Source of the DNA: a virus
Strand: one strand, 5' to 3'
IMG/VR virus record: IMGVR_UViG_3300048836_000712
Coordinates: 1 to 61,711 of that record
Length of the DNA stretch: 61,711 bases
Part shown: piece after piece, positions 1 to 61,711 of the stretch
How positions within the stretch are numbered: the first letter of the stretch is position 1
How the letters are laid out: every line of letters starts with the position of its first letter
Program-made: the position numbers and the translations under genes
The notes under the pieces: model-generated
Database searches by the model: none
The model's input: only the letters and a program-made list of their open reading frames with translations
Told to the model about the DNA's origin: nothing

Positions 1-1
1 T

Positions 2-1036
2 GTCGATTCTTATGTTCTTCCAATCGAATTCGAGTCCGTCCACGAATGGCTGGCGACCTTGCATAAGTGGGCGATGAAGTTTTCGCTTCCACTGCTTCGA
101 GGCTTCGTTGAAGTATGGAACGGTGATGACAATGACGCTGCCGAGTTTATTCGGCTGACTCAGACTTGGGGCGGGGTTGGAGATGTGTCGTATCCGCTAC
201 ATCCGCTCGTCTTCAATCTTCAGTACAACGTGTATTCGTCTACTCGTGCAGCACTTGAGGCGTTGTTGATGCCTGATTTCGTTATTGCAACGAATGAACC
301 TTGGCCGCTTTCAAGTGCAATGACAGCAGGCAAGGACAAGCGGAAGTTACAAAGCAGTCTCAACACTGCTGACGTTAAGGACGACAAGGATCGCCAGCAT
401 ACCGTCACACATCGCCCTGACGCACACCGGATTGTCCAAACACCGGGGCAATGGTGTGTAATTCCCGCAGGATCAGAAACTCCGTTTGTCCCAATCAAAC
501 AGACGGGGCTGATTCGAGTTGCGATGCTGATTGATCGCAGCCCGAGTGTATTCACCCCACTTGAGTTAAGTCGGTTTACTGGGGCTAGTTCACTAGGGGC
601 AGGTATTGGTCGTCACGCCATTCAAAGTGAAGATGGCAGCGTGTCTGCAATAAGCAAGCCGCAGCCTCAAGACAATAGGCAACAAAGAGAAGACGCTGAA
701 AACGAGTTGCGAGAATTGGCCGAAGAGCGAGCCAAGGCCAAAAGAAGTGGCGACAATGCTACCCTTGATCGAGTGAATCAACAGATTCGGGCGGTCTCGG
801 AGACGTTTCACGTCACAAAGGATTACAAGGTCAAACCGCAACGTGCGTTTCGTGACGAGGGATGGAAGAAGGCTCAAGACACCGTTTCCAAGACGATTCG
901 ACAGTTCTGGGATGAACTTGACGACAAAGGTTGGTCGCCTCTTCGAGCAGAGCTTGAGAAGCAGATCAAGCTTCCAACTCTCTCATTTAGTCCCGAGGAT
1001 GGCTTTGTGCCTTGGGAAGTGTGCCGCATTACCTAG
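2..1036 (+). CDS. Hypothetical protein, 5' end outside the window
   Basis: The frame is open from base 2 and stops with TAG at 1034-1036. A TTG at 59 could be an internal start, but the residues before it read as normal coding sequence, so the gene most likely begins left of the window. The visible 344 residues have a mixed N-terminal part and a charged, probably helical C-terminal part (about residues 220-300, rich in Glu, Arg, Lys and Gln). I do not recognise the family. Its end is followed by a short hairpin and another unknown gene on the same strand. Coding looks genuine from residue composition; function is unknown. Confidence 0.6.
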   Translation, partial: VDSYVLPIEFESVHEWLATLHKWAMKFSLPLLRGFVEVWNGDDNDAAEFIRLTQTWGGVGDVSYPLHPLVFNLQYNVYSSTRAALEALLMPDFVIATNEPWPLSSAMTAGKDKRKLQSSLNTADVKDDKDRQHTVTHRPDAHRIVQTPGQWCVIPAGSETPFVPIKQTGLIRVAMLIDRSPSVFTPLELSRFTGASSLGAGIGRHAIQSEDGSVSAISKPQPQDNRQQREDAENELRELAEERAKAKRSGDNATLDRVNQQIRAVSETFHVTKDYKVKPQRAFRDEGWKKAQDTVSKTIRQFWDELDDKGWSPLRAELEKQIKLPTLSFSPEDGFVPWEVCRIT

Positions 1037-1067
1037 CAGATATACGGTAAGGCACCTGCTACTTGCT

Positions 1068-1090
1068 CCAGTTTTCGACCTTAAAACTGG
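1068..1090 (+). promoter_or_regulatory. Perfect 8-bp hairpin ahead of the 1100 gene
   Basis: CCAGTTTT (1068-1075) pairs with AAAACTGG (1083-1090) across a 7-base loop. The right arm runs into the GGGAG ribosome site of the gene starting at 1100, so folding would partly hide that site. No T-run follows, so it is not a standard terminator. A role in translation control is inference. Confidence 0.35.
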
Positions 1091-1099
1091 GAGCCACAA

Positions 1100-1594
1100 A
1101 TGTCTCGCAACGCCGTCCACGTCATTGCCCGCTTTTGGGTCGTGGCATACTTCTTCGCCCTTGTCCCATTTGGCCTGCCCGCCGTTCTCGCAGGAGTCCT
1201 GACTCTGCCGTTTCTTGCAGGCGTTGCTCTCCTCGTAGCGCTCGGCTTCAACTTCGCCCAATGGCTCGGCCACCGTGCCCTCTTCGGCGGCACGAAAGAG
1301 TACGAGGAGCTTCGGACCAACGGACAAGACGCATGGTTCGACGTGTCGTGCCCGTGGCCCTTTCGCTCCGAATCCGAGCAGGATGGGCTGGCTGCTCACG
1401 ACGATCCAGCGGTTCGGTGGTTCTGCAACAACTGCCGCAGTGAGACCCACGATCTCGATGCTCCATGCTGGGCCTGCGGATACGAGCAGTATGAGTGTCG
1501 TGTCTGCGGCTCCCCGGTGAAGGATGTCATTCGGCGCGTTAAAACCAGCCAGGCATCGGCGGGTTCGATCCAGCCGGTGGTGATGATTGTATGA
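1100..1594 (+). CDS. Small membrane protein with C-terminal zinc-ribbon
   Basis: A 164-residue protein. Residues about 8-50 are strongly hydrophobic with one Pro-Gly break and can form one hairpin or two membrane segments. The C-terminal part has paired cysteines: CNNC near 109, CWAC near 123 and CRVC near 133, the last followed by Gly. This is the pattern of one or two zinc-ribbon knuckles. A GGGAG ribosome site precedes the ATG. The family is not recognised. The last about 20 residues (KTSQASAGSIQPVV) are less protein-like, so the original 3' end may have been altered by the IS21 remnant that follows directly. Confidence 0.65.
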   Translation: MSRNAVHVIARFWVVAYFFALVPFGLPAVLAGVLTLPFLAGVALLVALGFNFAQWLGHRALFGGTKEYEELRTNGQDAWFDVSCPWPFRSESEQDGLAAHDDPAVRWFCNNCRSETHDLDAPCWACGYEQYECRVCGSPVKDVIRRVKTSQASAGSIQPVVMIV

Positions 1595-1606
1595 TCGCTA
1601 CCAGCG

Positions 1607-1885
1607 TTACGATTCGCAAGATGCGTCCCTGGATTCGGGAACTAATTTGCCGTGGCGTGCGCCGCCGGACCCGGTCGGCGCATTGGCTGGTTTTGAATCT
1701 TCTGGCGCCGATTCCGTAGGCGCGTGCTTGTTGCGCAGGCGGTAACTCTGGCCAGTGATGGCGATGATCTCGGCATGGTGCAGGAAGCGGTCGAGAATCG
1801 CCGTGGCGCTGGGAACGTCGCCAATCAGCTTGCCCCAGTCTTCCAGCGGCCGGTTGCTCGTCATCATCGTCGAGCGCGTTGGCAT
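1607..1885 (-). pseudogene. istB: IS21-family istB (helper ATPase) C-terminal remnant
   Basis: The minus strand encodes RSTMMTSNRPLEDWGKLIGD followed by VPSATAILDRFLHHAEII and a TGQSYRLR-like end, which is the typical C-terminal part of IstB, the AAA+ helper ATPase of IS21 transposons. The Walker A half and any istA transposase are absent. Similarity stops near 1878, just before Element 1. This is a decayed fragment. It fills the otherwise gene-free 1595-1897 stretch. Whether the missing half was removed when Element 1 arrived cannot be told: no istB N-terminal half is visible at the far end near 9.1-9.3 kb. Confidence 0.75.
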
Positions 1886-1893
1886 TGCGTTGA

Positions 1894-1900
1894 AGTCTTG
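1894..1900 (+). other. Candidate left attachment core of Element 1
   Basis: AGTCTTG, matching 9129-9135. Chosen because it coincides with the left limit of Element 1 codon use and lies about 15 bases after the istB homology ends. Flanking bases differ between copies, as expected for a serine-integrase core. Not proven. Confidence 0.3.
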
Positions 1901-2332
1901 GACCTATCCGGTGTGGAAGGCGAGTGCCAACGGTGCGGGCGGGCAATCCGATACGTCCACCGGATGGGCAACGACAAAGACCCCCGCAAGCTTTCGGTGG
2001 GTGGTTGTTGTGCAAAGAAGCTTTCCCCGGACCATGACGCCGAAGGGTTTGAACGGGACTTGTCCAATCGTGCGAAACGCCGAAGCCACTTCCCCACGTT
2101 GCTTGGGTGGCGTGAATCCTTGAAGGGCAATGATTGCATCACGCTTCCCAACATCAACGCAACGGTAACGGTGTTTCGTTCCCGCTTCGGTGAAGGGTTC
2201 GGTTGGTGCATTGTGATTGATGACGAAGAAGGCGAAGACACCACCAAGTTGTTTTCGGAAGACACCTTCACCACGAAGAAGGAAGCCAAGCTATCCGCTT
2301 GGGATGCGTTGGCCGAAAGGTTTGATTGGTGA
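1898..2332 (+). CDS. Small zinc-knuckle protein (phage-type hypothetical)
   Basis: From the TTG at 1898 this gives 144 residues. Near the N-terminus it has CQRCG followed by IRYVH and, 20 residues on, VGGCCAKK. The spacing CxxCG-x-IxYxH...VGxxC is seen in small phage-associated zinc-binding proteins. The rest is a mixed alpha/beta region with an acidic DDEEGED loop. The frame also runs upstream into DNA antisense to istB, which I exclude. No good ribosome site precedes 1898, so the true N-terminus may have been lost or lie across the element junction. First gene of Element 1; function unknown. Confidence 0.5.
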   Translation: MDLSGVEGECQRCGRAIRYVHRMGNDKDPRKLSVGGCCAKKLSPDHDAEGFERDLSNRAKRRSHFPTLLGWRESLKGNDCITLPNINATVTVFRSRFGEGFGWCIVIDDEEGEDTTKLFSEDTFTTKKEAKLSAWDALAERFDW

Positions 2333-2472
2333 CGCCCGCCCTAATGTTCGTGGCGGATAGTCACCACCCACCCCCGCCCCCCGGTGTCTAGGTTCTTTCT
2401 CCCCGATTATTCGTGAAGGGTTGGGCGGAACCAGCAAATTGGCCATGAAACAGACTCACCAAGGATGAAAAA

Positions 2473-3141
2473 ATGAAGCCCCAAGAAATCCAAGCCCAAT
2501 GGTTGAAGTGGTACGCCGCCGCGTTGGGATACTTCCAAGACTTGCACCCCGAAGGCTTACGCAAGGACCGTGGCGGAAATCTCATTCGTGAAAAAATCGA
2601 CCGGGCGGAAGACGGTTGGATAAAGCCCGAACTAGGCAAGTGGTTCCAAGAAGACTTTGGAACGCCCTTCACCGAAACCCACCGCCAAGCCTTCGCCAAA
2701 CAAGCCAAGGCAATGCAAGCCGCCGGACTTATCGAAGTGGAAACCACGGACCGGGGACGGCGGATTGCGTGGCTTCGGTTGACCACCAAGGGCTTGAAGC
2801 TTGCCCCGCAGGTAACGAAGAAGCCACCACGCCCGCCGCTTGGGATGGAAGACCTTGATTGGGCGGAAGCCAAGCTTCGTGAAACCATCGCCACTTGCAA
2901 CGCCACTCTTGCGAAGTTGCCCGAACACTTCCAAGCCCCGGCGGGTGAAGCCCGCTTCCTTGCCGAACACAACGCAACGAAACACAAAGACCGCCGCCAA
3001 CACTTGCAACGTTGCATTGAAGAAGCCCAAGCCAAGTTGCCCTTGGTGGCGGAAGGCAAGCAACGAATCATGCGCAGGGAAGACCCGTCCGCCGTGGTCA
3101 ACGCCACGCTTACCAAGGTCTTCCCTTCCCCAAAGAAGTAG
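2473..3141 (+). CDS. Predicted winged-helix protein of Element 1
   Basis: A 222-residue soluble protein starting at ATG 2473 after an AAGGAT ribosome site. Residues about 65-115 (AKAMQAAGLIEVETTDRG, then WLRLTTKGLKL) have the helix-wing pattern of a winged-helix fold, ending in the common LTTKG motif. The second half is a long, Lys/Glu-rich helical region. It may regulate the element, but this rests on the wing pattern alone. The family is not recognised. The stop codon abuts a compound palindrome at 3141-3187. Codon use is typical of Element 1. Confidence 0.6.
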   Translation: MKPQEIQAQWLKWYAAALGYFQDLHPEGLRKDRGGNLIREKIDRAEDGWIKPELGKWFQEDFGTPFTETHRQAFAKQAKAMQAAGLIEVETTDRGRRIAWLRLTTKGLKLAPQVTKKPPRPPLGMEDLDWAEAKLRETIATCNATLAKLPEHFQAPAGEARFLAEHNATKHKDRRQHLQRCIEEAQAKLPLVAEGKQRIMRREDPSAVVNATLTKVFPSPKK

Positions 3142-3187
3142 CGTGGACGTGGACGAAGGGCGTGAGCCCGAAGTTCACGGTCCACGC
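3141..3187. repeat. Compound palindrome, copy A
   Basis: GCGTGGAC (3141-3148) pairs with GTCCACGC (3180-3187). An inner near-match arm GTGGAC/GTTCAC follows, and the core is GGGC-GTGA-GCCC. The core context GACGAAGGGCG...AGCCCGAAG is shared with copy B at 6942-6992. It sits directly after a stop codon and could act as a terminator-like or protein-binding structure. Confidence 0.6.
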
Positions 3188-3303
3188 GAATAGGGGGCAA
3201 AGAATTTTTCCGGTAGGACTTGATCGGTTAGTGTGCAAACACTAGCATAGTGGTGGAACACTAATAAAAGGTGTCGGGACACTAGCGGCCAAGGGGACCA
3301 CCA

Positions 3304-3822
3304 ATGAAACGAATCGGACTATCGGCCAAGCGTTACCTTCAATACATGCGGGGCCGCATGAACCCCGCTCTTGTTCCCGATACGGAACCCAAAAGCACCG
3401 AAGCCACCGCCGGGGAATTGCGGGTCCGTGGATACGCCGCCACGGCGGACAAGTTGAAAACTCTTGTTCGTTCCGGGGTATTGGATTCGTCCACGTCCGA
3501 AGGCAAGCAAGCCGCGTGGACTCGGGAACGCATCGAAGCCGCCGCCGGGATTTTTGAAGCCCGCCAAGACTTCACCACGCAAGCCGCGTTCTATGCCGAA
3601 TACGGTTTGACCATGACGGACTTCGTGGACGCATTGGAAGCCGCCTTTGCCGCCGCCATCGACGAATACGGCAACGCCGCCTTGGTGGTCCTTTCGCCTT
3701 CCGCCAACGAAGACTTCTTTTGCATGACGATTGAACCCGCCTTCCGTAACGAACCCGCCGCCATTTCCTTTGCCCTTGCCCCCAAGGTCCGCAAGGAAAT
3801 TGAAAAGAAGGGCCGCAAGTAA
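3304..3822 (+). CDS. Hypothetical protein of Element 1
   Basis: A 172-residue protein starting at ATG 3304, with GGGGA upstream. The N-terminal third is basic (LSAKRYLQYMRGRMNP), the middle is helical, and the C-terminal part is mixed (ALVVLSPSANEDFFCM). It has no recognisable domain, signal peptide or membrane segment. It lies 43 bases before the protease-capsid gene in the same direction, the position where phage gene orders place portal or other head genes, but 172 residues is too short for a portal and no portal motif is visible. Function unknown. Confidence 0.55.
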   Translation: MKRIGLSAKRYLQYMRGRMNPALVPDTEPKSTEATAGELRVRGYAATADKLKTLVRSGVLDSSTSEGKQAAWTRERIEAAAGIFEARQDFTTQAAFYAEYGLTMTDFVDALEAAFAAAIDEYGNAALVVLSPSANEDFFCMTIEPAFRNEPAAISFALAPKVRKEIEKKGRK

Positions 3823-3865
3823 CGCCGCCCAGCACAACGGACACAAGCCATGAAAGGAAGCAACC

Positions 3866-5818
3866 ATGACCACCGCCGCCCCAACGCTGCCCGAGGAATT
3901 GACCCTTTCCGCCCCCTTCGTCTTGGACCTTGAAGCCAAGGCAGCGGGGGACGGTAAGCCCCGGTTTTCCCTTGTGGCGAATTCGGGAACGGAACCAATG
4001 AAGGTGGCGGGCTTCTTTGACCCGGTGGTAATTGACCTTGCCGGGGCAACCTTTGATCGGCAACCAACCCCGGTCATTGCGGACCATGACACCACCAAGC
4101 GGATTGGTCACACAACGAAGCAAGCGGTAACGTCCAACGGAATCATGGCGGAAGGGGTGGTGTCTTCCACTTCTCCCGAAGCCACTTCCTTTGTGGCGGA
4201 CGCCAAGGCGGGCTTCCCCTTCCAAGTATCGGTTGGGGCAGCGGTTCAAGAAGCGGTGTTCGTCCCCAAAGGACAATCCGCAACGGTCAACGGTAAGACC
4301 TTCAACGGTCCCATCATCGTTGCCAAGAAGACGTTGATTCGTGAATTGAGCGTAACGGTTTTGGGGGCGGACAAGAACACTTCCGCTTTGGTTGCCCAAG
4401 CCAATAAAAACCACTTTCAAAAAGGGAAGACTATGTCCACCACAACCACCACAAATGACCATGACACCATCCTTGCCGCCGAACGGGAACGGGTGGGATT
4501 GATTGACCAAGCCTTCACCGGGCTTGCGAGGGCCAAGCATGTTGCCGCCCAAGTTGCGGACCTTCGGGCCAAAGCCATGAAGGGCGAAGTTGACGTTGCG
4601 GACTTGCCCGAACGGATTGCGAAGCTTTCCAAGTTGGAAGGTCTTTACGCTGCCCTGCCGGGACAAACGCCGGGAACGGCAATCCATATCCGCCCCGGCA
4701 ACATTCCCAACAACCAAGCGGTGTTGGAAGCCGCCGTTGCTGGTTACGCTTGCGGGTCCAACATCGACCTTGAAGCCACCTATGGCGAAGCCACCGCCGA
4801 AGCCTCAAAGCGGTTGGGTGTCACTTGCCTTATGGACGTGGCAAAGCTTGCGGTTCAAGCAACGGGGCAAGTGTTGGATTGGCGAAACAAAGACCAAGTG
4901 ATTCGGGCTTCGTTTTCGACCGCCGATCTTGGCAACATCTTGTCCAACGTGGCAGGCAAAAGCTTGGAGCAAGCGTATCGGGCGTTCCCGTCCGCCGCCC
5001 GTATCGTGGCGAAGAAGCTGGACGCCGACAATTTCAAGGCCCATACGGGGCTTCGCCTCACCGGTGACGTTGCCTTCCAAAAGGTTGCGAAGGACGGGGA
5101 AATCAAGCATGGCAGTTTGTCGGATTCGGCCTATACCTACCGGGTTGAAACCTTCGCCCGCATGTTGGGCTTGGACCGTCAAACCTTGATTGATGACGAC
5201 ACAAGCAGTTTGGATGATTTGCCCCGCATGTTCGGACGTGGGGCAGCGTTGGCGGTTGAAGAAGTGTTTTGGACGTTGGTTCTTGCCAACACCGGAAGCT
5301 TCTTCCACGCGAACAACAAGAACCTAATTACCGGTGCAACATCGGTCTTGGGTGCAACGGGCTTGGGTCTTGGTGTCCAAAAGTTTTTGGAGCAAACGGA
5401 CGCCAACGGAAAGCCAATCGGCGTGGTCCCGAAGTGGTTGGTTGTTGGTCCGCCTAACAAAGTTACCGCCGATGAATTGTTTGTGTCCCGTACCTTCAAC
5501 GTGGGCGGTGGTTCCACCACGGCAAGCGACAAGGTCACCACGGCAAACGCCTTCTTCGGGCTTTATCAACCGGTGGTGTCGCCTTGGATTGCTTCCGCCG
5601 GTGGCATCGCGGGGGCTTCGGATACTTGTTGGTATCTGTTTGGCGACCCCCGGGACGTTGCCGCCTTCGGGTTGGCTTACTTGAACGGGTCCGAAGCCCC
5701 AACGATTGAACAAGTGGACCAACCCGCCAACAAGCTTGGCGTTCAATGGCGGGCATATCTCGATTTCGGTGCTTGCCAGATTGACCATAGGGGGGCGGTA
5801 CGTTCCGCCGGTGCATAG
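3866..5818 (+). CDS. Prohead protease-major capsid protein fusion (Element 1)
   Basis: A 650-residue protein joining an HK97-type prohead maturation protease to a major capsid protein. Residues 1-189 are the protease: the probable catalytic His is in IADHDTTKRIGH and the Ser in FQVSVGAAV, followed by RELSVTVLGADKNTS. Residues 190-650 are the capsid part, with a delta/coiled-coil region at about 200-260, then LGNILSNVAGKSLEQAYR, GEIKHGSLSDSAY, FARMLGLDRQTLIDDD and a C-terminal VQWRAYLDFG. The same blocks occur in the proteins at 33213-35234 and 45283-47124. SD AGGAAG precedes ATG 3866. An internal SD and ATG lie at the domain boundary. A terminator follows at 5940-5986. Confidence 0.88.
   Translation: MTTAAPTLPEELTLSAPFVLDLEAKAAGDGKPRFSLVANSGTEPMKVAGFFDPVVIDLAGATFDRQPTPVIADHDTTKRIGHTTKQAVTSNGIMAEGVVSSTSPEATSFVADAKAGFPFQVSVGAAVQEAVFVPKGQSATVNGKTFNGPIIVAKKTLIRELSVTVLGADKNTSALVAQANKNHFQKGKTMSTTTTTNDHDTILAAERERVGLIDQAFTGLARAKHVAAQVADLRAKAMKGEVDVADLPERIAKLSKLEGLYAALPGQTPGTAIHIRPGNIPNNQAVLEAAVAGYACGSNIDLEATYGEATAEASKRLGVTCLMDVAKLAVQATGQVLDWRNKDQVIRASFSTADLGNILSNVAGKSLEQAYRAFPSAARIVAKKLDADNFKAHTGLRLTGDVAFQKVAKDGEIKHGSLSDSAYTYRVETFARMLGLDRQTLIDDDTSSLDDLPRMFGRGAALAVEEVFWTLVLANTGSFFHANNKNLITGATSVLGATGLGLGVQKFLEQTDANGKPIGVVPKWLVVGPPNKVTADELFVSRTFNVGGGSTTASDKVTTANAFFGLYQPVVSPWIASAGGIAGASDTCWYLFGDPRDVAAFGLAYLNGSEAPTIEQVDQPANKLGVQWRAYLDFGACQIDHRGAVRSAGA
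4433..5818 (+). CDS. Internal in-frame start: free major capsid protein (Element 1)
   Basis: ATG 4433-4435 lies in frame in the fusion gene (residue 190), exactly at the protease/capsid boundary, and is preceded by AAAGGGAAGA (4421-4430), a good Shine-Dalgarno sequence. It would make a 461-residue capsid protein without the protease. The other two capsid genes in this window have the same arrangement, which supports use of the start. Nested in-frame starts in head genes are known, for example lambda C/Nu3. Confidence 0.6.
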   Translation: MSTTTTTNDHDTILAAERERVGLIDQAFTGLARAKHVAAQVADLRAKAMKGEVDVADLPERIAKLSKLEGLYAALPGQTPGTAIHIRPGNIPNNQAVLEAAVAGYACGSNIDLEATYGEATAEASKRLGVTCLMDVAKLAVQATGQVLDWRNKDQVIRASFSTADLGNILSNVAGKSLEQAYRAFPSAARIVAKKLDADNFKAHTGLRLTGDVAFQKVAKDGEIKHGSLSDSAYTYRVETFARMLGLDRQTLIDDDTSSLDDLPRMFGRGAALAVEEVFWTLVLANTGSFFHANNKNLITGATSVLGATGLGLGVQKFLEQTDANGKPIGVVPKWLVVGPPNKVTADELFVSRTFNVGGGSTTASDKVTTANAFFGLYQPVVSPWIASAGGIAGASDTCWYLFGDPRDVAAFGLAYLNGSEAPTIEQVDQPANKLGVQWRAYLDFGACQIDHRGAVRSAGA

Positions 5819-5823
5819 TTCAA

Positions 5824-5929
5824 CGGGTGTCGGCAACACCCGCACGCTTGGCCCACGCCCGGGAATCATGGTCCCGGGTATGGGGCAACGCCAAGTGTGG
5901 TCTTGGCCCCGTCCTTCACCAACGGGGCC
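5824..5929 (+). other. Cluster of hairpins after the capsid gene
   Basis: Three perfect hairpins stand in a row: CGGGTGT/ACACCCG (5824-5842), CCCGGGA/TCCCGGG (5858-5878) and GGCCCCGT/ACGGGGCC (5905-5929). A fourth, GCCAAG/CTTGGC (5890-5907), overlaps the third, so the two are mutually exclusive. A terminator follows at 5940. The density suggests a structured RNA, attenuator or DNA site rather than chance. Confidence 0.5.
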
Positions 5930-5939
5930 GGGGACGAAG

Positions 5940-5986
5940 AAGCCACCGGGGGAAACTTACAACTCCGCCCCCGGTGGCTTTCTTTC
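5940..5986 (+). terminator. Rho-independent terminator after the capsid gene
   Basis: AAGCCACCGGGGG (5940-5952) pairs perfectly with CCCCCGGTGGCTT (5968-5980) over a 15-base loop, followed by TCTTTC. It would end the capsid transcript, unless read through into the 6008 gene. Confidence 0.8.
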
Positions 5987-6007
5987 ATTCGCAACAAGGA
6001 CGAAGCC

Positions 6008-6220
6008 GTGTTGTTCCAATACATACGCAAGCCACGGAAGCCCACGCCCCAAGACACCGGGGCTTACTTGCCCACGCCCGAAGAAATCGCCACCACTTGC
6101 CGGGAAATCCAAAACGGTTGGACACCCGAAACGGAAGAAGACCGCCGGACGATTGCCCACAAGCCTTGGTTCGCCCCAATGGTTGCCGTGGAAGCCTTGC
6201 CCGAAGACGTGGACGAATGA
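6008..6220 (+). CDS. Small conserved island protein (YLPTxxEI family)
   Basis: A GTG start at 6008 with AAGGA seven bases upstream gives 70 residues. The key stretch is YLPTPEEIATTCREIQNGW followed by a charged segment. The protein at 42460-42693 of Element 3 has YLPTKREIAAKCRLFRAIKGW at the matching place, so both capsid islands carry a copy. Probably a short helix-turn-helix or helical adaptor; the function is not known. It lies just after the capsid terminator and converges with the minus-strand gene at 6244. Confidence 0.6.
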   Translation: MLFQYIRKPRKPTPQDTGAYLPTPEEIATTCREIQNGWTPETEEDRRTIAHKPWFAPMVAVEALPEDVDE

Positions 6221-6243
6221 AGCTAATAAAAACCACCAAAAGG

Positions 6244-6918
6244 TCATGCCGGGTAATCGGCAAGGAAACGCCCAACGTATTTGTGGGCGTCTTGAACGTC
6301 CGCCACGTTCACCTTGGCGAAGTTGCCGTGGGCAGCATCGTTGCGAACGTCCCCAATAGATTGAATCCGCCGCCACGCTGGTTTGTCGTAAACGGTTGCA
6401 CCATGCAAAGCATCGTTGTATTTCGCAAGGTTGCCGTTGCCGGTTACAGTCTTTCCATGTTTGGTGCAAAGCTTCTCCAAGTGGTCTTCCAAAACGCCAC
6501 CAATCAAAACCATTGCGGCAACGTGATAGCCTTGGTCCAAAAGGGACTTGGCTTGTTGCAAGAAATCGTCATGGATGTTTGCCCGAAGGCGGGCTTCCAA
6601 CGAAACAAGCAAGCCCCTATCCACCGCATCCCGCAAAGCCTTCAATGTTCCAAGAATCGAAGGGAGTGCGGTATTGCTATACCCCGGGACGCTAATCCTA
6701 TTTGCGTTGTCCAACTTAGGCAGCAATCGGAAGTATTGGCTTTGCTCACCCGCAATTCGTTCAACGATTGCGAAAGCTTGGGCTGCCAGTGTGCGAAATT
6801 CATGCTCTGGCAAATCCGAGTAATATGCTCCCATATCCATCTTGAAGGATTGGTCCAACCGGTTGCCTTCGGCAATAAGCCCGTCCAATTCCGCCAGCAA
6901 GTCCGCTTCGATACTCAT
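6244..6918 (-). CDS. HEPN/DUF4145-like protein
   Basis: A 224-residue, mostly helical protein. The C-terminal half has DVRNDAAHGNFAKV at about residue 190, giving the RNDAAH (R-x4-H) motif of HEPN-type proteins. Before it come HVAAMVLIGGVLEDHLEKL and the KPAWRRIQSIGDV helix, the arrangement of DUF4145-like HEPN domains. HEPN proteins are often RNases in toxin-antitoxin or abortive-infection systems, but many DUF4145-like members have no shown activity. It runs opposite to the capsid genes, like cargo. Start ATG 6918; a long palindrome lies just upstream. Family assignment is from motifs only. Confidence 0.65.
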   Translation of the reverse strand: MSIEADLLAELDGLIAEGNRLDQSFKMDMGAYYSDLPEHEFRTLAAQAFAIVERIAGEQSQYFRLLPKLDNANRISVPGYSNTALPSILGTLKALRDAVDRGLLVSLEARLRANIHDDFLQQAKSLLDQGYHVAAMVLIGGVLEDHLEKLCTKHGKTVTGNGNLAKYNDALHGATVYDKPAWRRIQSIGDVRNDAAHGNFAKVNVADVQDAHKYVGRFLADYPA

Positions 6919-6941
6919 GGATTCATCCCCAAAGAATTCGT

Positions 6942-6992
6942 GTTATGGACAAATGGACGAAGGGCGAAGCCCGAAGTCCATTTGTCCATAAC
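6942..6992. repeat. Compound palindrome, copy B
   Basis: GTTATGGACAAATGGAC (6942-6958) pairs perfectly with its complement at 6976-6992, and the centre holds GGGC-GAA-GCCC. The core resembles copy A at 3141-3187. It lies between the HEPN-like gene start and the end of the 7008 gene, so it could be a terminator for the latter, an operator, or a mobile palindromic unit. Confidence 0.7.
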
Positions 6993-7007
6993 ATCCCAAA
7001 TAGCGGT

Positions 7008-7394
7008 TCAACCGCACGTCAACTTCTTGTTGATGCTTACCGCCACGTCGGCAAGCGAAACGCTTCGGAAGAACGGGTGGAAGTTTTGCGGTGCAAGGAA
7101 GCCCATGCGACCACCGCCGGTATCCCAAACCGGAACCACGGTTCCCGCGAGTCCCGCCGCCGTCGCACACGCTTGTAGGCTTGCACAAACTTCGTTTTGC
7201 TCATGGTTGGTCTTGTGGCCGAATGAAGAAGCCACGAAGACAATAATCAAATCAACGCCTTGTTCCTTAACGTGGGCAACATCGAATGTCGTGGACACCT
7301 TGGGTTCCTCCCTACGGATGACTTGGGACGCCGAAACGGATAAGATAGACGGACCGCCCAAGGTGCTGGAAACACCAGGGGCGGTCCTAACCAC
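7008..7394 (-). CDS. Hypothetical protein, Rossmann-like N-terminal half
   Basis: 128 residues from a GTG at 7394. The middle has GVDLIIVFVASSFGHKTNH, a beta strand followed by a charged loop, then alternating helices and strands (TVVPVWDTGGGRMG, SLADVAVSINKKL). This suggests a small alpha/beta fold, possibly nucleotide-binding; no family is recognised. It reads away from the integrase gene, whose start is only about 30 bases off, so the two share a divergent control region. The N-terminal 20 residues are less convincing and a later start is possible. Confidence 0.5.
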   Translation of the reverse strand: MVRTAPGVSSTLGGPSILSVSASQVIRREEPKVSTTFDVAHVKEQGVDLIIVFVASSFGHKTNHEQNEVCASLQACATAAGLAGTVVPVWDTGGGRMGFLAPQNFHPFFRSVSLADVAVSINKKLTCG

Positions 7395-7424
7395 AACACC
7401 CCTTTGTTAAGGAAAGGGAACGTC

Positions 7425-9251
7425 ATGGCTGCACGCCATTCTATCGCCACGCCCACGGCAAGGGCAGTTGCTTACATTCGCCGGTCCACCCACAAGCAAG
7501 AAAAATCCCTTGCGGACCAACGGCGGGAGATTGAAGCCTACGCCGATCGGGAAGGCTTCGTGATTGTCCGTTGGTTTGAAGACGACGGCATAAGTGGGGA
7601 CGCCACCGACAAGCGAAACGGTTTCCAAGCCATGCACGCCAAGGCTTGCAACGGGCGGGACTTTGACGTGATTCTTTGTTGGGACCAAGACCGCTTCGGG
7701 CGGTTCAACAGCATTGAAGCGGGCTATTGGATTCACCCGCTTATGAAAGCCGGGGTCCGCCTTGTCACCGTCACCGAAGGGCCGATCAATTGGGACGATT
7801 TCAGCGGGCGTATCGTCCACGCCGTCAAGCAAGAAGGCAAACACCAATTCTTGGTGGACCTTTCCCGCAACGTCGCCCGGGGGCAGATTACCGCCGTTGC
7901 CCAAGGTTGGATTACCGGGCGTGCCGCCCCTTACGGGTTTGACCGGATGTTGGTTGACGAAGCCGGGAACCACAAGCAACGGGTTCACAATTGCGAACCG
8001 GTGGCGAAGCCCCGTTCATGGCATGTTACCTTAGTCATTGCCGACAACCCCGAAGTGGTCCGCGTTGCCAAGTGGCTGTTTGAAACCTACGTCAACGAAG
8101 ACGTGGGCTTGCGTGAATTGGTCAACCGGTTGAACGGGCAAGGCATCCCCGGCCCCCGGGGCGGACCTTGGCACTTGGGGACTGTCCGGGAAATCTTGAA
8201 GAACGAAACCTACGCCGGGGACTTCATTTGGCCCAAGCGAAGCCTTGGAAAATACCACCGCATTTCCGCCGGGGAAATCAAACCCCGCAACGGGTCAACC
8301 GCCGTGAAGCATACGGACCACGCCGAACGGGTCCACCACGAAGGCATGTTCCCCGCGTTGGTTGACCGCGAAACCTTCAACCGCGTTCAAGCCAAGCTTA
8401 CGGAACGGAAGAAGCGGACCACGCCCCACAAGGCGAAGAACGGGGACGATTACCTTCTTTCCGGTTTGGTCCATTGCGAACATTGCGGGGCCAAAATGTA
8501 CGGGGCACGTTCCAACGCCACGAAGAACGGAAAGAAGTACAGTTACCCCCGCTACGTTTGCTCCACCTATCACACGAAGGGCCGCCACCTTTGCAACCAC
8601 AATACGGTTGACCAAGGGAAGTTGCTTGCCGCCATCGTCACCAAGCTTCGCCAAACGGTGTTGGCGGGCGGTGGCGTGGAACAAGTGGCTTCCCGCGTTG
8701 CCGCCATGTTGAAGAAGCAACTTTCCGCCGCCGGTGGCGAGTCCGAAGGGTTGCGTTCCCGGTTGGCGGAATTGGACAAGCAAGTGGCCCAAGGAACCAA
8801 GCGCTTGCTTGCGGCCCCGGATGACGTGGCGGACCTTCTGGCAGCGGAACTATCCAACCTACGCCGGGAACGGGACCACTTGGCCGAACGGTTGAAGCAA
8901 TCGGCCCCTGCCCCGGTGGACGTGGAAGCCCAAGCGGAAGCCTTGGCCCAACGCCTTTGGACCTTCACCGAAGAAGTGGCCAAAGCCACGCCCGCCCGGC
9001 AACGGGAGTTGCTTCGCCGGGTGGTGGGCAAGATAAGCCTACGGTTTCGCCAAACGAAGTGGGGCCGCAAGTCCGTATCCCGCTTTGACGGCGGAACGGT
9101 GGACTTGCGGCCCCATTCGGACTTGTACAGTCTTGTCAGTCGGGGCGACTGGCCGTCGTTTGAACGCGTGGTCGCGACCGTGGTGGACGCCGCGCTCTCG
9201 CCAAACGCGGAAACCATTGTAGCACACCGGGTTGTACGGTTGTCGGCGTGA
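7425..9251 (+). CDS. Large serine integrase of Element 1
   Basis: A site-specific recombinase of the large serine family, 608 residues from ATG 7425 (SD AAGGAAAGGG at 7409-7418 is placed for this ATG, not the TTG at 7404). The resolvase domain begins AVAYIRRSTHKQEKS, with the nucleophile Ser at about 21. The recombinase domain contains NRLNGQGIPGPRGGPW. A zinc-ribbon has HCEHCGAK...YVCSTYH...LCNH, followed by a coiled coil. The last about 40 residues (from SRGDWPSFERVV) change codon style, so they may be host DNA fused at attachment core 9129-9135. It would integrate and excise Element 1. Confidence 0.9.
   Translation: MAARHSIATPTARAVAYIRRSTHKQEKSLADQRREIEAYADREGFVIVRWFEDDGISGDATDKRNGFQAMHAKACNGRDFDVILCWDQDRFGRFNSIEAGYWIHPLMKAGVRLVTVTEGPINWDDFSGRIVHAVKQEGKHQFLVDLSRNVARGQITAVAQGWITGRAAPYGFDRMLVDEAGNHKQRVHNCEPVAKPRSWHVTLVIADNPEVVRVAKWLFETYVNEDVGLRELVNRLNGQGIPGPRGGPWHLGTVREILKNETYAGDFIWPKRSLGKYHRISAGEIKPRNGSTAVKHTDHAERVHHEGMFPALVDRETFNRVQAKLTERKKRTTPHKAKNGDDYLLSGLVHCEHCGAKMYGARSNATKNGKKYSYPRYVCSTYHTKGRHLCNHNTVDQGKLLAAIVTKLRQTVLAGGGVEQVASRVAAMLKKQLSAAGGESEGLRSRLAELDKQVAQGTKRLLAAPDDVADLLAAELSNLRRERDHLAERLKQSAPAPVDVEAQAEALAQRLWTFTEEVAKATPARQRELLRRVVGKISLRFRQTKWGRKSVSRFDGGTVDLRPHSDLYSLVSRGDWPSFERVVATVVDAALSPNAETIVAHRVVRLSA
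9129..9135 (+). other. Candidate right attachment core of Element 1
   Basis: AGTCTTG inside the integrase gene, matching 1894-1900. Codon choice shifts from the Element 1 pattern immediately after it. If correct, the circular form has a different integrase C-terminus. Tentative. Confidence 0.3.
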
Positions 9252-11465
9252 TCACGGGGCCTGGGGCGATTGGCGGATACGGTAGAACCCGGTTCGCGGC
9301 GCTCCCACGAATTCAATCCTGCCTTCGTCCTTCAAGGCCGTCAGATCCCGTTGCGCCGTCTTCACGGAGCACCCGAAATGCTCAGCCACATCGGGAGCTT
9401 TAAGCCGCCTCTCCTTGGCCAACTCCTGAAGAATCCAGGCGTGGCGAGCCCCGGCGGCGTCATCACGGACATCGAAGACATCACGGACATCGTCATTAGG
9501 GACATCGCTGGCTTCGTCCATGTCCGTAATGTCCGTGATCTTGGGTGGATCGACATATTGGACAGTCAGACACTCGGCGAAACGGTAGCCGGGACCGCCA
9601 CTCAAGATCAGCTCCTTGTGCCCAGAGATGAGCCCCGCATGGTTTCGCAGGCCCTCCATGATGTCATCTCGTAGATCATCGATCCACCGACCCACGTCCC
9701 CCCTCGCGCCATGCTTTTTCGCCTCGGCCGCAAGGTCGTCGCCGCTGTAAGCAACGAACGAGCCGTCCTTCCGGCGGCGGCTGAGCAGTTCCAGTACGAT
9801 CCGCCGGCTCGCCCGCCGTGGGCCGCTACAAACATCGACGCCGCAAATCTCAACTCGATCCAAATAGAAGACGACCTCCCCGCGGTTGAATGCCTTCGGT
9901 TCCAGATCGCCGGCCACTTCGACGGGTCGACCGCTTACGGGCTCTTCAATGCCTTCGCTCGCCTTCGCCGGGTGACTACTGCCAGCGGGTCGACGGGCGT
10001 GGCATATCGCTTCAAGGTGTCGTCGTCGCGAATCAATCTCTCGAACAAGGTTTGACGCAACGTCTAATTGCTGGCTGACCACGGACGCCGCCATCTCCGC
10101 GCGAGGATCGTCGGAGGCGCTTTGGGGAGGGCCGGAAGTGAAAACGTAACTGATTGCGCTTGTACAGTCGGAGAGCATTGCCAGCAGCTGAACGCTCCAC
10201 TGCTCACGGTCAGTCCCCGGCGGCGGAACTATTGCTGAAACAAGCTGTGCTCCGACTAAACGCTCAGCTCGATGGTGCGCCGCGGAGAGTTCGGCACTAC
10301 GACTCCTGGTCCATTTGACCGCATCGTCGAACGACTCAATCTCCGGGTGATTGGCCTCAAGGATGATCTGGTTCACCATGCCGGTGTAGGCAGCGAGCGA
10401 TTTTATGAATTGCTCCAGCATCAGGTGGCTGTCAACGTCCTGTTGCGGCGCTGCCGGCCGCGCCGCCACGCCCGCCGTAGAGTCGGAAGCTTCAAATTGC
10501 TGCGCTATCACGTCGAGATATTCAGCGAGGCACAACGCCATGTGCTTGAGGTCCTTTCGCGCCTCATCGAGCACGAACACGCCCTCTACCTCTTCGCCGC
10601 GTGTCCGCGCGGTGTATTCGACGACTTGCCGGGAAAACTCCACGCGCGCCTCGTGAAGCCGATCAAGGCGAGCCGAGAAACTGCGGGCGAAATCCGCGCT
10701 CTTATGAAACTCCAGCAAATCGTAGGCTTCGTGGCTGCCGATCCAATCTCTAACTGCCCAAGTCTCGAAAACTCGAAACGGAGCATCCTCGGGCACCATC
10801 CGGGTTCGAACGAAGAATGGGTCTTTCGCCAGATGGCTGACCTGGTGCAAGAGGTGCTGCTTGAGATTGCCAGCCCAATTGCAGATGTCGTCGGCCAGGA
10901 CTCGCAGCACGCTGCTCACGTTTCCTTCCCGTACTGCAATCGCGAGTCGCAGTCGCCGGGCTGCCTGCGTGTCGATTTCGCGTAGCGTGAACTCGCGATA
11001 CTCCTTCTCTTGGCGAGCACGCTGCTCGAAAGCCCGAGCTTCATCCAGATTGTCGGCATCCCATTTGTTGGCCGGTTCAAACCGCCCACCGACATTCCTC
11101 AAGCCACATGAGTTCGTCAGACGCTTGTCCACCGTCACGTCGGGATGCTCGCCAACTTGCTGCAGCCAGTGAACCGTTACTAGCGCCCCTTCGGCCGGGA
11201 TCGTCTCCGGGTTCGTGCCCATCAGCAATCGCGAGAGATCAATCTCGACCGAGTAGGAGCAACCGTGCTCCGCACGCTCATTTAGCTGACCTTCAGCGTA
11301 AGCGCAAGCATCTAGGATGCTCGCCAGCTTGTTGCCTGCCTTAAAGGTGTTGTCGGTGAAGTCGAACGCAAACCGCTTTTGGTCGACGACGCAGACGTAG
11401 AGCCGGTGCCCCTGCGGGTAGTGCAAGAAGAAACGCTGAACGTTGCTGGAGTCACTACCGGTCAT
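9252..11465 (-). CDS. Large regulator with two winged-helix regions
   Basis: 737 residues from ATG 11465; the open frame upstream of this ATG is of poor quality. No catalytic motif is visible in the N-terminal 540 residues, which are mainly helical. At about 555-630, RRIVLELLSRR...LAAEAKK...LILSGGPGYRF has the pattern of an OmpR-type winged helix ending in GYRF. After an Asp-rich linker, about 675-735 (WILQELAKERRLKAPDVAEHF, then SVKTAQRDLTALKDEGRI) is a DeoR/HTH_11-like helix-turn-helix. It is divergent from the RM operon across a 119-base gap and is the obvious candidate regulator for it. I do not know a described family with this layout. Confidence 0.75.
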   Translation of the reverse strand: MTGSDSSNVQRFFLHYPQGHRLYVCVVDQKRFAFDFTDNTFKAGNKLASILDACAYAEGQLNERAEHGCSYSVEIDLSRLLMGTNPETIPAEGALVTVHWLQQVGEHPDVTVDKRLTNSCGLRNVGGRFEPANKWDADNLDEARAFEQRARQEKEYREFTLREIDTQAARRLRLAIAVREGNVSSVLRVLADDICNWAGNLKQHLLHQVSHLAKDPFFVRTRMVPEDAPFRVFETWAVRDWIGSHEAYDLLEFHKSADFARSFSARLDRLHEARVEFSRQVVEYTARTRGEEVEGVFVLDEARKDLKHMALCLAEYLDVIAQQFEASDSTAGVAARPAAPQQDVDSHLMLEQFIKSLAAYTGMVNQIILEANHPEIESFDDAVKWTRSRSAELSAAHHRAERLVGAQLVSAIVPPPGTDREQWSVQLLAMLSDCTSAISYVFTSGPPQSASDDPRAEMAASVVSQQLDVASNLVREIDSRRRHLEAICHARRPAGSSHPAKASEGIEEPVSGRPVEVAGDLEPKAFNRGEVVFYLDRVEICGVDVCSGPRRASRRIVLELLSRRRKDGSFVAYSGDDLAAEAKKHGARGDVGRWIDDLRDDIMEGLRNHAGLISGHKELILSGGPGYRFAECLTVQYVDPPKITDITDMDEASDVPNDDVRDVFDVRDDAAGARHAWILQELAKERRLKAPDVAEHFGCSVKTAQRDLTALKDEGRIEFVGAPRTGFYRIRQSPQAP

Positions 11466-11584
11466 TTCCCATTCCCGGCCAACTGGTAAAGACCACCCAC
11501 GGCACAAACATGCTACCGCACCACTGTAGACTTTGATAGACTTCTTCTGGGCATTCACCGCGTTCCGAAACACGGCTGGCTCAG

Positions 11585-11797
11585 ATGACCAAGTTAAGTG
11601 AGTACGTGAAAGTGGCCGAAGCAGCTTCGATTCTGGGCGTATCGCAGGGGACCGTGCGAGCCTGGGCTGAATCGGGGCAACTCCCGATGCAGCGAAATCC
11701 GGCGAACGGTTACCGGCTGTTCCTGCGATCAGACCTCGATAAGTTCCTGCGGAAAGTTGAATCCAGCCGAACCAAGCGACTGTCGCGGAAGGGTTAG
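11585..11797 (+). CDS. Excisionase/MerR-type helix-turn-helix protein
   Basis: A 70-residue DNA-binding protein: VAEAASILGVSQGTVRAW is the helix-turn-helix, NGYRLFLRSDLDKFL the wing. This is the HTH_17/excisionase pattern. It ends two bases before the start of the first hsdM and is therefore the first gene of the RM operon, where it may control transcription. It could also be a recombination directionality factor for an unseen element. The upstream gap (11466-11584) is shared with the divergent large regulator. Confidence 0.8.
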   Translation: MTKLSEYVKVAEAASILGVSQGTVRAWAESGQLPMQRNPANGYRLFLRSDLDKFLRKVESSRTKRLSRKG

Positions 11798-11799
11798 CA

Positions 11800-13299
11800 A
11801 TGGCCGAGAAAGAACTCGACCTCTCGACGCTTTCCAACCACCTGTGGGAATCCGCCAACATCTTGCGCGGCCCGGTCGACGCTGCCGATTTCAAGACTTA
11901 CATCTTCCCGCTGCTATTCTTCAAACGCATTTCCGACGTGTTCGACGAGGAAATCGCCGAGGCCCTCGACGAGTCGGGTGGCGACCAGCAGTACGCCTTG
12001 TTCCCTGAGAACCACCGCTTTCAGATCCCCGACGATTGCCACTGGGCAGACGTGCGGAAGAAAACGAACAACGTCGGCCAAGGCCTACAGCGGGCCATGC
12101 GGGAGATCGAGAAAGCCAACCCTGACACGCTCTACGGGATCTTCGGCGATGCCCAATGGACGAATAAGGATCGCCTTTCGGACGCACTTCTTCGCGACCT
12201 GATCGAACACTTCTCAAAGTTGCCGCTGGGGAACAAGGCTGCCCGCGCCGACATTCTCGGCCAGTCCTACGAATACCTCATCAAGAAGTTTGCCGACGCC
12301 ACCAACAAGAAGGCGGGTGAGTTCTATACGCCTCGTAGTGTCGTCAACCTCATGGTTCGCATCCTGAACCCTCGGGAAGGTGAAACCATCTACGACCCCG
12401 CCTGCGGCACCGGCGGCATGCTCATCGAAGCAATTCACCATGTCCGCGAGGCCGGCGGCAACATTCGCACGCTCTGGGGGAAGCTCTTCGGCCAGGAGAA
12501 GAACCTCACCACGTCCGCCATCGCCCGCATGAATCTGTTCTTGCACGGCGTAGAGGACTTCCAGGTGGTTCGCGGCGATACGCTTCGCCAACCCGCCTTT
12601 CACACCGGTGATAGTCTCGCCACCTTCGATTGCGTGATCGCCAATCCGCCATTCTCACTGGAAAAGTGGGGCGACGATGTGTGGAGCAGCGATCCCTACG
12701 GTCGCAACTTCGCTGGTATGCCACCTGCAAAGAGCGGCGACTACGCCTGGGTGCAGCACATGATCCTTTCGATGGCTCCCAAATCGGGTCGCATGGCCGT
12801 CGTCTTGCCCCACGGCGCACTGTTCCGCATGGCCGCCGAAGGCAAGATTCGCGAGAAACTGCTGGGCATGGATATCCTCGATGCTGTGATCGGCCTCGGG
12901 CCAAACCTGTTCTACGGCACCAGCCTGGCCGCTTGCATCTTGGTGTTCCGCCTGAAGAAACCGAAGGACCACCGCAAAAAGGTGCTGATCGTCGATGCCT
13001 CGAAGGAGTTCAAGAAGGGTCGCGCCCAGAACGAACTTCTCCCCGAGCACGTTGACCACATTTACCAGTGGTATGTCGGCCACAAGGATGTCGCAGGCAT
13101 TGCCCGGCTGGTTCCGCTCGACGAAATCCAGCAGAACGATTGGAACCTGAACATTCCACGATACGTTGAGCCGGTCGTCGAAGCGGAAACGCTCACGGTG
13201 GCCGATGCCCTTGCCAACCTAAAGACCAGCCTCGATGCCGCATACGCCGCCGAGGATCGACTCAAATCACTGCTGGCGAAAGCGGGGCTAATGCAATGA
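11800..13299 (+). CDS. hsdM: Type I restriction-modification adenine methyltransferase, copy 1
   Basis: HsdM, the N6-adenine methyltransferase subunit of a type I RM system, 499 residues. The N-terminal HsdM domain (LWESANILRG, FFKRISDVFDEE) is followed by GEFYTPRSVVNLMV, the SAM-binding motif DPACGTGGM at about 200 and the catalytic NPPF at about 281. A full-length, intact gene. Its TGA overlaps the next gene's ATG (13296-13299), so the two methyltransferases are translationally coupled. It works with HsdS for target choice and with HsdR for cleavage. Confidence 0.95.
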   Translation: MAEKELDLSTLSNHLWESANILRGPVDAADFKTYIFPLLFFKRISDVFDEEIAEALDESGGDQQYALFPENHRFQIPDDCHWADVRKKTNNVGQGLQRAMREIEKANPDTLYGIFGDAQWTNKDRLSDALLRDLIEHFSKLPLGNKAARADILGQSYEYLIKKFADATNKKAGEFYTPRSVVNLMVRILNPREGETIYDPACGTGGMLIEAIHHVREAGGNIRTLWGKLFGQEKNLTTSAIARMNLFLHGVEDFQVVRGDTLRQPAFHTGDSLATFDCVIANPPFSLEKWGDDVWSSDPYGRNFAGMPPAKSGDYAWVQHMILSMAPKSGRMAVVLPHGALFRMAAEGKIREKLLGMDILDAVIGLGPNLFYGTSLAACILVFRLKKPKDHRKKVLIVDASKEFKKGRAQNELLPEHVDHIYQWYVGHKDVAGIARLVPLDEIQQNDWNLNIPRYVEPVVEAETLTVADALANLKTSLDAAYAAEDRLKSLLAKAGLMQ

Positions 13300-14801
13300 G
13301 TACCCGCATCACCCAATCGCAACTCGAATCGTACTTGTGGGGCGCGGCCGTCCTGCTGCGCGGTTACATCGACGCGGGCGACTATAAGCAGTTCATCTTC
13401 CCGCTGCTGTTCTACAAGCGGCTGTGCGATGTGTTCGACGAAGAGGTGGCCGCGGCGCTGGCGGAGTCAGGCGGCGATCAGGCGTATGCCCACTTTGCCG
13501 AGAATCATCGATTTCAGATCCCCGAGGACGCCCACTGGAAAACCGTTCGTGAAGCCAGCAAGAACGTCGGCACCAAGTTGCAGAATGCATTCCGGGCAAT
13601 TGAGACAGCCAACCCCGACAAGCTCTTCGGTATCTTTGGCGACGCGCAGTGGACCAACAAAGACCGTCTGCCCGACCACACCCTCAAGGAACTGATCGAG
13701 CACTTTAGCTCGCTCACTCTGTCGGTCGCCAACTGCCCCGAGGATGAACTCGGCGTCGGGTATGAGTACCTCATTAAGAAGTTCGCTGACGATTCCGGCC
13801 ACACCGCCGCCGAATTCTACACGAACCGCACCGTCGTCCATCTGATGACTGAACTGCTCCAGCCGCAGCCGGGCGAATCGATCTACGATCCCACTTGCGG
13901 ATCAGGCGGCATGCTCCTGTCGTCCATCGCTCACCTGCGAAAGCAAAAGAAGGAATGGCGGACGGTAAAGCTCTTCGGCCAAGAGCGAAACCTGATGACC
14001 TCGTCCATCGCCCGGATGAACTGCTTTCTGCACGGTGTCGAAGACTTCCAGATCATTCGCGGAGACACGCTGGCCGAGCCCAAGTTCGTGGCTGGCGACC
14101 GGCTGCATCAGTTCGATGTGTGCCTGGCCAATCCACCGTACTCGATCAAGCAATGGGATCGCGACGCATTTGTTTCTGATCCCTGGGGTCGCAATATTTA
14201 CGGAACGCCCCCGCAAGGCCGCGCCGACTATGCCTTCTGGCAGCACATTATCCAAAGCCTGAACCCGAAGACTGGTCGCTGCGCGATCCTGTTTCCGCAT
14301 GGTGTGCTGTTTCGCAACGAAGAAACCGAGATGCGGCGGAAACTGGTCGAGCACGATGTCGTTGAAACGGTGCTCGGACTGGGGCCTAACCTGTTCTACA
14401 ACTCGCCGATGGAAGCGTGCGTCGTGATCTGCCGGATGAAGAAATCCCGCAAACGTAAGGGCAAGATTCAATTCATCAATGCCGTGAACGAAGTCACTCG
14501 CGAACGAGCGCAAAGCTTTCTAACCGACGCCCATATCGCTCGAATCGTCTCATCCTATGAAAGCGACGACGATCTGCCTGAGTTCTCACGGCTCGTTCCG
14601 CTCGAGGAAATTCGTAGCCAGCAGCACAACCTGAGCATCCCGCTCTACGTGCGGACGGAATCGACCACCGCTAACGGCAATGGCCAGCCGCACGGGTCGG
14701 TCAAGGAGGCCATTGGGGCATGGCAAGCCAGCTCGCGGAAGCTTCGGCAGTCGATGGACGATCTGTTCAGCACGCTCAAGGAGGCTGGCGTTGGCAAGTA
14801 A
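13296..14801 (+). CDS. hsdM: Type I restriction-modification adenine methyltransferase, copy 2
   Basis: A second HsdM, 501 residues, clearly paralogous to the first: LWGAAVLLRGYIDAGDYKQF, FYKRLCDVFDEE, SAM motif DPTCGSGGM at about 198 and catalytic NPPY at about 279. Both copies keep all key residues, so neither is an obvious pseudogene. Two hsdM genes in one operon with a single hsdS is unusual; the usual enzyme has two copies of one HsdM, so a heterodimeric methyltransferase is possible. The 3' end overlaps hsdS by 11 bases. Confidence 0.93.
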   Translation: MSTRITQSQLESYLWGAAVLLRGYIDAGDYKQFIFPLLFYKRLCDVFDEEVAAALAESGGDQAYAHFAENHRFQIPEDAHWKTVREASKNVGTKLQNAFRAIETANPDKLFGIFGDAQWTNKDRLPDHTLKELIEHFSSLTLSVANCPEDELGVGYEYLIKKFADDSGHTAAEFYTNRTVVHLMTELLQPQPGESIYDPTCGSGGMLLSSIAHLRKQKKEWRTVKLFGQERNLMTSSIARMNCFLHGVEDFQIIRGDTLAEPKFVAGDRLHQFDVCLANPPYSIKQWDRDAFVSDPWGRNIYGTPPQGRADYAFWQHIIQSLNPKTGRCAILFPHGVLFRNEETEMRRKLVEHDVVETVLGLGPNLFYNSPMEACVVICRMKKSRKRKGKIQFINAVNEVTRERAQSFLTDAHIARIVSSYESDDDLPEFSRLVPLEEIRSQQHNLSIPLYVRTESTTANGNGQPHGSVKEAIGAWQASSRKLRQSMDDLFSTLKEAGVGK

Positions 14802-16011
14802 GGTGAAAACAACGACGACCGCCCCCGCGAACAACGCCAGCCTTCCTAAAGGCTGGCGGATGGTTCGGTTCGATGAACTCGCACAGATGGTCAACGAACG
14901 AGTTGATCCTTCGGCGACCGACGCCGACATCTACGTTGGACTGGAGCACCTCGATCCCGATTCGCTCAAGTTGCGTCGCTGGGGAACGCCGAGCGACGTC
15001 ATCGGTGACAAGCTGCAGTTTCGGAAGGGTGACATTATCTTTGGCCGGCGGCGGGCGTATCAGAGGAAGTTGGCGGTCGCTGAGTTCGATGGCATATGTT
15101 CGGCCCATGCAATGGTCGTTCGCGCAAATGCGGAGACGGTCGACCCGGAGTTCCTGCCGTTTCTGATGCAAAGCGATCTCTTCATGCAGCGGGCCATCGA
15201 CATTTCGGTCGGGTCCCTTTCGCCTACGATCAACTGGAAGACTCTCCGCATCCAAGAGTTCCCGCTGCCGCCGAAGGACGAGCAACGCCGCATCGCCGAC
15301 ATACTCTGGGCGGCGGAGGATGCTATCGAGTCTTGGGATGCAGCCGTAGAGTGTTTCGCGGCGCTGCTAGATGCAATCTCACTCGACGAATTCAGCTCTC
15401 ATCCCTCGGATACGACTGCGATTTCACCAGTTGACCTGTGTGAGTCTGTGACAGTGGGAATTGTCGTTACGCCAGCCAAATGGTATTGCAGTGATGGAGT
15501 TCCAGCGCTCAGATCGTTGAATGTGTTTCCCGATAGATTTGTATTGGACGATCTAGTTCGACTCACACAGACTGGTCATAACGAACATCGCAAGTCGGAA
15601 TTGAGCGAAGGGGATGTTGTAATCGTTCGCACAGGCCGCCCCGGCGATGCGGCAGTTGTAACTAGAGATGTACATGGATTTAATGCGATTGATCTCATTA
15701 TTGCCCGTCCTCTCCCGACACTGGACCCTCATTTTCTTAGTCGGTTTCTAAACTCAGCTGCGGGACGACGGCAACTTCGCCGCGGCACTGCCGGCACTGC
15801 CCAGCAGCATTTCAACGTCGGCGAAATGAAGCATCTTCGAATTCCTGTGCGAACACTTAACGGACAGGCGGAAACTGTCGCCCGAATGCGAGCCGTCGAA
15901 ACAAAATTACAGGACGCAGTTAAGAATCGAGAGTGCCTGCGCCGTATGGCCACAATTCTCAGGGACACGTTGCTCTGCAACAGATCGGGGGACCACAAGC
16001 GTGTTTACTGA
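14791..16011 (+). CDS. hsdS: Type I restriction-modification specificity subunit
   Basis: HsdS, 406 residues from TTG 14791, chosen because AAGGAGG lies at 14779-14785, the right distance away; a GTG or ATG start fits less well. Two target-recognition domains: about 15-170 (PKGWRMVRFDELAQ start) and about 215-390. The central conserved spacer is EFPLPPKDEQRRIADIL and a second conserved helix is at the end. The second recognition domain (15450-15800) is clearly more AT-rich than its surroundings, a sign that this half was exchanged recently, which is common for hsdS. It overlaps hsdR by 11 bases. Confidence 0.9.
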   Translation: MASKVKTTTTAPANNASLPKGWRMVRFDELAQMVNERVDPSATDADIYVGLEHLDPDSLKLRRWGTPSDVIGDKLQFRKGDIIFGRRRAYQRKLAVAEFDGICSAHAMVVRANAETVDPEFLPFLMQSDLFMQRAIDISVGSLSPTINWKTLRIQEFPLPPKDEQRRIADILWAAEDAIESWDAAVECFAALLDAISLDEFSSHPSDTTAISPVDLCESVTVGIVVTPAKWYCSDGVPALRSLNVFPDRFVLDDLVRLTQTGHNEHRKSELSEGDVVIVRTGRPGDAAVVTRDVHGFNAIDLIIARPLPTLDPHFLSRFLNSAAGRRQLRRGTAGTAQQHFNVGEMKHLRIPVRTLNGQAETVARMRAVETKLQDAVKNRECLRRMATILRDTLLCNRSGDHKRVY

Positions 16012-18904
16012 AGCCAATACCATCGAGCAGATGGTCATCGACGCCTGTGTGTCGTTAGGTTGGCGCTATTCCCCCGCGCCGGCGCTTCCACGTCAAACAT
16101 CGGAGGTGTTCGTCGAATCGCTGCTGCGCGCCTCGCTCATCAAGCTCAACCCCGAGATCGCCGCCCAACCTGACAGAGCCGATGAGGTGATCTACAAGCT
16201 GCGGGCGATCCTGCTGACGGTGCAGAACGATGGAGTGGTTCGTTCCAACGAAGCCCTTTCCGAGTGGCTGCAGGGGGACAAGACGATGCCGTTCGGCCCG
16301 AACGGTGAGCATACAGCAGTTCGTTTGATCGACTTCGAGAACCCTGCGAACAACGACTTGGTCGTCTGCAATCAATGGACTTACCAAGTGGGCCTGCTCT
16401 CCAAGAGGTTCGACGTGGTGTTGCTGGTCAACGGCCTGCCGATCGTGATTGGTGAGGCTAAGACGCCCGTTCGTCCTGCGGTCACTTGGGTCGATGGGGC
16501 CGCGCAAGTTCATGACGACTATGAACAAAGCGTGCCGGGGATGTTCGTGCCGAATGTTTTTAGCTTCGCCACCGAAGGAAAGGCGTTCCGCTATGGCTCG
16601 GTGCGTATGCCAATCGACATCTGGGGCCCGTGGCGCGACGCCGACAACCAGCAAGAAGGTTCGCTGTCGGACGTGCGAAAGTCGGTCGCCAGCATGTTCC
16701 GCCCGGAGGTAGTGCTCGACATCCTCCAGAATTTCACCTTGTTCGCGACAGACAAGAAGCACCGCCGGATAAAGACAATCTGCCGCTATCAGCAGTACGA
16801 GGGCACGAATCTAATCGTTCAGCGCGTGGTGCAATCGAAGATCAAGAAGGGTCTGATCTGGCATTTTCAAGGTTCTGGCAAGTCGCTGCTGATGGTCTTC
16901 ACGGCGCAGAAGCTGCGGATGCATCCGGCGCTTGGGAACCCGACGGTGATGATCGTCGTGGATCGAATCGACCTCGATACGCAAATCACTGCGACATTCA
17001 GTGCCGCCGATGTGCCAAACATGGTCAAGGCCGACAGCCGCGAGGCGCTGCAAACCTTGCTGGCCCAGGACGTGCGGAAAGTGGTCATCACCACGATCCA
17101 CAAGTTTGGCGAGGCCGAAGGCGTTCTGAACGACCGCAAGAACATCATCGTGCTGGTGGACGAGGCCCACCGCACCCAGGAAGGCGACCTGGGCCGCAAG
17201 ATGCGCACGGCCTTGCCGAACGCGTTTCTCTTCGGCTTGACCGGAACGCCGATCAACCGCGCCGACAAAAATACTTTCTGGGCGTTCGGGGCCGATGAAG
17301 ACGAGAAGGGCTACTTGAGCCGCTACACGTTTCAGGAGTCGATTCGCGACAAGGCGACATTGCCGCTGCACTTCGAGTCGCCTGAGATCAAGCTCAAGAT
17401 CGACAAAGCGGCCATCGACGAAGCGTACAAACAGATCACGGATAACCTAAGCGAGCAGGACCGCGATGACCTGGCTAAGCGGGCCGCCAAGATGGCAGTG
17501 CTCGTCAAGTCGCCCGAGCGGGTACGGGGCGTTGTGCAGCACATCGTCAATCACTATCAGTCCAAGGTGGAGCCGAACGGCTTCAAGGCCCAAGTGGTGA
17601 CCTTCGACCGCGAATGCTGCGTGATGTACAAAGCCGCGATGGACGAAATGACGGGCGACCCGGAGTGTAGCGCCATTGTGATGCACGTCACACAGGGAGA
17701 TCCGGCCGAGTGGAAAGTACACGGCCGCGACAAGGATTCCGAGGAAAAACTGCTTGACCGGTTCCGCGATCCTGGCGACCCGCTGAAATATCTGATCGTC
17801 ACCTCGAAACTGCTTACCGGGTTCGACGCCCCAATTCTGCAGGCGATGTATCTCGATAAGCCGATGAGAGATCACAACCTGTTGCAAGCCATCTGTCGCA
17901 CGAACCGCCCCTACCCGAACAAGACTCACGGCTTGATCGTCGATTACATCGGCATTTTTGATGATGTGGCCCAGGCGCTCGACTTTGACGAAAAGGCGGT
18001 CCAGCAGGTCATTACGAATCTGGACGATGTGAAAAAGGAACTGCCGAAGCAGGTCGTCGCGTGCCTCGCGTTCTTTCCGGGCGTCGACCGCACCGTGGGC
18101 GGCTACGAGGGACTTATCGCGGCGCAGGACTGTCTGCCGAACAATGAAAAACGGGATGCGTTCGCAGCCGCCTACTCAGTTCTGGGGCGCATTTGGGAGG
18201 CGTTATCGCCGGACGTATGCCTATCGCCTTACGAAACCGACTATCGCTGGCTGACGCAGGTGTACGAATCGGTGAAGCCGCCCAGCGGGAACGGCAAGCT
18301 GCTATGGCATGTTCTCGGTGCCAAGACCATTGAATTGATCCATCGAAACACGCACTTGGACACCATCCGCGACGATCTTGAAACCCTGGTAATGGATGCC
18401 GAAGTATTGGAAAGCGTCCTCGGTGTGCCAGATCCCGACAAGAAGGGCAAGACGCTGGAGATCAATTTGGTCGCCCGTCTTCGCAAGCACGGCAAGGACC
18501 CGAAGTTCGTCGCCCTGGGCGAACGACTGGAGAAGATCAAAGAGAAGCACGAGCAGGGGCTTCTCGACAGCAAGGAGTTTCTGAAACAGCTTCTCGAATT
18601 GGCGCGTGACGTGGTCGAGGCCGAGAAAAAGGTCGACCCCGTTGAAGAGCAGGACAAAGCAAAGGCGGCGCTGACGGAGCTTTTCCAGCAGGTGAAGAAT
18701 GCCGAGACGCCGGTGATCGTTGAACGGATCGTGGCGGACATCGACGAGATCGTGCGGATGGTACGGTTCCCTGGTTGGCAGCAAACCACCGCTGGCGAAC
18801 GCGAAGTGCAGAAGGCCCTCAGGAAAACGCTGCTAAAATACCACTTGCACAAGGACCAGGAACTGTTCGACCGGGCGTATGGGTATATTCGTCAGTACTA
18901 CTAA
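16001..18904 (+). CDS. hsdR: Type I restriction endonuclease subunit R
   Basis: HsdR, 967 residues from GTG 16001, the translocating nuclease of the RM complex. The N-terminal nuclease domain has FDVVLLVNGLPIVIGEAKTP (the D...ExK core), followed by two helicase domains with Walker A FQGSGKSLLM at about 290, DEAH box LVDEAHRTQ at about 385 and LFGLTGTPIN. A later motif ICRTNRPYPNKTHGLIVDY and a helical C-terminal assembly domain complete the family layout at normal length. Intact, so the system can restrict unmodified DNA. The frame follows hsdS with an 11-base overlap. Confidence 0.95.
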   Translation: MFTEANTIEQMVIDACVSLGWRYSPAPALPRQTSEVFVESLLRASLIKLNPEIAAQPDRADEVIYKLRAILLTVQNDGVVRSNEALSEWLQGDKTMPFGPNGEHTAVRLIDFENPANNDLVVCNQWTYQVGLLSKRFDVVLLVNGLPIVIGEAKTPVRPAVTWVDGAAQVHDDYEQSVPGMFVPNVFSFATEGKAFRYGSVRMPIDIWGPWRDADNQQEGSLSDVRKSVASMFRPEVVLDILQNFTLFATDKKHRRIKTICRYQQYEGTNLIVQRVVQSKIKKGLIWHFQGSGKSLLMVFTAQKLRMHPALGNPTVMIVVDRIDLDTQITATFSAADVPNMVKADSREALQTLLAQDVRKVVITTIHKFGEAEGVLNDRKNIIVLVDEAHRTQEGDLGRKMRTALPNAFLFGLTGTPINRADKNTFWAFGADEDEKGYLSRYTFQESIRDKATLPLHFESPEIKLKIDKAAIDEAYKQITDNLSEQDRDDLAKRAAKMAVLVKSPERVRGVVQHIVNHYQSKVEPNGFKAQVVTFDRECCVMYKAAMDEMTGDPECSAIVMHVTQGDPAEWKVHGRDKDSEEKLLDRFRDPGDPLKYLIVTSKLLTGFDAPILQAMYLDKPMRDHNLLQAICRTNRPYPNKTHGLIVDYIGIFDDVAQALDFDEKAVQQVITNLDDVKKELPKQVVACLAFFPGVDRTVGGYEGLIAAQDCLPNNEKRDAFAAAYSVLGRIWEALSPDVCLSPYETDYRWLTQVYESVKPPSGNGKLLWHVLGAKTIELIHRNTHLDTIRDDLETLVMDAEVLESVLGVPDPDKKGKTLEINLVARLRKHGKDPKFVALGERLEKIKEKHEQGLLDSKEFLKQLLELARDVVEAEKKVDPVEEQDKAKAALTELFQQVKNAETPVIVERIVADIDEIVRMVRFPGWQQTTAGEREVQKALRKTLLKYHLHKDQELFDRAYGYIRQYY

Positions 18905-18935
18905 TCTCGATATGCAGCTTTGAAGTTTCCACCGC

Positions 18936-19754
18936 GTGCCGACATCCACCCCTCAACTCCGTCGCAAGATCGCAGCGCGATATCGCCGCTGCCCAATAGA
19001 TTGTCCAATCTATTTGGACACGGTCATTGAATCGCTGAGTGACTTCTTTGCCGTGTTTCACTCGTTGCTTGAGCCAGGCAAGGTGTTTTGGTTTCGAGGG
19101 CATTCAAAGCGAGAATACGAGCTCTGCCCCTCAGCATTGCGTCATGCCGATGGAAAGAAACGAGAGGCCGCTCTGGGCTTAATTGCCGACATGAAGCGGT
19201 TTCTTGAGATGAAACTTCCGCGTCCGCCAGCCGTCGACGATCACCTCGGTTGGATGCAGGTTGCCCAGCACTACGGGCTACCAACGCGCTTGCTCGATTG
19301 GACTCAGAATGCGGCAGTAGCTTTGTTCTTCGCGTGCTGCTCAAACGACGACACGGATGGTTTGGTTGTGATTCTGAATCCGATTGAATTGAATCAGCGA
19401 GTGGACCCGCGTCTGCCACGAGTGTTTAACGCGCAAAAGGATGCAGGGATTATCGCCCCTTACCTCACACTCGACGGGAACACTGTTCGACGAGGAGGGA
19501 AGCATACCATCGGGATCAACCCCACATGGAATACGGAACGGATCGCAATGCAACAAGGTGCGTTTACATTGCACGGTTCACGAACGTTTGCACTATGTCG
19601 CAAGCAGGCGAGCTCCCTTCTGTATGTGCCTATTCTGCGAGAGTTCAAGGGCGCGTTGCTTAACGAGCTGGGGCGAGTGGGAATAGGGGAAATGTTTATC
19701 TTCCCGGAGCCAGAGCATGTGTGCTCACACCTCAAGCGCACCGCACGACTGTGA
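18936..19754 (+). CDS. FRG-domain protein
   Basis: 272 residues from GTG 18936. It contains the FRG motif in WFRGHSKREYELCPSALR, then LGWMQVAQHYGLPTRLLDWT and NAAVALFFACC, the typical FRG sequence with its conserved His, Pro-Thr-Arg and Asp-Trp. FRG-domain proteins are common in phage-defence islands and are thought to be effectors, but their reaction is not firmly established. It follows hsdR by 31 bases on the same strand. Some type I RM loci carry such a gene as an accessory. Confidence 0.85.
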   Translation: MPTSTPQLRRKIAARYRRCPIDCPIYLDTVIESLSDFFAVFHSLLEPGKVFWFRGHSKREYELCPSALRHADGKKREAALGLIADMKRFLEMKLPRPPAVDDHLGWMQVAQHYGLPTRLLDWTQNAAVALFFACCSNDDTDGLVVILNPIELNQRVDPRLPRVFNAQKDAGIIAPYLTLDGNTVRRGGKHTIGINPTWNTERIAMQQGAFTLHGSRTFALCRKQASSLLYVPILREFKGALLNELGRVGIGEMFIFPEPEHVCSHLKRTARL

Positions 19755-19763
19755 AAGAAACCT

Positions 19764-20936
19764 ATGGCCAGCCACATCCCGTTTGTTACAAGTGATGACG
19801 GTATTCAACTCGTGTCAAAGGTCTACGCTGATTCGGAGTTTGTTCGAATCGCACTCGACCGAGCTGATAAGTTCGTTCCACAGATCCCTTCCGGCGTGAA
19901 GCTTTGGTTAGACCCATGCACTGACGGCATGGATGACCTGGCCAAGCGTCAGAAGCCGGGAAAGAAGAATCCTTGGTTCGACTACCTAAATGCATTCCCG
20001 CATTTCCAGAAGATCGCTTCTGTATCGTACCACGCCAAGCCCGTTGCCGCAGAAGTAAATGCATTCGTCAAGGCGGTCCTCGACAAGTGCGCGACTTACA
20101 AGCCGTCGTTGATCACACTTCCACAGTTGCCGGTGATTGGAGATACGTCGAGAAATAAGGTCAACAAGATGCTTGCCACGGCTGCAGGCAAATGGAAGGC
20201 AACGTCCGGCTTTCATGGAAGCCTAATTCTGCCTTTAGTGTTCACGCACCAAAAACAGATCAATGGCAAGACGGCCCGCAATCCCAAAGTAGTGCAGGCA
20301 GAACGATGCTACATTGATTCTGGCGCGGATGGATTCTGGGTTGTCGATGCGGATCTGAAGGATGAAAGCGGCTCAGGTACCCTGATGAGCAAGCGCTTTC
20401 CCGGCGTGATCGGAATGCACGAAGAGCTAAATGCGAAGATCACGTCTCGATTGCGAATTGCTGGACCGTATTGGGGACTCAACCTTGTATTGTGGGCTAA
20501 AGGTCTGATTGATTACCCAGCAATTGGAATCGGTGGCGGCTATCAATACTTCCTTTCCGGCTCACTCCACGGAAGCGTTCCGTCAGCGAGACTCGCGCTA
20601 CCACCCTTGCGGCGGCGGGCTGTCGCCGACCCGTCACTAGAGAAGTGGCTGGATGCGGCAATTGCACGTCTGTCGGCGTCACATCCTGCGCATTCCGACT
20701 TCGCAAGGATCAAAGCTCGCTTTTCGCTTCTCTCTGCAAACGCACGTGAACAGGTTGCACGCTTCTACAAGAGCTGGTTCGATTCGATTTCGGCAATACC
20801 GACGGCCGGACGGTCACTGGCTCTCTTTCAGGATCTTTCAGCAGCATATGCTCTCGGTAAGCCGCTGCCCGATCTCGAAGACGCTGTGCGCCGGCCGGAG
20901 GCTGTTGCCGAGCCTCTAATGCTCAGTTGTCTTTGA
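19764..20936 (+). CDS. Hypothetical defence-island protein
   Basis: 390 residues, starting nine bases after the FRG gene, so probably co-expressed with it. No membrane segment or signal. The sequence KLWLDPCTDGMDDLAK near 50, RAEKFV-type helices and SGADGFWVVDADLKD near 190 suggest an enzyme-like alpha/beta fold, perhaps a TIM-barrel, but I cannot name a family. It has lower GC than hsdM/hsdR. The position after FRG suggests a partner or immunity/regulatory role; this is inference. The last 14 bases overlap the convergent gene at 20923. Confidence 0.65.
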   Translation: MASHIPFVTSDDGIQLVSKVYADSEFVRIALDRADKFVPQIPSGVKLWLDPCTDGMDDLAKRQKPGKKNPWFDYLNAFPHFQKIASVSYHAKPVAAEVNAFVKAVLDKCATYKPSLITLPQLPVIGDTSRNKVNKMLATAAGKWKATSGFHGSLILPLVFTHQKQINGKTARNPKVVQAERCYIDSGADGFWVVDADLKDESGSGTLMSKRFPGVIGMHEELNAKITSRLRIAGPYWGLNLVLWAKGLIDYPAIGIGGGYQYFLSGSLHGSVPSARLALPPLRRRAVADPSLEKWLDAAIARLSASHPAHSDFARIKARFSLLSANAREQVARFYKSWFDSISAIPTAGRSLALFQDLSAAYALGKPLPDLEDAVRRPEAVAEPLMLSCL

Positions 20937-21609
20937 GCCGGGTGCGCCAGAACTTTTCGACGGCGTACAGCTGAAGTGCCTGGTCGAACATTGCGTCGCT
21001 GGCACGGGCAGCGATCAGGGGAGTGCAGGTCCGTTTGGTAACGCTTAGCAAGCCAATTCCAGCGTCGAAATAGTGTTGCCAGCGTTGAGCAGTAGCAACT
21101 ATCCGGCTCGCAATGGCGGATGGAAATGCTACGTATGACTCTGCACCCAAGCCAAGATTGTTCATCGCCTGTTGCATCGCCTCTTCAATCCGCGCCAACT
21201 TCAATTCAACGGCGACGAGCCTCTCTTGCAGCGGCATCCATCCGTTGACCTTCTGGAGTCGACCACCTCTTGAGCGAACTACGAAGCGATCGGCAACAAG
21301 GCGGTGAAGCTCTCGTTCGATTGTGTCCTCCGAGAGCACCGGGGAGCAATCGTGAACTAGCTTGTCCGCAGTCGTGGACTTGCGCGTTTCGATGTCTGGA
21401 ACTTGCAGTAGTAGAATTGCACGCGTGATCGAGCTCACGGGCTTGGTCTGACGCAGTTGAAGTCGATGTTCAACGCGGTCCTGATTGAAGCTCAGTGCTA
21501 CGAGGTCGCACACCCCCCACGGCGTGATGAACTCCCGCTTCACGCGCAGATCGGCTGCTTTGAGCCATCGGCTCACCGCCGGAGCCATTTCTGATTCGCG
21601 AAGAAACAT
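20923..21609 (-). CDS. Hypothetical protein with possible nuclease-like N-terminus
   Basis: 228 residues from ATG 21609 (an upstream GTG would add a less protein-like leader). It begins MFLRESEMAPAVSRWLKA and then has VKREFITPWGVCDLVALSF, resembling the beta-hairpin and Asp of PD-(D/E)xK nucleases, but no clear ExK follows. The middle (LSEDTIERELHRLVADRFVV) looks like a winged helix, and the C-terminus is helical. It converges with the 19764 gene. Most likely a regulator or degraded nuclease fold; unassigned. It is the last gene before the prophage. Confidence 0.6.
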   Translation of the reverse strand: MFLRESEMAPAVSRWLKAADLRVKREFITPWGVCDLVALSFNQDRVEHRLQLRQTKPVSSITRAILLLQVPDIETRKSTTADKLVHDCSPVLSEDTIERELHRLVADRFVVRSRGGRLQKVNGWMPLQERLVAVELKLARIEEAMQQAMNNLGLGAESYVAFPSAIASRIVATAQRWQHYFDAGIGLLSVTKRTCTPLIAARASDAMFDQALQLYAVEKFWRTRLKDN

Positions 21610-21672
21610 CCCACCACACCCGATCGCTGCTGGAAGACAACATCTCAATGGACATTATATCGGTCCTGCAGC

Positions 21673-21708
21673 CAGCTAGCCATCACCCATCTTAGGGTTC
21701 GCTAGCTG
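21673..21708. repeat. Dyad at the island/prophage junction
   Basis: CAGCTAGC (21673-21680) and GCTAGCTG (21701-21708) form an inverted repeat around the 3' end of the first glycosyltransferase gene, near the boundary between the RM island and the prophage. It could be a terminator stem or part of an attachment site; neither is shown. Confidence 0.35.
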
Positions 21709-22431
21709 CCAGCTATCGAGAACTGTGAAGCTGGCCTCGGATGCCTTCGTCGCCACCCACGGCGTGCGGTGGTTTGCCCGATACCACTCGGGCGTTCGAC
21801 CGTTCTCGCCGAGGTCATAGCCGATGTTTTGAATTCGGCTGAGGACCGGAAAGACCTCGCGGCGGGTGCGGCGGTAGTGCTGTTTGAACTGGCAGGTGAA
21901 GCACTTCTTGTTGCGGGTACACCAGTTGGCGATCAGCCAGACGAGTCGGCGACGATCCACAGCCCAGCCCCAGGGCGACCAGATTGGCCGCGTTTGGCAA
22001 GTGTGGCTTTGTTCTGGGCGAGGCTCCGTCTTCGGCTTGTTGTAGCCCGACGCCAGGAGGATCTGGTGCCCATCAGACGACTTCACGTCGGGGATCAGCA
22101 GGTCGCGAACTGCCCAGTCGAAATATCGCAGTGCGTCTGGGCTGGGCACCGTGTCGTCTTCCAGGTGGACGACTACATCGGGTCGAAGCTGGAACGCCCG
22201 GAATAGCGCGTCGTGCGTGTTCTTGTTCAGCCCGAGGCGATTCCGGTTGACCAGCAACCGCGACTCGCAGGCGCTCCAATTGCGGAAAGACCCGATCACC
22301 TCGTCGTGGCCGGGCTCGACGTTCGGAAGCAGAATCCAGTCGGCGATGCCGTCGCACTTGGACAGCGCATCGAGCACCTCGCTGGTGTAGGCGGGCCGGC
22401 GATAGGCGGTCATGGTGATCACGCGGAGCAT
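21676..22431 (-). CDS. Glycosyltransferase (GT-A type)
   Basis: 251 residues, starting MLRVITMTAYRRPAYTSEVL, the usual GT-A opening strand and helix, with metal-binding EDD in VVHLEDDTVPSPDALRYF at about 95 and GWAVDRRRLVW further on. Likely transfers a sugar from a nucleotide-sugar. It is the last of five overlapping genes behind the polyserine protein; its start overlaps the FkbM gene by 13 bases. Cytosolic, no membrane segment. The acceptor is not known; the polyserine virion protein is the natural candidate. Confidence 0.8.
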   Translation of the reverse strand: MLRVITMTAYRRPAYTSEVLDALSKCDGIADWILLPNVEPGHDEVIGSFRNWSACESRLLVNRNRLGLNKNTHDALFRAFQLRPDVVVHLEDDTVPSPDALRYFDWAVRDLLIPDVKSSDGHQILLASGYNKPKTEPRPEQSHTCQTRPIWSPWGWAVDRRRLVWLIANWCTRNKKCFTCQFKQHYRRTRREVFPVLSRIQNIGYDLGENGRTPEWYRANHRTPWVATKASEASFTVLDSWQLANPKMGDG

Positions 22432-23048
22432 AGTGGTTCATCCTTGTGAATGTAGATGGCATCCTGGTGCGTCGCATGGCGGTTGTATTCGGCCACGCGC
22501 TTGTATCCGCTCTCGATGAGGAAGGCGTCGAGTTCGCGAGGATCGCACCAGCCTTCCGCAGGCCGGTGACCCGCGCGGCGCTCTTCCAGGTTGATCCACC
22601 GCACCCGCCCTGACGCCAAGAAATGCGGCCCGCTACGAAACGCTGCGAGTTCGCTGCCTTCGATGTCGATCCACAGCAGAATGCGGTCGGGCTGGCCCAT
22701 CTGCTCGTCGAAGCGGTCGAGTGTCCAGACCTTCACTTCGCACGTCTTGTTGGCATACGGCACCGGGAACAGGCTGCAACATTTGAGATCGTGAGTCGGC
22801 ACATGCAGCGTCGTGGTGCCTTCGACTTCGCCGATCGCCACTTGAGCCAGCGGGCCGGGGAACTTGGCCTTCACCAGCTGAGCGTGCTGCACCGGATGCG
22901 GCTCACATCCGAAGATGCGCATCGCCGGGAACTTGGCCGCGAGCGTCTGCCATTCGGTTTTCATGCCTACGCCGATGTCGTACATGGCGTCAGGCGTGCC
23001 GCGAATGAAGCGGGAGATATAGGTCTCATTGAGCGCTTGAATGTTCAT
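22419..23048 (-). CDS. FkbM-family methyltransferase
   Basis: 209 residues from ATG 23048. SAM-binding pattern: YDIGVGMKTEWQTLAAKF (motif I), FGCEPHPVQHAQL (motif II acid), VAIGEVEGTTTLHV, then VWTLDRFDEQ and LLWIDIEGSELAAF, all characteristic FkbM blocks. Such enzymes O-methylate sugars in glycan pathways, which fits a place among four glycosyltransferases. It overlaps the upstream gene by 23 bases and the downstream one by 13, showing tight translational coupling. Confidence 0.85.
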   Translation of the reverse strand: MNIQALNETYISRFIRGTPDAMYDIGVGMKTEWQTLAAKFPAMRIFGCEPHPVQHAQLVKAKFPGPLAQVAIGEVEGTTTLHVPTHDLKCCSLFPVPYANKTCEVKVWTLDRFDEQMGQPDRILLWIDIEGSELAAFRSGPHFLASGRVRWINLEERRAGHRPAEGWCDPRELDAFLIESGYKRVAEYNRHATHQDAIYIHKDEPLCSA

Positions 23049-23766
23049 GGGATTCCTCCATCTGCGTGGGCGAAGCGGCGGCGTGCAGCGCGAGCCAATC
23101 GTGGGACCAGCGAGGCGTGATCGTGGAAGCGCGGCCAGAGGCGATGCGGCCGAGACGTTCGTATCCGTCCTTGCCGAGCGCCGAGATGTGGTGCGAATGA
23201 GCCGTGTACCAGCGATAGACGTAGCTCGGGCGTGGGTCGTGCTGGATCGGATTAGCACGGCGAAGCTTGGCGTCCTTGAACCGCCGCAGTAGCCCCTGAT
23301 CCTGGCCGCTCTGAATGAAGGGATAGCCGCAGACGCGGTCGAATGCCTCGCGACGGAATGCCCATGCGCCGTGGAAGAGATACTGGTTGCCCTTCCGCTC
23401 CAAGCGATTTCGCTTATCGCTGTAGATAACGGTGGGGATCGTGTAATCGGCGTCGGCCAGCGCGGCGGCTGCGGCGCTCATGTGCCAGGGGAGATAAATG
23501 TCGTCATCGTCCCACACGCAGTAGGCATCCACGTCGGCCGACACGAGCGCCGCCGAGGCGTTCCGCTTTTCTCCAAGCGTGCGGAAGCGAAGGGGCAGCG
23601 AAACGACGCGCCAGCCCTCGCCACGCTGGTTGCCATACTGCCCGGCGTCATCGAGCACGATCAATTCGCGCTGTTCCGCCGGGTAATCTTGGCGCACGAA
23701 GCACTCGATGGCCTCGGCCAGGAGCGTCGGGCGCTTATACGTGCAGCAGATCGCGGCGATCTTCAT
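23026..23766 (-). CDS. Family 2-like glycosyltransferase
   Basis: 246 residues with a classic GT2 start, MKIAAICCTYKRPTLLAEAI, ELIVLDDAGQYGNQ at about 35, the DxD-type metal site CVWDDDDIYLPWHMSAA at about 85-100, and the acceptor-side QSGQDQGLLRRF at about 150. Full domain, no membrane anchor. Starts 32 bases inside the neighbouring glycosyltransferase gene. Part of the virion-glycosylation cassette. Confidence 0.88.
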   Translation of the reverse strand: MKIAAICCTYKRPTLLAEAIECFVRQDYPAEQRELIVLDDAGQYGNQRGEGWRVVSLPLRFRTLGEKRNASAALVSADVDAYCVWDDDDIYLPWHMSAAAAALADADYTIPTVIYSDKRNRLERKGNQYLFHGAWAFRREAFDRVCGYPFIQSGQDQGLLRRFKDAKLRRANPIQHDPRPSYVYRWYTAHSHHISALGKDGYERLGRIASGRASTITPRWSHDWLALHAAASPTQMEESHEHSSAQ

Positions 23767-24436
23767 GCGATTCTCCTTTAAGCCAGGCTTCGCAGGCCCG
23801 CATCAGGCGGCTGCGATGGGCAAGATGTGCGGACCAATTGCGGCCGTGGATGGAATGCGGCGCGGGCAACTCGGTGACGGGCAAGCGATGCACGCGGTTC
23901 AGGCGGCCGGTGTAGCGCATTGCGGTGTAGCTGAAGAGAATGTCTTCGCCGTTACCGTCGGGTCTGCCTTCGCGCTGGATCAACTCGAACTCGGGCGCAA
24001 CGTCGAAGAAGTCGGCGGCGTAGCGCCGCGACGCCACGAGTGCCCGCGTTAGCACCACGGGCACGTCGCCGTTGGCCACGTTCCGCGGGTCGTAGGAACC
24101 GTCGGCCTTGGGGCGACGCCCAAAGACGCCATGCAGCACGTCGGGGTCTTGCCGCCACGCGTCGTACAGGTCTCGCAGCGACTCGGCGGGCAATTCGAGA
24201 TCGTCGTCCTGGATTAGAACGCATTGGTTCCGCGCCAAGCACGCCGCAGCGAAGCGGGTATAAAGGCCCAAGTCTTGTTCGGCGTTGATCACCTTGGCCC
24301 AGTCGTGGCGGAACCGCTCGGCCGGGTTGTTGTTCCAGACGATGGCCTCGGTGACGATGCCGCCGGCGCGCCAACCATCAATGATGCGGGCGACGTTCGC
24401 CGGGCGTTTCCAATTGAGAATGACAGCGGTGATCAT
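23735..24436 (-). CDS. Glycosyltransferase (GT-A type)
   Basis: 233 residues starting MITAVILNWKRPANVARIID, then EAIVWNNNPAERF at about 32, LGLYTRFAAACLA and the metal site VLIQDDDLELPAESL at about 75. This resembles GT-A enzymes of the EXTL2/GT64-like and GT2 groups. ATGA overlap (24433-24436) with the gene upstream. It is probably one step of the same glycan made by the neighbouring enzymes. Confidence 0.83.
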   Translation of the reverse strand: MITAVILNWKRPANVARIIDGWRAGGIVTEAIVWNNNPAERFRHDWAKVINAEQDLGLYTRFAAACLARNQCVLIQDDDLELPAESLRDLYDAWRQDPDVLHGVFGRRPKADGSYDPRNVANGDVPVVLTRALVASRRYAADFFDVAPEFELIQREGRPDGNGEDILFSYTAMRYTGRLNRVHRLPVTELPAPHSIHGRNWSAHLAHRSRLMRACEAWLKGESHEDRRDLLHV

Positions 24437-25485
24437 GCGGCGGCCCTCCGTTCAATGGCCAGTAAATCAAACAGGCGTTGCCAGCCCGCCCAGATCACGT
24501 CGGGGCTGGCGAGTTCATTGACGAGCCGCTCGCGGGCGGCGTGGACGATCCGAATCCGCAGGTCTTCGTCATAGGCGAGCATGGCGGTGTAGTGGGCTAA
24601 CTCTTCGTCGCACTTGCCGAGGAACCCCGTGACGCCGTGCTGAATCATTTCGCGCCAGCCCCATTCGTTCTGGGTGACGACCGGCACCCCCATCGCCATC
24701 GCCTCCAGGCCGACGCGGGGCCAGTTCTCGCGAGCGCCGCCATTGACCGGCAACGTGCAATGCAACTGGCGGAAGAAGTCCTGCGCCGTGATCGCCATCG
24801 GCTTGAGGCAGTCGGACCACGCCGGCGCTTTGCCGAGCTTGGCGTGCGTCTTCTCATCCATGCCGAGCATCAAGGCACGCTTGGGGCGATACTGGATGCG
24901 TTCGTAAATCGGCCAGGTGTTGCTCGACCACTTATCCCCATCGGGCCGGGCGGCGCGGCCGACGACGAAGGCTTCGCCAGGAGCATGCGGTCGCGGGTAG
25001 AAGGGCCATTCGTCGGCGTCAAACGCGCCGCGGATCAAATGCCCCTGCGCCGGCTGGTAGCCGAACTCGGCCAGCTGCGGTTCGAGCTGCCCGCGCTGAA
25101 AGTCGCTCTGGAACACGAAGGCGTCGAACGGTCCGCAACTGCGATAGAAGTCCCGTTCGGCGTTGAACAGCCAGGTCATGCAGTTGACCCACACCATGCG
25201 GCAGCCCAGTTCGCGCAGCCGCTTGGCGTTGGCCAGGAAAGCACTGTTGCAGAAGCTGACGACCGTACCGCCGGCCAGTCCAGACACCTGCTCCAGCGTC
25301 TCAGCGGTCGCCGCATGGGTGACGCAGCCGAGCGCATCGAGCCGGGTCTTCCATTTCTCGTCGGCACCCCATGTCGGGATGAGGTGGACCTCGACGCCGA
25401 AGCGCCGCCAGATCTTCACCGTGTGCCAGGCCTCGGTGCAGGCCCCACCGAGATCACCCGGATAGCCCATCAAAAACACTTTCAT
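24433..25485 (-). CDS. GT-B glycosyltransferase (GT1/GT4-like)
   Basis: 350 residues, GT-B fold. N-terminal MKVFLMGYPGDLGGACTEAW with Gly-rich loop; C-terminal donor-binding half with NGGARENWPRVGLEAMAMG and PVVTQNEWGWREMI, giving the E-x7-E signature of retaining glycosyltransferases. The start follows the polyserine gene's TAA by 14 bases with GGAGC in the gap, so it is the next cistron. It is therefore the first modifying enzyme made after the polyserine protein. Confidence 0.88.
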   Translation of the reverse strand: MKVFLMGYPGDLGGACTEAWHTVKIWRRFGVEVHLIPTWGADEKWKTRLDALGCVTHAATAETLEQVSGLAGGTVVSFCNSAFLANAKRLRELGCRMVWVNCMTWLFNAERDFYRSCGPFDAFVFQSDFQRGQLEPQLAEFGYQPAQGHLIRGAFDADEWPFYPRPHAPGEAFVVGRAARPDGDKWSSNTWPIYERIQYRPKRALMLGMDEKTHAKLGKAPAWSDCLKPMAITAQDFFRQLHCTLPVNGGARENWPRVGLEAMAMGVPVVTQNEWGWREMIQHGVTGFLGKCDEELAHYTAMLAYDEDLRIRIVHAARERLVNELASPDVIWAGWQRLFDLLAIERRAAA

Positions 25486-25499
25486 CGAACGGTTGCTCC

Positions 25500-27596
25500 T
25501 TAGGACGAACTGCCGGGCGGCGGACCACTCGACGGTGCGGAACTGGGTGGACTTGAGGATGTAGGTGGCGCGCTCGACGGCGTGGAACTCGTCGGCGGGC
25601 TGGATGGCGTATGCGAATCGCTAGACGAGGACGAGCTTTCGCTGGACGAACCTTCGCCCGAAGGCGTCGGGGGCGAACTGGATGTCGGTGGTGAACTCGA
25701 CGTGGGCGGGCCGCTGCTGGGAGGCGAACTACTCGTTGGCGGGTTGCTCGAGTTCGGATCGCTGCTGGAATTGTCGTCGCTCGAAGTATCACCGCTCGAT
25801 AAGTCGCCGCTGGACGACGGGTCACTGGATGACGAGCTGGCCTCGCTGGAACTGCTCGACGAAGAACTGCTGCTTTCACTCGACGAGGACGAACTGCTAC
25901 TACTTGAATTGCTTGGCTCGGAACTAGACGACGAAGGCGCAGAGGAACTGGAGCTTGACGATGAACCGGAGCTCGAAGAGGAGCTTGACGAAGAACTGCT
26001 GCTCGACGAGGAGGAACTCGAAGACGACGAGCTCGATGGACTGCTGCTGGACGAACTGCTACTCGAAGATGACGAGCTAGATGAGCTGCTCGCGCTGTCC
26101 GAGGAACTGCTTTCGCTCGAACTCGACGACGACGGGTCAGACGAACTGCTGCTGCCCGATGACGATGATGACGAACTGGAGCTGCTCGAACTCGATGAGC
26201 TGCTTTCGCATGGCTCGCAGCATTCCTCACGCACCCACTCGCCACGCTCCACGCGAGTGGCGTTGTGGACTTCCACGGGCCGCTTCATCAGTTTGTTCTC
26301 GGCGAGGCACTGCACCTCGAACAGTTGCAGCGTGCTGTCGCTGCTGCTGCCGCTCGATGAATCGCAGCACACCGGCACGGTGCAAGGCGAACCCGGTTCC
26401 ACGCTCCGCAGTTGGCCGCAGACGAACGACCATCGCTCGGTCGGGAACGTGATCGAGTCGCCGCTACGCACTGGGCAAGGAATGAGCACTTCCAGTACCG
26501 CCGACAGGCCTTGGCCGGGCGGACATGGTCCGCTGCTCGATGGCTCGCTGCTGGATGGTTCGCTAGTAGAAGATTCACTGCTCGATGACGGTTCGCTCGA
26601 CGATGGCTCGCTGGATGATGATTCACTGGAACTACTGGACGAGCTGCTTTCGCTCGACGAACTGCTGCTCGATGATTCCGACGAAGACGAACTCGACGAG
26701 CTACTCGACGACGACGAACTACTGCTGGAACTGGATGACGAGGACGAACTGGATGAATCACAGCAACCTTCACCGAGCTGAACCACTTCCCATTTCTGGC
26801 TGTCGGCCAGCCATTTGGCCCAGCCATAAGTTCCGGCTGGCACACTCTCGGACTCGGCGCAACCGCAGTCGCCGCCCGATGTGCCGCCCGCTTGGCACAC
26901 CTTGGGGCAAACGACGCCCATCGAGTCGTACAGCGTGAAGGGGCAATCAGCCTCGCACCACTTGGGCGTCCCGTCGGTCTCGCTGTACGCGATCCGTATC
27001 GCTTCGGCGCTGCCGCAGCGCGCGAGCGGCGTGAGCAATTTGAAGCGGCGGAAGTCCTCGGGGAAGTTGGACAGGCGAACGACCGCCCATTGTTTCCCGA
27101 GTCCCCCTTCGCGCCAGAGGATGCGGGCGGAACCAACGGGCCGGCTCAATAGCACCGTTGGATCGTCGTGCTTCACGTCCGCGAATTCATGGCATTCGTC
27201 TTCGACTTCGATGTACGCCGGACAGGTACCGCTGACCCAGGCGCGGCCGATCTTGCCGACGCGCAGCGGGTCGAGCAGGATCATGAACCGCCCGAAGTGG
27301 TCGGGATGCTTGGGCTTCACTCCGACCAGCGCCACCTGGTTCTTGAACTCCCGCAGGTGCGATCCAGGAGTGATGATCGGCGACGAGATGCCCAGCACAT
27401 GGAACCGCAGCCGTTCTTCGCCGCTGCCGTTCCGCATCTTGATGATGTCAGCCTGCCGAATCTGATCGAGCGCGTCGGCGAGCTGGTCGTGCTTCTTACC
27501 CTTCTGAGCGCGGACTGTGTCCAAGAAGGAGTTCCACACCTCCGAAGAGAACTCCAGCGGCTGGCCGGTCTGGGTTTTCTTGAAGCGGTCGCCCAT
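25500..27596 (-). CDS. Polyserine virion-associated protein
   Basis: 698 residues. About 1-275 is a folded domain (SEVWNSFLDTVRAQKGKKHD opening, later CPAYIEVEDECHEF and paired Cys, GGDCGCAES). Then come a polyserine tract at about 278-357, a Cys-rich domain at about 358-460 (CCDSSSGSS, REECCEPCE) and a long Ser/Glu/Pro tract to the end. Serines are encoded by mixed TCN and AGY codons, so the repeat is kept at the protein level rather than being a simple DNA slippage tract. It lies directly after tail genes and directly before glycosyltransferases: a probable tail fibre or surface protein that is O-glycosylated. ATG overlaps the upstream TAA by one base. Confidence 0.75.
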   Translation of the reverse strand: MGDRFKKTQTGQPLEFSSEVWNSFLDTVRAQKGKKHDQLADALDQIRQADIIKMRNGSGEERLRFHVLGISSPIITPGSHLREFKNQVALVGVKPKHPDHFGRFMILLDPLRVGKIGRAWVSGTCPAYIEVEDECHEFADVKHDDPTVLLSRPVGSARILWREGGLGKQWAVVRLSNFPEDFRRFKLLTPLARCGSAEAIRIAYSETDGTPKWCEADCPFTLYDSMGVVCPKVCQAGGTSGGDCGCAESESVPAGTYGWAKWLADSQKWEVVQLGEGCCDSSSSSSSSSSSSSSSSSSSSSSSSSSESSSSSSSSESSSSSSSSESSSSEPSSSEPSSSSESSTSEPSSSEPSSSGPCPPGQGLSAVLEVLIPCPVRSGDSITFPTERWSFVCGQLRSVEPGSPCTVPVCCDSSSGSSSDSTLQLFEVQCLAENKLMKRPVEVHNATRVERGEWVREECCEPCESSSSSSSSSSSSSSSSGSSSSSDPSSSSSSESSSSDSASSSSSSSSSSSSSSSSSPSSSSSSSSSSSSSSSSSSSSSSSGSSSSSSSSAPSSSSSEPSNSSSSSSSSSSESSSSSSSSSSEASSSSSDPSSSGDLSSGDTSSDDNSSSDPNSSNPPTSSSPPSSGPPTSSSPPTSSSPPTPSGEGSSSESSSSSSDSHTPSSPPTSSTPSSAPPTSSSPPSSAPSSGPPPGSSS
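25510..26765 (-). repeat. Serine-codon low-complexity regions
   Basis: Two tracts (about 26525-26765 and 25510-26215 in plus coordinates) consist mainly of Ser codons broken by Glu, Asp, Gly and Pro. Both codon families (AGY and TCN) alternate, so nucleotide periodicity is imperfect although the protein is nearly homopolymeric. The opposite strand therefore reads as a long acidic open frame, which is an artefact. Confidence 0.85.
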
Positions 27597-28381
27597 TAGG
27601 TTCCGATCCCCAGGCCTGAGAAGTCGCCATACTCGTAGACCTGCTCGACATAGGCCGCGATCGGTTTCTTGATGAGCGTTTTGGCTGCGTTATCCTCTTC
27701 GTCGGCGAACCGAATCCAGAGGTAGTGCCAGCCCTCCTTGCTCGCGACCACGATGTTCCCCAGGTGGAGATCGGTGACGTTCGGACTGGCGGCGAAACGG
27801 AACGTGATCTCCCAATCCTCGAAGCCGCGCTTCGCTCCGCTTGCGCCCAGGAACAGCACCTCACCGCGGGCGAACCCTTTGAAGGGCGCGTCGTTCACCT
27901 TCCCGGTCAGAAAGAACAGCGCCGCCTTGTAAGCGCCGGTGACCAGCGCATCGTCGATCTGATGTGTTTCGGTGAAGTTGTAGATCGGGACAGTAATATC
28001 TGTCCCTTCGATCTGATCCTGGTTGACGCCGATTGCGCCCTGGAAGTCAGGTGCGATCTCGCCGGGTGCGGCGTAGCGGCCGACCGTCGTCATGCTCTGG
28101 CTAATATGCTGGTTGCCGCCGCCGGTATCGAACGTGAACTGCGACTCGTCTTCGAGCTTCACGTACTGAACGGCGCATTCCCACACACCGCCGCCCACGG
28201 TGGAGATCGTGAAACTATCGCGTTTCAGCCCGTCGTAGAACGCGGGTGCCGTGGCCGCGACCAGCCCTTTGACGAGCAGATCGTCGTCAGTGCCCTGGAC
28301 GACGTAGAGCAACTCCGTGTTCGGGTCTTCGCTCTCGGTCGCTTCGCGGCTGTTGTAACGTTCGTCGATGGTGATGGGCAT
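27596..28381 (-). CDS. Phage tail-associated structural protein
   Basis: 261 residues, mostly beta-strand pattern, no cysteines or membrane segments. It has IPTV-type fold features only: DSFTISTVGGGVWECAVQYV, TFRFAASPNVTDLHLGNIVV and KEGWHYLWIRFADEEDNA. It lies between the tape-measure gene and the polyserine gene, where distal tail or baseplate proteins are found. I infer a structural role from position; the family is not recognised by sequence. Confidence 0.6.
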   Translation of the reverse strand: MPITIDERYNSREATESEDPNTELLYVVQGTDDDLLVKGLVAATAPAFYDGLKRDSFTISTVGGGVWECAVQYVKLEDESQFTFDTGGGNQHISQSMTTVGRYAAPGEIAPDFQGAIGVNQDQIEGTDITVPIYNFTETHQIDDALVTGAYKAALFFLTGKVNDAPFKGFARGEVLFLGASGAKRGFEDWEITFRFAASPNVTDLHLGNIVVASKEGWHYLWIRFADEEDNAAKTLIKKPIAAYVEQVYEYGDFSGLGIGT

Positions 28382-28393
28382 ATTTCATCCGTG

Positions 28394-30382
28394 CTACGGC
28401 GCGAACACGAGCTTCCCTTGCTTGGCCTGCGCGAGCAGGTCCTTGGTGTTGACCACGATCTGCTCGGCGGCGCGGGCCGTGCGCTCGGCCAGACTGTCGG
28501 CACCGAGGCCACGGGCAGCGAGCGCGTTGAATGTTCCCTTGGCCTCCACCTTCCGTTGCTCCTCGGCCAGCACGCCGCCGCTGGTGGAAAGGCTGTCTTC
28601 GACTTGCTTGAGCCGTTCGGGATCGCTAGTTTCGGCGGCAGCCCGCTTCTTGGCTGCTTCGGCGATGGCGTCCTGCCATTCCTTGCGCGCGCCGCTGAGT
28701 TCGCCCTCCGTCTCGGCCAGATCGTCGGCAAATTGCTGTTGGCGGCGGGCATGTTCCTCGGATTGCATGTCGCCGAGCGTCGATTCGACGCCGGCGCGGT
28801 CCCGCTCGATCTGTTCGCGGCGCTCCCTGCGTTCGCGGTCGCGCTGTCCGACGGCATCGAGCATTTGCTGGTCGGCTGCGCCGGTCGCATCGCTCACCTC
28901 GCGGTTGATCTGGTTCACCTCGGCATCGACATCGACCTCGTCGCTGAACAGCGACTTGAGCCGCACCCAGGCTTTCTTGATGAAGCCGATGGTGTTGTGC
29001 CAAGTGTGTGTGAGCAGGTTGGTGAAGACACTCCAGGCGTCGGCCAGGAACCCGACCGTTTCGGTCCAGCCGATTTCGATAGCCGCCCAGCCGTTGTTGA
29101 GAATCTTGGCGACGCCGAACACCGCGTCGGTCCAGAGGGAGAGGAAGAACTCTTTGGCCCCGATCCACAGCCCGTTGAGGAAGTGGATTCCACGTTTCCA
29201 CTCCATTTTCAGAGTGAGCCAGACGATCTTCGCGGCCAGCGCCAAGTCGCCCGCCGCAAGCGCATCACCGATCCCCTGCCACGCCGCCAGGGCGTCGTTC
29301 TTGAGCGTCTCGAAGCGCTCCCCCAGCCACGTCAGTGCCTTGGCCCCCAGGCCGGACGCATATAAGAGGTACGCGCCGAGTGCGACCGCGGCGACAATTA
29401 CCAGCCCAATGGGCGAAAGCAGCAGGGCGATGATCTTGCCCAGGATGGCGATGGCGGTGCCCACCGCACCCACGATGGTCACCACCGCACCAATGGCTGC
29501 GCCGAACCCCGAGATAATCGTTCCCAGAACAATCAGCGCCACGCCGGCCCCAACAACGGCGGCGGCAATCTTGAAAACGGTGACGACGAGGGCTTTGTTC
29601 TGTTTGATCCATTTGACGGCCGCGACCACAAACTTCGTGGCCTTGGCGACCAGGTCGGTCAGCATCGGAGCCAGCGCCGAACCGATGGCGAAGACACCCG
29701 CCTTAACCGATTTCCACAGGTCGTCCAGCGTGTCGCCAAATAGCGTGGCCGCTTGGGCATCGTCCTTGGAGATCGTCAGCCCCAGTTCGCGAGCCCGCTG
29801 CTGCAGTTCCTCAATCCCCTTGGCCCCGCCCGCCATCAGGGGCAGCAACTGCGTACCCGACTTGCCGAACACTTTCATCGCCATCGCCGCCTTGAGTGTC
29901 GGGTCTTCGATCCGCGATAGGCGATCTGCGATCAGTTTGAATTGCTGGTCGGGCGAGAGGCCGGCAAGCTGCTCGACGGTGAGGCCGAGCATGGCGAGAT
30001 TTTCCTGCGCCGACTTCGACCCCTTGGCGGCATCGAGAACCGACGCCTGCATGCGCCGCAGGCCCCCTTCGAGCGTTTCGAGATTCGCGCCCGACTGGTC
30101 CGCCGCATAGGCGAGCTCGGAGAGAGCTTCGACCGCGACGCCGGTGCGATCCGAGGCCTTGTTGACCTGATCGCCCGCTGTGGCGAAGTGCTGCACCGCT
30201 GCCAACAGGGGCGCGATAACAGCGCCGCCGGCGGCAACCAGCTGAAAGCCCATCGTCTGCACGCTCGCCCCGAAGGCTTCGAGCTTTTGCGACGCCGAGC
30301 GCAGACCCTTCACCATCCGGCTGTCCCTGGTGAACAGCTCGATGTAGGCCGCGCCGGCCCGGATGGCTTGACCTGCCGCCAT
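28394..30382 (-). CDS. Tail tape-measure protein
   Basis: 662 residues. Helical N-terminus (FTRDSRMVKGLRSASQKLEAF), then the TP901-type minor tail region with LSELAYAADQSGANLETLEG, KVFGKSGTQLLPLMAGG and GLTISKDDAQAATLFGDTLD. About 250-355 contains long hydrophobic Ala/Ile/Val/Gly segments, normal for tape-measure proteins and their ejected membrane-active part. The C-terminal 130 residues are a charged coiled coil. It sets tail length; at roughly 1.5 angstrom per residue, 662 residues implies a tail near 100 nm (a general rule, not measured). Confidence 0.9.
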   Translation of the reverse strand: MAAGQAIRAGAAYIELFTRDSRMVKGLRSASQKLEAFGASVQTMGFQLVAAGGAVIAPLLAAVQHFATAGDQVNKASDRTGVAVEALSELAYAADQSGANLETLEGGLRRMQASVLDAAKGSKSAQENLAMLGLTVEQLAGLSPDQQFKLIADRLSRIEDPTLKAAMAMKVFGKSGTQLLPLMAGGAKGIEELQQRARELGLTISKDDAQAATLFGDTLDDLWKSVKAGVFAIGSALAPMLTDLVAKATKFVVAAVKWIKQNKALVVTVFKIAAAVVGAGVALIVLGTIISGFGAAIGAVVTIVGAVGTAIAILGKIIALLLSPIGLVIVAAVALGAYLLYASGLGAKALTWLGERFETLKNDALAAWQGIGDALAAGDLALAAKIVWLTLKMEWKRGIHFLNGLWIGAKEFFLSLWTDAVFGVAKILNNGWAAIEIGWTETVGFLADAWSVFTNLLTHTWHNTIGFIKKAWVRLKSLFSDEVDVDAEVNQINREVSDATGAADQQMLDAVGQRDRERRERREQIERDRAGVESTLGDMQSEEHARRQQQFADDLAETEGELSGARKEWQDAIAEAAKKRAAAETSDPERLKQVEDSLSTSGGVLAEEQRKVEAKGTFNALAARGLGADSLAERTARAAEQIVVNTKDLLAQAKQGKLVFAP

Positions 30383-30385
30383 GCG

Positions 30386-30688
30386 TCACCTCCGGTCTAC
30401 AAAGATGGTTTTCAAGGTGCGAACTCCGGTCTTGGCTTTCACGGGCTTCTTCCGCTCGTCGGCCAGCGGGTTGAACTCCGCGGGCGTGAACGGCTGGGGT
30501 TTCTTTTTCGGATTGCGATGGACGTTGGCGAGCATGGCGAGCAGCGCCGACGTGTGCTGCCACCCGTCGCGCCGCCGGGCGTCGGCCATCCAGACCAATT
30601 CCCGCAGTGTCAAATGGCCGGGCTCGACGCCGACGATGCCGGCGAGTTGCCAGATGAGTCGCCAGGCGTCAGCGCCGGTAACCCGTCC
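30386..30688 (-). CDS. Tail assembly chaperone, frameshifted T part
   Basis: About 100 residues beginning GRVTGADAWRLIWQLAGIVG, then LTLRELVWMADARRRDGWQH, SALLAMLANVHRNP and FTPAEFNPL, the pattern of GT-type tail chaperone extensions. The frame is -1 relative to the 30610-31113 gene, overlaps its end and has no ATG, GTG or TTG near the start of similarity (first TTG at 30613). So it is most simply read by a -1 ribosomal frameshift, as in lambda G/GT. Candidate slip sites are TTTTTTC (30823-30829, in the right phase) and the GGGG at 30687-30690. The stop is three bases before the tape-measure gene. Confidence 0.7.
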   Translation of the reverse strand, partial: GRVTGADAWRLIWQLAGIVGVEPGHLTLRELVWMADARRRDGWQHTSALLAMLANVHRNPKKKPQPFTPAEFNPLADERKKPVKAKTGVRTLKTIFVDRR

Positions 30689-31113
30689 CCGTTGAGGATC
30701 TGTTCCAGATGCCGGTCGAGCTTCGGATCGTCCAACCGCTTGCTGGCCGTCTCGACCGCCTTCGTCTGAAAGGCCTTCAGCTTCGCGAGCGCCTTGGCCA
30801 GCACCTGACGCTTCGCCAATGGGAAAAAATCGACGAGTTCCTCCAAGAGGCAGGTCGTGCCGTGATCGATGGCGTCGCCCGCCATTGCGCGCCCGAAGTC
30901 TTCGTCGGTGACGCTCTTGGCATCCGCTTCGGGCTTGCACAGCACGAACAGCACGTCGCAGAGCAGCACCGGATCGGAGACCAGCTGTTCGATGAGCTTC
31001 CCCTCGACCGCTTCAAGCAGGTTGATGCTGAGCAGCGATTTCACTCGCTTGATGGCATCGACGTTAATCGCGACGGTCCAGTTGCGGCCGGCGTTGTCGT
31101 TGAACGTTTTCAT
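30610..31113 (-). CDS. Tail assembly chaperone, G part
   Basis: 167 residues: MKTFNDNAGRNWTVAINVDA, then VEGKLIEQLVSDPVLLCDVL and FFPLAKRQVLAKALAKLK, followed by a Ser/Ala-rich end. The small size and position between the tail tube and tape-measure genes match gpG-like chaperones, which guide the tape measure during tail assembly. The overlapping T frame starts inside it. Start ATG 31113 after the tail-tube gene. Confidence 0.78.
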   Translation of the reverse strand: MKTFNDNAGRNWTVAINVDAIKRVKSLLSINLLEAVEGKLIEQLVSDPVLLCDVLFVLCKPEADAKSVTDEDFGRAMAGDAIDHGTTCLLEELVDFFPLAKRQVLAKALAKLKAFQTKAVETASKRLDDPKLDRHLEQILNGDGLPALTPGDSSGNSPASSASSPAI

Positions 31114-31131
31114 GCGGTGACCACTCTCCTA

Positions 31132-31587
31132 TCAGGCCGAGGAACTGCCTTCGCCGTTGATCCACTGGGGCGCATTGGCGGCGTAGGTCGGCTTGATGGT
31201 CACGTCGACCATGATCGCCTCCTCCAGCGCCTCGTTCCGCGTGAAGTTGAAGATGTCGAAGGTGGCCCGCAGCCCTTCCGAGTCGGGATCGCCCATATCG
31301 CCATCCATCACGGCGAACTCGATGGGCGTGTTGCTGAAGAACGCCTGCTGCATCGCCGAGAACCCGGCGTCGGCCGTGTCCCACACCATCTGGAATTCGA
31401 TGCTGGCGTCCTTGAGTGTGCCGACAGTTGCCCGCCAGCCGCCGTTGGCGCGCGTCGTCACGTCGGCCTCGCCCTTTTCCAGGTTGAGCGTGAGGTCTTT
31501 GACGTTGGTGACCTCGGTCCAGATGGGCGACCCGAAGCTGCCGCCATTGCGATACAGCTTCGCGTCCATGCCGAGTCGAGTGGACAT
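31132..31587 (-). CDS. Major tail (tube) protein
   Basis: 151 residues with the typical tail-tube pattern: GMDAKLYRNGGSFGSPIWTE, VTNVKDLTLNLEKGEADVTT, RANGGWRATVGTLKDASIEF and a VDVTIKPTYAANAPQW end. Beta-rich, no cysteines. It forms the tail tube. Placed directly before the chaperone pair, as in lambda-like siphoviruses. Confidence 0.88.
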   Translation of the reverse strand: MSTRLGMDAKLYRNGGSFGSPIWTEVTNVKDLTLNLEKGEADVTTRANGGWRATVGTLKDASIEFQMVWDTADAGFSAMQQAFFSNTPIEFAVMDGDMGDPDSEGLRATFDIFNFTRNEALEEAIMVDVTIKPTYAANAPQWINGEGSSSA

Positions 31588-31599
31588 CGCGGTGTTCTC

Positions 31600-31995
31600 C
31601 TATGCTTTCACCGACCCGGCCCACAGCTTGGGCAGGCGGTCTTGAGTCTTTTCGAGTGCCGGTCCCATGAACGGCCGCTTGGGATAGCGCTGCCGCTTGT
31701 ATCTGCCGCCATGCTCATGTGCGCTCCCCGAAGCACCGACCTTGGAGTGGTCCGGCCCGATCACAACCAGGCCTTTCTGCTTCTCCACGTCGAACATGAT
31801 CGCGCCGCGTAGCTGTCCCCTGCGGGTGCTGGGCGGCTGACCTTCGGGGCTCGCTTTCTTGCGCTTGCGGATGCTGCGCTTCGCGGTCAAACGAATCGCC
31901 GCGCCGGCGTGGCCGAGGCTCTTGAAATTGCCTTGTTTGGCTTTCGCCAGCACCTTTTTCGTTTCGTCTTTGGTTTTGACCTTCGTGGCGATCAT
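31600..31995 (-). CDS. HK97 gp10-like tail completion protein
   Basis: 131 residues, very basic. KSLGHAGAAIRLTAKRSIRK, then RGAIMFDVEKQKGLVVIGPD, SAHEHGGRYKRQRYPKRPFM and PALEKTQDRLPKLW. The final RPFM-P-AL motif is characteristic of gp10/virion morphogenesis proteins that complete the tail end that joins the head. Between the head-tail connector genes and the tail tube. Confidence 0.8.
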   Translation of the reverse strand: MIATKVKTKDETKKVLAKAKQGNFKSLGHAGAAIRLTAKRSIRKRKKASPEGQPPSTRRGQLRGAIMFDVEKQKGLVVIGPDHSKVGASGSAHEHGGRYKRQRYPKRPFMGPALEKTQDRLPKLWAGSVKA

Positions 31996-31997
31996 CG

Positions 31998-32423
31998 TTA
32001 CCTCGCCATGCGGAAGGTGAGAGTCAGCACGCTCGTGAATTGCCGTAGCTCGTCGAGGTGCTCCTGGGAATAGACCGGCGCGTTCTTCACATCCACGCAG
32101 CGTGCGCCAGGGAAGCTCGACAGCGGCTCGGCACGAAAGTGGTCGGCGATTTCCTCCACGAGCGTCATCAGCGCGTCGAGCGACTCCTGCCCCATGTCGG
32201 TCTTCTTCTGCACCGCCAAATCGATGTCGTAGCTGAACGAGTCCCGCTTTCGGTCGAGCGACGTGCTGGCGATCCCGCGCGGCACGACGGTGACGTGCAA
32301 CGTTTCCATGTCCGGCAGTTCAAACGACGGCGCGTACAGCCGGGCCGCAGAGAGCGGTTGACTGAACGTGGCCGCATTGAGTTGGGCAACCACGGCATCG
32401 GCGATCTGAATGATCGTGGCCAA
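31998..32423 (-). CDS. Head-tail/tail terminator-like protein
   Basis: 141 residues: IIQIADAVVAQLNAATFSQP, then ETLHVTVVPRGIASTSLDRK, IDLAVQKK, VEEIADHFRAEPL and TSVLTLTFRMAR at the end. The helix-strand layout and the C-terminal TLTFR strand resemble phage tail terminator or minor tail proteins. It ends two bases before the gp10-like gene. Assignment is by position and general pattern. Confidence 0.65.
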   Translation of the reverse strand: MATIIQIADAVVAQLNAATFSQPLSAARLYAPSFELPDMETLHVTVVPRGIASTSLDRKRDSFSYDIDLAVQKKTDMGQESLDALMTLVEEIADHFRAEPLSSFPGARCVDVKNAPVYSQEHLDELRQFTSVLTLTFRMAR

Positions 32424-32807
32424 CTACGCTGCCTCCGTCGCGATGAGCTTGGTGTGAATTCGCAGCGTCTGCCGATACGGATCGCTGTAGCGCCAGTGCT
32501 GTTCGCCGCCGAGTGGCAGCACCTCATAGGTGTGCTTCTGGCCGGCGGCGATCTCCTCGATCCGATCCCCTTTGGCTGGGAGCGTTTGATTGCCCGCCAG
32601 CACGACGTCCGCCGAATCGATCAAGTAATCTCGAACTTGCAGGCGGACGATCACGCCCGCGCCGTCGTCCTGCTCAAACAGGGTTCTGCCGATGGTCGCT
32701 TTGACGACCACCGAATCAACGCCGCGCCAGTAGGTCACATCGACGGTGCGGTGCTTTTTTCGCTGGTCCTCCAGCCAGGCAGAACTTTTGCTGAGCAGAT
32801 CGGCCAC
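32424..32807 (-). CDS. Head-tail connector-like protein
   Basis: 127 residues: HRTVDVTYWRGVDSVVVKAT, DYLIDSADVVLAGNQTLPAK, EVLPLGGEQHWRYSDPYRQT. It abuts the next gene exactly (stop at 32424, next start at 32423). The short beta-rich layout with a late WRYSDPYR block is seen in small head-tail adaptors of related prophages. Role inferred from gene order. Confidence 0.6.
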   Translation of the reverse strand: MADLLSKSSAWLEDQRKKHRTVDVTYWRGVDSVVVKATIGRTLFEQDDGAGVIVRLQVRDYLIDSADVVLAGNQTLPAKGDRIEEIAAGQKHTYEVLPLGGEQHWRYSDPYRQTLRIHTKLIATEAA

Positions 32808-32810
32808 GGC

Positions 32811-33191
32811 TTACACCCCGCTGCTCGAGGCGCTCTCGGTCGGCACCGCGCACGGGCACAACCGCACACGAACCGTCGCGTCGGCATCGGCCGCCGCCTT
32901 TACAACCTTGCCAAGCAGCTTGTAAGCGCCGCCGCCGTCGTCGGTCACCGCGACCTTATTCACGGAGTCCCAGTAGGCCAGCGCCCCGACGGCGAATGTC
33001 ACGCCGCCGTCCGCCTCCTTGGCGAAGTCGAACACTCCAATGACGGCGAGCGCACCCAGGACGTTGGCCTTGATGTCGAGCGAAGCAACGCCGACGAGAT
33101 CGCCTTGCACGATCACGTCGCCGGCGGTCACATCCGCGCTGGGGGTGTAATCGATGGTCTTGCCATCGTGAACGAACTCTGCGGTTGCCAT
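32811..33191 (-). CDS. Capsid decoration/stabilising protein (DUF2190-like)
   Basis: 126 residues: AEFVHDGKTIDYTPSADVTA, then GDVIVQGDLVGVASLDIKAN, VGALAYWDSVNKVAV and ATVRVRLCP. This is the DUF2190-type beta-barrel found in small capsid cement proteins, next to major capsid genes in many phages. It follows the capsid gene by 21 bases, fitting expression with it. Elements 1 and 3 have capsid genes but no such neighbour. Confidence 0.78.
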   Translation of the reverse strand: MATAEFVHDGKTIDYTPSADVTAGDVIVQGDLVGVASLDIKANVLGALAVIGVFDFAKEADGGVTFAVGALAYWDSVNKVAVTDDGGGAYKLLGKVVKAAADADATVRVRLCPCAVPTESASSSGV

Positions 33192-33212
33192 GTGGCTTCT
33201 CCTTCGAGTGGT

Positions 33213-34679
33213 TTACGCCTCGCCCTTGGCCTTGATGCCGGCGAGCCATTCCGCGAAATCGACGCCGAAGTCGTGGTAGCCGCGGAACTGCACGCCCAGC
33301 GTGTTGAAGTCCGCCTCGGCCATATCGACGGTCGGCGTCTGCACACCGTCGAGGAAGCTGACGACGACCGCCGACAGCACGGTCGGCGAACGGAGCAGAT
33401 ACCAGGCTTTCGCGGAATTGCCCGTGAAGGTCGCATCGCTGAGCCAATCAACGACGACCGGCCGATACTTGCCGGCATGGATGTTGTCGCTCGGGACCGA
33501 GTCGTTTGACGAAGCGCCGCCGGTGTTCACGGTCGTGCTCTGGTACAGTCGCTGCGCGATGAACTGCAGCTCGGGCGGAACGAGCAAGATGGATGGGAGG
33601 CCTCCGATCCGTTTGCCGTCGGGCGACTTCAGTTTGCGAAAGGCCAGGATGCCCGCCTGCAACCCGGTGCCGTTGATGTCGAGCGCGGTGCCGGCACCCT
33701 TGATGAAGTTGCCGCGCGCTTCGGTGAAGAAGGTCGCGTTGTTGATGTACCGCGACCAAAACACGTTGTTGAAACTGCGAGCCGCGCCGGCACCGAGCCG
33801 CACCCGCAAGTCCTCGAATGCGCCCAGATCATCGTCGATGATTTTGTCCCGCGTGAGCGAGAACATTTTGGCGTAGGTCCGCGCTTGCCGGGTGTACGAC
33901 TCTTCCGATAGCTTGCCGTGCTTGATCTCGCCGGTGGGGCCCAGCTCCTCGTACTCCATATCGTCGAGCATTCGGTAGCTGGTCACCGTCTTGAAGTCGC
34001 CGACCGTGCGAGTGATCGAGACATCACGCCACGATTGATCCTCCTCCATGAACCCAGCCAGCAGTTCCTTGTTGGCGACGTTCGAGAGGATGTTGGGGAG
34101 AGAGAGCGTGCTGAACGCCGCATTGATCGGCGCGAATGCCGCGCGGAACATATCCGGCAGCGTGGCCTTGGTGACGACCGAGCGGCCGACGTAACCGTTG
34201 GCCTGGGCAGCCATCAGGATCATCTCGTGGAGGCCCAGCTGGCGATAGTTTTTGTCGGCCGCCTCCAGCGTTTGTTCGGAGAACAGCTTCTCGCGACCGG
34301 GCGTGCGGAGTGTGCCGCAGAGCGCCGCTTCGATCACTTCGGCCGCGATAGGCCCGCTTGTGCCAGCGGCATGAATAGCCGGAGCGCGGGGGCGCTCCTC
34401 GCGCATGACTTCCAGTTCGGTGCGGGTCGCATCCCACCCGTCGCCGATCGCCTTGGCTTCGATGATGGGATGCCGACCTGCACAGAGCTTGCGAATGGCT
34501 CCAACCCGCGCCGTCTCGGCCGCGAGCTCGGCCCGCAGTTCCGCGACGGCGGACGTGGCAGCGCCCTTGCCTCCGGGCTTCTGCGTGCCGTCATACATCG
34601 CCTGCAGGCTGGCCGTTTGCTTGTCGTCCAGGTCGTCGGTGACGAATCCCTGCGCCTCGATCCACTGGGTGAATTCCAT
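33213..34679 (-). CDS. Internal in-frame start: free major capsid protein (prophage)
   Basis: ATG at 34679 (residue 186 of the fusion) follows AAGGAG by nine bases, a near-perfect ribosome site at the domain boundary. The product would be 488 residues. See also 4433 and 46590. Confidence 0.65.
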   Translation of the reverse strand: MEFTQWIEAQGFVTDDLDDKQTASLQAMYDGTQKPGGKGAATSAVAELRAELAAETARVGAIRKLCAGRHPIIEAKAIGDGWDATRTELEVMREERPRAPAIHAAGTSGPIAAEVIEAALCGTLRTPGREKLFSEQTLEAADKNYRQLGLHEMILMAAQANGYVGRSVVTKATLPDMFRAAFAPINAAFSTLSLPNILSNVANKELLAGFMEEDQSWRDVSITRTVGDFKTVTSYRMLDDMEYEELGPTGEIKHGKLSEESYTRQARTYAKMFSLTRDKIIDDDLGAFEDLRVRLGAGAARSFNNVFWSRYINNATFFTEARGNFIKGAGTALDINGTGLQAGILAFRKLKSPDGKRIGGLPSILLVPPELQFIAQRLYQSTTVNTGGASSNDSVPSDNIHAGKYRPVVVDWLSDATFTGNSAKAWYLLRSPTVLSAVVVSFLDGVQTPTVDMAEADFNTLGVQFRGYHDFGVDFAEWLAGIKAKGEA

Positions 34680-35234
34680 GTCCGTCTTCTCCTTCGAAGT
34701 TGCGGCCTTCGCCGCGATGTTGACGCTGGTGTCTCCGTCGGCACCGTTGGCGACGATGGCGACATGCTTCAGCCGCGAACGACGCACGAGCAGAAAGCTC
34801 GACGACTCGGCGCGGATCGTGCGGCCGTTGACGACCACCTGCTTCCCCTTGGCGATCCGCTCGGTTTCCAGGGGCTCCGCGCCGACGCTGGCTTGTAGCG
34901 GCACGCCTTCGCGATGCAGATCAATCACGCGCAGCGCCCGCTCGCTGGTGCGCGAGAGGGTTCCTTCGACGGACAGACGCCCGTCGCGCCGCGCGGGAGC
35001 ACCGCTCCCCAGGACCGCTTCGATGCGGTTCTCGTGATCGGCTAGAAGCGGAATACGGTCGGGCGATTCGATCCCTTCCACGTCGAGGACGACGGGGCCG
35101 AAACCGGCAACGGTCATCAGACCGCCGCTGTACGCATCGACTCGCACCAGCGCCGGTTTGTCGTCGCTGGCTGCAGCCTCGATGGTCAGATCGACCGGGC
35201 TGACGAATCGCATTTCACGCTGGTCATGCGGCAT
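33213..35234 (-). CDS. Prohead protease-major capsid protein fusion (prophage)
   Basis: 673 residues from ATG 35234, overlapping the portal stop by 11 bases. Protease part 1-185: His in LLADHENRIEAVLGSG, Ser in PLQASVGAEP, and KHVAIVANGADGDTSVNIAA. Capsid part 186-673: helical N-terminus, LPNILSNVANKELLAGFMEE, GEIKHGKLSEESY, YAKMFSLTRDKIIDDDL, PSILLVPPELQ, AWYLLRSP and FRGYHDFGVDFAEW at the end. The order and motifs match the other two capsid fusions. It forms the procapsid of the prophage, with the protease removing scaffold-like segments. Confidence 0.9.
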   Translation of the reverse strand: MPHDQREMRFVSPVDLTIEAAASDDKPALVRVDAYSGGLMTVAGFGPVVLDVEGIESPDRIPLLADHENRIEAVLGSGAPARRDGRLSVEGTLSRTSERALRVIDLHREGVPLQASVGAEPLETERIAKGKQVVVNGRTIRAESSSFLLVRRSRLKHVAIVANGADGDTSVNIAAKAATSKEKTDMEFTQWIEAQGFVTDDLDDKQTASLQAMYDGTQKPGGKGAATSAVAELRAELAAETARVGAIRKLCAGRHPIIEAKAIGDGWDATRTELEVMREERPRAPAIHAAGTSGPIAAEVIEAALCGTLRTPGREKLFSEQTLEAADKNYRQLGLHEMILMAAQANGYVGRSVVTKATLPDMFRAAFAPINAAFSTLSLPNILSNVANKELLAGFMEEDQSWRDVSITRTVGDFKTVTSYRMLDDMEYEELGPTGEIKHGKLSEESYTRQARTYAKMFSLTRDKIIDDDLGAFEDLRVRLGAGAARSFNNVFWSRYINNATFFTEARGNFIKGAGTALDINGTGLQAGILAFRKLKSPDGKRIGGLPSILLVPPELQFIAQRLYQSTTVNTGGASSNDSVPSDNIHAGKYRPVVVDWLSDATFTGNSAKAWYLLRSPTVLSAVVVSFLDGVQTPTVDMAEADFNTLGVQFRGYHDFGVDFAEWLAGIKAKGEA

Positions 35235-36681
35235 CGGCGGGCTCCATTTCTTCGTCGGCGGGTTCTTCCGCGGGCGAGGTTGTGGGCTGCGCCGCCGCTG
35301 GCGCGAGGCCAAGTTCGCCTAGCAGCGCGATTTCCTTGGCACGCTGGCGAATCTGCGATTCCCAGTCCTGGCCGCGCCGCGCGTATTCGTCGGCGAGCGT
35401 GGTCGTATGATTGGCAAGGCGCGTCGCCTGCGCCGTCGCTTCCTTGGCGGGATCAACGTGCTCGTGCCCGTCCCAAAACCACTGGTGCGGCCATTCGGCG
35501 ATAGGCGGCAGGCCCGAAGGAAAGAGGCCTGGAATGAGAACCGCCTCGTCCAGCCAGGCGGCGAGAATGCGATCCAGCACTACGCATTCGAGGTGCGATT
35601 GCTCGACGCGGATCGCTTTGAAATACGTCTGGTGGTCGAGGCGACCGGAGGCGTAGTTGTATCCGCTGCTATTACAGGCCGCGATGTTATACGGCATGTT
35701 GAGGCAGCGGCTGATTTCGTTCAGAAGTTCGCGTTTGAATTCGCCATAGGTGGTCGCGGGCTGCTCCGCTTCCATCTGGCTCATCTTCCAGCCGCCCGGC
35801 ATCGTCAGGAGGGCACGCTTCTCGAGTTCGATCGGCTCGAACGGTTCGGCAGCGTCCGCTTCGCCGTTGGCAGGCGCGTCGGTGTAGAGGATGCCCGCGA
35901 AGTCGGCGGCTGTTTCCGCCGCTGCGAGTACCGCGAGCGTGAAGCGCCGCAGCTGCGCGAACAGCGGTAGCGCCGGCATGAAGTCGGGGATGCCGCGGGC
36001 CTGGCCCGGCCGGTCGGCGCGGAACCAGTGGATCATCGATTCGACCGGAACCTTGTCGTAGGTCCGCGCTGCCAGCGATGTCATGTCGCCGGGATGCTCT
36101 CGCAGGACGTGATACTCGGTCGGGTTGCCGGCAGCGTCGAATACGATGCCGTCGATGGAGTTCGGATCGGCGCGAAACAGATCGGGTGTGCATACTTGGT
36201 CCGCCTCAACGAGCCGCACATCGAGTTGAATGGCAGTCGGCAAGGCGGGGTTACTCGTCAGAATGCCGAACGCCTCGCCATCGGAAGCGCGGGCCATTCG
36301 CATGGTGCGGAGCTTCTCGGCCAGCCCAACCGCCTTCGACCACCGCATAAAGGCCTGCTCGATGCGGCTGTTGGCGTCGGAGTCGGTGGTGAGAAGTTGC
36401 AGCCGCGGGCCGGTGCCCACCACATCGTTGGCGAGCGTGAGTGCAATCCCGCGGGCGTAGCTGTTGTTGGCGACTTCATAGCGGGCCCGGTTCCGCAGCA
36501 CGCGGCGCACGTCGGGACTGTTGGCAGCGTTGGCCGAGAGGCCGTCGGCATTCGACCAGTGGCGGCGGTTGTCGGGATTCGTCGCCGCTGCGTCGTACTT
36601 GGCGCGCACGATCCGCACCGCCCGGCTGGTGGTCGGGGTTGTCGGCTTCGACGAAAAGAGGTTGGTGAGCCAGCCCAGCAC
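35224..36681 (-). CDS. Portal protein, lambda family
   Basis: 485 residues: RHWSNADGLSANAANSPDVR, VLRNRARYEVANNSYARGIA, then GTGPRLQLLTTDSDANSRIE, DGEAFGILTSNP, DQVCTPDLF, YHVLREHPGD, HWFRADRPGQARGIPDFMPA, and a C-terminal NMPYNIAACNSSGYNYASGR, the block that is diagnostic for lambda-type portals. It forms the twelve-fold DNA gate on which terminase docks. It overlaps both neighbours. It is the only portal gene in the window, so any satellite here would have to borrow it. Confidence 0.93.
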   Translation of the reverse strand: MLGWLTNLFSSKPTTPTTSRAVRIVRAKYDAAATNPDNRRHWSNADGLSANAANSPDVRRVLRNRARYEVANNSYARGIALTLANDVVGTGPRLQLLTTDSDANSRIEQAFMRWSKAVGLAEKLRTMRMARASDGEAFGILTSNPALPTAIQLDVRLVEADQVCTPDLFRADPNSIDGIVFDAAGNPTEYHVLREHPGDMTSLAARTYDKVPVESMIHWFRADRPGQARGIPDFMPALPLFAQLRRFTLAVLAAAETAADFAGILYTDAPANGEADAAEPFEPIELEKRALLTMPGGWKMSQMEAEQPATTYGEFKRELLNEISRCLNMPYNIAACNSSGYNYASGRLDHQTYFKAIRVEQSHLECVVLDRILAAWLDEAVLIPGLFPSGLPPIAEWPHQWFWDGHEHVDPAKEATAQATRLANHTTTLADEYARRGQDWESQIRQRAKEIALLGELGLAPAAAQPTTSPAEEPADEEMEPADAA

Positions 36682-36878
36682 TACTCTGCCCCCGGTGGAA
36701 CAAACTTGTTGAGCACCAGGCCGCGCCGCTTCGACTTGGCGGCTTCCTTCGACGCGATATACTTATCCGCCGCGATCTGATCAGGGAGCTTGTGCTGCTC
36801 CATCGAGCCCGAGTCGCCGGCGGCTTTCGCCGGGCCTTGGGCGTTTTCGCGGATTGCGTCTTCGAGTTCGTCGGCCAT
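36681..36878 (-). CDS. Small head-joining-like protein before portal
   Basis: 65 residues: MADELEDAIRENAQGPAKAA, KLPDQIAADKYIASKEAAKS and RRGLVLNKFVPPGAE. It overlaps the portal start by one base. Lambda has the short W gene at the same place between terminase and portal; size and gene order are similar, but sequence similarity to W is not evident. Soluble and charged. Confidence 0.7.
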   Translation of the reverse strand: MADELEDAIRENAQGPAKAAGDSGSMEQHKLPDQIAADKYIASKEAAKSKRRGLVLNKFVPPGAE

Positions 36879-36914
36879 CGCGGTTGCTTCCTAGGAAGAC
36901 AACCAACCGGGCGA

Positions 36915-36969
36915 GCGCACGAAAAAAGGCCACGCGGGGATGCGGCCCCGCATGGCCTTGTTGTGCGCT
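36915..36969 (-). terminator. Rho-independent terminator, minus strand
   Basis: AAGGCCA (36926-36932) pairs with TGGCCTT (36953-36959), and GCGGGG (36934-36939) with CCCCGC (36946-36951), over a 6-base loop. On the minus strand TTTTTT follows. An outer GCGCAC/GTGCGC pair (36915-36920 and 36963-36968) extends it. It ends transcripts from the PIN-ImmA/IrrE pair before the portal operon. Confidence 0.85.
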
Positions 36970-37008
36970 GGTTTCACCTTCGATGATCAGTCGTCGGCGT
37001 CGCCCGAT

Positions 37009-37037
37009 TTGGTTGTATACTTAAAGCTTATAACCAA
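37009..37037. promoter_or_regulatory. AT-rich dyad, likely operator/promoter of the head operon
   Basis: TTGGTT (37009-37014) and AACCAA (37032-37037) flank GTATACTTAAAGCTTATA. It is the AT-richest spot in the 233-base gap 36879-37111, which also holds the terminator and a CCGCT/AGCGG hairpin (37054-37068). A promoter for the head genes is plausible; spacing does not fit a clean -35/-10 pair. Confidence 0.4.
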
Positions 37038-37111
37038 CCTACCGATGGTGAACACCGCTTAAAGAGCGGAAAGCAGAAATCGTTACACATCTAGACCTGT
37101 TGGCTGACAAG

Positions 37112-37741
37112 TCATCGCAACAAGTTCCCAGATGAGACTTGAAGGTCATGAATATAACTGCCGAGAGCCCGCATTACGTTATCCTCTTCAGCGTCTAAAC
37201 CCATTCCAAAAATTGCGCGAAGTGCCGTATCGCAATCGACAGCGGGAACTATCTTTCTCTTTGTATAGTCGAAGCCTCGAACTGTGATAATCTGCTTCAC
37301 TACTTGTTCTAGGCACAGCAGGCGGTGCTCTAGGGACTGAGCAATAGGTTTGCACGCTTCGGAACTCGCGAGGCATCGAATAGAACGCTTGTCCCCAGTC
37401 ACGACAATCACACTAGACAATTCAGAGGCAGTCGCGAACAACTGAGCCTCGCCAGCATCGATTGCGGAAAGATCCTCAAACATCAGAAGCAACTCATTTC
37501 GAGCCGCCGGGATTTCTCCCACGTTTTGCTGGAATTCCAGAATTCGATGAAATGTCTGTTTGCCGATCTCCTGCTCTATTCGAGCGCGTCGCTTTTCATT
37601 TGTGATTCCGAAGCGATGCTTGAACGAACTCAAAATCTGGACAGATGCCCGCGTCGAATCTAAGGACGCGAGAGCATCATCCAGGAGATCGCAGGATGCC
37701 AATTTAGAGATGGCGTCATTGTCCAGAAAGAGTGGCGTCAT
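37112..37741 (-). CDS. PIN-domain-like protein
   Basis: 209 residues. It opens MTPLFLDNDAISKLASCDLL, the first Asp of a PIN fold, and has IDAGEAQLFATASELSSVIV (conserved Glu) at about 95-115 and VTGDKRSIRCLASSEACKPI (Asp) at about 115-130. These match the acidic triad of PIN ribonucleases. Start overlaps the upstream gene's stop (ATGA at 37738-37741). Likely partner or toxin of the ImmA/IrrE-type protein. Lower GC than phage genes, suggesting a cargo pair gained separately. Confidence 0.7.
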   Translation of the reverse strand: MTPLFLDNDAISKLASCDLLDDALASLDSTRASVQILSSFKHRFGITNEKRRARIEQEIGKQTFHRILEFQQNVGEIPAARNELLLMFEDLSAIDAGEAQLFATASELSSVIVVTGDKRSIRCLASSEACKPIAQSLEHRLLCLEQVVKQIITVRGFDYTKRKIVPAVDCDTALRAIFGMGLDAEEDNVMRALGSYIHDLQVSSGNLLR

Positions 37742-38760
37742 GTCCGATGTTTCGGCGAACTGACACGCATGAGAAATTCCGAACTGTCCTCTGGTATCCC
37801 GCTCCAGTCCAAATTCCCAGCCATCTTTTCGTGGATTAACTTTGTCGCATCCGGGTGAGGGCAGATCAACTTTAACGCAGCATTTCCCAGTGCATGAAAA
37901 GATGGGCCCCTAAAATTTGAATAGTTTAGCACTATATGGCCAGGATCGATTTGGTGAATTCGGCCATGCGCCTTTGCTGCGTCTGCCAGTTCTTTGGCGT
38001 TCGGCCAACGTCCTGGCGAACTAAAACGGCAGTTCGAATCGCCAGTAAGTATCTCGGTCGCTGTAGCATTAGCTTCCGTCTCTTGGACATCTGTGCTGTC
38101 CTTAGCGATATGCTCATCAACCAAGACTCCATTCTGCGACACATGTCCTCGCACGATATGGCCTAACTCGTGCGCAAGAATAAAAAGCAACCATGCCTCT
38201 TGCTTTGCATTCTTGCACAAAATGATCACAGGTCGGCCGTCGACCAATGCTGCCATACCGTCCATCTTCTTCGTAGCTCTAGGAAAACTGGCTACGTGAA
38301 GGACAGGAATTCCACGGCTCCAACACCAATCGAGAAGGCTTTCGAGGCTCACCCATGGAGCGCCTGCGCGTAGGATATCTTCGCGGATTTCGGACCCGTC
38401 AGCAGGTATCGTTCCCTTCCAAGGCGTCTGAATAGACGCCGCCGCGATTTGGGCGGCACGCGTGCAAATGGAGCGTGCAATGGCAAGATCGTCTGCTGAA
38501 ACGCCTTGAGTCTTCTTGAAATTGCATGGACCAAAGTCACGCAACTCAAGGGGTGCGGATTCGTCCTGCAGGCTCGTAAGGCTTAGACCAAGATGTCTAG
38601 CTAGAAGGAGAAGGCCTTCTTGGTAGCCTGATTGTGTTTGAGCGACGCTATCTTCCCACCAACTTGGCAACACCGTATTTTGGACAAACGGAGTGTCAAA
38701 GCCGACGGCGCGCAGTCGCTGATAGAGCCCTTTCATCGGATTTTGCGCCGCGGTTGTCAT
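37738..38760 (-). CDS. ImmA/IrrE-family metallopeptidase
   Basis: 340 residues from ATG 38760. The zinc protease motif HELGH is in LLFILAHELGHIVRGH at about 195, followed by the third-ligand region DVQETEANATATEILT, typical of ImmA/IrrE (DUF955) enzymes. The N-terminal region (GLYQRLRAVGFDTPFVQNTV, LLLLARHLGLSLTSL) looks like a helix-turn-helix in the usual place. Such proteases cleave a repressor or antitoxin in response to a signal. Forms an operon with the PIN-like gene, bounded by the terminator at 36915. Confidence 0.85.
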   Translation of the reverse strand: MTTAAQNPMKGLYQRLRAVGFDTPFVQNTVLPSWWEDSVAQTQSGYQEGLLLLARHLGLSLTSLQDESAPLELRDFGPCNFKKTQGVSADDLAIARSICTRAAQIAAASIQTPWKGTIPADGSEIREDILRAGAPWVSLESLLDWCWSRGIPVLHVASFPRATKKMDGMAALVDGRPVIILCKNAKQEAWLLFILAHELGHIVRGHVSQNGVLVDEHIAKDSTDVQETEANATATEILTGDSNCRFSSPGRWPNAKELADAAKAHGRIHQIDPGHIVLNYSNFRGPSFHALGNAALKLICPHPDATKLIHEKMAGNLDWSGIPEDSSEFLMRVSSPKHRT

Positions 38761-38826
38761 AAGTCGTTTCCCCCTTTGCTCCAACCTTCGCAATCGCAAC
38801 TTTTGATCAGCGAATATTTACCTCCA

Positions 38827-38843
38827 CGTCCTTGAAAAGGACG
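38827..38843. promoter_or_regulatory. Short hairpin upstream of the ImmA/IrrE gene
   Basis: CGTCCTT (38827-38833) pairs with AAGGACG (38837-38843) over GAA. It is in the AT-rich leader of the operon, about 65 bases from the start codon. No T-run follows on either strand. Possible operator or leader structure. Confidence 0.3.
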
Positions 38844-38885
38844 ACGTGTTAAACCACGTAATTCTAACGCCGAATTGAACTTGCG

Positions 38886-39074
38886 TCAATTGCCGGTTCC
38901 GATCACGCGTTCCCAGGTCGTGATTCGTTGCCCGCAGTGTCGGCACTCTCTACGACGAACAACCTTTCCACCCCAGGCCGAGCGAGTGTAGACAACCCAG
39001 AAATGTCTGCAGCCACAGTTGTGGCATTGAAGGCCGCGGTCGCCATCACGGGGCATCTTCTGATCGTGCTTCAC
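38886..39074 (-). CDS. Small zinc-ribbon protein (NrdR/Ogr-like)
   Basis: 62 residues with two CxxC knuckles, CHNCGCRHFW at about 17 and CRHCGQRITTWERV at about 45, the latter close to the NrdR zinc-ribbon RxxCxxCxxRFTTxE. Its ATG overlaps the stop of the terminase part (39071-39074). Small zinc proteins at this place can be late-gene activators (Ogr/Delta type), but the layout is not a clear match. It could read with terminase as one transcript. Confidence 0.7.
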   Translation of the reverse strand: MKHDQKMPRDGDRGLQCHNCGCRHFWVVYTRSAWGGKVVRRRECRHCGQRITTWERVIGTGN

Positions 39075-42000
39075 AAATGCTTCCTCCGTTGAAGTTCGGC
39101 AAAACTAATCCGCTCACGCTTGACCGGTTGAACGGCTCCGCCGGCCCCCGCCAACACTGCCCCCTGAATCGACGCCGCTGCAGCACATCCAACGAGGCCG
39201 TCAAACCAGTGGTTGTCGCCTCTCTCTGGTCGCATCTTCCATTCGTCAACGGTCCGCCCGCGGCCTTCGGTTTTCACGCGGTACTCGGACGTTAGATGCT
39301 CGACGAAGAGACGGTGCTGTTCCGGGCCATCGCCGAAGATGGAGAGACAGCCACGGTCGCCCATCGGCACCACAAGCCGAGCGTGGACGAACGTCTTCCA
39401 GAAGTTGGTGTCGTACACGACGTGGCGTACCGCGCGCTTGCCGGCGACGTTCGGCATCCGCCAGTTGTGGCCGACGCGATCACCTGGTCGGCGCTTGTAC
39501 TCAGAAAACGGCTGGCTCGACGCGCCGACGAACCGTCCGTGGCTGGGCATGACGACTCCCGCGTGCGCCGACTGCCGGCAGAATTGGTAGACCACATCCG
39601 TACTCGATCCCCAGTTGGCGTCGATCAGACAGCGTTCAACCCGCAGCATCGCCCCGTCGTCGCGTCGCCATTCGCGTCCAAGATAGGAAGTGGTGAGCTG
39701 CTCGAGGCCAGCGTAGATGGCCCCTTCGATGCCGCTGGCCTTGGTCGCTAGCGGCAACGTGAGCCGTGCATCGCGGAGTGTGAAATACGGTCGCTGCTGG
39801 TCGGGGAATGTACCGTAGTCGATGACGTATCCGGTGAAGTCGTCCTCCCATGCGGCGACCACGAAGAACAGCAGGTTCGCCTGCACGTCGATAAACATGG
39901 TGACGTGGTTGCAGCCGACTGGCACGGCGCGGCGCTGCATTCGATTGGTCTTGCTGGCAATCTGGTCAGCTGAGAGTTCTTCAGACTCGGACGTTTCCGC
40001 AGGAAGCGGTTCGTTCTGGTACTCCGCGAAGAATGCTGCTTCGTCCTGAAGGCGAAGGTTCATCGCATGCTGGATCGCAGATAGCTCGTCGTGGTTGAAT
40101 CGCTCGGGCCAAGCGATCTCTGCGCCGGCGTCCATCGCCTCGCGATCGGCAGCATAGAACTCGGTTGCCAGACGAATGTCGCCGTGGGCGCGGAGACTTT
40201 CGCCACGCAATTCACCGTACCGCTGCCACTTCTTCTCTTCGACTGGGAACGAGTAAACCATCTTCGTCCGCTCGCCGTTCCACTCCGGGTGCTTGTCACG
40301 CGAGAGGATGTTGTCCGCCATGTCGCCAGGACGAATCACCGTGCAAGGCATGATCCCGCTGATCTTCTTGCCTGGTCCAGCCAAACCGAGAATGGCACCA
40401 GCCAAGATTCCCTCGCGCGTCGCGCACTGCGAAAGCGAACGAGCGGATTCGTCGGTCTGCGGATCGTCCCCTCCCACGACCTGTGTGGAAGCGAAAGCTG
40501 ATTGCAAATCGGCGTACAGAATAATCGTGCCAGTGTTGGCGTCGGGTTCGATCTCGATGCGCTGCACGAAAGCTTCCACCAATTGCCGATCGGCCAGGGT
40601 GATTTCGGCCTTCGCAGCAATCGCATCCAGTCTCGCCAGTTGCTCACTGGCCCAATCGCGTAATTGCTGTTGAGTGAGCGCCGGTCGCGTCGTCGCGTCG
40701 CTGGCCTTCTGCTGGCTCATCAGCGCGTCGCGCTTCCGCTTCAGTTCCGTCAGCACGGTGTGAATGTCATCCAGGCCGTCGAAGGTCGGGTCGGCGAGCA
40801 AGGCAACGGTCGTCTTGATGCGGCGGTTGATCTGGTCGAGCTCGCGCCGTTGCTCCGAAGCGTTGGTGGCCGCAATCGGCTTCGAGACGGATTTCACAAA
40901 GGCGTCGATGGCCTGCTTCCGCGTCTTGGCGTCGCCCTGCAACACCTGGCCGATGACCTTCAGCACGAACTCATCGAGCGCCGGCCCCGGAATACGAACC
41001 AGGCCGCAAACATTCTTCCCGTAGCGATGGTAGCCGGAGCAGGTGTAATGCCGGTAAGGACCGCCAAGTCCCGGCTTCCGCCGGTGGTCGCGGACGGTCG
41101 TGAAGCTCATACCGCAGCGTTTGCAAACGAGCAGCGTCGAAACCAGCGTGCGCCGCACCGAGCGGGCTTTGCCGCCGGCGTCCCTGCGTTTCAGGATGCC
41201 CGCCTGAACGGCGTCGAACGTCTCCTTGGAAACCAAAGGTTCGTGAACGTTGGGGACGATGATCCAGTCCGACTCCTGGTTCTTAAAGTTACCGCGTTTG
41301 CCCTTCTTGGCCTTCAGCTTGCCGTTGGCGTCCATGCTGAACAGCGAGCCGCTTGTCCGCTTGTTGTAGGCCAGCGCTCCGTAGTACACCGGCGACCGCA
41401 GCATCTGCGCGATGTTGGACGTGTTCCATTTGAATCCGAACATCGTCGGCACGCCTTCTTCGTTGAAGCGCTCCGCGATGTACTTGAACCCGTAGCCCTT
41501 CGCGCTGAGGTCGAACATGCGCTGAATCGCTTGGACGTGCTCCGGCGTGCTGGGCGTATAGCGCACGATGTCTCCCTTCGCCTTGGCCACGTAAACGTCG
41601 CCGGCAATGGTGCGGACCAGCTTGCCCTCGGCGTCGAATTCGAGTTTGCTGCCATCGGCCATCCAACGCAGCGTGCGGACGACTTTGCCATCCGGCGTGA
41701 CGTGCTGCTTGTCGTAGCCGTAAGGCGGTTGCCCGCCCGGCGCGCTCTTGCGTTCGCGGATGTTGCTGATTTGACCGCGAATGGAATCCCGCGCGAGCTT
41801 CACCGAGTACTGCCGCGCTTGCCAGGACTTCACGCCCTGAATGAGTTCGCCTTCGTCGCCCTCGGGAATGCCGTCAGCGGTGAAAACTACATCGACGCCG
41901 GCGAGCCGCAAGCGATGCAGGTAATACCCGGTCTCATTCGTTCCGCCGCGCGAGAAGCGTGAAATGTCATAGCAGAGAATGGTGTCGAAGTCGCGACCGT

Positions 42001-42217
42001 TCTCGGCGGCAGCGATGATCTGTTCGAACGCATTGCGGCCCTTCGCGCTGGTGCCGGAGATTGCGTCATCGATGAACCACCGCACGATGCGGTAGCCATG
42101 CTCCTTGGCCCATTTCTCGACGTAGGCCTGCTGGTCGGGGATCGAGCGCTCCTGCATGTCGGTGCTGCGGCGGGCGTAGCCGACCGCAGGGATGCCACTA
42201 GAATTACGAGTAGCCAT
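39071..42217 (-). CDS. Serine integrase (Element 3) fused in frame to terminase large subunit C-terminal half
   Basis: 1048 residues from ATG 42217 (SD AAGGGAAG upstream). Residues 1-584 are a large serine integrase: resolvase start AVGYARRSTDMQERSIPDQQ (Ser18 nucleophile), recombinase domain, zinc-ribbon CKRCG...YTCSGYH...CG and coiled coil. Residue 584 is Asp, codon GAC 40468-40466. From 585 on it is terminase: DPQTDESARSLSQCATREG, then nuclease acidic residues in MFIDVQANLLFFVV, RCLIDANWGSSTDVVYQF and DNHWFDGLVG. No stop or frameshift separates them. Element 3 has inserted in frame; the native integrase tail lies at 50783-50872. The fusion cannot be a working terminase since the ATPase half is 8 kb away. 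Confidence 0.9.
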   Translation of the reverse strand: MATRNSSGIPAVGYARRSTDMQERSIPDQQAYVEKWAKEHGYRIVRWFIDDAISGTSAKGRNAFEQIIAAAENGRDFDTILCYDISRFSRGGTNETGYYLHRLRLAGVDVVFTADGIPEGDEGELIQGVKSWQARQYSVKLARDSIRGQISNIRERKSAPGGQPPYGYDKQHVTPDGKVVRTLRWMADGSKLEFDAEGKLVRTIAGDVYVAKAKGDIVRYTPSTPEHVQAIQRMFDLSAKGYGFKYIAERFNEEGVPTMFGFKWNTSNIAQMLRSPVYYGALAYNKRTSGSLFSMDANGKLKAKKGKRGNFKNQESDWIIVPNVHEPLVSKETFDAVQAGILKRRDAGGKARSVRRTLVSTLLVCKRCGMSFTTVRDHRRKPGLGGPYRHYTCSGYHRYGKNVCGLVRIPGPALDEFVLKVIGQVLQGDAKTRKQAIDAFVKSVSKPIAATNASEQRRELDQINRRIKTTVALLADPTFDGLDDIHTVLTELKRKRDALMSQQKASDATTRPALTQQQLRDWASEQLARLDAIAAKAEITLADRQLVEAFVQRIEIEPDANTGTIILYADLQSAFASTQVVGGDDPQTDESARSLSQCATREGILAGAILGLAGPGKKISGIMPCTVIRPGDMADNILSRDKHPEWNGERTKMVYSFPVEEKKWQRYGELRGESLRAHGDIRLATEFYAADREAMDAGAEIAWPERFNHDELSAIQHAMNLRLQDEAAFFAEYQNEPLPAETSESEELSADQIASKTNRMQRRAVPVGCNHVTMFIDVQANLLFFVVAAWEDDFTGYVIDYGTFPDQQRPYFTLRDARLTLPLATKASGIEGAIYAGLEQLTTSYLGREWRRDDGAMLRVERCLIDANWGSSTDVVYQFCRQSAHAGVVMPSHGRFVGASSQPFSEYKRRPGDRVGHNWRMPNVAGKRAVRHVVYDTNFWKTFVHARLVVPMGDRGCLSIFGDGPEQHRLFVEHLTSEYRVKTEGRGRTVDEWKMRPERGDNHWFDGLVGCAAAASIQGAVLAGAGGAVQPVKRERISFAELQRRKHL
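40466..40468. other. Attachment core of Element 3 (integrase side)
   Basis: GAC on the minus strand. On one side is the integrase sequence CAGGTCGTGGGAGGG, on the other the terminase sequence GATCCGCAGACCGAC. The matching core is at 50873-50875. The core is a codon (Asp) in both proteins and frame is kept. The shared core is only three bases, so the precise crossover within it is uncertain. Confidence 0.75.
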
Positions 42218-42405
42218 TGCTTCCCTTTCCAATACAAAGGGTGGTCTTGGTCAGAGCCGCTTCGGCGTTGCGCGTCCGAGCGGCTCGTTTCGTTCACGAA
42301 CCACCACAGTTACCAGGACATCGCCGCAGTCATCCAGCCGGTACCAGCGCGCGCGGGTGGCCTGCGTTCGCGTCGCCGGGCCGGTCGGACGAGCGGTCCA
42401 ACCGT

Positions 42406-42430
42406 AAGAAAAGGCCGCGTCGTGCGGCCT
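42406..42430 (-). terminator. Rho-independent terminator, minus strand
   Basis: AGGCCGC (42412-42418) pairs with GCGGCCT (42424-42430) over five bases; on the minus strand TTTTCTT follows. It lies between the YLPT-type gene and the integrase gene, in the 42218-42459 gap, and would insulate integrase expression from the upstream operon. The rest of that gap has a weak open frame with no start. Confidence 0.75.
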
Positions 42431-42459
42431 CGTGGGCGACGTGGTGGCGAACCGGGGCA

Positions 42460-42693
42460 TCAGATGCCGGCCGTGGTGGCCACTGCGAACTCCCCGTCGC
42501 GCGGGCGGCGCTTGGCCGCACCACGCCAGCCTTTGATCGCGCGGAACAACCGGCACTTGGCGGCGATCTCCCGTTTGGTCGGCAGGTATTCGAGCGTTCC
42601 GTTCGTCGCCCGCGTCCATCGCCCGCGATCTACCCACCGGCCTTCGATCTGCCACTGGCGGACTTGGCCTGTCAACATCTTCTGCTCGTCCAT
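42460..42693 (-). CDS. Small conserved island protein (YLPTxxEI family)
   Basis: 77 residues from ATG 42693 (GGGAGC upstream; a TTG at 42708 is possible). The block NGTLEYLPTKREIAAKC then RLFRAIKGW matches the 6008-6220 protein of Element 1 (YLPTPEEIATTCREIQNGW). A basic C-terminus follows (AAKRRPRDG). The shared small protein, next to an integrase in each island, supports a common origin for the two islands. Function unknown. Confidence 0.65.
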   Translation of the reverse strand: MDEQKMLTGQVRQWQIEGRWVDRGRWTRATNGTLEYLPTKREIAAKCRLFRAIKGWRGAAKRRPRDGEFAVATTAGI

Positions 42694-42814
42694 CGTTCTG
42701 GCTCCCAATTATGTGGTTTCGGCGGGCGGCCATTCCGCCCGCGGGAGTCACACAGGAGCCAGCAGTTCCGAAACATTGCAAGTCAATCGCTGCCAAATTG
42801 CTGAAGATTTTCAT

Positions 42815-43051
42815 CTAGGCTTCATCCTCGTCGACAAGTTCCGCCAGGGCGTCGTTCCACGGCAATCGGCCATCGCGGATCGCGGCCTCGATCCGTTTGA
42901 AGAACCGCCATTCCCACAGCGGGACGATGGCGACGTCCTCGCGCTTGTACCGCCGCACGATGATCGGCTCGTCCGTATTCGCCACGTGCTGGCAGGCGAT
43001 GCCCAGCCCGTCACGAAGGTGCGTAATGCTCATCTGGTGTTCGGTGGCCAT
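42815..43051 (-). CDS. Phd/YefM-like antitoxin-type small protein
   Basis: 78 residues: MSITHLRDGLGIACQHVANT, then DEPIIVRRYKREDVAIVPLW and EWRFFKRIEAAIRDGRL. The strand-turn-strand around PIIVRR and VAIVPLWEW resembles prevent-host-death antitoxins (pxxIt..g..vAvlvs..ey). No toxin gene lies next to it. It could be a stand-alone regulator. Assignment is tentative. Confidence 0.5.
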   Translation of the reverse strand: MATEHQMSITHLRDGLGIACQHVANTDEPIIVRRYKREDVAIVPLWEWRFFKRIEAAIRDGRLPWNDALAELVDEDEA

Positions 43052-43279
43052 AAAAATTCGGACATGTACAAGAATAAAACACTGTCCTGATTTGCGACTG
43101 TTCCCGCACGCCTCGGGAAGACGGCCTCGGCGGGGAAGTACCTACGCGACTGTCCGGTTCGAATAGTGACCACCTGGCCCGACCATACGCCACACGGGCC
43201 AACGTGGCGCGACGGGTGGCCTCGGTCGTACCCATCAACCTCGCGTGCTTGCGCTTCGCGCGCTACGCATACAACCCGG

Positions 43280-43310
43280 CCCCGGGCGTGCGTTCGCGCA
43301 CGCACCGGGG
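43280..43310. promoter_or_regulatory. Very stable hairpin with TTCG loop
   Basis: CCCCGG plus GCGTGCG (43280-43292) pair with CGCACGC and CCGGGG (43297-43310) with one bulged A; the loop is TTCG. It lies 40 bases past the helicase stop in the 43052-43349 gap, so it may protect or end the helicase mRNA, although no T-run follows. The remainder of this gap shows no gene. Confidence 0.5.
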
Positions 43311-43349
43311 GGGTACGGGGGGGCGCGCGTACAGAACACACAAAGCGCA

Positions 43350-44960
43350 TCACCTCTCCTCCGGTTGCGGTTCGGTGGCGAACTGCACTGGATGGGTAGC
43401 ACCGAATTTCCAGCGGTGAATCAACCCCTGCGACTCGGCCTGCTTGAGCAGCTTGGTCGCCTTGCGTTCCGACAAGCCGGCATCCATCGCCGCCTGCGTG
43501 AGGGCCAGGATCGTGGCCGGCGTCGAGCCGACGAACGACTCGGCGAACCGCTCGACGTCCCACTCAGGCTTGGCCGGCGCGTCGGGGGCGACGGGTTTGG
43601 GTTCCTTGCGCCGTCGCGGGCGCTCAGGCCGCAGGTCGGCCGGGTCGAGCGAGTCGTCGGGGGTCCAGACGGGAAACGTCCACCGCAAGCAGCGCGGCGA
43701 CAACGGGGGCCAGGACCGAACGGCAGCATCGAGCACGACCACGTCGTCCTGCTCATGCGGCCGCAGGATCAGGTGGGTATCGGTGGCCCGCGACTGCGAG
43801 CCCGCGCCGGCCCCGACGTCGGTCACGCTCTTGCCCGACTGGTTCCCCTTGCTGCTGTGATGCACCAGCGCGAAGGCGCACCCCAAGCGGGCCGCGAACG
43901 AGTCCAGCACGTTGTAGACCTGGGCCATCGTCCCGTTGTCGTTCTCGTCGGTGTCGCGCGGCATGAATCTGTAAAATGCATCGAGCACCACGAGCTTGAA
44001 CCGGCCCGGCGGCAACTGCTGGAAGTATTCCCCCAGGCCGAAGATGTCCTTGAGCCGGCCCCGCATGTTGGCGACGAACACGCGGTCGGCGACTTCCTCG
44101 AGCACAACGTCGCGGGCCTGCATCACCTTGGGGATGCGATGGGCGCTCGTCTCGCGGTGCAATTCGTTGTCGACGATCAGCACGTCCCCCCGCTCACACG
44201 CGAACGTATCAAGCCAGGAGCGTCCGGTGGCGACCGCCAGGGCCAGATCGGTCACGAGCCAACTCTTGCCGACTTTGCTGGTTGCGATCACGTTCATGGT
44301 TTCCCCTTCCCGCAGTAGGCCGTGAATCACCGGCCGGCGCAGGTCGGGGTTCTCGTTGATCAGTTGGCGAAGGCTCTTGACCGCCAGGGAAAGGGGCAGG
44401 TTGTTGGCCTTCGCCTCTTCCTTGGCGACTTGTTCGAGGCGGTCGAGCAAGGCGCGGCGCTCGGGGTCGATGCACTCCTCCGGCGCGGGCGGGCCCTTGA
44501 TCGTGGCCGGGTTGATTTCCGCGCCGGCCCACCGCCGCACCCGCTCGGCCCAAGGTTGCATCACCAGCAGGCGAATTGCCTCATCGAGAACTCCCCGGTC
44601 CTCGAACTTCTCCCAGCACTGGGCGGCAAGCTCGAAGGCCTGGACGCGGCCCCGATGGCGGGCGGCCTCAACGTCGTGCCCCGCGCGGTAGAGCACCTGC
44701 TCGGAATCGAATTCGGGATTCCCGTACAGCGCGGCGCTGGGAACCAGCACCTCGGCGCGCTCGCGGGCGTTGCGGCGATCCTGCCAGGCGGCTTCAATCA
44801 ATTCGCAGTCGGGGATGTCCCACTCCGCGACGACGTTCGCCGCCTCTACGAAGGCGGATCGATAGGCCCGCTCCGCTTCCATCAACAGAGGCGTGGAGGA
44901 AAAATCGGGACCGTCGTTGTAGAACCGCACCGTGTCAGCCGGCAGCGTCAGCGTTGGCAT
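43350..44960 (-). CDS. RepA-like AAA ATPase/helicase (Element 3)
   Basis: 536 residues from ATG 44960, preceded by GGAGG; the open frame continues upstream but that part is poor. N-terminal about 180 residues are helical (PLLMEAERAYRSAFVEAANV). The ATPase domain has Walker A VIATSKVGKSWLVTDLAL at about 225, Walker B FKLVVLDAFYRFMP at about 310 and the sensor LGCAFALVHHSSKGNQSGKS at about 350, the AAA_25/RepA hexameric helicase pattern. The C-terminal 100 residues look like a winged helix. Probably drives element replication after excision. Overlaps the 58-residue gene by 26 bases. Confidence 0.85.
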   Translation of the reverse strand: MPTLTLPADTVRFYNDGPDFSSTPLLMEAERAYRSAFVEAANVVAEWDIPDCELIEAAWQDRRNARERAEVLVPSAALYGNPEFDSEQVLYRAGHDVEAARHRGRVQAFELAAQCWEKFEDRGVLDEAIRLLVMQPWAERVRRWAGAEINPATIKGPPAPEECIDPERRALLDRLEQVAKEEAKANNLPLSLAVKSLRQLINENPDLRRPVIHGLLREGETMNVIATSKVGKSWLVTDLALAVATGRSWLDTFACERGDVLIVDNELHRETSAHRIPKVMQARDVVLEEVADRVFVANMRGRLKDIFGLGEYFQQLPPGRFKLVVLDAFYRFMPRDTDENDNGTMAQVYNVLDSFAARLGCAFALVHHSSKGNQSGKSVTDVGAGAGSQSRATDTHLILRPHEQDDVVVLDAAVRSWPPLSPRCLRWTFPVWTPDDSLDPADLRPERPRRRKEPKPVAPDAPAKPEWDVERFAESFVGSTPATILALTQAAMDAGLSERKATKLLKQAESQGLIHRWKFGATHPVQFATEPQPEER

Positions 44961-45111
44961 GCTCGCCCTCCATCCGCTTTGCTTCCCACTGGGCGAGCAG
45001 CCAAGCGGCGAGCGCCTCGACGCGCCGTTGGCGATAATCCTCATTCTCTTGGGGCGCGCAAAACGCCACGCGCACGTCGTAGTTGCCGACGCGCTCCGTC
45101 GTTTCGGGCAT
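44935..45111 (-). CDS. 58-residue protein overlapping the helicase start
   Basis: MPETTERVGNYDVRVAFCAP, then QENEDYRQRRVEALAAWLLA and QWEAKRMEGEH. ATG 45111 follows AAAGGAGGA, one of the best ribosome sites in the window, eight bases upstream. Its 3' end overlaps the helicase ATG in another frame, giving translational coupling. Short but composition and ribosome site are convincing. Function unknown. Confidence 0.6.
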   Translation of the reverse strand: MPETTERVGNYDVRVAFCAPQENEDYRQRRVEALAAWLLAQWEAKRMEGEHANADAAG

Positions 45112-45165
45112 GACCGTTCCTCCTTTGCCGAGTGCTGCGGGAAGCAGCGAGAGGGGCGCGGCGGC

Positions 45166-45185
45166 CCGCAGGGGTCTGCCTGCGG
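45166..45185. promoter_or_regulatory. Hairpin between capsid and helicase genes
   Basis: CCGCAGG (45166-45172) pairs with CCTGCGG (45179-45185). It lies in the 171-base gap between the capsid stop and the 58-residue gene. No T-run, so perhaps an mRNA processing or attenuation structure. Confidence 0.35.
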
Positions 45186-45282
45186 ACCGCGGTCGCCAAG
45201 CGGCGAGGTCGGTCGGTGGATCGGTAGGTTGGTTCGGTGGGGGGCGGTTGGATGACTACGGGTATCCCGAAGTGAGAAGCGA

Positions 45283-46590
45283 TCAGGCTTCCCCCTTGGC
45301 CTTGTAGGCGGCACGGTGATCGGCCAGGGCCGCACCGAAATCGTGATACACCCGCCACGATGCGGCCAGCGTGTTGGGGTCGGCATCGAACCCGAAGAAC
45401 TCGACGGTGGGGGACTGCTTCCCTTGGAGGAACGCAACCACCAGCGCGGCGTCCGCCGGGCCGGCGAACAGATACCACGCCTTGCCGCTCGTGCCGTCGA
45501 ACCGCTCGTCGTTCGACAGACGCGGCTCGACCTCTAGCGACACCGAATTCTTCAGCGCGTTGCCGGTCGGCAGGTCGTTGTTGGCCCGCTGGATGAAGTC
45601 GCTGAGCAGCAACTCCTTGGCGGTCTGTTGCAACTCCGGCGGCACCAGGAGCGTGCGCGGCCGGATGTCGAGGTCGCGGTTCTCGTCGTCCCGTTGCGCC
45701 AGCATCTTGGCGATGCCGGCGGCGAGCGAAGTCGAACCGAGCACCGTCCCCGCGCCGGCGTCGTAGTTGCCGTGGCCGGTGCTGAAGAAGTTGCCGGTGT
45801 TCGCCAGCAGCACCTTGTAGACTAGGTCGGAGAGCGAACGCATCGCGGCCCGCCCCAGCGAGCGGGCCGTGTCGTCGAACAGGCTGAGGTCGTCGTTGAT
45901 GATGTCCCGCCGGTCGATGCTGAGCATCTTGGCGAAGGTGTCGATGGAGAAACCGTACATCGCCTCCTTCACCGAGCCGTGCTTGATCTCGCCGCCGGGC
46001 GGAAGCTGCGTCAACTCCCCGGTATCGCTGATGCGGATGCCGGTGTGTTGCTTGAAATCGACGGCCGACTTCACCGAGGCGAAGGCCCGCCAGGTGGCCG
46101 GCGACTCGGTGTAGGACTCGAACAGCAGCTTGTTGGCCGCGTCCCCCAGGGCGGTCGGCAACGAGTAGGTGGAGAGCGCCGCCTTGATCAGCCCGTCGCG
46201 GCCGTGCGGGGCGTCGCGGCCGTCGATTACGAGCGCCGCACGGCACAGATCGACCAGGTTCGTCGCCCGCAGGTCGCGGGCCCGCTGCGCGGCTTCCGGC
46301 CCCAGGTGCTTCTCGGCCAGGTGCTCGCTGTTCATGTGGGCCAGGATCGCCGCCTCGAGCACCAAGCGCGAGGCGGGCTCCTCGCGGGGGTGCGTCGAGA
46401 GCGGGATCGGCCGCCGCGCCCGCAGCACTTCCAGTTCCGTCCGCTGAGCGTCCCAGCCCTCGGCGATGGCCTTGGCTTCGATGTTGCCGAACCGCCCGCC
46501 GCAGGCCTTGCGGATGGCGTGGATGCGAGTCGTTTCCGCCAGGGCGTCGGCCCGAATCTGCTCGGCGGTGAGCGTTTCCGTTTGAGACAT
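45283..46590 (-). CDS. Internal in-frame start: free major capsid protein (Element 3)
   Basis: ATG at 46590 (residue 179 of the fusion) follows AAGGAGC with six bases spacing. Product 435 residues. Same placement as in the other two capsid genes. Confidence 0.65.
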   Translation of the reverse strand: MSQTETLTAEQIRADALAETTRIHAIRKACGGRFGNIEAKAIAEGWDAQRTELEVLRARRPIPLSTHPREEPASRLVLEAAILAHMNSEHLAEKHLGPEAAQRARDLRATNLVDLCRAALVIDGRDAPHGRDGLIKAALSTYSLPTALGDAANKLLFESYTESPATWRAFASVKSAVDFKQHTGIRISDTGELTQLPPGGEIKHGSVKEAMYGFSIDTFAKMLSIDRRDIINDDLSLFDDTARSLGRAAMRSLSDLVYKVLLANTGNFFSTGHGNYDAGAGTVLGSTSLAAGIAKMLAQRDDENRDLDIRPRTLLVPPELQQTAKELLLSDFIQRANNDLPTGNALKNSVSLEVEPRLSNDERFDGTSGKAWYLFAGPADAALVVAFLQGKQSPTVEFFGFDADPNTLAASWRVYHDFGAALADHRAAYKAKGEA

Positions 46591-47124
46591 GTTTTGCTCC
46601 TTCCCGTTGGCCGCAATCGAGACCGACGTACCGGCGTCGGCCCCGATGGCGACGATGCTGACCTCCCGCAGCACGCCCGCACGCACGAGCGTGAACCCGC
46701 TGGCCGGCGCTTTGAGGGCGCGGCCGTTGACCTCCACCGTCTCGCCGCCCCGCACCCGCTGGTAGTCGGTGGGTGCGACGCCGACCGATGCCTGGAAGCG
46801 GAACCCGCCCTTGGCCAGATCGACCACTTGGCGAGCCGCATCCGTTGAAGGCGTGATGGTGCCTTGCACCAGCAACTTGCCGTTGGCGACCACCGCTTTG
46901 CCATGCCCAACAATGCCGGCTAGCGAAGCATTGTGATCGGCCAGGATGCTCACCTGCTCGGCCGAGGCGTCGATGCCGCCGAGTTCAATGGCAACCGGGC
47001 CCCAGCCGGGCACAACCATCAGTCCGCCGGTATAGGCGACGATGCTCACCGCCGGCGACTTGCCCGTTGCCTGAATCTCGACCTCTGCGGCCGAGAGCAA
47101 AAGTTCATCAATTGCAACGGTCAT
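45283..47124 (-). CDS. Prohead protease-major capsid protein fusion (Element 3)
   Basis: 613 residues, ATG 47124 overlapping the upstream stop by four bases. Protease 1-178: His in ILADHNASLAGIVGHGKA, Ser in FRFQASVGVAP, LREVSIVAIGADAGTS. Capsid 179-613: TALGDAANKLLFESYTESPA, GEIKHGSVKEAMY, FAKMLSIDRRDIINDDLSLF, TLLVPPELQQTAKELL, KAWYLFAGP and a final WRVYHDFGAALADH. The third copy of the same fusion in the window, but distinct from the other two at most positions. It is expected to make a capsid shell; no partner portal or terminase is in Element 3. Confidence 0.9.
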   Translation of the reverse strand: MTVAIDELLLSAAEVEIQATGKSPAVSIVAYTGGLMVVPGWGPVAIELGGIDASAEQVSILADHNASLAGIVGHGKAVVANGKLLVQGTITPSTDAARQVVDLAKGGFRFQASVGVAPTDYQRVRGGETVEVNGRALKAPASGFTLVRAGVLREVSIVAIGADAGTSVSIAANGKEQNMSQTETLTAEQIRADALAETTRIHAIRKACGGRFGNIEAKAIAEGWDAQRTELEVLRARRPIPLSTHPREEPASRLVLEAAILAHMNSEHLAEKHLGPEAAQRARDLRATNLVDLCRAALVIDGRDAPHGRDGLIKAALSTYSLPTALGDAANKLLFESYTESPATWRAFASVKSAVDFKQHTGIRISDTGELTQLPPGGEIKHGSVKEAMYGFSIDTFAKMLSIDRRDIINDDLSLFDDTARSLGRAAMRSLSDLVYKVLLANTGNFFSTGHGNYDAGAGTVLGSTSLAAGIAKMLAQRDDENRDLDIRPRTLLVPPELQQTAKELLLSDFIQRANNDLPTGNALKNSVSLEVEPRLSNDERFDGTSGKAWYLFAGPADAALVVAFLQGKQSPTVEFFGFDADPNTLAASWRVYHDFGAALADHRAAYKAKGEA

Positions 47125-47723
47125 TTCACCACCTCCTGGGGCTCAAGCTTAGCGCCCTTGGGGTAAAACCAGACGTAGGCGTAATCATCAGGGTCTTCGG
47201 CGGGTTCGATCACCGTCGCCAGTCCCAACGGGTCAAAACTCAACCCGACGCTAACGCCGTAGCGCGCGGCGGCGACGCGATGTGCTTTGACACATTGGCC
47301 AAATCGCAGATTGCATACCCAGCAGAAGTGCGTCCACGAACCCCAGTACTCATGCTCATAGAGCCATTCGGCGGCTGCATCGATGTCCTCCTTCTCCCAG
47401 AACATGATGTGGATGGACGGAACGTAATCGACGTTGCCCTGGTCGTCGGTCACCAGCGAGTGTCCGCGGCGGGGATTGCAGATGCCCCGCTCGACTAGGT
47501 GCTGCAGCATCGGCTCGTCGCACTTGAGCCCGCGCAGCCGCAGCTCGCGGAACGCTCCTTCGGTGTGCTTCGGGTACTGGAGCGACGAACTCGAGTTGTA
47601 ATGGTTCGGATTGGGAATGTCCGAACCGGGCAACAAACTGATCAGGTGATTGAAGTCTTCCCGCAGCCAGTAGTAGCGCTTCTTGCTTTCCTGCCGCGCG
47701 GGCAGTTCGTCAGTCAGCTTTGG
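47121..47723 (-). CDS. Hypothetical protein before the Element 3 capsid gene
   Basis: 200 residues from ATG 47723. ESKKRYYWLREDFNHLISLL, then a Cys/His region WTHFCWVCNLRFGQCVKAHR at about 150 that could bind a metal, and DDYAYVWFYPKGAKLEP near the end. A FWEKEDIDAAAEWLYEHEYW stretch is helical. Between the sigma factor (start overlaps its stop by 14 bases) and the capsid gene. I do not recognise the family. It could be a connector or regulator; not assignable. Confidence 0.65.
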   Translation of the reverse strand, partial: PKLTDELPARQESKKRYYWLREDFNHLISLLPGSDIPNPNHYNSSSSLQYPKHTEGAFRELRLRGLKCDEPMLQHLVERGICNPRRGHSLVTDDQGNVDYVPSIHIMFWEKEDIDAAAEWLYEHEYWGSWTHFCWVCNLRFGQCVKAHRVAAARYGVSVGLSFDPLGLATVIEPAEDPDDYAYVWFYPKGAKLEPQEVVK

Positions 47724-48261
47724 CATTCTTGTGCTCCTTTCGTAGTGCTTCCAATTCTCGTTCCACGGTCCGCAAGCCGATGCTGAGTTCGTCAGCAATC
47801 TCGGCGTTGGAATAGCCCGCCATGCGCAGGCCGATGACCTTGCGCCGGCGCGGCGGCAATGACGCGAGATAGTCGTTGAGTCGAGCTATCTCGGCGGGGT
47901 CGCCCTGCGCCCGTTCGTGCCGCGAGGGGGTGTCCCAAGCACGAACGGCGTCTTCACTCCAGAGATTCCCTGATTGGTCGATGGATGGGCTGGTGAGTAG
48001 GTCGGATTGGGATTTCGGTTCGTGGCGTCGTTGGGATCGATAGTCGCGGAACAAGTTTGAGATGCGGGCGACCATGCGGTTCTTGGCCAGACCAAGGTCG
48101 CCTTCGTCTTGCCAGACCTGCCAGCCGGCAAGGAACAGGTCTTGCGCCGCGTCTTCCATGCGGTGCTCGTCCCAGTTCAGTTGGCGTCGCCTCTTCAGCT
48201 TCCGCACCAAGGCTTGGGCGAACTTGAAAAGGTCTTCAGGACTATCGCGTTCTTCAACCAT
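47710..48261 (-). CDS. Sigma-70-family (ECF-type) RNA polymerase sigma factor
   Basis: 183 residues from ATG 48261, with GGAGGA close upstream. Region 2 pattern: EHRMEDAAQDLFLAGWQVWQ and ARISNLFRDYRSQRR; region 4: LASLPPRRRKVIGLRMAGYS then NAEIADELSIGLRTVERELE, a clear sigma helix-turn-helix. Missing regions 1 and 3, as in ECF sigmas. First gene of the minus-strand operon, so it probably directs polymerase to Element 3 genes (or helper late genes). No anti-sigma factor is visible next to it. Confidence 0.85.
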   Translation of the reverse strand: MVEERDSPEDLFKFAQALVRKLKRRRQLNWDEHRMEDAAQDLFLAGWQVWQDEGDLGLAKNRMVARISNLFRDYRSQRRHEPKSQSDLLTSPSIDQSGNLWSEDAVRAWDTPSRHERAQGDPAEIARLNDYLASLPPRRRKVIGLRMAGYSNAEIADELSIGLRTVERELEALRKEHKNAKAD

Positions 48262-48513
48262 TCGTCCTCCATCGAGGCCATCATCGGCCCCTATCCAACT
48301 AATCCACGCGAGGGCGTCGGAACCCGCCAAGGATTTTCCGCTCGCGGGCACCGTGCCCGTCTAACCCCTTATTTCCTGCGGCAGGGCGAGTTCGTAAAAG
48401 CACGGCCGGAAAATTTTCTCCCACGCCCTTGACAGATGATTGTGCGGAGATACCTGATCGGCTAAAATTCGTCCAACTATTGAGGGATCGATTCTTCTTA
48501 CCGAGGTTGGAAC

Positions 48514-49557
48514 ATGAAGCCTACTCGGGGTTTAGCCTGTCCAGTGATGGTCCCTTCCAGGATCGATTGGGAGCGGGATTATTCAGAATTGACCACAGCC
48601 GATCTGGCGGCGATGTCGGATGAGCAATTGGCGGCGGTCGATCCGCTGGCGATAAACCTCATCGTGGCCAAAGGCCTCCCGTCGCTGGCCGACCTCGACA
48701 TCCGGCCCTACCAGGACATCGTGGACGGATGGGTGCTGGATTTGAACCGCCGCTGCCTGCCGCAATGGGAGCCGCACTTCCATCAATCGCCCCAAGACTG
48801 GGAGAACGACATTCGGTACTTCCGCTTGGGCATGGTCTGCCAGTACCTCGATCTGGAAGTCGGCATTCAGTACAACCAGCACCAGCGCGACGTATCCCGG
48901 ATCCTCTACACCAATCCGTCGGACGTTTTTCTGAACGGCGTGCTCGATACCCGCGAGGGCACCTGTGGCAACCTAGCCGCTCTGCACGTAGCGATGGGCT
49001 GGCGGATGGGTTGGCCCGTCTCGCTCGCCTGCGTCGTATCGCATTACATTCTGCGTTTCGACGATGGCGAGGTAATCTACAACATTGAGGCGACGCAGGC
49101 TGGTCATGGCGGGTTCAAGTCCGACCCCGACGATTACCTCATCAGAGAGAAGAAACTGCCGGCAATTGCAATCACGAGCGGTTCCGATCTACGCGCCGTG
49201 CGGCCGCGTGAAATGCTGGGCATCTTCATCAGCCTTCGGGCGCGGCACCTTCAAGACGTAGGCAAGCAGCAGAACCGCGAGGAACTGATGCTGGCGTCCG
49301 AGGCCGACTGGCTGTTGGCCCGGCACCTTTTCCCGCGCAATCGGGCCATTTACAAACACCAGATGGTCATCTCGGCCATGCGCGGCGATCATCTATTCAA
49401 CGAAGACGAAGGCGGTCATCCCAATACGTTTAGTTTGTTGCTCGACGAGATCGCGAGCCGTCGCGGCCGCAATCAGATCGTCGCGCAGCAAGAACTCACT
49501 CTGCCAAACTCCAAGGCCATCGACGAACTCTTCTCGGCTATCGAGGTACGCATATGA
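48514..49557 (+). CDS. Transglutaminase-like (papain-fold) protein
   Basis: 347 residues. The core has the Cys in TREGTCGNLAALHVAMGWRM at about 152, the His in VVSHYILRFDDGEVIYNIEA at about 180 with Asn/Glu following, the Cys-His-Asn layout of the transglutaminase-like superfamily (SirB1-type core). N-terminal 60 residues are acidic and disordered-looking. ATG after GAGG. It is divergent from the sigma factor and starts the plus-strand cargo operon; its TGA overlaps the Rhs-tip gene's ATG, suggesting joint function, for example processing of the toxin. That link is inference. Confidence 0.7.
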   Translation: MKPTRGLACPVMVPSRIDWERDYSELTTADLAAMSDEQLAAVDPLAINLIVAKGLPSLADLDIRPYQDIVDGWVLDLNRRCLPQWEPHFHQSPQDWENDIRYFRLGMVCQYLDLEVGIQYNQHQRDVSRILYTNPSDVFLNGVLDTREGTCGNLAALHVAMGWRMGWPVSLACVVSHYILRFDDGEVIYNIEATQAGHGGFKSDPDDYLIREKKLPAIAITSGSDLRAVRPREMLGIFISLRARHLQDVGKQQNREELMLASEADWLLARHLFPRNRAIYKHQMVISAMRGDHLFNEDEGGHPNTFSLLLDEIASRRGRNQIVAQQELTLPNSKAIDELFSAIEVRI

Positions 49558-50327
49558 CAACCACCCTGACCGCTCCCGTCCGCAATCGCTCCACCAATCG
49601 TCTGAGTCGTTTCGCTCCGATGCTTGACCAGCTGGCCGATCCACTTGGATATGAGGCCGGCGACGCGAATCTGCGCCGGTACGTCGGAAATTCGCCGACG
49701 GACTTAACCGATCCAACTGGACTTAGCCCATGGAAGGGTATCGCTGGAATTCTAGGGAAAAAATGGACTGCGGAAACTTGCGAGCGAGCCGGAAAAACGC
49801 TCGCAACTGAACTGTTGCAGAAATTAGCCCAACAACGCCCAGATTCGCAAAAGGCTCAAGAAATACTGCGAGCTCTAAAGAACATGGGTTGGGTTGAAGA
49901 AGCGTTAGGAAAGGGATCAAAAGCAGGTAAGTCACTTGAAGAGGGTGGGGGAATTGTTCTGCGCGAGATGGAGAATGGGAAACCGACCGGACGGTTTCTG
50001 GAATGGTATCCCGGGGAAGGGCCCCACCACAAAGATCCTCACTGGAAATTTAGTAGTGGAGAGTCTGGAACATTGCGAACCACCATCACAGGAACAGTCG
50101 CGGCAATTGCAATTGCAGTCGTTCCTGGTGCAGCCCAGGCGAGCGAAGGTGATTGGAATGGCGCTGGTAGGGATGTGTTTGTCGAGGTGACGCCACTGGC
50201 TTGGTCAAAAATGATGTGGGAAACGCTGGGTTCTTTTTTTGATTTCTGTGAAAGCGATCTGTACGGCGAGGATTACCACCGTGAGATGGAGGAATACCGA
50301 AAGGAGTACTGGAAAAATAAGAAGTAA
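49554..50327 (+). CDS. Orphan Rhs core tip with C-terminal toxin-like domain
   Basis: 257 residues. About 25-58 carry the Rhs core signature: DPLGYEAGDANLRRYVGNSP then TDLTDPTGL, which in full Rhs proteins marks the cleavage point before a variable toxin. The preceding Rhs cage is missing; the first 25 residues (MTTTLTAPVRNRSTN...) are unrelated. The remainder is a separate domain with WYPGEGPHHKDPHWKFSSG at about 155, a His-rich motif in the style of polymorphic-toxin nucleases, and one hydrophobic segment (TVAAIAIAVVPGAAQA) at about 185. Toxin family not assigned. ATG overlaps the previous TGA. Confidence 0.7.
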   Translation: MTTTLTAPVRNRSTNRLSRFAPMLDQLADPLGYEAGDANLRRYVGNSPTDLTDPTGLSPWKGIAGILGKKWTAETCERAGKTLATELLQKLAQQRPDSQKAQEILRALKNMGWVEEALGKGSKAGKSLEEGGGIVLREMENGKPTGRFLEWYPGEGPHHKDPHWKFSSGESGTLRTTITGTVAAIAIAVVPGAAQASEGDWNGAGRDVFVEVTPLAWSKMMWETLGSFFDFCESDLYGEDYHREMEEYRKEYWKNKK

Positions 50328-50374
50328 ATTGCGACCAAGTACTTTCGAGATGCATTTGGTAGGCCTAAACAACA

Positions 50375-50779
50375 ATGAGTAACGCCGCTAGCAAGCTAAA
50401 TTTGATCCAGTTGCGTAAAAGTCTGCAACAAGCGGCCCTGCCAGCAGACCGTCAAATCGCGCGCCTACAAGGCTTTGACGTAGCATTTGAAGTTGCCGAT
50501 GACTTTGACAACTGGTGCCGCTGGGCGTTGAATAGTGCAGACACACAATTGACGGATGAGCAGCGGTCCCTACTTATCGAGTTGAACAATCGTCTCAATC
50601 AAATGAGCGGCGAACACAACTCCGATCTCTGGACCGATGACGCACTTCGGTCGCGAAACGAATGGGATGAAGTGCGGCGTGAGGCTCGATGTATTCTCGA
50701 TTCCTTTAGCTGGCCGATTGAAGATGCGGAGAAATCGGAAATAGAAGTGGTTCGAGTTAATCCTAGCTCGAACACCTAA
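50375..50779 (+). CDS. Putative immunity protein for the Rhs-tip toxin
   Basis: 134 residues, acidic and helical: LNLIQLRKSLQQAALPADRQ, FEVADDFDNWCRWALNSADT, QLTDEQRSLLIELNNRLNQM and a WPIEDAEKSEIEVV end. It follows the toxin-like gene by 47 bases on the same strand, where polymorphic toxins carry their immunity gene. Lower GC than the phage genes. Four bases after its stop, the minus-strand terminase N-half ends. The immunity role is inferred from position and size. Confidence 0.55.
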   Translation: MSNAASKLNLIQLRKSLQQAALPADRQIARLQGFDVAFEVADDFDNWCRWALNSADTQLTDEQRSLLIELNNRLNQMSGEHNSDLWTDDALRSRNEWDEVRREARCILDSFSWPIEDAEKSEIEVVRVNPSSNT

Positions 50780-50782
50780 ACT

Positions 50783-51748
50783 TCAGTTTCTGTTTGAGTG
50801 GGAAACCCCAGTATTGGTTATTCTCCCCCGCTCCCACGCGAACGCGACCCGCTCCACACGGCTACCCATCCTGTCGAGCACCACGAGCGACGGGCGAACG
50901 GTGTGGCCGTCGGCGCGCTTGTACTTCATGCCGCGGATGCGGCCTGTAATTCCCGCGACTTTGATGATCGCACCGCTGCCCACACTGCCGGGCATCGTCG
51001 GCAGTACGATCTCACGAGCGGTCCAGCCGATGTGCGTCCGTTCGCCTTTGTAGAGCTGGCCGTTGCATCGATTGGCGATCCCGTCGAGGCACTGGATTGG
51101 ATAGACGACCTCGGGGAAGTCTTCGAGCAGCAGGTCGTTGCCGTCGAGCTCCATCTTGATCGAGTCGAGCATATCCATCGCATGGCCTTCGTCCGATCCG
51201 ATCAGGCAGACGAAGTCGCGGTGCCCGTACAACACCGCCCAGATACAGGCGCACTCACAGATGGTGGTCTTGCCCGAGCCTCGCGGCATCGCCATTGCGA
51301 ACAAACCGCCGCGTAACACCGCCTGCTCGATCTTGCCAATGACCTTCAGATGGTCCGGCGACCACGGCAAGTGAAACGTGAGCGGGAAATACGACTCGCA
51401 GAAGAAGCGGAAATCAGAAGCAGCCTGCTTCTTGCGTTCGATATTGACGACGGCCGGCAGGTCGCCGATGTCACGGCCTGCGATGGCGAGCGCGACGTTC
51501 CTCGCCCGAGCTCGATCCTTCAGCTTCTCGTAGGGATCGCCGTCGGGTTCGGGTTTTGGTGCGTGCCGCAGCTCGACGAGCCACGCAGCGTAACGCAGTA
51601 AATCGACAAACCGGGCGTCGCCAATGCGGAGGCCGGCTCGCGTGCGATGGCGATGCAGCTGGCGCTCGTTGATGACTTCGCCGAGCGGCGTCGAGTTGAG
51701 CAGCCGGCAGAGTTCGCTCGGTCGTAGCTTTCGCGGATCAGTCGCCAC
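50783..51748 (-). pseudogene. Terminase large subunit N-terminal half, cut by Element 3
   Basis: 321 residues from GTG 51748. The first 292 are terminase: helix-turn-helix-like start (LCRLLNSTPLGEVINERQLH, LLRYAAWLV), FHLPWSPDHLKVIGKIEQAV, Walker A LFAMAMPRGSGKTTICECAC at about 150, NGQLYKGERTHIGW, ITGRIRGMKYKRADGHTVRP and Walker B start SLVVLD. The GAC of that Asp is at 50875-50873. The next 29 codons (RMGSRVERVAFAWERG...) are the displaced integrase tail. The matching C-half begins at 40465. The reconstituted protein is 756 residues (GpA-type). Interrupted rather than decayed. Confidence 0.9.
50873..50875. other. Attachment core of Element 3 (terminase N-half side)
   Basis: GAC on the minus strand, in CTCGTGGTGCTCGAC-AGGATGG. 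The sequence before it is terminase; the sequence after it is the integrase 3' tail. Partner of 40466-40468. Confidence 0.75.
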
Positions 51749-51962
51749 GCCCCATCTCCTTCACCAGCCACGCGGCGTAGTGGACCAGGTTGATCGTTCC
51801 GTCTGCGTTCGTTGGTGCGCCGGCCGCTACGTCATCACGCAGCATCGATTCGGCAATCGATGGAGCCCCTACCCGAGCCAACAGACGGGCTGCGGCGGGC
51901 AACGCCAGAGCGCTTGGGTTCAAGCCAGAACCGGGCGAATTCCCTTGGCTTTCCGCCATCAT
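51738..51962 (-). CDS. Terminase small subunit-like protein
   Basis: 74 residues: ALPAAARLLARVGAPSIAES, then GAPTNADGTINLVHYAAWLV. It overlaps the large terminase start by 11 bases. The NADGTINLVHYAAWL end is like the helix-turn-helix block used by terminase small subunits (…NPDGTYNL.DLVAW) and resembles the N-terminus of the large subunit next to it. Shorter than usual small terminases, so perhaps a reduced form. Position supports a role in DNA recognition for packaging. Confidence 0.6.
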   Translation of the reverse strand: MMAESQGNSPGSGLNPSALALPAAARLLARVGAPSIAESMLRDDVAAGAPTNADGTINLVHYAAWLVKEMGRGD

Positions 51963-52081
51963 TTGGTCCCCGAAAAAAAGCTGCGAAATCGAGCCGGAAT
52001 CCGCTGGATGTTCTCTGGAAACAGAGGTAACTGTGTCAGCGTTGAATGACCTAAACCATTCCCGCCAAAGGAGAAACGACC

Positions 52082-52414
52082 GTGACCGACGCGAACGAAA
52101 CGAACGACCTGGACCTGGGCGACGACTTCGAAATCACCAAGACCACCCGCCGGGCTTCGGGCGGGGGCACCTGGGTTTGCGGACGCCTGAACGGGCACCG
52201 CTTCGACGCCCTGGTTTTCCCCGAGCATGCCGAGAACCCCGAATGGGAATTGGGCGACAGCCGCATCTCGAAGCTTTGGATTCAGCGCTTGGCGGACAAA
52301 GCGACGGTCTTCAGCTGGGACCGGGGGATGGACATTCCCGCCGCCGACAAGATCGCGGGCGCGGTAGCCGACTTCCTCGCGGGCGGACTCGCCGACCACA
52401 TCTACGCCGACTAA
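52082..52414 (+). CDS. Conserved small prophage protein
   Basis: 110 residues from GTG 52082 with AAAGGAG well placed upstream. ASGGGTWVCGRLNGHRFDAL, VFPEHAENPEWELGDSRISK, LWIQRLADKATVFSWDRGMD. An acidic start and a tight alpha/beta core with no catalytic pattern. High GC and the good start indicate a real gene. It runs opposite to the terminase. Family not named here. Confidence 0.7.
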   Translation: MTDANETNDLDLGDDFEITKTTRRASGGGTWVCGRLNGHRFDALVFPEHAENPEWELGDSRISKLWIQRLADKATVFSWDRGMDIPAADKIAGAVADFLAGGLADHIYAD

Positions 52415-52516
52415 GCCGAAACGCTGGTCGGCCCCGGGCCGGCGAGCGTCGCGGCGGGTGGTTCCCGCCGCCTGATGATGGCAGCCTTTCCATCCGCATT
52501 TCCAAGGAGAACGATC

Positions 52517-52900
52517 ATGTCCAAGACCAAGACCACCAAGAAGGCCGCAGCCGCCAAGGCGACCAAGAGCGCGAAGGCCCCGAAGGCAGCGCCAGCGAAG
52601 AAGGCCGAGGCGTCGAAGCCCGTCGCCAAGAAGGCGAAGGCGTCCGCGACGAACGGCGAGGCCAAGACCAAACGGGTCAGCGCCATCGACGCCGCCGCCC
52701 AACTGCTCGCCACGTCTAAGGAGCCGATGGGCTGCAAAGAGTTGATCGAAGCGATGGCGGCGAAGGGCCTCTGGTCGAGCCCCGGCGGCAAGACGCCGCA
52801 CGCCACGCTGTACAGCGCGATCCTGCGGGAGATCAATGTGAAGGGGAAGGACGCCCGCTTCACGAAGACCGACCGAGGGCGTTTCGCCGCCAACGCCTAA
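52517..52900 (+). CDS. HARE-HTH domain protein with histone H1-like tail
   Basis: 127 residues from ATG 52517 (AAGGAG at 52504-52509). Residues 1-60 are Lys/Ala-rich (KTTKKAAAAKATKSAKAPKA), like histone H1 tails. Residues 60-127 form a winged helix: VSAIDAAAQLLATSKEPMGC, KELIEAMAAKGLWSSPGGKT and HATLYSAILREI, the HARE-HTH fold linked to DNA modification and chromatin-type proteins. Likely binds DNA. A terminator follows at 52922. Confidence 0.82.
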   Translation: MSKTKTTKKAAAAKATKSAKAPKAAPAKKAEASKPVAKKAKASATNGEAKTKRVSAIDAAAQLLATSKEPMGCKELIEAMAAKGLWSSPGGKTPHATLYSAILREINVKGKDARFTKTDRGRFAANA

Positions 52901-52921
52901 CGCTCGCGACGGGTTCCGCCC

Positions 52922-52957
52922 AAACGCCCCACGCTCGCCACGTCGGGGCGTTTTCTC
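52922..52957 (+). terminator. Rho-independent terminator after the HARE-HTH gene
   Basis: AAACGCCCC (52922-52930) pairs with GGGGCGTTT (52945-52953), followed by TCTCGTT. Nine perfect pairs, 14-base loop. Confidence 0.8.
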
Positions 52958-53047
52958 GTTGGTGGGCGATAATGTTAAACTGCATCGGCGAGCCAAATCA
53001 TAAAGTTGATGTGGGTATGCAAACGCGTAATCGGATCGGGAGGAGCA

Positions 53048-53896
53048 ATGCGTTCGATGACGGAACTTGAAAAACTGTTTGCCGGACTTGATATCGATTA
53101 TCGGAACATCGAGTTCTACAATTCCTCGGCCTTTCAATCGGCTGAAGGCCGCGATCCGAATTTTCTTGCGACCTATGGAGAGTATGTCCAGGCGAGAACT
53201 TTTGACGCTGAATACCTCGCACGCAGCAAAGCCATTGTGCCGAAAGTGGCGGCATTTCTGCGCCGCGAACTTGTCAGGGACGGTCGCCTGGGGGCATGCA
53301 TTGATGCGTCCCACGCGATGATGAAAATCTTGGAGAAGTTGGGGATCTGGTGTTATTTCACGGGGGGATCGCTGACTATTGAGTTCGCTCCCGAGACGAA
53401 ACTTACTACTCGCTATTGGGCACACTTCTTTGAGCCGCCACCAAATGCCGGAACTCCCGTGGGCCACGCTTGGCTTTCCGCTCCACCATTCAAAGTGGTT
53501 GACATCACAATTGGCCGGCAACCGAATACGGAGCAGATCGCCTCTCACCTTCCCGACTTGGTAGTCGCAGAGCAGGTGGGAGAAGTCGAGGGTGTATCGC
53601 TCGAAGACATGCTCGACAACTCGCTCAAAGAGAAAATGATGCGACAAGGTTACCGAGAGCCAACAATTCATGAATTGATGAGGCAACGCCCTGAGGTGGC
53701 GCAAATGCTTCGCACGTTTCGCCCGTTTTGTGTGCGACATGAAAAGGCGACACTTAAGTACTTCTCGTGCTGTGCTGGCGCATTGGCGGAAAAATTCGAA
53801 GTCGCTCGCACTCAGTGCTTTTCGAGCCGCACCTATCAGCAGCTGTTCGATGATCTGATGGGTGAGATCGGGCCTGAGTTTCCGTTGCATCGTTAG
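53048..53896 (+). CDS. Transglutaminase-like cysteine protease-fold protein
   Basis: 282 residues from ATG 53048 (GGAGGAG upstream; the GTG/ATG at 53006 is less likely). Core: GACIDASHAMMKILEKLGIW with Cys at about 93, VGHAWLSAPPFKVVDITIGR with His at about 138 and Asp about 12 residues later: the Cys-His-Asp order of transglutaminase-like enzymes. The C-terminal 120 residues are helical with HELMRQRPEVAQML. Moderate GC, separate from neighbours by a terminator, so probably a cargo gene. Substrate not known. Confidence 0.65.
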   Translation: MRSMTELEKLFAGLDIDYRNIEFYNSSAFQSAEGRDPNFLATYGEYVQARTFDAEYLARSKAIVPKVAAFLRRELVRDGRLGACIDASHAMMKILEKLGIWCYFTGGSLTIEFAPETKLTTRYWAHFFEPPPNAGTPVGHAWLSAPPFKVVDITIGRQPNTEQIASHLPDLVVAEQVGEVEGVSLEDMLDNSLKEKMMRQGYREPTIHELMRQRPEVAQMLRTFRPFCVRHEKATLKYFSCCAGALAEKFEVARTQCFSSRTYQQLFDDLMGEIGPEFPLHR

Positions 53897-53913
53897 TTGA
53901 CCCGTAGAGTGGT

Positions 53914-55209
53914 TCATTTGCGTTCCGCCTTCCGCCCCGTGAATTTCTCCCAGCGCTGGACGATCACGTCGCAATAGGGTGGATCAAGCTCCATGAGGAA
54001 CGCCTTGCGGCTCGTCTGCTCGCAGGCGATAAGCGTCGAACCACTCCCGCCGAACAAGTCCAGAACGTTCTCGCCGATGCGCGATGAATACTGCATCGCT
54101 CGCACCGCCAGCTCGACGGGCTTCTCCGTGAGGTGGACCATCGACTGCGGATTGACCTTCTTCACATGCCAAAGGTCGGTCGCGTTGTTCGGGCCGTAGA
54201 ACTGATGCCCAGCGCCGAGCCGCCAACCGTAGAAGCAGATCTCGAACGCGCCCATGAAATCCTTGCGCGTGAGCACAGGATGCTGCTTGTCCCACACGAT
54301 GCCTTGGCTGAAGTACAGATCGTGCTTCTTCAGGAACGGTGGATAGTTCCCGAGGTTGGCGTACCCACCCCAGATATAGAAACCACGTCCGGCCTCCAGC
54401 ACGCGGGCCATGTTGCCGAACCAGGCATCGAGCAGTTCGTCGAATGCTTCATCGGTCACGAAGTCGTTTGCAAGCGGTCGATCCTTGGCTCGCATCTTCT
54501 TGTGGGTCGCCTTCGCTTTCTCCGGGTGGCGTTCCAGATCGAACTTCTGATGATGCTTGTTCGGGTTCGCAAAGCTGCTGTTGCCGGCGGCGATGGCATT
54601 GTTGCTGCGCGGCTCGACCTTCACGTTGTAGGGAGGGTCCGTGTTCACGAGTTGGATCGTCGCGCCGTCGAGCAACCGATCCACATCCGCTGGCTTCGAC
54701 GAGTCGCCGCATAGCAATCGGTGATCGCCGAGAATCCAGAGGTCGCCCGGTTGCGTGATTGCTTCGTCTGGCGGGGCTGGCACATCGTCGGGATCGGTGA
54801 GGCCTTCCTGCAAATCGCCGCCGAGCAGCTTGGCGAGCTCGTCCTGGTCGAATCCCAACAGGCCGAGGTCGTAATTGGCCGCTTGCAATTCACCAAGCTC
54901 GATCGGCAAGAGATCGTAATTCCAGTCCGCGAGCGATGCGGTCTGATTGTCCGCGATCCGATACGCCTTGATCTGCTCGGACGTGAGGTCCTTGGCGACA
55001 TGAACGGGAACCTTTTCCAGGCCCAGCTTCTGCGCCGCCTTGAAGCGGGTATGCCCGCAGATGATTACCCCCTCCGCATCGACGACGATGGGTTGACGGA
55101 ACCCGAACTCGCGCAGCGACGCCGCCACGGCATCGACCGCGTCGTCATTCACCCGCGGGTTGTTGGGATAGGGTTTGACCCGCGATACGGGCCAGAGATC
55201 GATCTTCAT
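53914..55209 (-). CDS. ParB-like domain-DNA methyltransferase fusion
   Basis: 431 residues from ATG 55209. N-terminal ParB/Srx-like domain (RVKPYPNNPRVNDDAVDAVA, IVVDAEGVIICGHTRFKAAQ, KVPVHVAKDLTSEQIKAYRI). The methyltransferase part begins QPGDLWILGDHRLLCGDS, with the catalytic TDPPYNVKVEP at about 195 and SAM motif NVLDLFGGSGSTLIACEQTS at about 385. The order DPPY then FGGSG is the beta class of N4/N6 methylases. Such fusions are common in phages next to terminase and protect phage DNA. The target site cannot be read from sequence. Confidence 0.92.
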   Translation of the reverse strand: MKIDLWPVSRVKPYPNNPRVNDDAVDAVAASLREFGFRQPIVVDAEGVIICGHTRFKAAQKLGLEKVPVHVAKDLTSEQIKAYRIADNQTASLADWNYDLLPIELGELQAANYDLGLLGFDQDELAKLLGGDLQEGLTDPDDVPAPPDEAITQPGDLWILGDHRLLCGDSSKPADVDRLLDGATIQLVNTDPPYNVKVEPRSNNAIAAGNSSFANPNKHHQKFDLERHPEKAKATHKKMRAKDRPLANDFVTDEAFDELLDAWFGNMARVLEAGRGFYIWGGYANLGNYPPFLKKHDLYFSQGIVWDKQHPVLTRKDFMGAFEICFYGWRLGAGHQFYGPNNATDLWHVKKVNPQSMVHLTEKPVELAVRAMQYSSRIGENVLDLFGGSGSTLIACEQTSRKAFLMELDPPYCDVIVQRWEKFTGRKAERK

Positions 55210-55322
55210 TGAGCGCACCTTTAGCACGGAGAAACGTGCTGGTGGCTCCGAGTAGCGGAGTGCGACCCCGGCAATCCAGGGCGGCGGACAGTGGGACCAG
55301 AAACCGACTGTCTCTAGATTAG

Positions 55323-56306
55323 TTATTGTGCAATCTGCTCGGTTTCCGATTCACCTTGTTGGCCTGTCGCGCTGTTCGCATCGATCAAGACAAATGTTGG
55401 AGCACCATATCCTGCAACATTGCGAACGGTCGTCGTCTGTAACGTAGCTATGCACGGTTTGTTCGTAAGTTGGTCAATTCGATCCAGATCATCCTCTGTA
55501 AGCGCATCCGCTACTGTTCCGGTGATTACTGTACCGTCATCTAGCCGCAGGTCGAAGTATCCCGATTCGCGGGTTACACCACGGAAGACGCCCGTGTAAG
55601 TGACTGTACTTTGTTCGATGTCTCGTTCGAGCCGTTCTGCCGTTCGAGTAACCTGATCCGATGTTAGGGTCTTTGATGGAGCATCATGGAACGCTAGACG
55701 AAGTTCAGCTTGATTCTCGGACAATATTCTCAAGAATTGCTTGAGTGGCTGCAGCACACGCGAGGGAATGGATCGGACGATTTCATCAAGAGTGTCTTCA
55801 TTTGCAGCGGAAATCCGAACAACCACGTCCGCCACATTGTGCAGTGTTTGTGCATGGACTCTGGAGACACCTGAGTCTTCAGTGGCAAGCGGTGAGAACT
55901 CTAGGCCGAACGAACCCCTCGGCGTTCCAGTAAAGAGAAGAGATGGCTTGGGAGCTCCTCGAGGTCGTCGTTGCCGTCCCGCTCGTCGTGCCTCCTCCCG
56001 CTCATCGTGCAACGCTTGTTCGACGAACATCTTTTCGTACTGAATCAGTGCTTCACCGGCTAAACTGGGGCGTATCCCGTGCGAGTCCTGGACACCAGCA
56101 CCTCTGAGGAAAATAGCAGCACGGGGAGACACCACCGCATCGAGCGGCAGTAGAGATCCCGATTCGTGTTGCATCGCCTGCATCTGCGCCTCGACTTCGT
56201 CGAGGCGTTCCTGAAGTTGAGGCGCAATTATTGGGTCGTCGCCAGCATCCTGAAGCATGCTTCGAAGCTGAATCGCTTGGACCTGCAAGAACGTCCAATC
56301 ACTCAT
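55323..56306 (-). CDS. Hypothetical protein paired with the NTase-like gene
   Basis: 327 residues. It starts with a coiled-coil-like helix (RSMLQDAGDDPIIAPQLQER, DEVEAQMQAM) and ends with a beta-domain (STVTYTGVFRGVTRESGYFD, LRLDDGTVITGTVADAL, NKPCIATLQTTTVRNVAGY) of a kind seen in small beta-barrel effector or regulatory proteins. Its start overlaps the stop of the 56303 gene by four bases. Lower GC than the phage core. No catalytic motif seen. Confidence 0.65.
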   Translation of the reverse strand: MSDWTFLQVQAIQLRSMLQDAGDDPIIAPQLQERLDEVEAQMQAMQHESGSLLPLDAVVSPRAAIFLRGAGVQDSHGIRPSLAGEALIQYEKMFVEQALHDEREEARRAGRQRRPRGAPKPSLLFTGTPRGSFGLEFSPLATEDSGVSRVHAQTLHNVADVVVRISAANEDTLDEIVRSIPSRVLQPLKQFLRILSENQAELRLAFHDAPSKTLTSDQVTRTAERLERDIEQSTVTYTGVFRGVTRESGYFDLRLDDGTVITGTVADALTEDDLDRIDQLTNKPCIATLQTTTVRNVAGYGAPTFVLIDANSATGQQGESETEQIAQ

Positions 56307-56857
56307 GGGGCACCTCCCATAGCTCGACGGGCATCTGCGTCATCAGCTATGTCGAGCCTTACGAGGAGCATGCCTTTCCAAATTCTGTCCCTTCGGTGCG
56401 AAAACAACCCGCACCAGTAACGCGTCTGATCCACCACTCGGTCAGGTCTAGAACCGAGCGGAAGGTAGAAATGGTCGATCGAGTATTTTGCCTTTATGTC
56501 AGATCTCTTAAACAGTTCAGGGGTAGGCGCTAAAACACTGCTAAGTGCAATTGGGTCCGCGGGATTGGTTACAAACGAGACCACATCTACATCCTTCGGC
56601 TCCCGCCGCTCTTGGGCCTCGATATCCTCAACAAAGCTTCCGCTAAGCCATTGAAAGCCCTCGACGCCGAGACTGAGGATTCTTTCGCGAAAGTCCAGTA
56701 AGCCTGTCAGAATCTCCTTGCGCCGTAGTGAGGTTGGAAACCGCGTGCAAACCTCAACCATTGAACATGGATATGGAGAAAGGTCATTGGGATTCCTCGG
56801 ATCACCGATGTGTGGTGGTAAAACGTTCAAGATTGAGTCGAAGGGTGGAATCGGCAT
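56303..56857 (-). CDS. Nucleotidyltransferase-like protein (DUF6932 type)
   Basis: 184 residues from ATG 56857. MPIPPFDSILNVLPPHIGDP, then LTGLLDFRERILSLGVEGFQ, WLSGSFVEDIEAQ and PKDVDVVSFV: the GS-F...D-V-D pattern of minimal nucleotidyltransferases, with an N-terminal proline-rich leader typical of the DUF6932 group. Such NTases often form toxin-antitoxin pairs with a neighbour, here the 55323 gene (four-base overlap). The family assignment is by motif. Confidence 0.65.
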   Translation of the reverse strand: MPIPPFDSILNVLPPHIGDPRNPNDLSPYPCSMVEVCTRFPTSLRRKEILTGLLDFRERILSLGVEGFQWLSGSFVEDIEAQERREPKDVDVVSFVTNPADPIALSSVLAPTPELFKRSDIKAKYSIDHFYLPLGSRPDRVVDQTRYWCGLFSHRRDRIWKGMLLVRLDIADDADARRAMGGAP

Positions 56858-56912
56858 GAACTCAATCTCGGCAGGCCACTTTCGGCTAAAGGACAAAGCG
56901 CGCACACAACTT

Positions 56913-57161
56913 CTATTTTAAACGATTCGGGGGGGCTGGAACAGGCATTTTGCAGTCGGCTTGGATGTCCTCAAAACGAGCGCCGCACGGCGCAAGGATC
57001 GCAATGCGGGCCTTTCTGCCTTTCCGTCCAACGAATCGCACCACTATTTTCACGCCTTGAGCAGACACGGTCCTCGCTTCTCCCTCTGCGAACCAGTCAA
57101 TCGAGGTCGAGATCGAGTCACTCCGTTCGACATGAACTCTGCTATCTGTCGGGTGGGCCAT
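56913..57161 (-). CDS. Small CsrA-like regulatory protein
   Basis: 82 residues from ATG 57161. Core strands QGVKIVVRFVGRKGRKARIA then ILAPCGARF resemble the GI.I.V....G.K.R.GI.AP pattern of CsrA-type RNA-binding proteins, but the classic N-terminal MLVLSRK is replaced by STSIDWFAEGEARTV. It would bind mRNA leaders if a true CsrA. The Pro-rich tail is extra. It lies 55 bases beyond the NTase-like gene start. Plausible but weak. Confidence 0.45.
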   Translation of the reverse strand: MAHPTDSRVHVERSDSISTSIDWFAEGEARTVSAQGVKIVVRFVGRKGRKARIAILAPCGARFEDIQADCKMPVPAPPNRLK

Positions 57162-57578
57162 TGAACTACCTTGATGGTTCGGACATCGAAAACAAACTGT
57201 GTCTAGGATGGTGGCTGTTCCCGCGTGCCTCACCTGAGGATTCCCGCCGGGAAGGAACCATTGGCCGGCTGGCAGGTGGTCTTTCGGCGTGCCACTTTGG
57301 CAGACGCGACGTGTGGCCCACGGGCGGGACCGGCGGCGGGTTGGGGCGTTGATCGCCAATGGCCCGATGGACGCAACAGACGCGAACGTGGGCGACGTGT
57401 TGGCAACCGTTGGGGACGCTACTGCCGCAGACTGTCGCGACAGTTCCTATTGCGCCCGAGGTTTCTCCCGCGTGCGCGCCCGTACATCCGCGCTTGGCAA
57501 TGGTTACTGTCGCGACAGTGCGCGACAGTAGACCCGTCGAACGGGTTTCCCTGCTTGCCATGCTTCGCTGCTTTGTCA
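57162..57578. promoter_or_regulatory. Intergenic region with repeated operator-like palindromes
   Basis: A 417-base gap upstream of the CsrA-like gene and downstream of the PrimPol-helicase. It holds the 14-base palindrome ACTGTCGCGACAGT twice (57431-57444 and 57506-57519) and a half-copy GCGCGACAGTAG (57520-57531). Symmetric, repeated and spaced by 75 bases, these look like repressor-binding operators. No protein-like frame was seen here. Confidence 0.5.
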
Positions 57579-59909
57579 TCACCAGCCCCCTTTCAGCGCG
57601 ATGCCTTCGTAGAACGGTTGCTGTGCTGTTCCACGACGGCGCGTGATGCCGGCGATGGCGGCGGCGAGATCGCGGCCGAAGGTTTGCTTGGTCGTAACCG
57701 CTTGCCTGCCTTCGTCTTCGCACCAACGCTTCCAGGCGTCGTACAGCGAATCGACGCTCACGCGGTGCCCAGCGCCGACGATACAGGCGTCGCGCACGAA
57801 TGCGGAAACGGGGGAAGAGAGATCTTCAATCTCCTGCACCACGTCGCGGACGCTGGTCGGCATCACGAAGTGACTTCGCTCCCGCAGGCGTCGCCAACCT
57901 TCAATCGCCCAATTCAGGATGCCGGGGAGCTCGTTGAGCAGCCGTTCGGTTAGCCCGATGTCCTCCTTGCCGTAGAAGCTCTCGGTGAGGCGCAGGATCA
58001 CGAACCGCCCGGCCAATGCCCCGCTGGCGTCGTGGAGCCGCGGAAACTCGTTCGTAAGAAACATGAAGCGGGTGGGAAGCTTCATGGTCACGCTGGTCGT
58101 GTGCTTCCGGTCAACCGTGAGCGTGTCTTCGCCGCTGATGCAGAGTAGGCGTTCGACGACCGTGGCAATGTTCTCACCGTGAAAGCGGGCGTCGCTGACG
58201 ATGGCCAGCGTCTTGCCGATCAGCGGCTGAAGGCCGAATGGACCGGCCAGGCTCGATGTCGTCGGCCCGCTCACGTTGCCGTTGCCGATGAGGCGGGTCA
58301 GCACGCGAGCAATGGTGCCCTTGCCGCTGCGTTTGGGCCCGACCATCAGCATCATCTTCTGTTGCGACGTATCGCCGGTCAGGCAGTAGCCGAACCACTC
58401 TTGAAGTAGATCGAGCGACTCCGTATCGCCGTCGAAGAGCTGGTGAAGAAACTGGTGCCACGACGTTGGAGGCGGCGCTGCCGGATCGGGATCAAATTCG
58501 AGAGCGTTCACCGTGAAGAACTGCGGCGTCGCCGGGAAGTGCTTCATCGTGGGCAAGTGCAAGAGCGTCGAACGGCACGGCAAGATGTCGTTTGGCAACA
58601 GCGCGTGCGGCGCGTTACCCAGCCAGGATGGTGAACTCACCGTGGCAGGCAGATGCGTATATGCCCGGATCGATTCGAGCGCCGAATTGATCGTGCCGGC
58701 GTTCGACTCGTAATCGACGAGCTCAAGCTCCTCGGTGCGGCGGTTGAAGATGTAGCGGAGCGATTCGTGCAACCAGACCTGCAAACGCTTCTTAACCGCG
58801 TTGTCCTCGACCTCGCTGTAGCGGTTGTCGCGCCATTCCATGAGCAGACCGGCATAGCACTGAATCGCTCGCCCTTGGGGATGCAGGTGAAAGTCGCGGA
58901 CATACGCATCCGCCGTCGGCAGCGTCTTCTTGGGCGAGATCACGAGGCGTCCGGTGACCGGATCGCGTCCACCGAGAGCAATACAGCCTTCGGCGTCTAC
59001 CTCCAGCGCTTGCCCGCGCCGGCACTGGCCTTCGGCATCGCGAACGCGACGAATGATCTCGTCGTCGCCCCACGCTTTCGGAAAGGGCTTCTGGCGAGTG
59101 TATTCACAGATCGTCGCCAGAGCCGCAGCGTCGTCCAGGTCGTACTCGACCGCTCGGCAGGCGGCAACGAACAGACGATGCGACCCGTCGCGCTGGTCGG
59201 TGATTCGGATGCGGAGCATCGCCGCCAAACATCGAGTGGAACGGTCGGCCGGATCGACGTTGGTCGTAGCGGCCTGCGTTGCCTGCGGCTGGGCCTTGGT
59301 CCGCTTCTTCTTCTCTGGCGCAGGCTGCTTTTCGCCGAGCTCGACCTTCACGGCGTCCGCCAGGCGCTGCACGCATTCCAACAGATGGCCAGGTTCCACC
59401 GTGGCCGGCTGATGATCAGTTTGATCCCAGCAGATCGATTCGCCCGACTCGTGGGTGCTGGGCGGAAAGACGGTTTGCATCCCAGTTGAGCGGAACTCGA
59501 CGAGCATGCCGGCCGACTTGCTGCGGAACTTCTTCGTGGCAGCAGGCGCGGAGACCCGATATATCCAGTGCGAGCGGGGCTTGCCGGGGCGACCGAAGAT
59601 CGCTGGCGTGGCTGGCAAGAACTGCGGAGCCAATTCCACGGCCCGCATGTGATCGAGGTCCACGTCGATCAGCCACCCCGATGGCTCGCCGAGCAGCACG
59701 CCAATGTTCTGCGGATGGCCGTTGAAATGCTGGTCGAGCGCTTCGACCGTCAGCCGCATCTGCTCCCAGCCCTTGAAGCCGGGATTCTTGCTTTGATGCG
59801 GGATCGGGATCACAGACCAACCGTTCCGCGCATAGACCTCCGCTGCCGAACGAGTCGTCGTGCTTCCTGGGTCGATATGCTCCGAATCGGATTGACTCGC
59901 GTCTTCCAT
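57579..59909 (-). CDS. PrimPol primase-SF3 helicase (D5-like)
   Basis: 776 residues from ATG 59909 (the open frame runs further up through a palindrome region, so I exclude it). N-terminal PrimPol: WSVIPIPHQSKNPGFKGWEQ, LIDVDLDHMRAVELAPQFLP (metal DxD), SHWIYRVSAP and FRSTGMQTVFPPSTHESGE. Middle linker; the helicase half has DLLQEWFGYCLTGDTSQQKM, Walker A VGPKRSGKGTIARVLTRL, LAIVSDARFHGENIATVVER, DRKHTTSVTMKLPTRFMFLT and N-E-PRL. A C-terminal winged helix follows. The replication initiator of the prophage, next to the origin-like repeat. Confidence 0.9.
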   Translation of the reverse strand: MEDASQSDSEHIDPGSTTTRSAAEVYARNGWSVIPIPHQSKNPGFKGWEQMRLTVEALDQHFNGHPQNIGVLLGEPSGWLIDVDLDHMRAVELAPQFLPATPAIFGRPGKPRSHWIYRVSAPAATKKFRSKSAGMLVEFRSTGMQTVFPPSTHESGESICWDQTDHQPATVEPGHLLECVQRLADAVKVELGEKQPAPEKKKRTKAQPQATQAATTNVDPADRSTRCLAAMLRIRITDQRDGSHRLFVAACRAVEYDLDDAAALATICEYTRQKPFPKAWGDDEIIRRVRDAEGQCRRGQALEVDAEGCIALGGRDPVTGRLVISPKKTLPTADAYVRDFHLHPQGRAIQCYAGLLMEWRDNRYSEVEDNAVKKRLQVWLHESLRYIFNRRTEELELVDYESNAGTINSALESIRAYTHLPATVSSPSWLGNAPHALLPNDILPCRSTLLHLPTMKHFPATPQFFTVNALEFDPDPAAPPPTSWHQFLHQLFDGDTESLDLLQEWFGYCLTGDTSQQKMMLMVGPKRSGKGTIARVLTRLIGNGNVSGPTTSSLAGPFGLQPLIGKTLAIVSDARFHGENIATVVERLLCISGEDTLTVDRKHTTSVTMKLPTRFMFLTNEFPRLHDASGALAGRFVILRLTESFYGKEDIGLTERLLNELPGILNWAIEGWRRLRERSHFVMPTSVRDVVQEIEDLSSPVSAFVRDACIVGAGHRVSVDSLYDAWKRWCEDEGRQAVTTKQTFGRDLAAAIAGITRRRGTAQQPFYEGIALKGGW

Positions 59910-60035
59910 GCGACACTGCTCCGCATAGCAGCAACCGATGAGGCCGGCGTCGTCGCGGGCCGTAACAACCACCTCGGTCGCGTGTCCTGTCAATCGAATC
60001 CTAGGGAGAAGTTGCAGCGGTGGAACACGGACAAG

Positions 60036-60117
60036 GAAACTCATATGCGCCGCATATGCGCGGGACATGCGCGGGAGATGCGCGAGAGATTAGGGACATG
60101 CGCCGCATATGAGTTTC
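60036..60117. repeat. Origin/operator-like palindrome with internal repeats
   Basis: GAAACTCATATG (60036-60047) and CATATGAGTTTC (60106-60117) are perfect inverted arms. Between them GGGACATGCGC occurs at 60062-60072 and 60093-60103, with variants such as AGATGCGCG. This is the layout of iterons at a replication origin or of a repressor site, in the 323-base gap 59910-60232 between the primase and recombinase operons. Confidence 0.6.
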
Positions 60118-60232
60118 GCCGCGCATGCGTTTGACCGGAGACGATGTCCGTAATCGACGCGGAAAATGCCCACAGGAAAACGCGGTCGGGAACGCCCACA
60201 GTTCCCGGCCCACTGGATGGGAGAAAGTTTCC

Positions 60233-60484
60233 GTGCCGACATCGCGTAACTTGGCTGGATTTCCGGGCACGACTCGGCATCATGGACCCGAGCCCGGCTC
60301 GGTTGCCGCGAGGCCGCTGTCAACGCAGTGGCTCTCGGACGAACGGATCGCCGAGGCCCGCCGCGTCTGGTCCAAGGCTTATGGCCGCGTGATCAGCGAC
60401 GACGAGGCCATCGAGATACTGACGAACGTCCGCAGGCTCGCTGAAATCCTGTTGCGTGCCGAAGAGGAGAAACGAAGAACATGA
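60233..60484 (+). CDS. Small protein coupled to the serine recombinase
   Basis: 83 residues from GTG 60233 (GGGAGA upstream; earlier starts are possible). The last two-thirds are helical: STQWLSDERIAEARRVWSKA, YGRVISDDEAIEILTNVRRL, AEILLRAEEEK. Its TGA overlaps the recombinase ATG (60481-60484), so it is translated with it; a recombination directionality or accessory factor is a reasonable guess, without direct evidence. Confidence 0.6.
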   Translation: MPTSRNLAGFPGTTRHHGPEPGSVAARPLSTQWLSDERIAEARRVWSKAYGRVISDDEAIEILTNVRRLAEILLRAEEEKRRT

Positions 60485-61711
60485 ACGTCGTCGTGTGGGC
60501 GCGGGTATCATCCCGCGAGCAGAAAGAAGGATATTCGTTAGATGCCCAGCTTCGCGTGAACCGCGAACGGGCGCAGGCCAACGGGTGGAACGTCGTCCGC
60601 GAGTTTGTCGTGGCCGAGTCGGCCAAGCGAGGGGCAGAGCGGATCGCGTTCAACCAGATGTTCGCCTGGGTGAAGGCGAATGCGAAGAAGGAAAAGATCA
60701 AGGCGATCCTGAGCCACAAGCTCGACCGCGTCTGCCGCAACATGCGAGACGCCGTCCGCCTTCAGGAACTCGAAGACGGTTGCGGCGTCCAATTGGCGTT
60801 CGTCGATAACCAGTTCGGCCCCGGTGCCGCTGGAGCATTGTCGTTCAACGTGATGGCGGCGGTCGCCCAGTACTACAGCGACAACCTGCGGTCGGAAGTG
60901 CTGAAGGGGATGGACGAGAAGGTGCGGCAGGGATGGCCGACGGGCCTCGCCCCCTACGGCTACATCAACGTCGAAGACAACGAGGAGCCGGTCAAGCCAC
61001 ACCCCGAGAAGTCGCGAACGCTGGTCCGCATTTTCAATCTCTACGCCACGGGCGGATATACCTTCAAGACGCTCGCCGACGTGCTGGAGCGCGAGGGCCA
61101 CGTCTTCCGCAACAGCCAGCACCGGTTCCACCGGACGGCGCTCTCGTACATCCTTGGTAACCGCTTCTATATCGGCGAATTGCATCGGAACGGGCAGGTC
61201 TTCGAGGGTCGCTACCAGCGCCTGATCGATCGGCCCACCTTCGATGCCTGCCAAGACGTTCTGCACGGTCGCAACCGCCGGACGGGAACGCCGGACCATC
61301 CGTTGGCGGGCGGCTTGCTTCGGTGCGCCTACTGCGGTCAGTCGATCACGGGGGAACGCATCCGCCGCAAGCTCAAAGGGGGCGGCGTCCGCGAACACAT
61401 TTATTACCGCTGCGCCAACAACCACCCTGGCCCCGACCACCCGACCGTCCGTTGGAAGTCGGAAGACCTCGAGCAGGCTATCGAGGCCGATTTGGCGAAG
61501 ATGCGGTTCGAACCCGAAGTGGCAGCGTGGTTCCGCAGCCACCTGAGCGACGCCATCACCGACCTAACCTCGCACCGACGGCGACAGGCCACGGCGCTGG
61601 CCAAGCGGAAGAGCGAACTGGCGACCATGCAGGACCGCCTCCTGAACGCCTACCTCGCGGGCACGGTCGAAGAGATCGTCTACAAGGCCAAGTCGAACGA
61701 GCTCAAGTCCG
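60481..61711 (+). CDS. Large serine recombinase of the prophage, 3' end outside window
   Basis: 410 residues seen. Resolvase domain MNVVVWARVSSREQKEGYSL with Ser10 as nucleophile and DKLDRVCRN-like SHKLDRVCRNMRDAVRLQEL; LSFNVMAAVAQYYSDNLRSE; recombinase domain WPTGLAPYGYINVED, NSQHRFHRTALSYILGNRFY; zinc-ribbon LLRCAYCGQSITGERIRRKL then YYRCANNHPG; coiled coil starts at about 370. Likely the integrase of Element 2. Distinct in sequence from the Element 1 and Element 3 integrases, so the three elements have independent integration specificities. Confidence 0.9.
   Translation, partial: MNVVVWARVSSREQKEGYSLDAQLRVNRERAQANGWNVVREFVVAESAKRGAERIAFNQMFAWVKANAKKEKIKAILSHKLDRVCRNMRDAVRLQELEDGCGVQLAFVDNQFGPGAAGALSFNVMAAVAQYYSDNLRSEVLKGMDEKVRQGWPTGLAPYGYINVEDNEEPVKPHPEKSRTLVRIFNLYATGGYTFKTLADVLEREGHVFRNSQHRFHRTALSYILGNRFYIGELHRNGQVFEGRYQRLIDRPTFDACQDVLHGRNRRTGTPDHPLAGGLLRCAYCGQSITGERIRRKLKGGGVREHIYYRCANNHPGPDHPTVRWKSEDLEQAIEADLAKMRFEPEVAAWFRSHLSDAITDLTSHRRRQATALAKRKSELATMQDRLLNAYLAGTVEEIVYKAKSNELKS

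What the first reader, a model, noticed from the sequence alone, without database searches (positions are those of the whole stretch)
1894..9135. Element 1, a 7.2-kb island of the same kind with its own integrase
Element 1 repeats the plan of Element 3: protease-capsid fusion, a YLPT-type small protein, large serine integrase, cargo genes in the opposite direction, and no terminase, portal or tail. Two independent islands with this plan, in one window, suggest a family of minimal capsid islands. Uniform and unusual codon use shows it came from another genome.
Basis: partly seen in the sequence, partly recalled or inferred. Interest (0 to 1): 0.7.

Follow-up and report, generated by a model that had tools for sequence, protein, structure and literature searches.

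The report
Capsid-carrying phage satellite lacking packaging genes
A 7.3-kb stretch of planctomycete DNA is most likely a parasite of phages (a satellite) that brings its own shell protein but must borrow a phage's packaging motor and tail, and unlike the DNA around it, it has almost purged one three-letter DNA word (CAG/GAG and their complements) from both strands.

Summary
Element 1 is real and discrete. It carries an intact protease-capsid fusion, a MerR-fold small protein, a YLPT protein, two opposite-strand cargo genes and a large serine integrase. Profile searches find no portal, terminase or tail gene. Its right edge is an att core conserved exactly in two related phages. Its left edge is an IS21 (istB) remnant that truncates the first gene, so this copy is probably damaged. 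Relatives in Planctomycetota show that a small-protein plus capsid pair without portal or terL recurs, with serine or tyrosine integrases; one has the PICI order int-HTH-primase-Zn ribbon-small-capsid. Best explanation: a PICI-like, capsid-carrying satellite, independent of Element 3, which belongs to a separate family sitting inside prophage genes. The unusual codon use is real, but it is a by-product of something stranger: 5'-SAG-3'/5'-CTS-3' trinucleotides are depleted about six-fold on both strands, in all frames and between genes, and across codon boundaries even with protein and codon counts fixed. The same holds in a 57%-identical island in another genome whose flanks are normal. That DNA-level motif avoidance is unexplained.

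The parts
1607..1879 (-). istB C-terminus (IS21 family) remnant that truncates the left end of the element
   Evidence: Pfam IstB_IS21 1.9e-16, profile residues 185-236 of 238
1880..2332 (+). Cys-rich/DUF2688-like protein gene, start lost at the IS junction
   Evidence: weak homolog L151:15894-16148 (31%, 7e-5; phmmer 4e-4); DUF2688 0.009
2473..3141 (+). 222-aa protein, possible winged helix; no homolog found in the fetched loci
   Evidence: HTH_34 0.019, below cut-off; no PHROG; one weak partial genome hit, 30% over 86 aa
3304..3822 (+). 172-aa 'small protein' (SMALL family) just upstream of the capsid gene; residues 27-90 fold like the MerR winged helix
   Evidence: alignment A4; L151 homolog 50%; AF2 pLDDT 86.6; VIA-align Z 7.1, 57 residues, 2.1 A to HiNmlR
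3866..5818 (+). protease-major capsid fusion, 650 aa, intact
   Evidence: PHROG 4523 7.5e-71; Pfam Phage_capsid_4 2.1e-38; protease His in ADHD and Ser in QVSVG present
5897..6220 (+). YLPT-type small protein, 107 aa
   Evidence: homolog L248:7387-7593 (5.7e-5); weak counterpart in Element 3, 42460-42708(-)
6244..6918 (-). cargo gene, 224 aa, weakly DUF4145/HEPN-like
   Evidence: DUF4145 2.5e-4, HEPN_RiboL-PSP 4.5e-4, both below cut-off; no PADLOC hit
7008..7394 (-). cargo gene, 128 aa
   Evidence: phrog_35754 0.0022
7404..9251 (+). large serine integrase; conserved part ends near 9152
   Evidence: PHROG 95 7.1e-91; Resolvase, Recombinase and Zn-ribbon domains; 55-56% to the integrases of phage contigs L012-L014
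9130..9152 (+). int-proximal att core GTCTTGTCAGTCGGGGCGACTGG; right end of the element
   Evidence: 23 bp identical in L012 and L013 and nowhere else listed in viral contigs; in L012 it abuts the 3' half of a tRNA-like gene (RF00005 17.9 bits, below gathering)
1880..9152 (.). whole element; SAG/CTS-depleted segment (75 sites; about six-fold below mononucleotide expectation)

Best explanation
Element 1 is a capsid-carrying phage satellite (PICI-like genomic island) of Planctomycetota whose left end was later truncated by an IS21 insertion or deletion. Shown: an integrase with an att core at its 3' end; an intact protease-capsid gene directly preceded by a MerR-fold DNA-binding protein gene; no portal, terminase or tail gene; the same small-protein plus capsid pair without packaging genes in several unrelated islands. 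Inferred: in an intact copy the integrase inserts the island at a tRNA-like 3' end. When a resident or incoming phage is induced, the island excises and replicates, usually with a primase or AAA protein that most relatives carry and this copy lacks. It then makes its own procapsids from the protease-capsid fusion. The helper supplies portal, large terminase and tail. The small winged-helix protein either switches on the capsid operon or, like the lambda-type small terminase, directs the helper's terminase to island DNA. Separately, the lineage is under long-lasting pressure to avoid the DNA word SAG/CTS, most simply because a DNA-cutting system with that short target is met during its life cycle.
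For: No portal, terminase or tail profile hit, while 73 of 105 fetched capsids of this family have a portal just upstream. Small-capsid islands without portal or terL nearby: L120, L122, L139, L243, L247, L248, L249, L251, L256. L256 has the order Phage_integrase - HTH_17 - D5 primase - Zn ribbon - small - capsid. A sister of Element 1, L151, has small protein 50%, capsid 57% (up to 68% over residues 9-194), a primase/AAA protein and a 1724-like gene. Integrase att core. The distinct codon and motif signature begins and ends at the element's edges. The capsid is intact and on its own branch, so it is not a fragment of Phage P or Element 3.
Against: No induction, excision or packaging data. Left att, and any left-hand genes, are lost. 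No replication gene is recognisable. No tRNA lies at the right edge in this window, so the present location was not produced by a simple tRNA insertion. Only one close relative (L151) was found and it is itself decayed (capsid truncated, no integrase on the contig). INT1's nearest relatives are in phages with portal and tail genes of another capsid type.
Confidence: 0.7

Rival explanations
1. Decayed prophage: a full planctomycete phage lost its terminase, portal and tail genes, leaving capsid, a regulator and integrase.
For: The left end is truncated by IS21. The capsid family is mostly a phage family. INT1 relatives sit in full phages.
Against: In the phages a portal lies directly upstream of the capsid. 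Here a small DNA-binding protein occupies that place, as in many other islands with serine or tyrosine integrases. Capsid, integrase and small protein are all intact, and no remnants of portal or tail genes are seen.
Confidence: 0.17
2. SAG/CTS depletion is a background property of an unsampled host lineage, so Element 1 and L151 are recent arrivals from hosts with an extreme trinucleotide bias.
For: Some planctomycete genomes are moderately depleted genome-wide (0.56 in G651's sampled 20 kb).
Against: Among 38 sampled genomes the lowest is 0.56 and the lowest 1.5-kb window is 0.39, against 0.15 and 0.24 for the two islands. The islands are near synonymous saturation (72 of 113 fourfold sites differ) yet both keep the signature inside surroundings with normal composition. 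Lys prefers AAG (0.79) while Gln prefers CAA (0.96), against a simple A/G bias.
Confidence: 0.35
3. The island makes a protein shell for something other than packaging itself with a helper (an encapsulin-like or gene-transfer role).
For: Capsid without portal or terminase; two cargo genes.
Against: The prohead-protease fusion and the phage capsid families matched are virion maturation features. Integrase and att core show mobility. PICIs commonly carry lone capsid genes (PMC10111431).
Confidence: 0.08

Closest known systems
Gram-negative PICIs and helper-embedded PICIs (PMC10111431)
   Same: Small islands with integrase, HTH regulator, primase and often a lone capsid gene (21 of 29 reference PICIs); some sit inside helper late genes, as Element 3 and its relatives do here
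   Different: Those are enterobacterial and Pasteurellaceae elements; Element 1 has a large serine integrase, a protease-capsid fusion, a MerR-fold partner gene and no primase in this copy, and is not embedded in a phage gene
Capsid-forming PICIs (cf-PICIs; from my own knowledge, paper not read here)
   Same: They make their own capsids and depend on helper tails
   Different: cf-PICIs encode their own portal and terminase; none is present here
Planctomycete prophages with terL - portal - protease-capsid, such as the window's own Phage P and L020-L099
   Same: Same capsid family (about 32-40% identity)
   Different: They carry portal directly upstream and terL; Element 1 has neither
Chlorovirus nicking endonucleases with 3-bp sites (lead only; Nt.CviPII and Nt.CviQII papers are cited in PMC8845596)
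   Same: Show that nucleases with targets as short as 3 bp exist, one with an AG-methylating partner (reference title)
   Different: No such enzyme was identified here; this is an analogy for the SAG/CTS avoidance

Membership tests
PICI / PICI-like satellite | Integrase and att site | tested here: met
PICI / PICI-like satellite | Replication gene (primase or AAA) | tested here: not met
   none recognised in Element 1; present in sister L151 and in L256, L249, L251; Element 1's left end is missing. This is why the claim is 'PICI-like', not 'a PICI'
PICI / PICI-like satellite | AlpA/excisionase-like regulator | tested here: inconclusive
   the small protein has a MerR-type winged helix; HTH_34 weak in 2473
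PICI / PICI-like satellite | No complete virion gene set | tested here: met
PICI / PICI-like satellite | Helper-dependent induction and packaging | not testable with these tools
   needs experiment
cf-PICI | Own capsid, portal and terminase | tested here: not met
   capsid only
Helper-embedded PICI | Integrated in a helper prophage late gene | tested here: not met
   flanks are istB and a non-phage regulator gene; Element 3 and its relatives do sit in prophage genes (terL, portal)
Tailed prophage | Portal and large terminase with the capsid | tested here: not met

The most novel reading that the evidence does not exclude
A lineage of capsid-carrying satellites has purged a 3-bp DNA word (5'-SAG-3'/5'-CTS-3') from its genome on both strands because a DNA-targeting enzyme with that very short recognition site (a helper-phage nuclease that degrades unmodified DNA, a host defence, or a weapon of the satellites themselves) attacks it: immunity by sequence depletion rather than by modification.
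Probability: 0.4. Interest if true: 0.85.

Novelty: new variant of a known kind. Interest (0 to 1): 0.7.

Why it matters
It points to a broad, apparently undescribed class of capsid-carrying satellites in Planctomycetota; no paper on phage satellites in this phylum turned up in the open-licence library searched. The class is recognisable by a small MerR-fold gene plus a protease-capsid gene without portal or terminase. It extends the PICI plan to serine integrases and a new phylum. The element also carries a sharp, testable anomaly: near-removal of one trinucleotide pair at DNA level, with edges that coincide with the element's ends and with the signature kept after synonymous saturation. Finding the enzyme behind it would reveal a DNA-targeting system with an unusually short site and show how satellites escape it without modification.

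Tried and rejected
Small protein as portal or terminase: no profile hit, and no Foldseek match with E <= 0.001. A lambda gpNu1-like role was considered; no sequence hit to a solved structure and no gpNu1 row among the listed fold matches (absence is not evidence). CAP1, integrase, small-protein and 2473 searches of IMG/VR found no close copy of the island, nor did L151's primase. Simple tRNA-site insertion at the present location: no tRNA in the window and no second att core (matches at chance level). The tRNA 3' sequence of L012 was not found in six host-candidate genomes. tRNA-driven codon bias as the cause of the codon signature: rejected by the synonymous shuffle. A longer parent motif (4-mer or palindrome) for the depletion: all one-base contexts on either side are depleted. 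An mRNA-level cause: rejected because both strands and intergenic DNA are affected. Defence-gene identity for cargo: no PADLOC hit.
Full report
What is there. Element 1 occupies about 1880-9152 of a 61.7-kb IMG/VR record that also holds a planctomycete prophage (here 'Phage P') and Element 3. Its genes are: a truncated Cys-rich protein (from 1880 to 2332), 2473-3141 (unknown), 3304-3822 (small protein, 'SMALL'), 3866-5818 (protease-capsid fusion), 5897-6220 (YLPT protein), 6244-6918 and 7008-7394 on the minus strand (cargo), and 7404-9251 (large serine integrase). Pfam and PHROGs give strong hits for the capsid and the integrase and nothing for portal, terminase or tail.

Edges. Three independent signals agree on the edges. 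(1) Codon usage: all 8 genes of the element score positive and all 21 tested genes elsewhere in the window negative in leave-one-out log-odds. (2) SAG/CTS content drops to 0.10-0.23 of expectation in every 1-kb bin from 2 to 9 kb and is 0.65-1.42 in all other bins. (3) Homology: on the left IstB homology ends at 1879 where homology to a gene of the related island L151 begins at 1880. On the right, the integrase matches phage integrases L012-L014 up to a 23-bp sequence at 9130-9152 that is identical in L012 and L013. In L012 this sequence abuts the 3' half of a tRNA-like gene, so this integrase group probably uses a tRNA 3' end. In the window no tRNA follows, and the left end is an IS21 scar. 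The copy is therefore probably not mobile, although its integrase and capsid reading frames are intact.

Relatives. In 73 of 105 fetched members of this capsid family a portal lies just upstream, so the family is basically a phage family. But a second arrangement recurs: SMALL directly upstream of the capsid gene and no portal or terL nearby. Element 3's family does this with sigma factor - SMALL - capsid - AAA protein - cargo - serine integrase. Its members sit inside prophage genes: terL in the window, L121, L164 and L165; a DNA-methyltransferase gene in L122, L123 and L163 (and next to its broken 5' part in L134, L162, L166, L167); and a portal gene in L133. Others have tyrosine integrases: L248, L249, L251 and L256. 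L256, within a 6.1-Mb contig, has the PICI order integrase - HTH_17 - D5 primase - zinc ribbon - SMALL - capsid. Element 1's own closest relative is L151 in genome G622: SMALL 50%, capsid 57% (68% over residues 9-194), a Zn-ribbon/Toprim/AAA primase-like protein and a weak 1724-like gene; it is truncated and has no integrase on its contig. G622 also carries a near copy of Element 3 (86-89% nucleotide identity).

Independence of Elements 1 and 3. A maximum-likelihood capsid tree places Element 3 in a well-supported clade made only of islands (99/100) and CAP1 on a long separate branch on the phage side (96/94). Island capsids need at least four label changes. The place of the long CAP1 branch is unsure, but it is not in Element 3's clade. 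The SMALL proteins of the two elements are homologous (alignments A3, A4) and their YLPT proteins weakly so. The two elements thus share a plan with parts from different sources.

The small protein. AlphaFold2 on 26 sequences gives pLDDT 86.6. Residues 27-90 match MerR-family winged helices (HiNmlR Z 7.1, 57 residues, 2.1 A; RacA, CadR, SoxR), under the level that would prove kinship but consistent across several MerR proteins. Role: inferred only. It may activate the capsid operon, or act like a lambda-type small terminase to point the helper's terminase at satellite DNA. From my own knowledge, the lambda small terminase also has a winged helix of this general type; no sequence link was found.

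The motif anomaly. It is real: Gln CAA 0.96, Glu GAA 0.91, Leu CTG 0.05 and CTC 0.03, yet Lys AAG 0.79. The four avoided codons are two reverse-complement pairs, CAG/CTG and GAG/CTC. The avoidance holds on both strands, in all three frames and between genes. Only 75 such trinucleotides remain in 7.27 kb, 0.15 of the mononucleotide expectation. All flanking-base contexts are depleted, so the motif is the 3-mer itself. With protein and codon counts held fixed by synonymous shuffling, cross-codon occurrences are still 0.27 of expected (z -7.7 and -11.6). L151's island gives 0.22 (z -5.9 and -9.4). Controls from the window and L256 give 0.85-1.04; L254, L245 and L147 are weaker (0.59-0.73). Thirty-eight sampled planctomycete genomes average 0.99, lowest 0.56. 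Other trimers also shift (CGA/TCG, TAA/TTA, GTA/TAC) but less. Element 1 and L151 differ at 72 of 113 fourfold sites, so the pressure has lasted beyond synonymous saturation. This is shown; its cause is not. Enzymes with 3-bp DNA sites exist (restriction-derived nickases typically have 3-7 bp sites, PMC8845596), so a nuclease met in the life cycle is the simplest selective cause. An extreme host composition is the main rival.

Comparison with the known. The nearest described elements are PICIs. Enterobacterial PICIs often carry a lone capsid gene (21 of 29), and some sit in helper late genes (PMC10111431). Element 1 works like these by inference but lacks a primase in this copy and is not embedded in a phage gene. 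It is not a capsid-forming PICI, because portal and terminase are absent. I found no description of satellites in Planctomycetota in the open-licence library, which does not cover most subscription journals.

Verdict.

Noticed in passing
39071-50876: Element 3 sits inside Phage P's large terminase gene: N-terminal part 50783-51748(-), C-terminal part fused behind the element's serine integrase in ORF 39071-42232(-). Relatives are inserted in terL (L121, L164, L165), a methyltransferase gene (L122, L123, L163) and portal (L133). A 50-bp segment (50826-50875) is kept at the element's edge whether the neighbour is terL or the methyltransferase.
   Followed up: partly
L162, L167: Contigs in which an Element-3-type capsid is followed directly by Phage-P-like downstream genes with terL, portal, integrase and (in L167) the phage capsid missing, as if recombination had occurred between the two capsid genes.
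   Followed up: no
7354-7443: 90 bp spanning the integrase start is 78% identical to the same place in Element-3-type island L163 (15294-15379), though the integrases are only distantly related.
   Followed up: no
11800-18904: Type I restriction-modification genes with two adjacent hsdM-like genes; 11876-11997 is 74% identical to 13369-13490.
   Followed up: no
L308 (G651:C1:1-20000): A planctomycete genome piece with moderate SAG/CTS depletion (0.56 overall), a milder form of the Element 1 signature.
   Followed up: no
L254:4000-15600; L245:3000-10297: Capsid-carrying islands with partial SAG/CTS depletion relative to their flanks.
   Followed up: partly

Follow-up and report, generated by a model that had tools for sequence, protein, structure and literature searches.

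A serine-integrase element within the terminase gene of a Planctomycetota phage, probably a helper-embedded phage satellite

Satellites that embed themselves in genes of their helper phage were previously known from one clade of elements with tyrosine integrases, in the Enterobacterales. In these helper-embedded PICIs (HE-PICIs, 11capE type), integrase subclades correspond to 14 sites in late genes, one of them in terminase A, and many of the elements have a capsid gene; their excision was measured after composite replication, and the embedding has been termed 'regulated gene integrity' (Tommasini, Mageeney and Williams 2023, PMC10111431). In the PLE satellites of Vibrio cholerae, which reside elsewhere, a large serine integrase excises the element with a directionality factor, PexA, that is made by the phage (PMC6002521). 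The archaeal 'suicidal' integrases have attP inside the integrase gene, and integration therefore alters that gene, a tyrosine integrase gene being cut in two (reviewed in PMC8371274).

Here we describe an insertion in IMG/VR virus record IMGVR_UViG_3300048836_000712, of which a stretch of 61,711 nucleotides was analysed (the window; Table 1). A GpA-type terminase gene is interrupted within its Walker B motif by an element of about 10.4 kb, Element 3, whose borders are the core dinucleotide GA at 50875-50874 and 40468-40467. Terminase codons 1-292, at 51748-50873, terminate in ...SLVVLD, and the codon that follows, AGG (R), is Element 3 sequence. In 69 of 69 distinct intact relatives an acidic residue occupies both Walker B positions, D292 and D293, whereas the split N half reads VVLD+R and so lacks the second acid of a motif that is required for hydrolysing ATP. 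On the other side, the open reading frame at 42232-39071 (minus strand, 1053 aa) encodes 589 aa of serine recombinase, with Resolvase, Recombinase and Zn ribbon domains, and then 464 aa of terminase with the GpA_nuclease domain, in frame. An earlier, sequence-only reading had described just this arrangement, with an ATPase half that lacks its second Walker B acid and a nuclease half that forms a C-terminal extension of an integrase.

Table 1. Features of Element 3 and its helper in the window
Feature	Position	Strand	Basis
Helper protease-major capsid fusion, 699 aa	33213..35312	-	Phage_capsid_4 E=3.7e-40; phrog_4523
Helper portal protein	35224..36681	-	Phage_portal_2 E=2.1e-57
Terminase C half, 464 aa, nuclease, in-frame fusion to integrase	39071..40465	-	GpA_nuclease E=1.4e-25; phrog_38 from profile 409
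Large serine integrase of Element 3, 589 aa to core	40466..42232	-	Resolvase, Recombinase, Zn_ribbon_recom; phrog_95 integrase E=8.9e-95
Core GA, integrase/terminase-C side junction	40467..40468	-	Sequence; identity step between near-identical satellites in relatives
Left attP arm TCCACAC, 14 nt from core, perfect inverted repeat of right arm	40483..40489	-	Sequence
78-aa protein, weak Phd/YefM match below cut-off	42815..43051	-	Helicase-integrase interval; conserved in L002, L004, L006, L009, L098, L099, L103
AAA_25 / primase-helicase-like replication protein	43350..45437	-	AAA_25 E=1.2e-32; phrog_2597 DNA primase E=6.6e-38
Satellite protease-major capsid fusion, 613 aa	45283..47124	-	Phage_capsid_4 E=1.7e-42; phrog_4523 E=1.2e-72
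Conserved satellite protein, no family	47121..47798	-	Same place in L094, L099, L102, L104, L010
ECF-sigma-like protein	47710..48351	-	Sigma70_r4_2 E=8.9e-9, Sigma70_ECF E=3.4e-8
Cargo: transglutaminase-like protein, RHS-core-like-motif ORF, small partner ORF	48514..50779	+	Transglut_core2 E=1.8e-7
Element 3 end, in-frame continuation of terminase N half, RMGSRVERVAFAWERGRITNTGVSHSNRN* = native integrase C-terminal tail	50783..50872	-	Sequence
Right attP arm GTGTGGA, 14 nt from core	50853..50859	-	Sequence
Terminase large subunit N half, residues 1-292	50873..51748	-	Walker A ...GSGKT..., Walker B VVLD; phrog_38 E=5.5e-21, profile 249-404
Core GA, terminase-N side junction	50874..50875	-	Sequence; overlap at empty site = GAC
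Helper ParB-methyltransferase, uninterrupted in window	53914..55227	-	Target of sister satellites L006, L100, L101, L136, L172, L177

The two halves account for a whole terminase. The match to the terminase family phrog_38 stops at profile position 404 in the N half and restarts at 409 in the C half, and the halves joined in silico give a 756-aa protein that aligns without gaps, from residue 1 to 756, to the intact terminase of L011 at 95.4% identity (96% for the N half). L011 is the nearest empty site, where only GAC is common to both flank alignments, and the terminase is intact over the same 756-residue span in dozens of other relatives. As judged from this gapless join and the empty site, excision would restore the terminase gene exactly. 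Because Element 3 lies in frame within the gene for the packaging motor, the helper phage should be unable to package DNA while the element splits it and until it is excised. An assembly join or a chance arrangement can be ruled out: a record from another sample (L001) is identical to the Element 3 region over 18.4 kb, and the terminase is split at the identical place in about ten further contigs, in other phages. An intein or intron is likewise ruled out, as the insert is a 10.4-kb multi-gene element and the true inteins in other terminase copies look different.

The surrounding phage appears capable of serving as a helper into whose late genes the element has inserted. Its portal, protease-capsid, decoration protein and tape-measure genes are open and recognisable, which bears out in part the claim that all other head and tail genes look intact; several tail ORFs are without assignment. 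A second intact terminase, which would have spoken against a block on packaging, was looked for and none was present in the record. The helper is presumably temperate; its own integrase gene is cut by the contig end. No shared packaging site or cos-like DNA was recognised between element and helper beyond the coding homology of capsid and recombinase, and no homologue of the terminase was found by sequence among solved structures.

Element 3 itself has genes for replication, a capsid and a sigma-like protein that share the minus strand, along with its integrase gene, with the helper's late genes. Its capsid fusion is 36% identical to that of the helper, and L006 and L172 carry its first cargo gene at 93% identity. 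Searches of Element 3 (40466-50875) recognised no portal, terminase or tail gene, and scans for promoters and terminators gave nothing exceeding shuffles.

The reconstructed attP, TCCACAC-14-GA-14-GTGTGGA, fits the large serine integrase family when taken with the three domains and the 2-nt core. Resolved sense insertions show the same integrase tail signature on their N side, as does one uninterrupted integrase ORF (L169) at its end, and all resolved sense insertions in the clade are in frame. The circular form is predicted to encode an integrase of 618 aa from a TTG start or 613 aa from an ATG, with its final 29 residues encoded on the far side of attP, consistent with the earlier distinction between a 613-residue integrase and one with 464 extra residues. 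Among IMG/VR viral contigs, no excised attP junction or free circular satellite was found, two pattern scans yielding integrated ends or unrelated sequence only; among sequenced phages and plasmids, the integrase has no relatives at 60% identity or above. With attP lying across the end of the integrase gene, the satellite may make one integrase when integrated and another when circular, the fusion to a helper virion protein arising only from the prophage and the native-tailed form only from the circle. It is a rather doubtful proposition that the exchanged C terminus sets the direction or timing of recombination; if it did, a fused integrase under helper late transcription could favour excision without a separate directionality factor, and the overlap of attP with the integrase gene would explain why sense insertions are in frame.

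Comparison of related elements indicates that the group is mobile. Two pairs of near-identical satellites (integrase 98-99%) occupy terminases that are only 77-78% identical, and identity between paired satellites falls from 298-299/300 to 234-236/300 exactly at the core; near-identical satellites in divergent helpers, with an identity step at the core, mean that the elements move. The 17 satellite capsids form one clade, separate from 23 helper capsids, and sister satellites with the same integrase and capsid clades reside at other sites: a second terminase site, the tail tube, the 3' end of the tape measure, a methyltransferase, and four capsid-gene sites (capsid middle, capsid 3' end, and the N and C parts of an SU10-type capsid). 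Integrase subclades track insertion site, with 13 site changes against a shuffled mean of 22.8. L006 is particularly close to Element 3 (85% identity in the capsid, 93% in cargo), yet it is inserted in the methyltransferase, and in L101, another methyltransferase insertion, the terminase reads through the Element 3 site without interruption as far as residue 356, where the contig ends. The clade also includes antisense insertions (L092 and the L105 group) and decayed-looking loci (L144, L172, L177). L133/L144 was considered as a case of an occupied terminase with an intact second one next to it, and was ruled out, the locus being decayed and the copy a partial duplicate from near residue 199. 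L098, a close relative, ends in apparent chromosomal sequence adjoining a hydrolase gene.

These distributions qualify the proposal that Element 3 is a switch by which a satellite controls its helper's packaging. The terminase is split and the satellites are mobile, but packaging control is not a clade-wide trait, given sisters in methyltransferase, capsid, tail-tube and tape-measure genes. What the clade has in common is insertion into genes of helpers, for the most part those of the virion, and the terminase is the target of Element 3's integrase subclade; insertions in the methyltransferase and at 3' ends need not block virion production.

We consider it likely that Element 3 is a helper-embedded phage satellite that excises on prophage induction, restores the terminase and uses helper parts. 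Its integrase would recombine attP, which overlaps the integrase 3' end, with the GA in the terminase Walker B codons, an exchange of 3' ends by which the terminase N half would gain the native integrase tail and the integrase the terminase nuclease half, leaving a prophage without a working large terminase. Prophage induction with satellite excision would restore both genes, and the excised satellite would be circular, able to replicate and equipped with a capsid gene of its own, with terminase, portal and tail of the helper available in the same cell. The sequences show the structure and exact boundaries of the element, the exact reconstitution of the terminase, the mobility of the group and its repeated use of helper genes; we infer excision on induction, gating of virion production and packaging of the satellite with helper proteins.

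Alternatively, the site may be merely a convenient conserved target, such that the helper is broken, the satellite draws no regulatory benefit and many copies are dead ends. Sister satellites in the methyltransferase, the decayed loci and the apparent chromosomal end of L098 all accord with this idea, as do the inteins that other planctomycete genomes have in this terminase, at Walker A and at the DDPQTDE/SARS position; these imply that these motifs attract unrelated elements. However, the att DNA does not stand out by its conservation within the terminase gene (stretches of 30, 42 and 60 nt rank at the 66th, 59th and 41st percentile, respectively), and a choice of the gene's most conserved DNA as target finds no support; the elements have moved recently between helpers, the integrase clade repeatedly finds helper virion genes, and every resolved sense insertion preserves the frame; on balance we regard this explanation as unlikely.

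Packaging might also be independent of excision if terminase were supplied in trans by another prophage or phage in the cell. Two genome bins that each have an embedded relative (G018 and G022) do contain further terminases that are intact (82-87% identity), and there are four intact copies in G017. Yet this record holds no second terminase, the MAG bins could be mixtures, G018 amounting to about 11 Mb, and cross-recognition of packaging sites is uncertain because the terminase DNA of relatives differs by at least 20%, so that supply in trans seems very improbable. It is harder still to credit Element 3 as a small phage or mobile island that simply landed here and does not parasitise this helper: although it encodes a replication protein, a sigma-like protein and a capsid of its own, it is without recognised portal, terminase and tail genes, and its clade resides mostly in genes of phages able to supply the missing functions.

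As a probable helper-embedded satellite, Element 3 may be set beside several known systems. Capsid-forming PICIs are satellites that have their own capsid and borrow helper parts, as Element 3 may do; they are known for more extensive sets of genes for capsid and packaging, and in Element 3 only the protease-capsid was recognised, with neither portal nor terminase of its own. In active lysogeny, as with the prophage in Listeria comK, a bacterial gene is reversibly disrupted and excision occurs without virion production. Element 3 would resemble this in a reversible gene disruption governed by excision, as the sequence-only reading had it, but the label is a loose one because the term refers to a prophage controlling a bacterial gene, and the disrupted gene here is the phage's. 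With the archaeal suicidal integrases Element 3 shares an attP within the integrase gene; its integrase, however, is a serine recombinase that keeps its catalytic part intact and swaps no more than its final 29 residues. The PLE is likewise a serine-integrase satellite, and its phage-made PexA offers a model for how the exit of Element 3 could be triggered, although a PLE resides in the chromosome of the host and its victim is a lytic phage, whereas Element 3 sits in a helper gene.

The closest parallel is with the HE-PICIs, which have a tyrosine integrase, AlpA and a doubled attP motif (PMC10111431). For the tyrosine integrase of the 11capE clade (PF00589) there was no match in the record, the control being positive in 14 of 14 genomes; for AlpA (PF05930), a mark of HE-PICIs and Gram-negative PICIs, there was none in the window or in the records of six relatives; and a search of the window for the doubled TGTATTGC motif around attP, at one spacer length and allowing 3 mismatches, gave 0 matches. 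Element 3 instead combines a serine integrase, an attP within the integrase gene and a protease-capsid fusion in Planctomycetota. The principle of helper embedding is already published (PMC10111431), and the Element 3 clade is a convergent variant of it: an unrelated serine-integrase clade that has reached the same arrangement, in the terminase twice, in the capsid at four positions, in the tail tube and in the tape measure. That an independent clade has done so suggests that satellites quite generally adopt this strategy of embedding in a helper's virion genes. The clade offers a clean test of the effect of embedding, since sister satellites alike in body occupy either a terminase or a methyltransferase; it also supplies serine integrases for many natural target sites.

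Element 3, a 10.4-kb phage satellite in this 61.7-kb IMG/VR virus record, interrupts the GpA-type terminase gene of its helper prophage (minus strand) after residue 292. The sequence-only reading held that the ATPase half lacks the second Walker B acid and that the nuclease half is a C-terminal extension of an integrase, and we could confirm both points. The N half runs to ...SLVVLD and continues into 29 foreign residues (RMGSRVERVAFAWERGRITNTGVSHSNRN); because each of the 69 distinct intact terminase relatives examined has both Walker B acids, it has lost an invariant residue. A large serine integrase of 589 residues precedes the C half in the same reading frame, the two forming one fused ORF; the C half itself has 464 residues and matches the GpA nuclease profile (E=1.4e-25). 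The match to the terminase family phrog_38 ends at profile position 404 in the N half and restarts at 409 in the C half, and when the halves are joined by script, the resulting 756-residue protein gives a gapless alignment with the uninterrupted terminase of a compared locus, L011, at 95.4% identity. In DNA, L011 is an empty site whose flank alignments are 86-87% identical, with only GAC common to both. The same terminase carries inteins in planctomycete genomes (L141 and L142): one follows DDPQTDE, six residues away from Element 3's site, and the other lies in Walker A.

This split represents more than one event. In addition to another record identical to the window over 18.4 kb (L001), the gene is split in frame at the identical codon in L002, L003, L004, L005, L007, L008, L091, L099, and L149, and L056 presents the split from the opposite side. 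L002 and L004 are 98% identical in integrase and 100% in helicase, against 78% in terminase and portal, and L007 and L008 are 99% identical in integrase against 77% in terminase. Identity steps down at the core in two satellite pairs, from 299/300 to 236/300 in one and 298/300 to 234/300 in the other. Such near-identical satellites in well-separated helpers indicate that the satellite group is mobile, with a GA dinucleotide as the core. In the reconstructed attP, the core is flanked at 14 nt on each side by the arms of a perfect inverted repeat (TCCACAC / GTGTGGA), both of which lie within integrase coding sequence on the satellite circle. Where the N side of a sense insertion is seen, it carries a recurrent tail signature, RVExVxFAWxRG with variants; an uninterrupted integrase ORF in L169 ends in this type of tail, which is thus the integrase's native C terminus.

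Helper genes are used as targets across the integrase clade, which we traced through IMG/VR and GTDB genomes and whose hosts are nearly all Planctomycetota, mainly MAGs. One subclade occupies the helper ParB-methyltransferase gene, with the integrase fused to its C part (L006, L100, L101) and the corresponding N part plus tail seen in L136, L172, and L177. Targets named for loci other than L103, L107, L110, L115, L116, and L120 also include a further position in terminase, some 60 residues downstream of Element 3's (L104), the 3' ends of capsid (L010, L106) and tape-measure (L009/L118) genes, a match to major tail protein (L093, L094, L109; E=0.0008), the C part of an SU10-type capsid gene (L102), its N part in antisense (L105, L114, and L119 by profile match; L108, L112, and L113 by eye), and, also antisense, the middle of a protease-capsid gene (L092). 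Insertion site tracks subclade on the integrase tree (13 site changes versus a shuffled mean of 22.8). Decayed and chimeric loci also occur; L172 and L177 look like recombinant or late-gene-capturing forms.

Element 3 encodes a primase-helicase-like AAA protein, an ECF-sigma-like protein, two small conserved proteins, opposite-strand cargo, and its own protease-capsid fusion, which shares 36% identity with the helper's. Genes for portal, terminase, or tail were not recognised in the element. In a capsid tree of 41 proteins, made by a quick method and with some long branches, the 17 satellite capsids fall into a single clade with full support, separate from the 23 helper capsids. The capsid tree puts the record's second capsid-integrase module in a different lineage from Element 3; its serine integrase is 30% identical to Element 3's, and its 527-aa ORF has no family match. 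In L006 and L172 the first cargo gene keeps 93% identity and the second diverges, a pattern like that of a swappable toxin-immunity cassette. Among other features of the record, the low-GC pair, whose metalloprotease weakly matches PD-Lambda-2_B, is possibly a defence or toxin-antitoxin insert.

Features of the record and of compared loci, with coordinates
Record	Position (strand)	Feature
Window	3866-9251	Second capsid-integrase module: protease-capsid fusion (650 aa), 527-aa ORF, large serine integrase (615 aa)
Window	11800-19754 (+)	Left part of record: type I restriction-modification genes, then FRG-domain protein (PDC-S15-like)
Window	37112-38799 (-)	Low-GC pair between terminase and portal: IrrE-like metalloprotease, 209-aa partner
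Window	48514-50779 (+)	Cargo cassette: transglutaminase-like protein, RHS-core-like-motif ORF with variable end, small partner ORF
Window	52414-52490 (+)	Type II hammerhead ribozyme match (37.8 bits, just above gathering score), overlapping start of HARE-HTH ORF
Window	52475-52900	HARE-HTH ORF; relatives in helpers and also in satellites, adjoining integrase
Window	60487 onward	Helper serine integrase, cut by contig end
L172	1-9424	Methyltransferase-inserted satellite; capsid region continues straight into helper late genes; without terminase, portal, most satellite replication genes
L177	1-16093	As L172
L144	3958-6381	Decayed prophage; satellite end remains after terminase N part, partial terminase duplicate downstream

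The proposal that Element 3 is a packaging switch is supported as far as the split terminase goes, but not as a trait of the clade: the satellite nearest to Element 3 by capsid, L006 (85%; cargo gene 93%), sits in the methyltransferase gene, and L101, also inserted in the methyltransferase, has a terminase that stays open beyond Element 3's site up to the contig end. Packaging control is thus one of the outcomes that embedding can have; what the clade shares is its choice of helper genes. Further intact terminases occur in two possibly mixed genome bins with embedded relatives (G018, G022). Assembled viral contigs yielded no excised junction, which weighs little because rare forms seldom assemble.

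For Element 3, we consider an integrated-off, excised-on mechanism most likely. While integrated, the satellite would leave the prophage unable to make a working large terminase; excision would restore the enzyme and release the satellite, equipped with replication and capsid genes of its own, as a circle that would then share the cell with terminase, portal, and tail proteins that it may use. The helper itself is probably temperate, judging from its own serine integrase, which the contig end truncates, and from similar integrases in relatives' records. PexA is the phage protein with which the PLE serine integrase works. A helper-supplied trigger could likewise prompt Element 3 excision, as in PLE, the serine-integrase system used here as comparison (PMC6002521), and a conserved 78-aa protein is only a candidate directionality factor.

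This mechanism follows the same logic as that of helper-embedded PICIs, in which qPCR and sequencing demonstrated composite excision, replication of the composite, and then satellite excision (PMC10111431). The embedding principle, terminase site included, is published for tyrosine integrases (PMC10111431). Element 3 functions like these elements but is not one of them, departing in integrase type, AlpA, and attP motif. Judged against open PMC papers, what its clade adds is a serine integrase, the phylum Planctomycetota, a protease-capsid, the range of targets, and an in-frame 3'-end exchange between integrase and helper gene.
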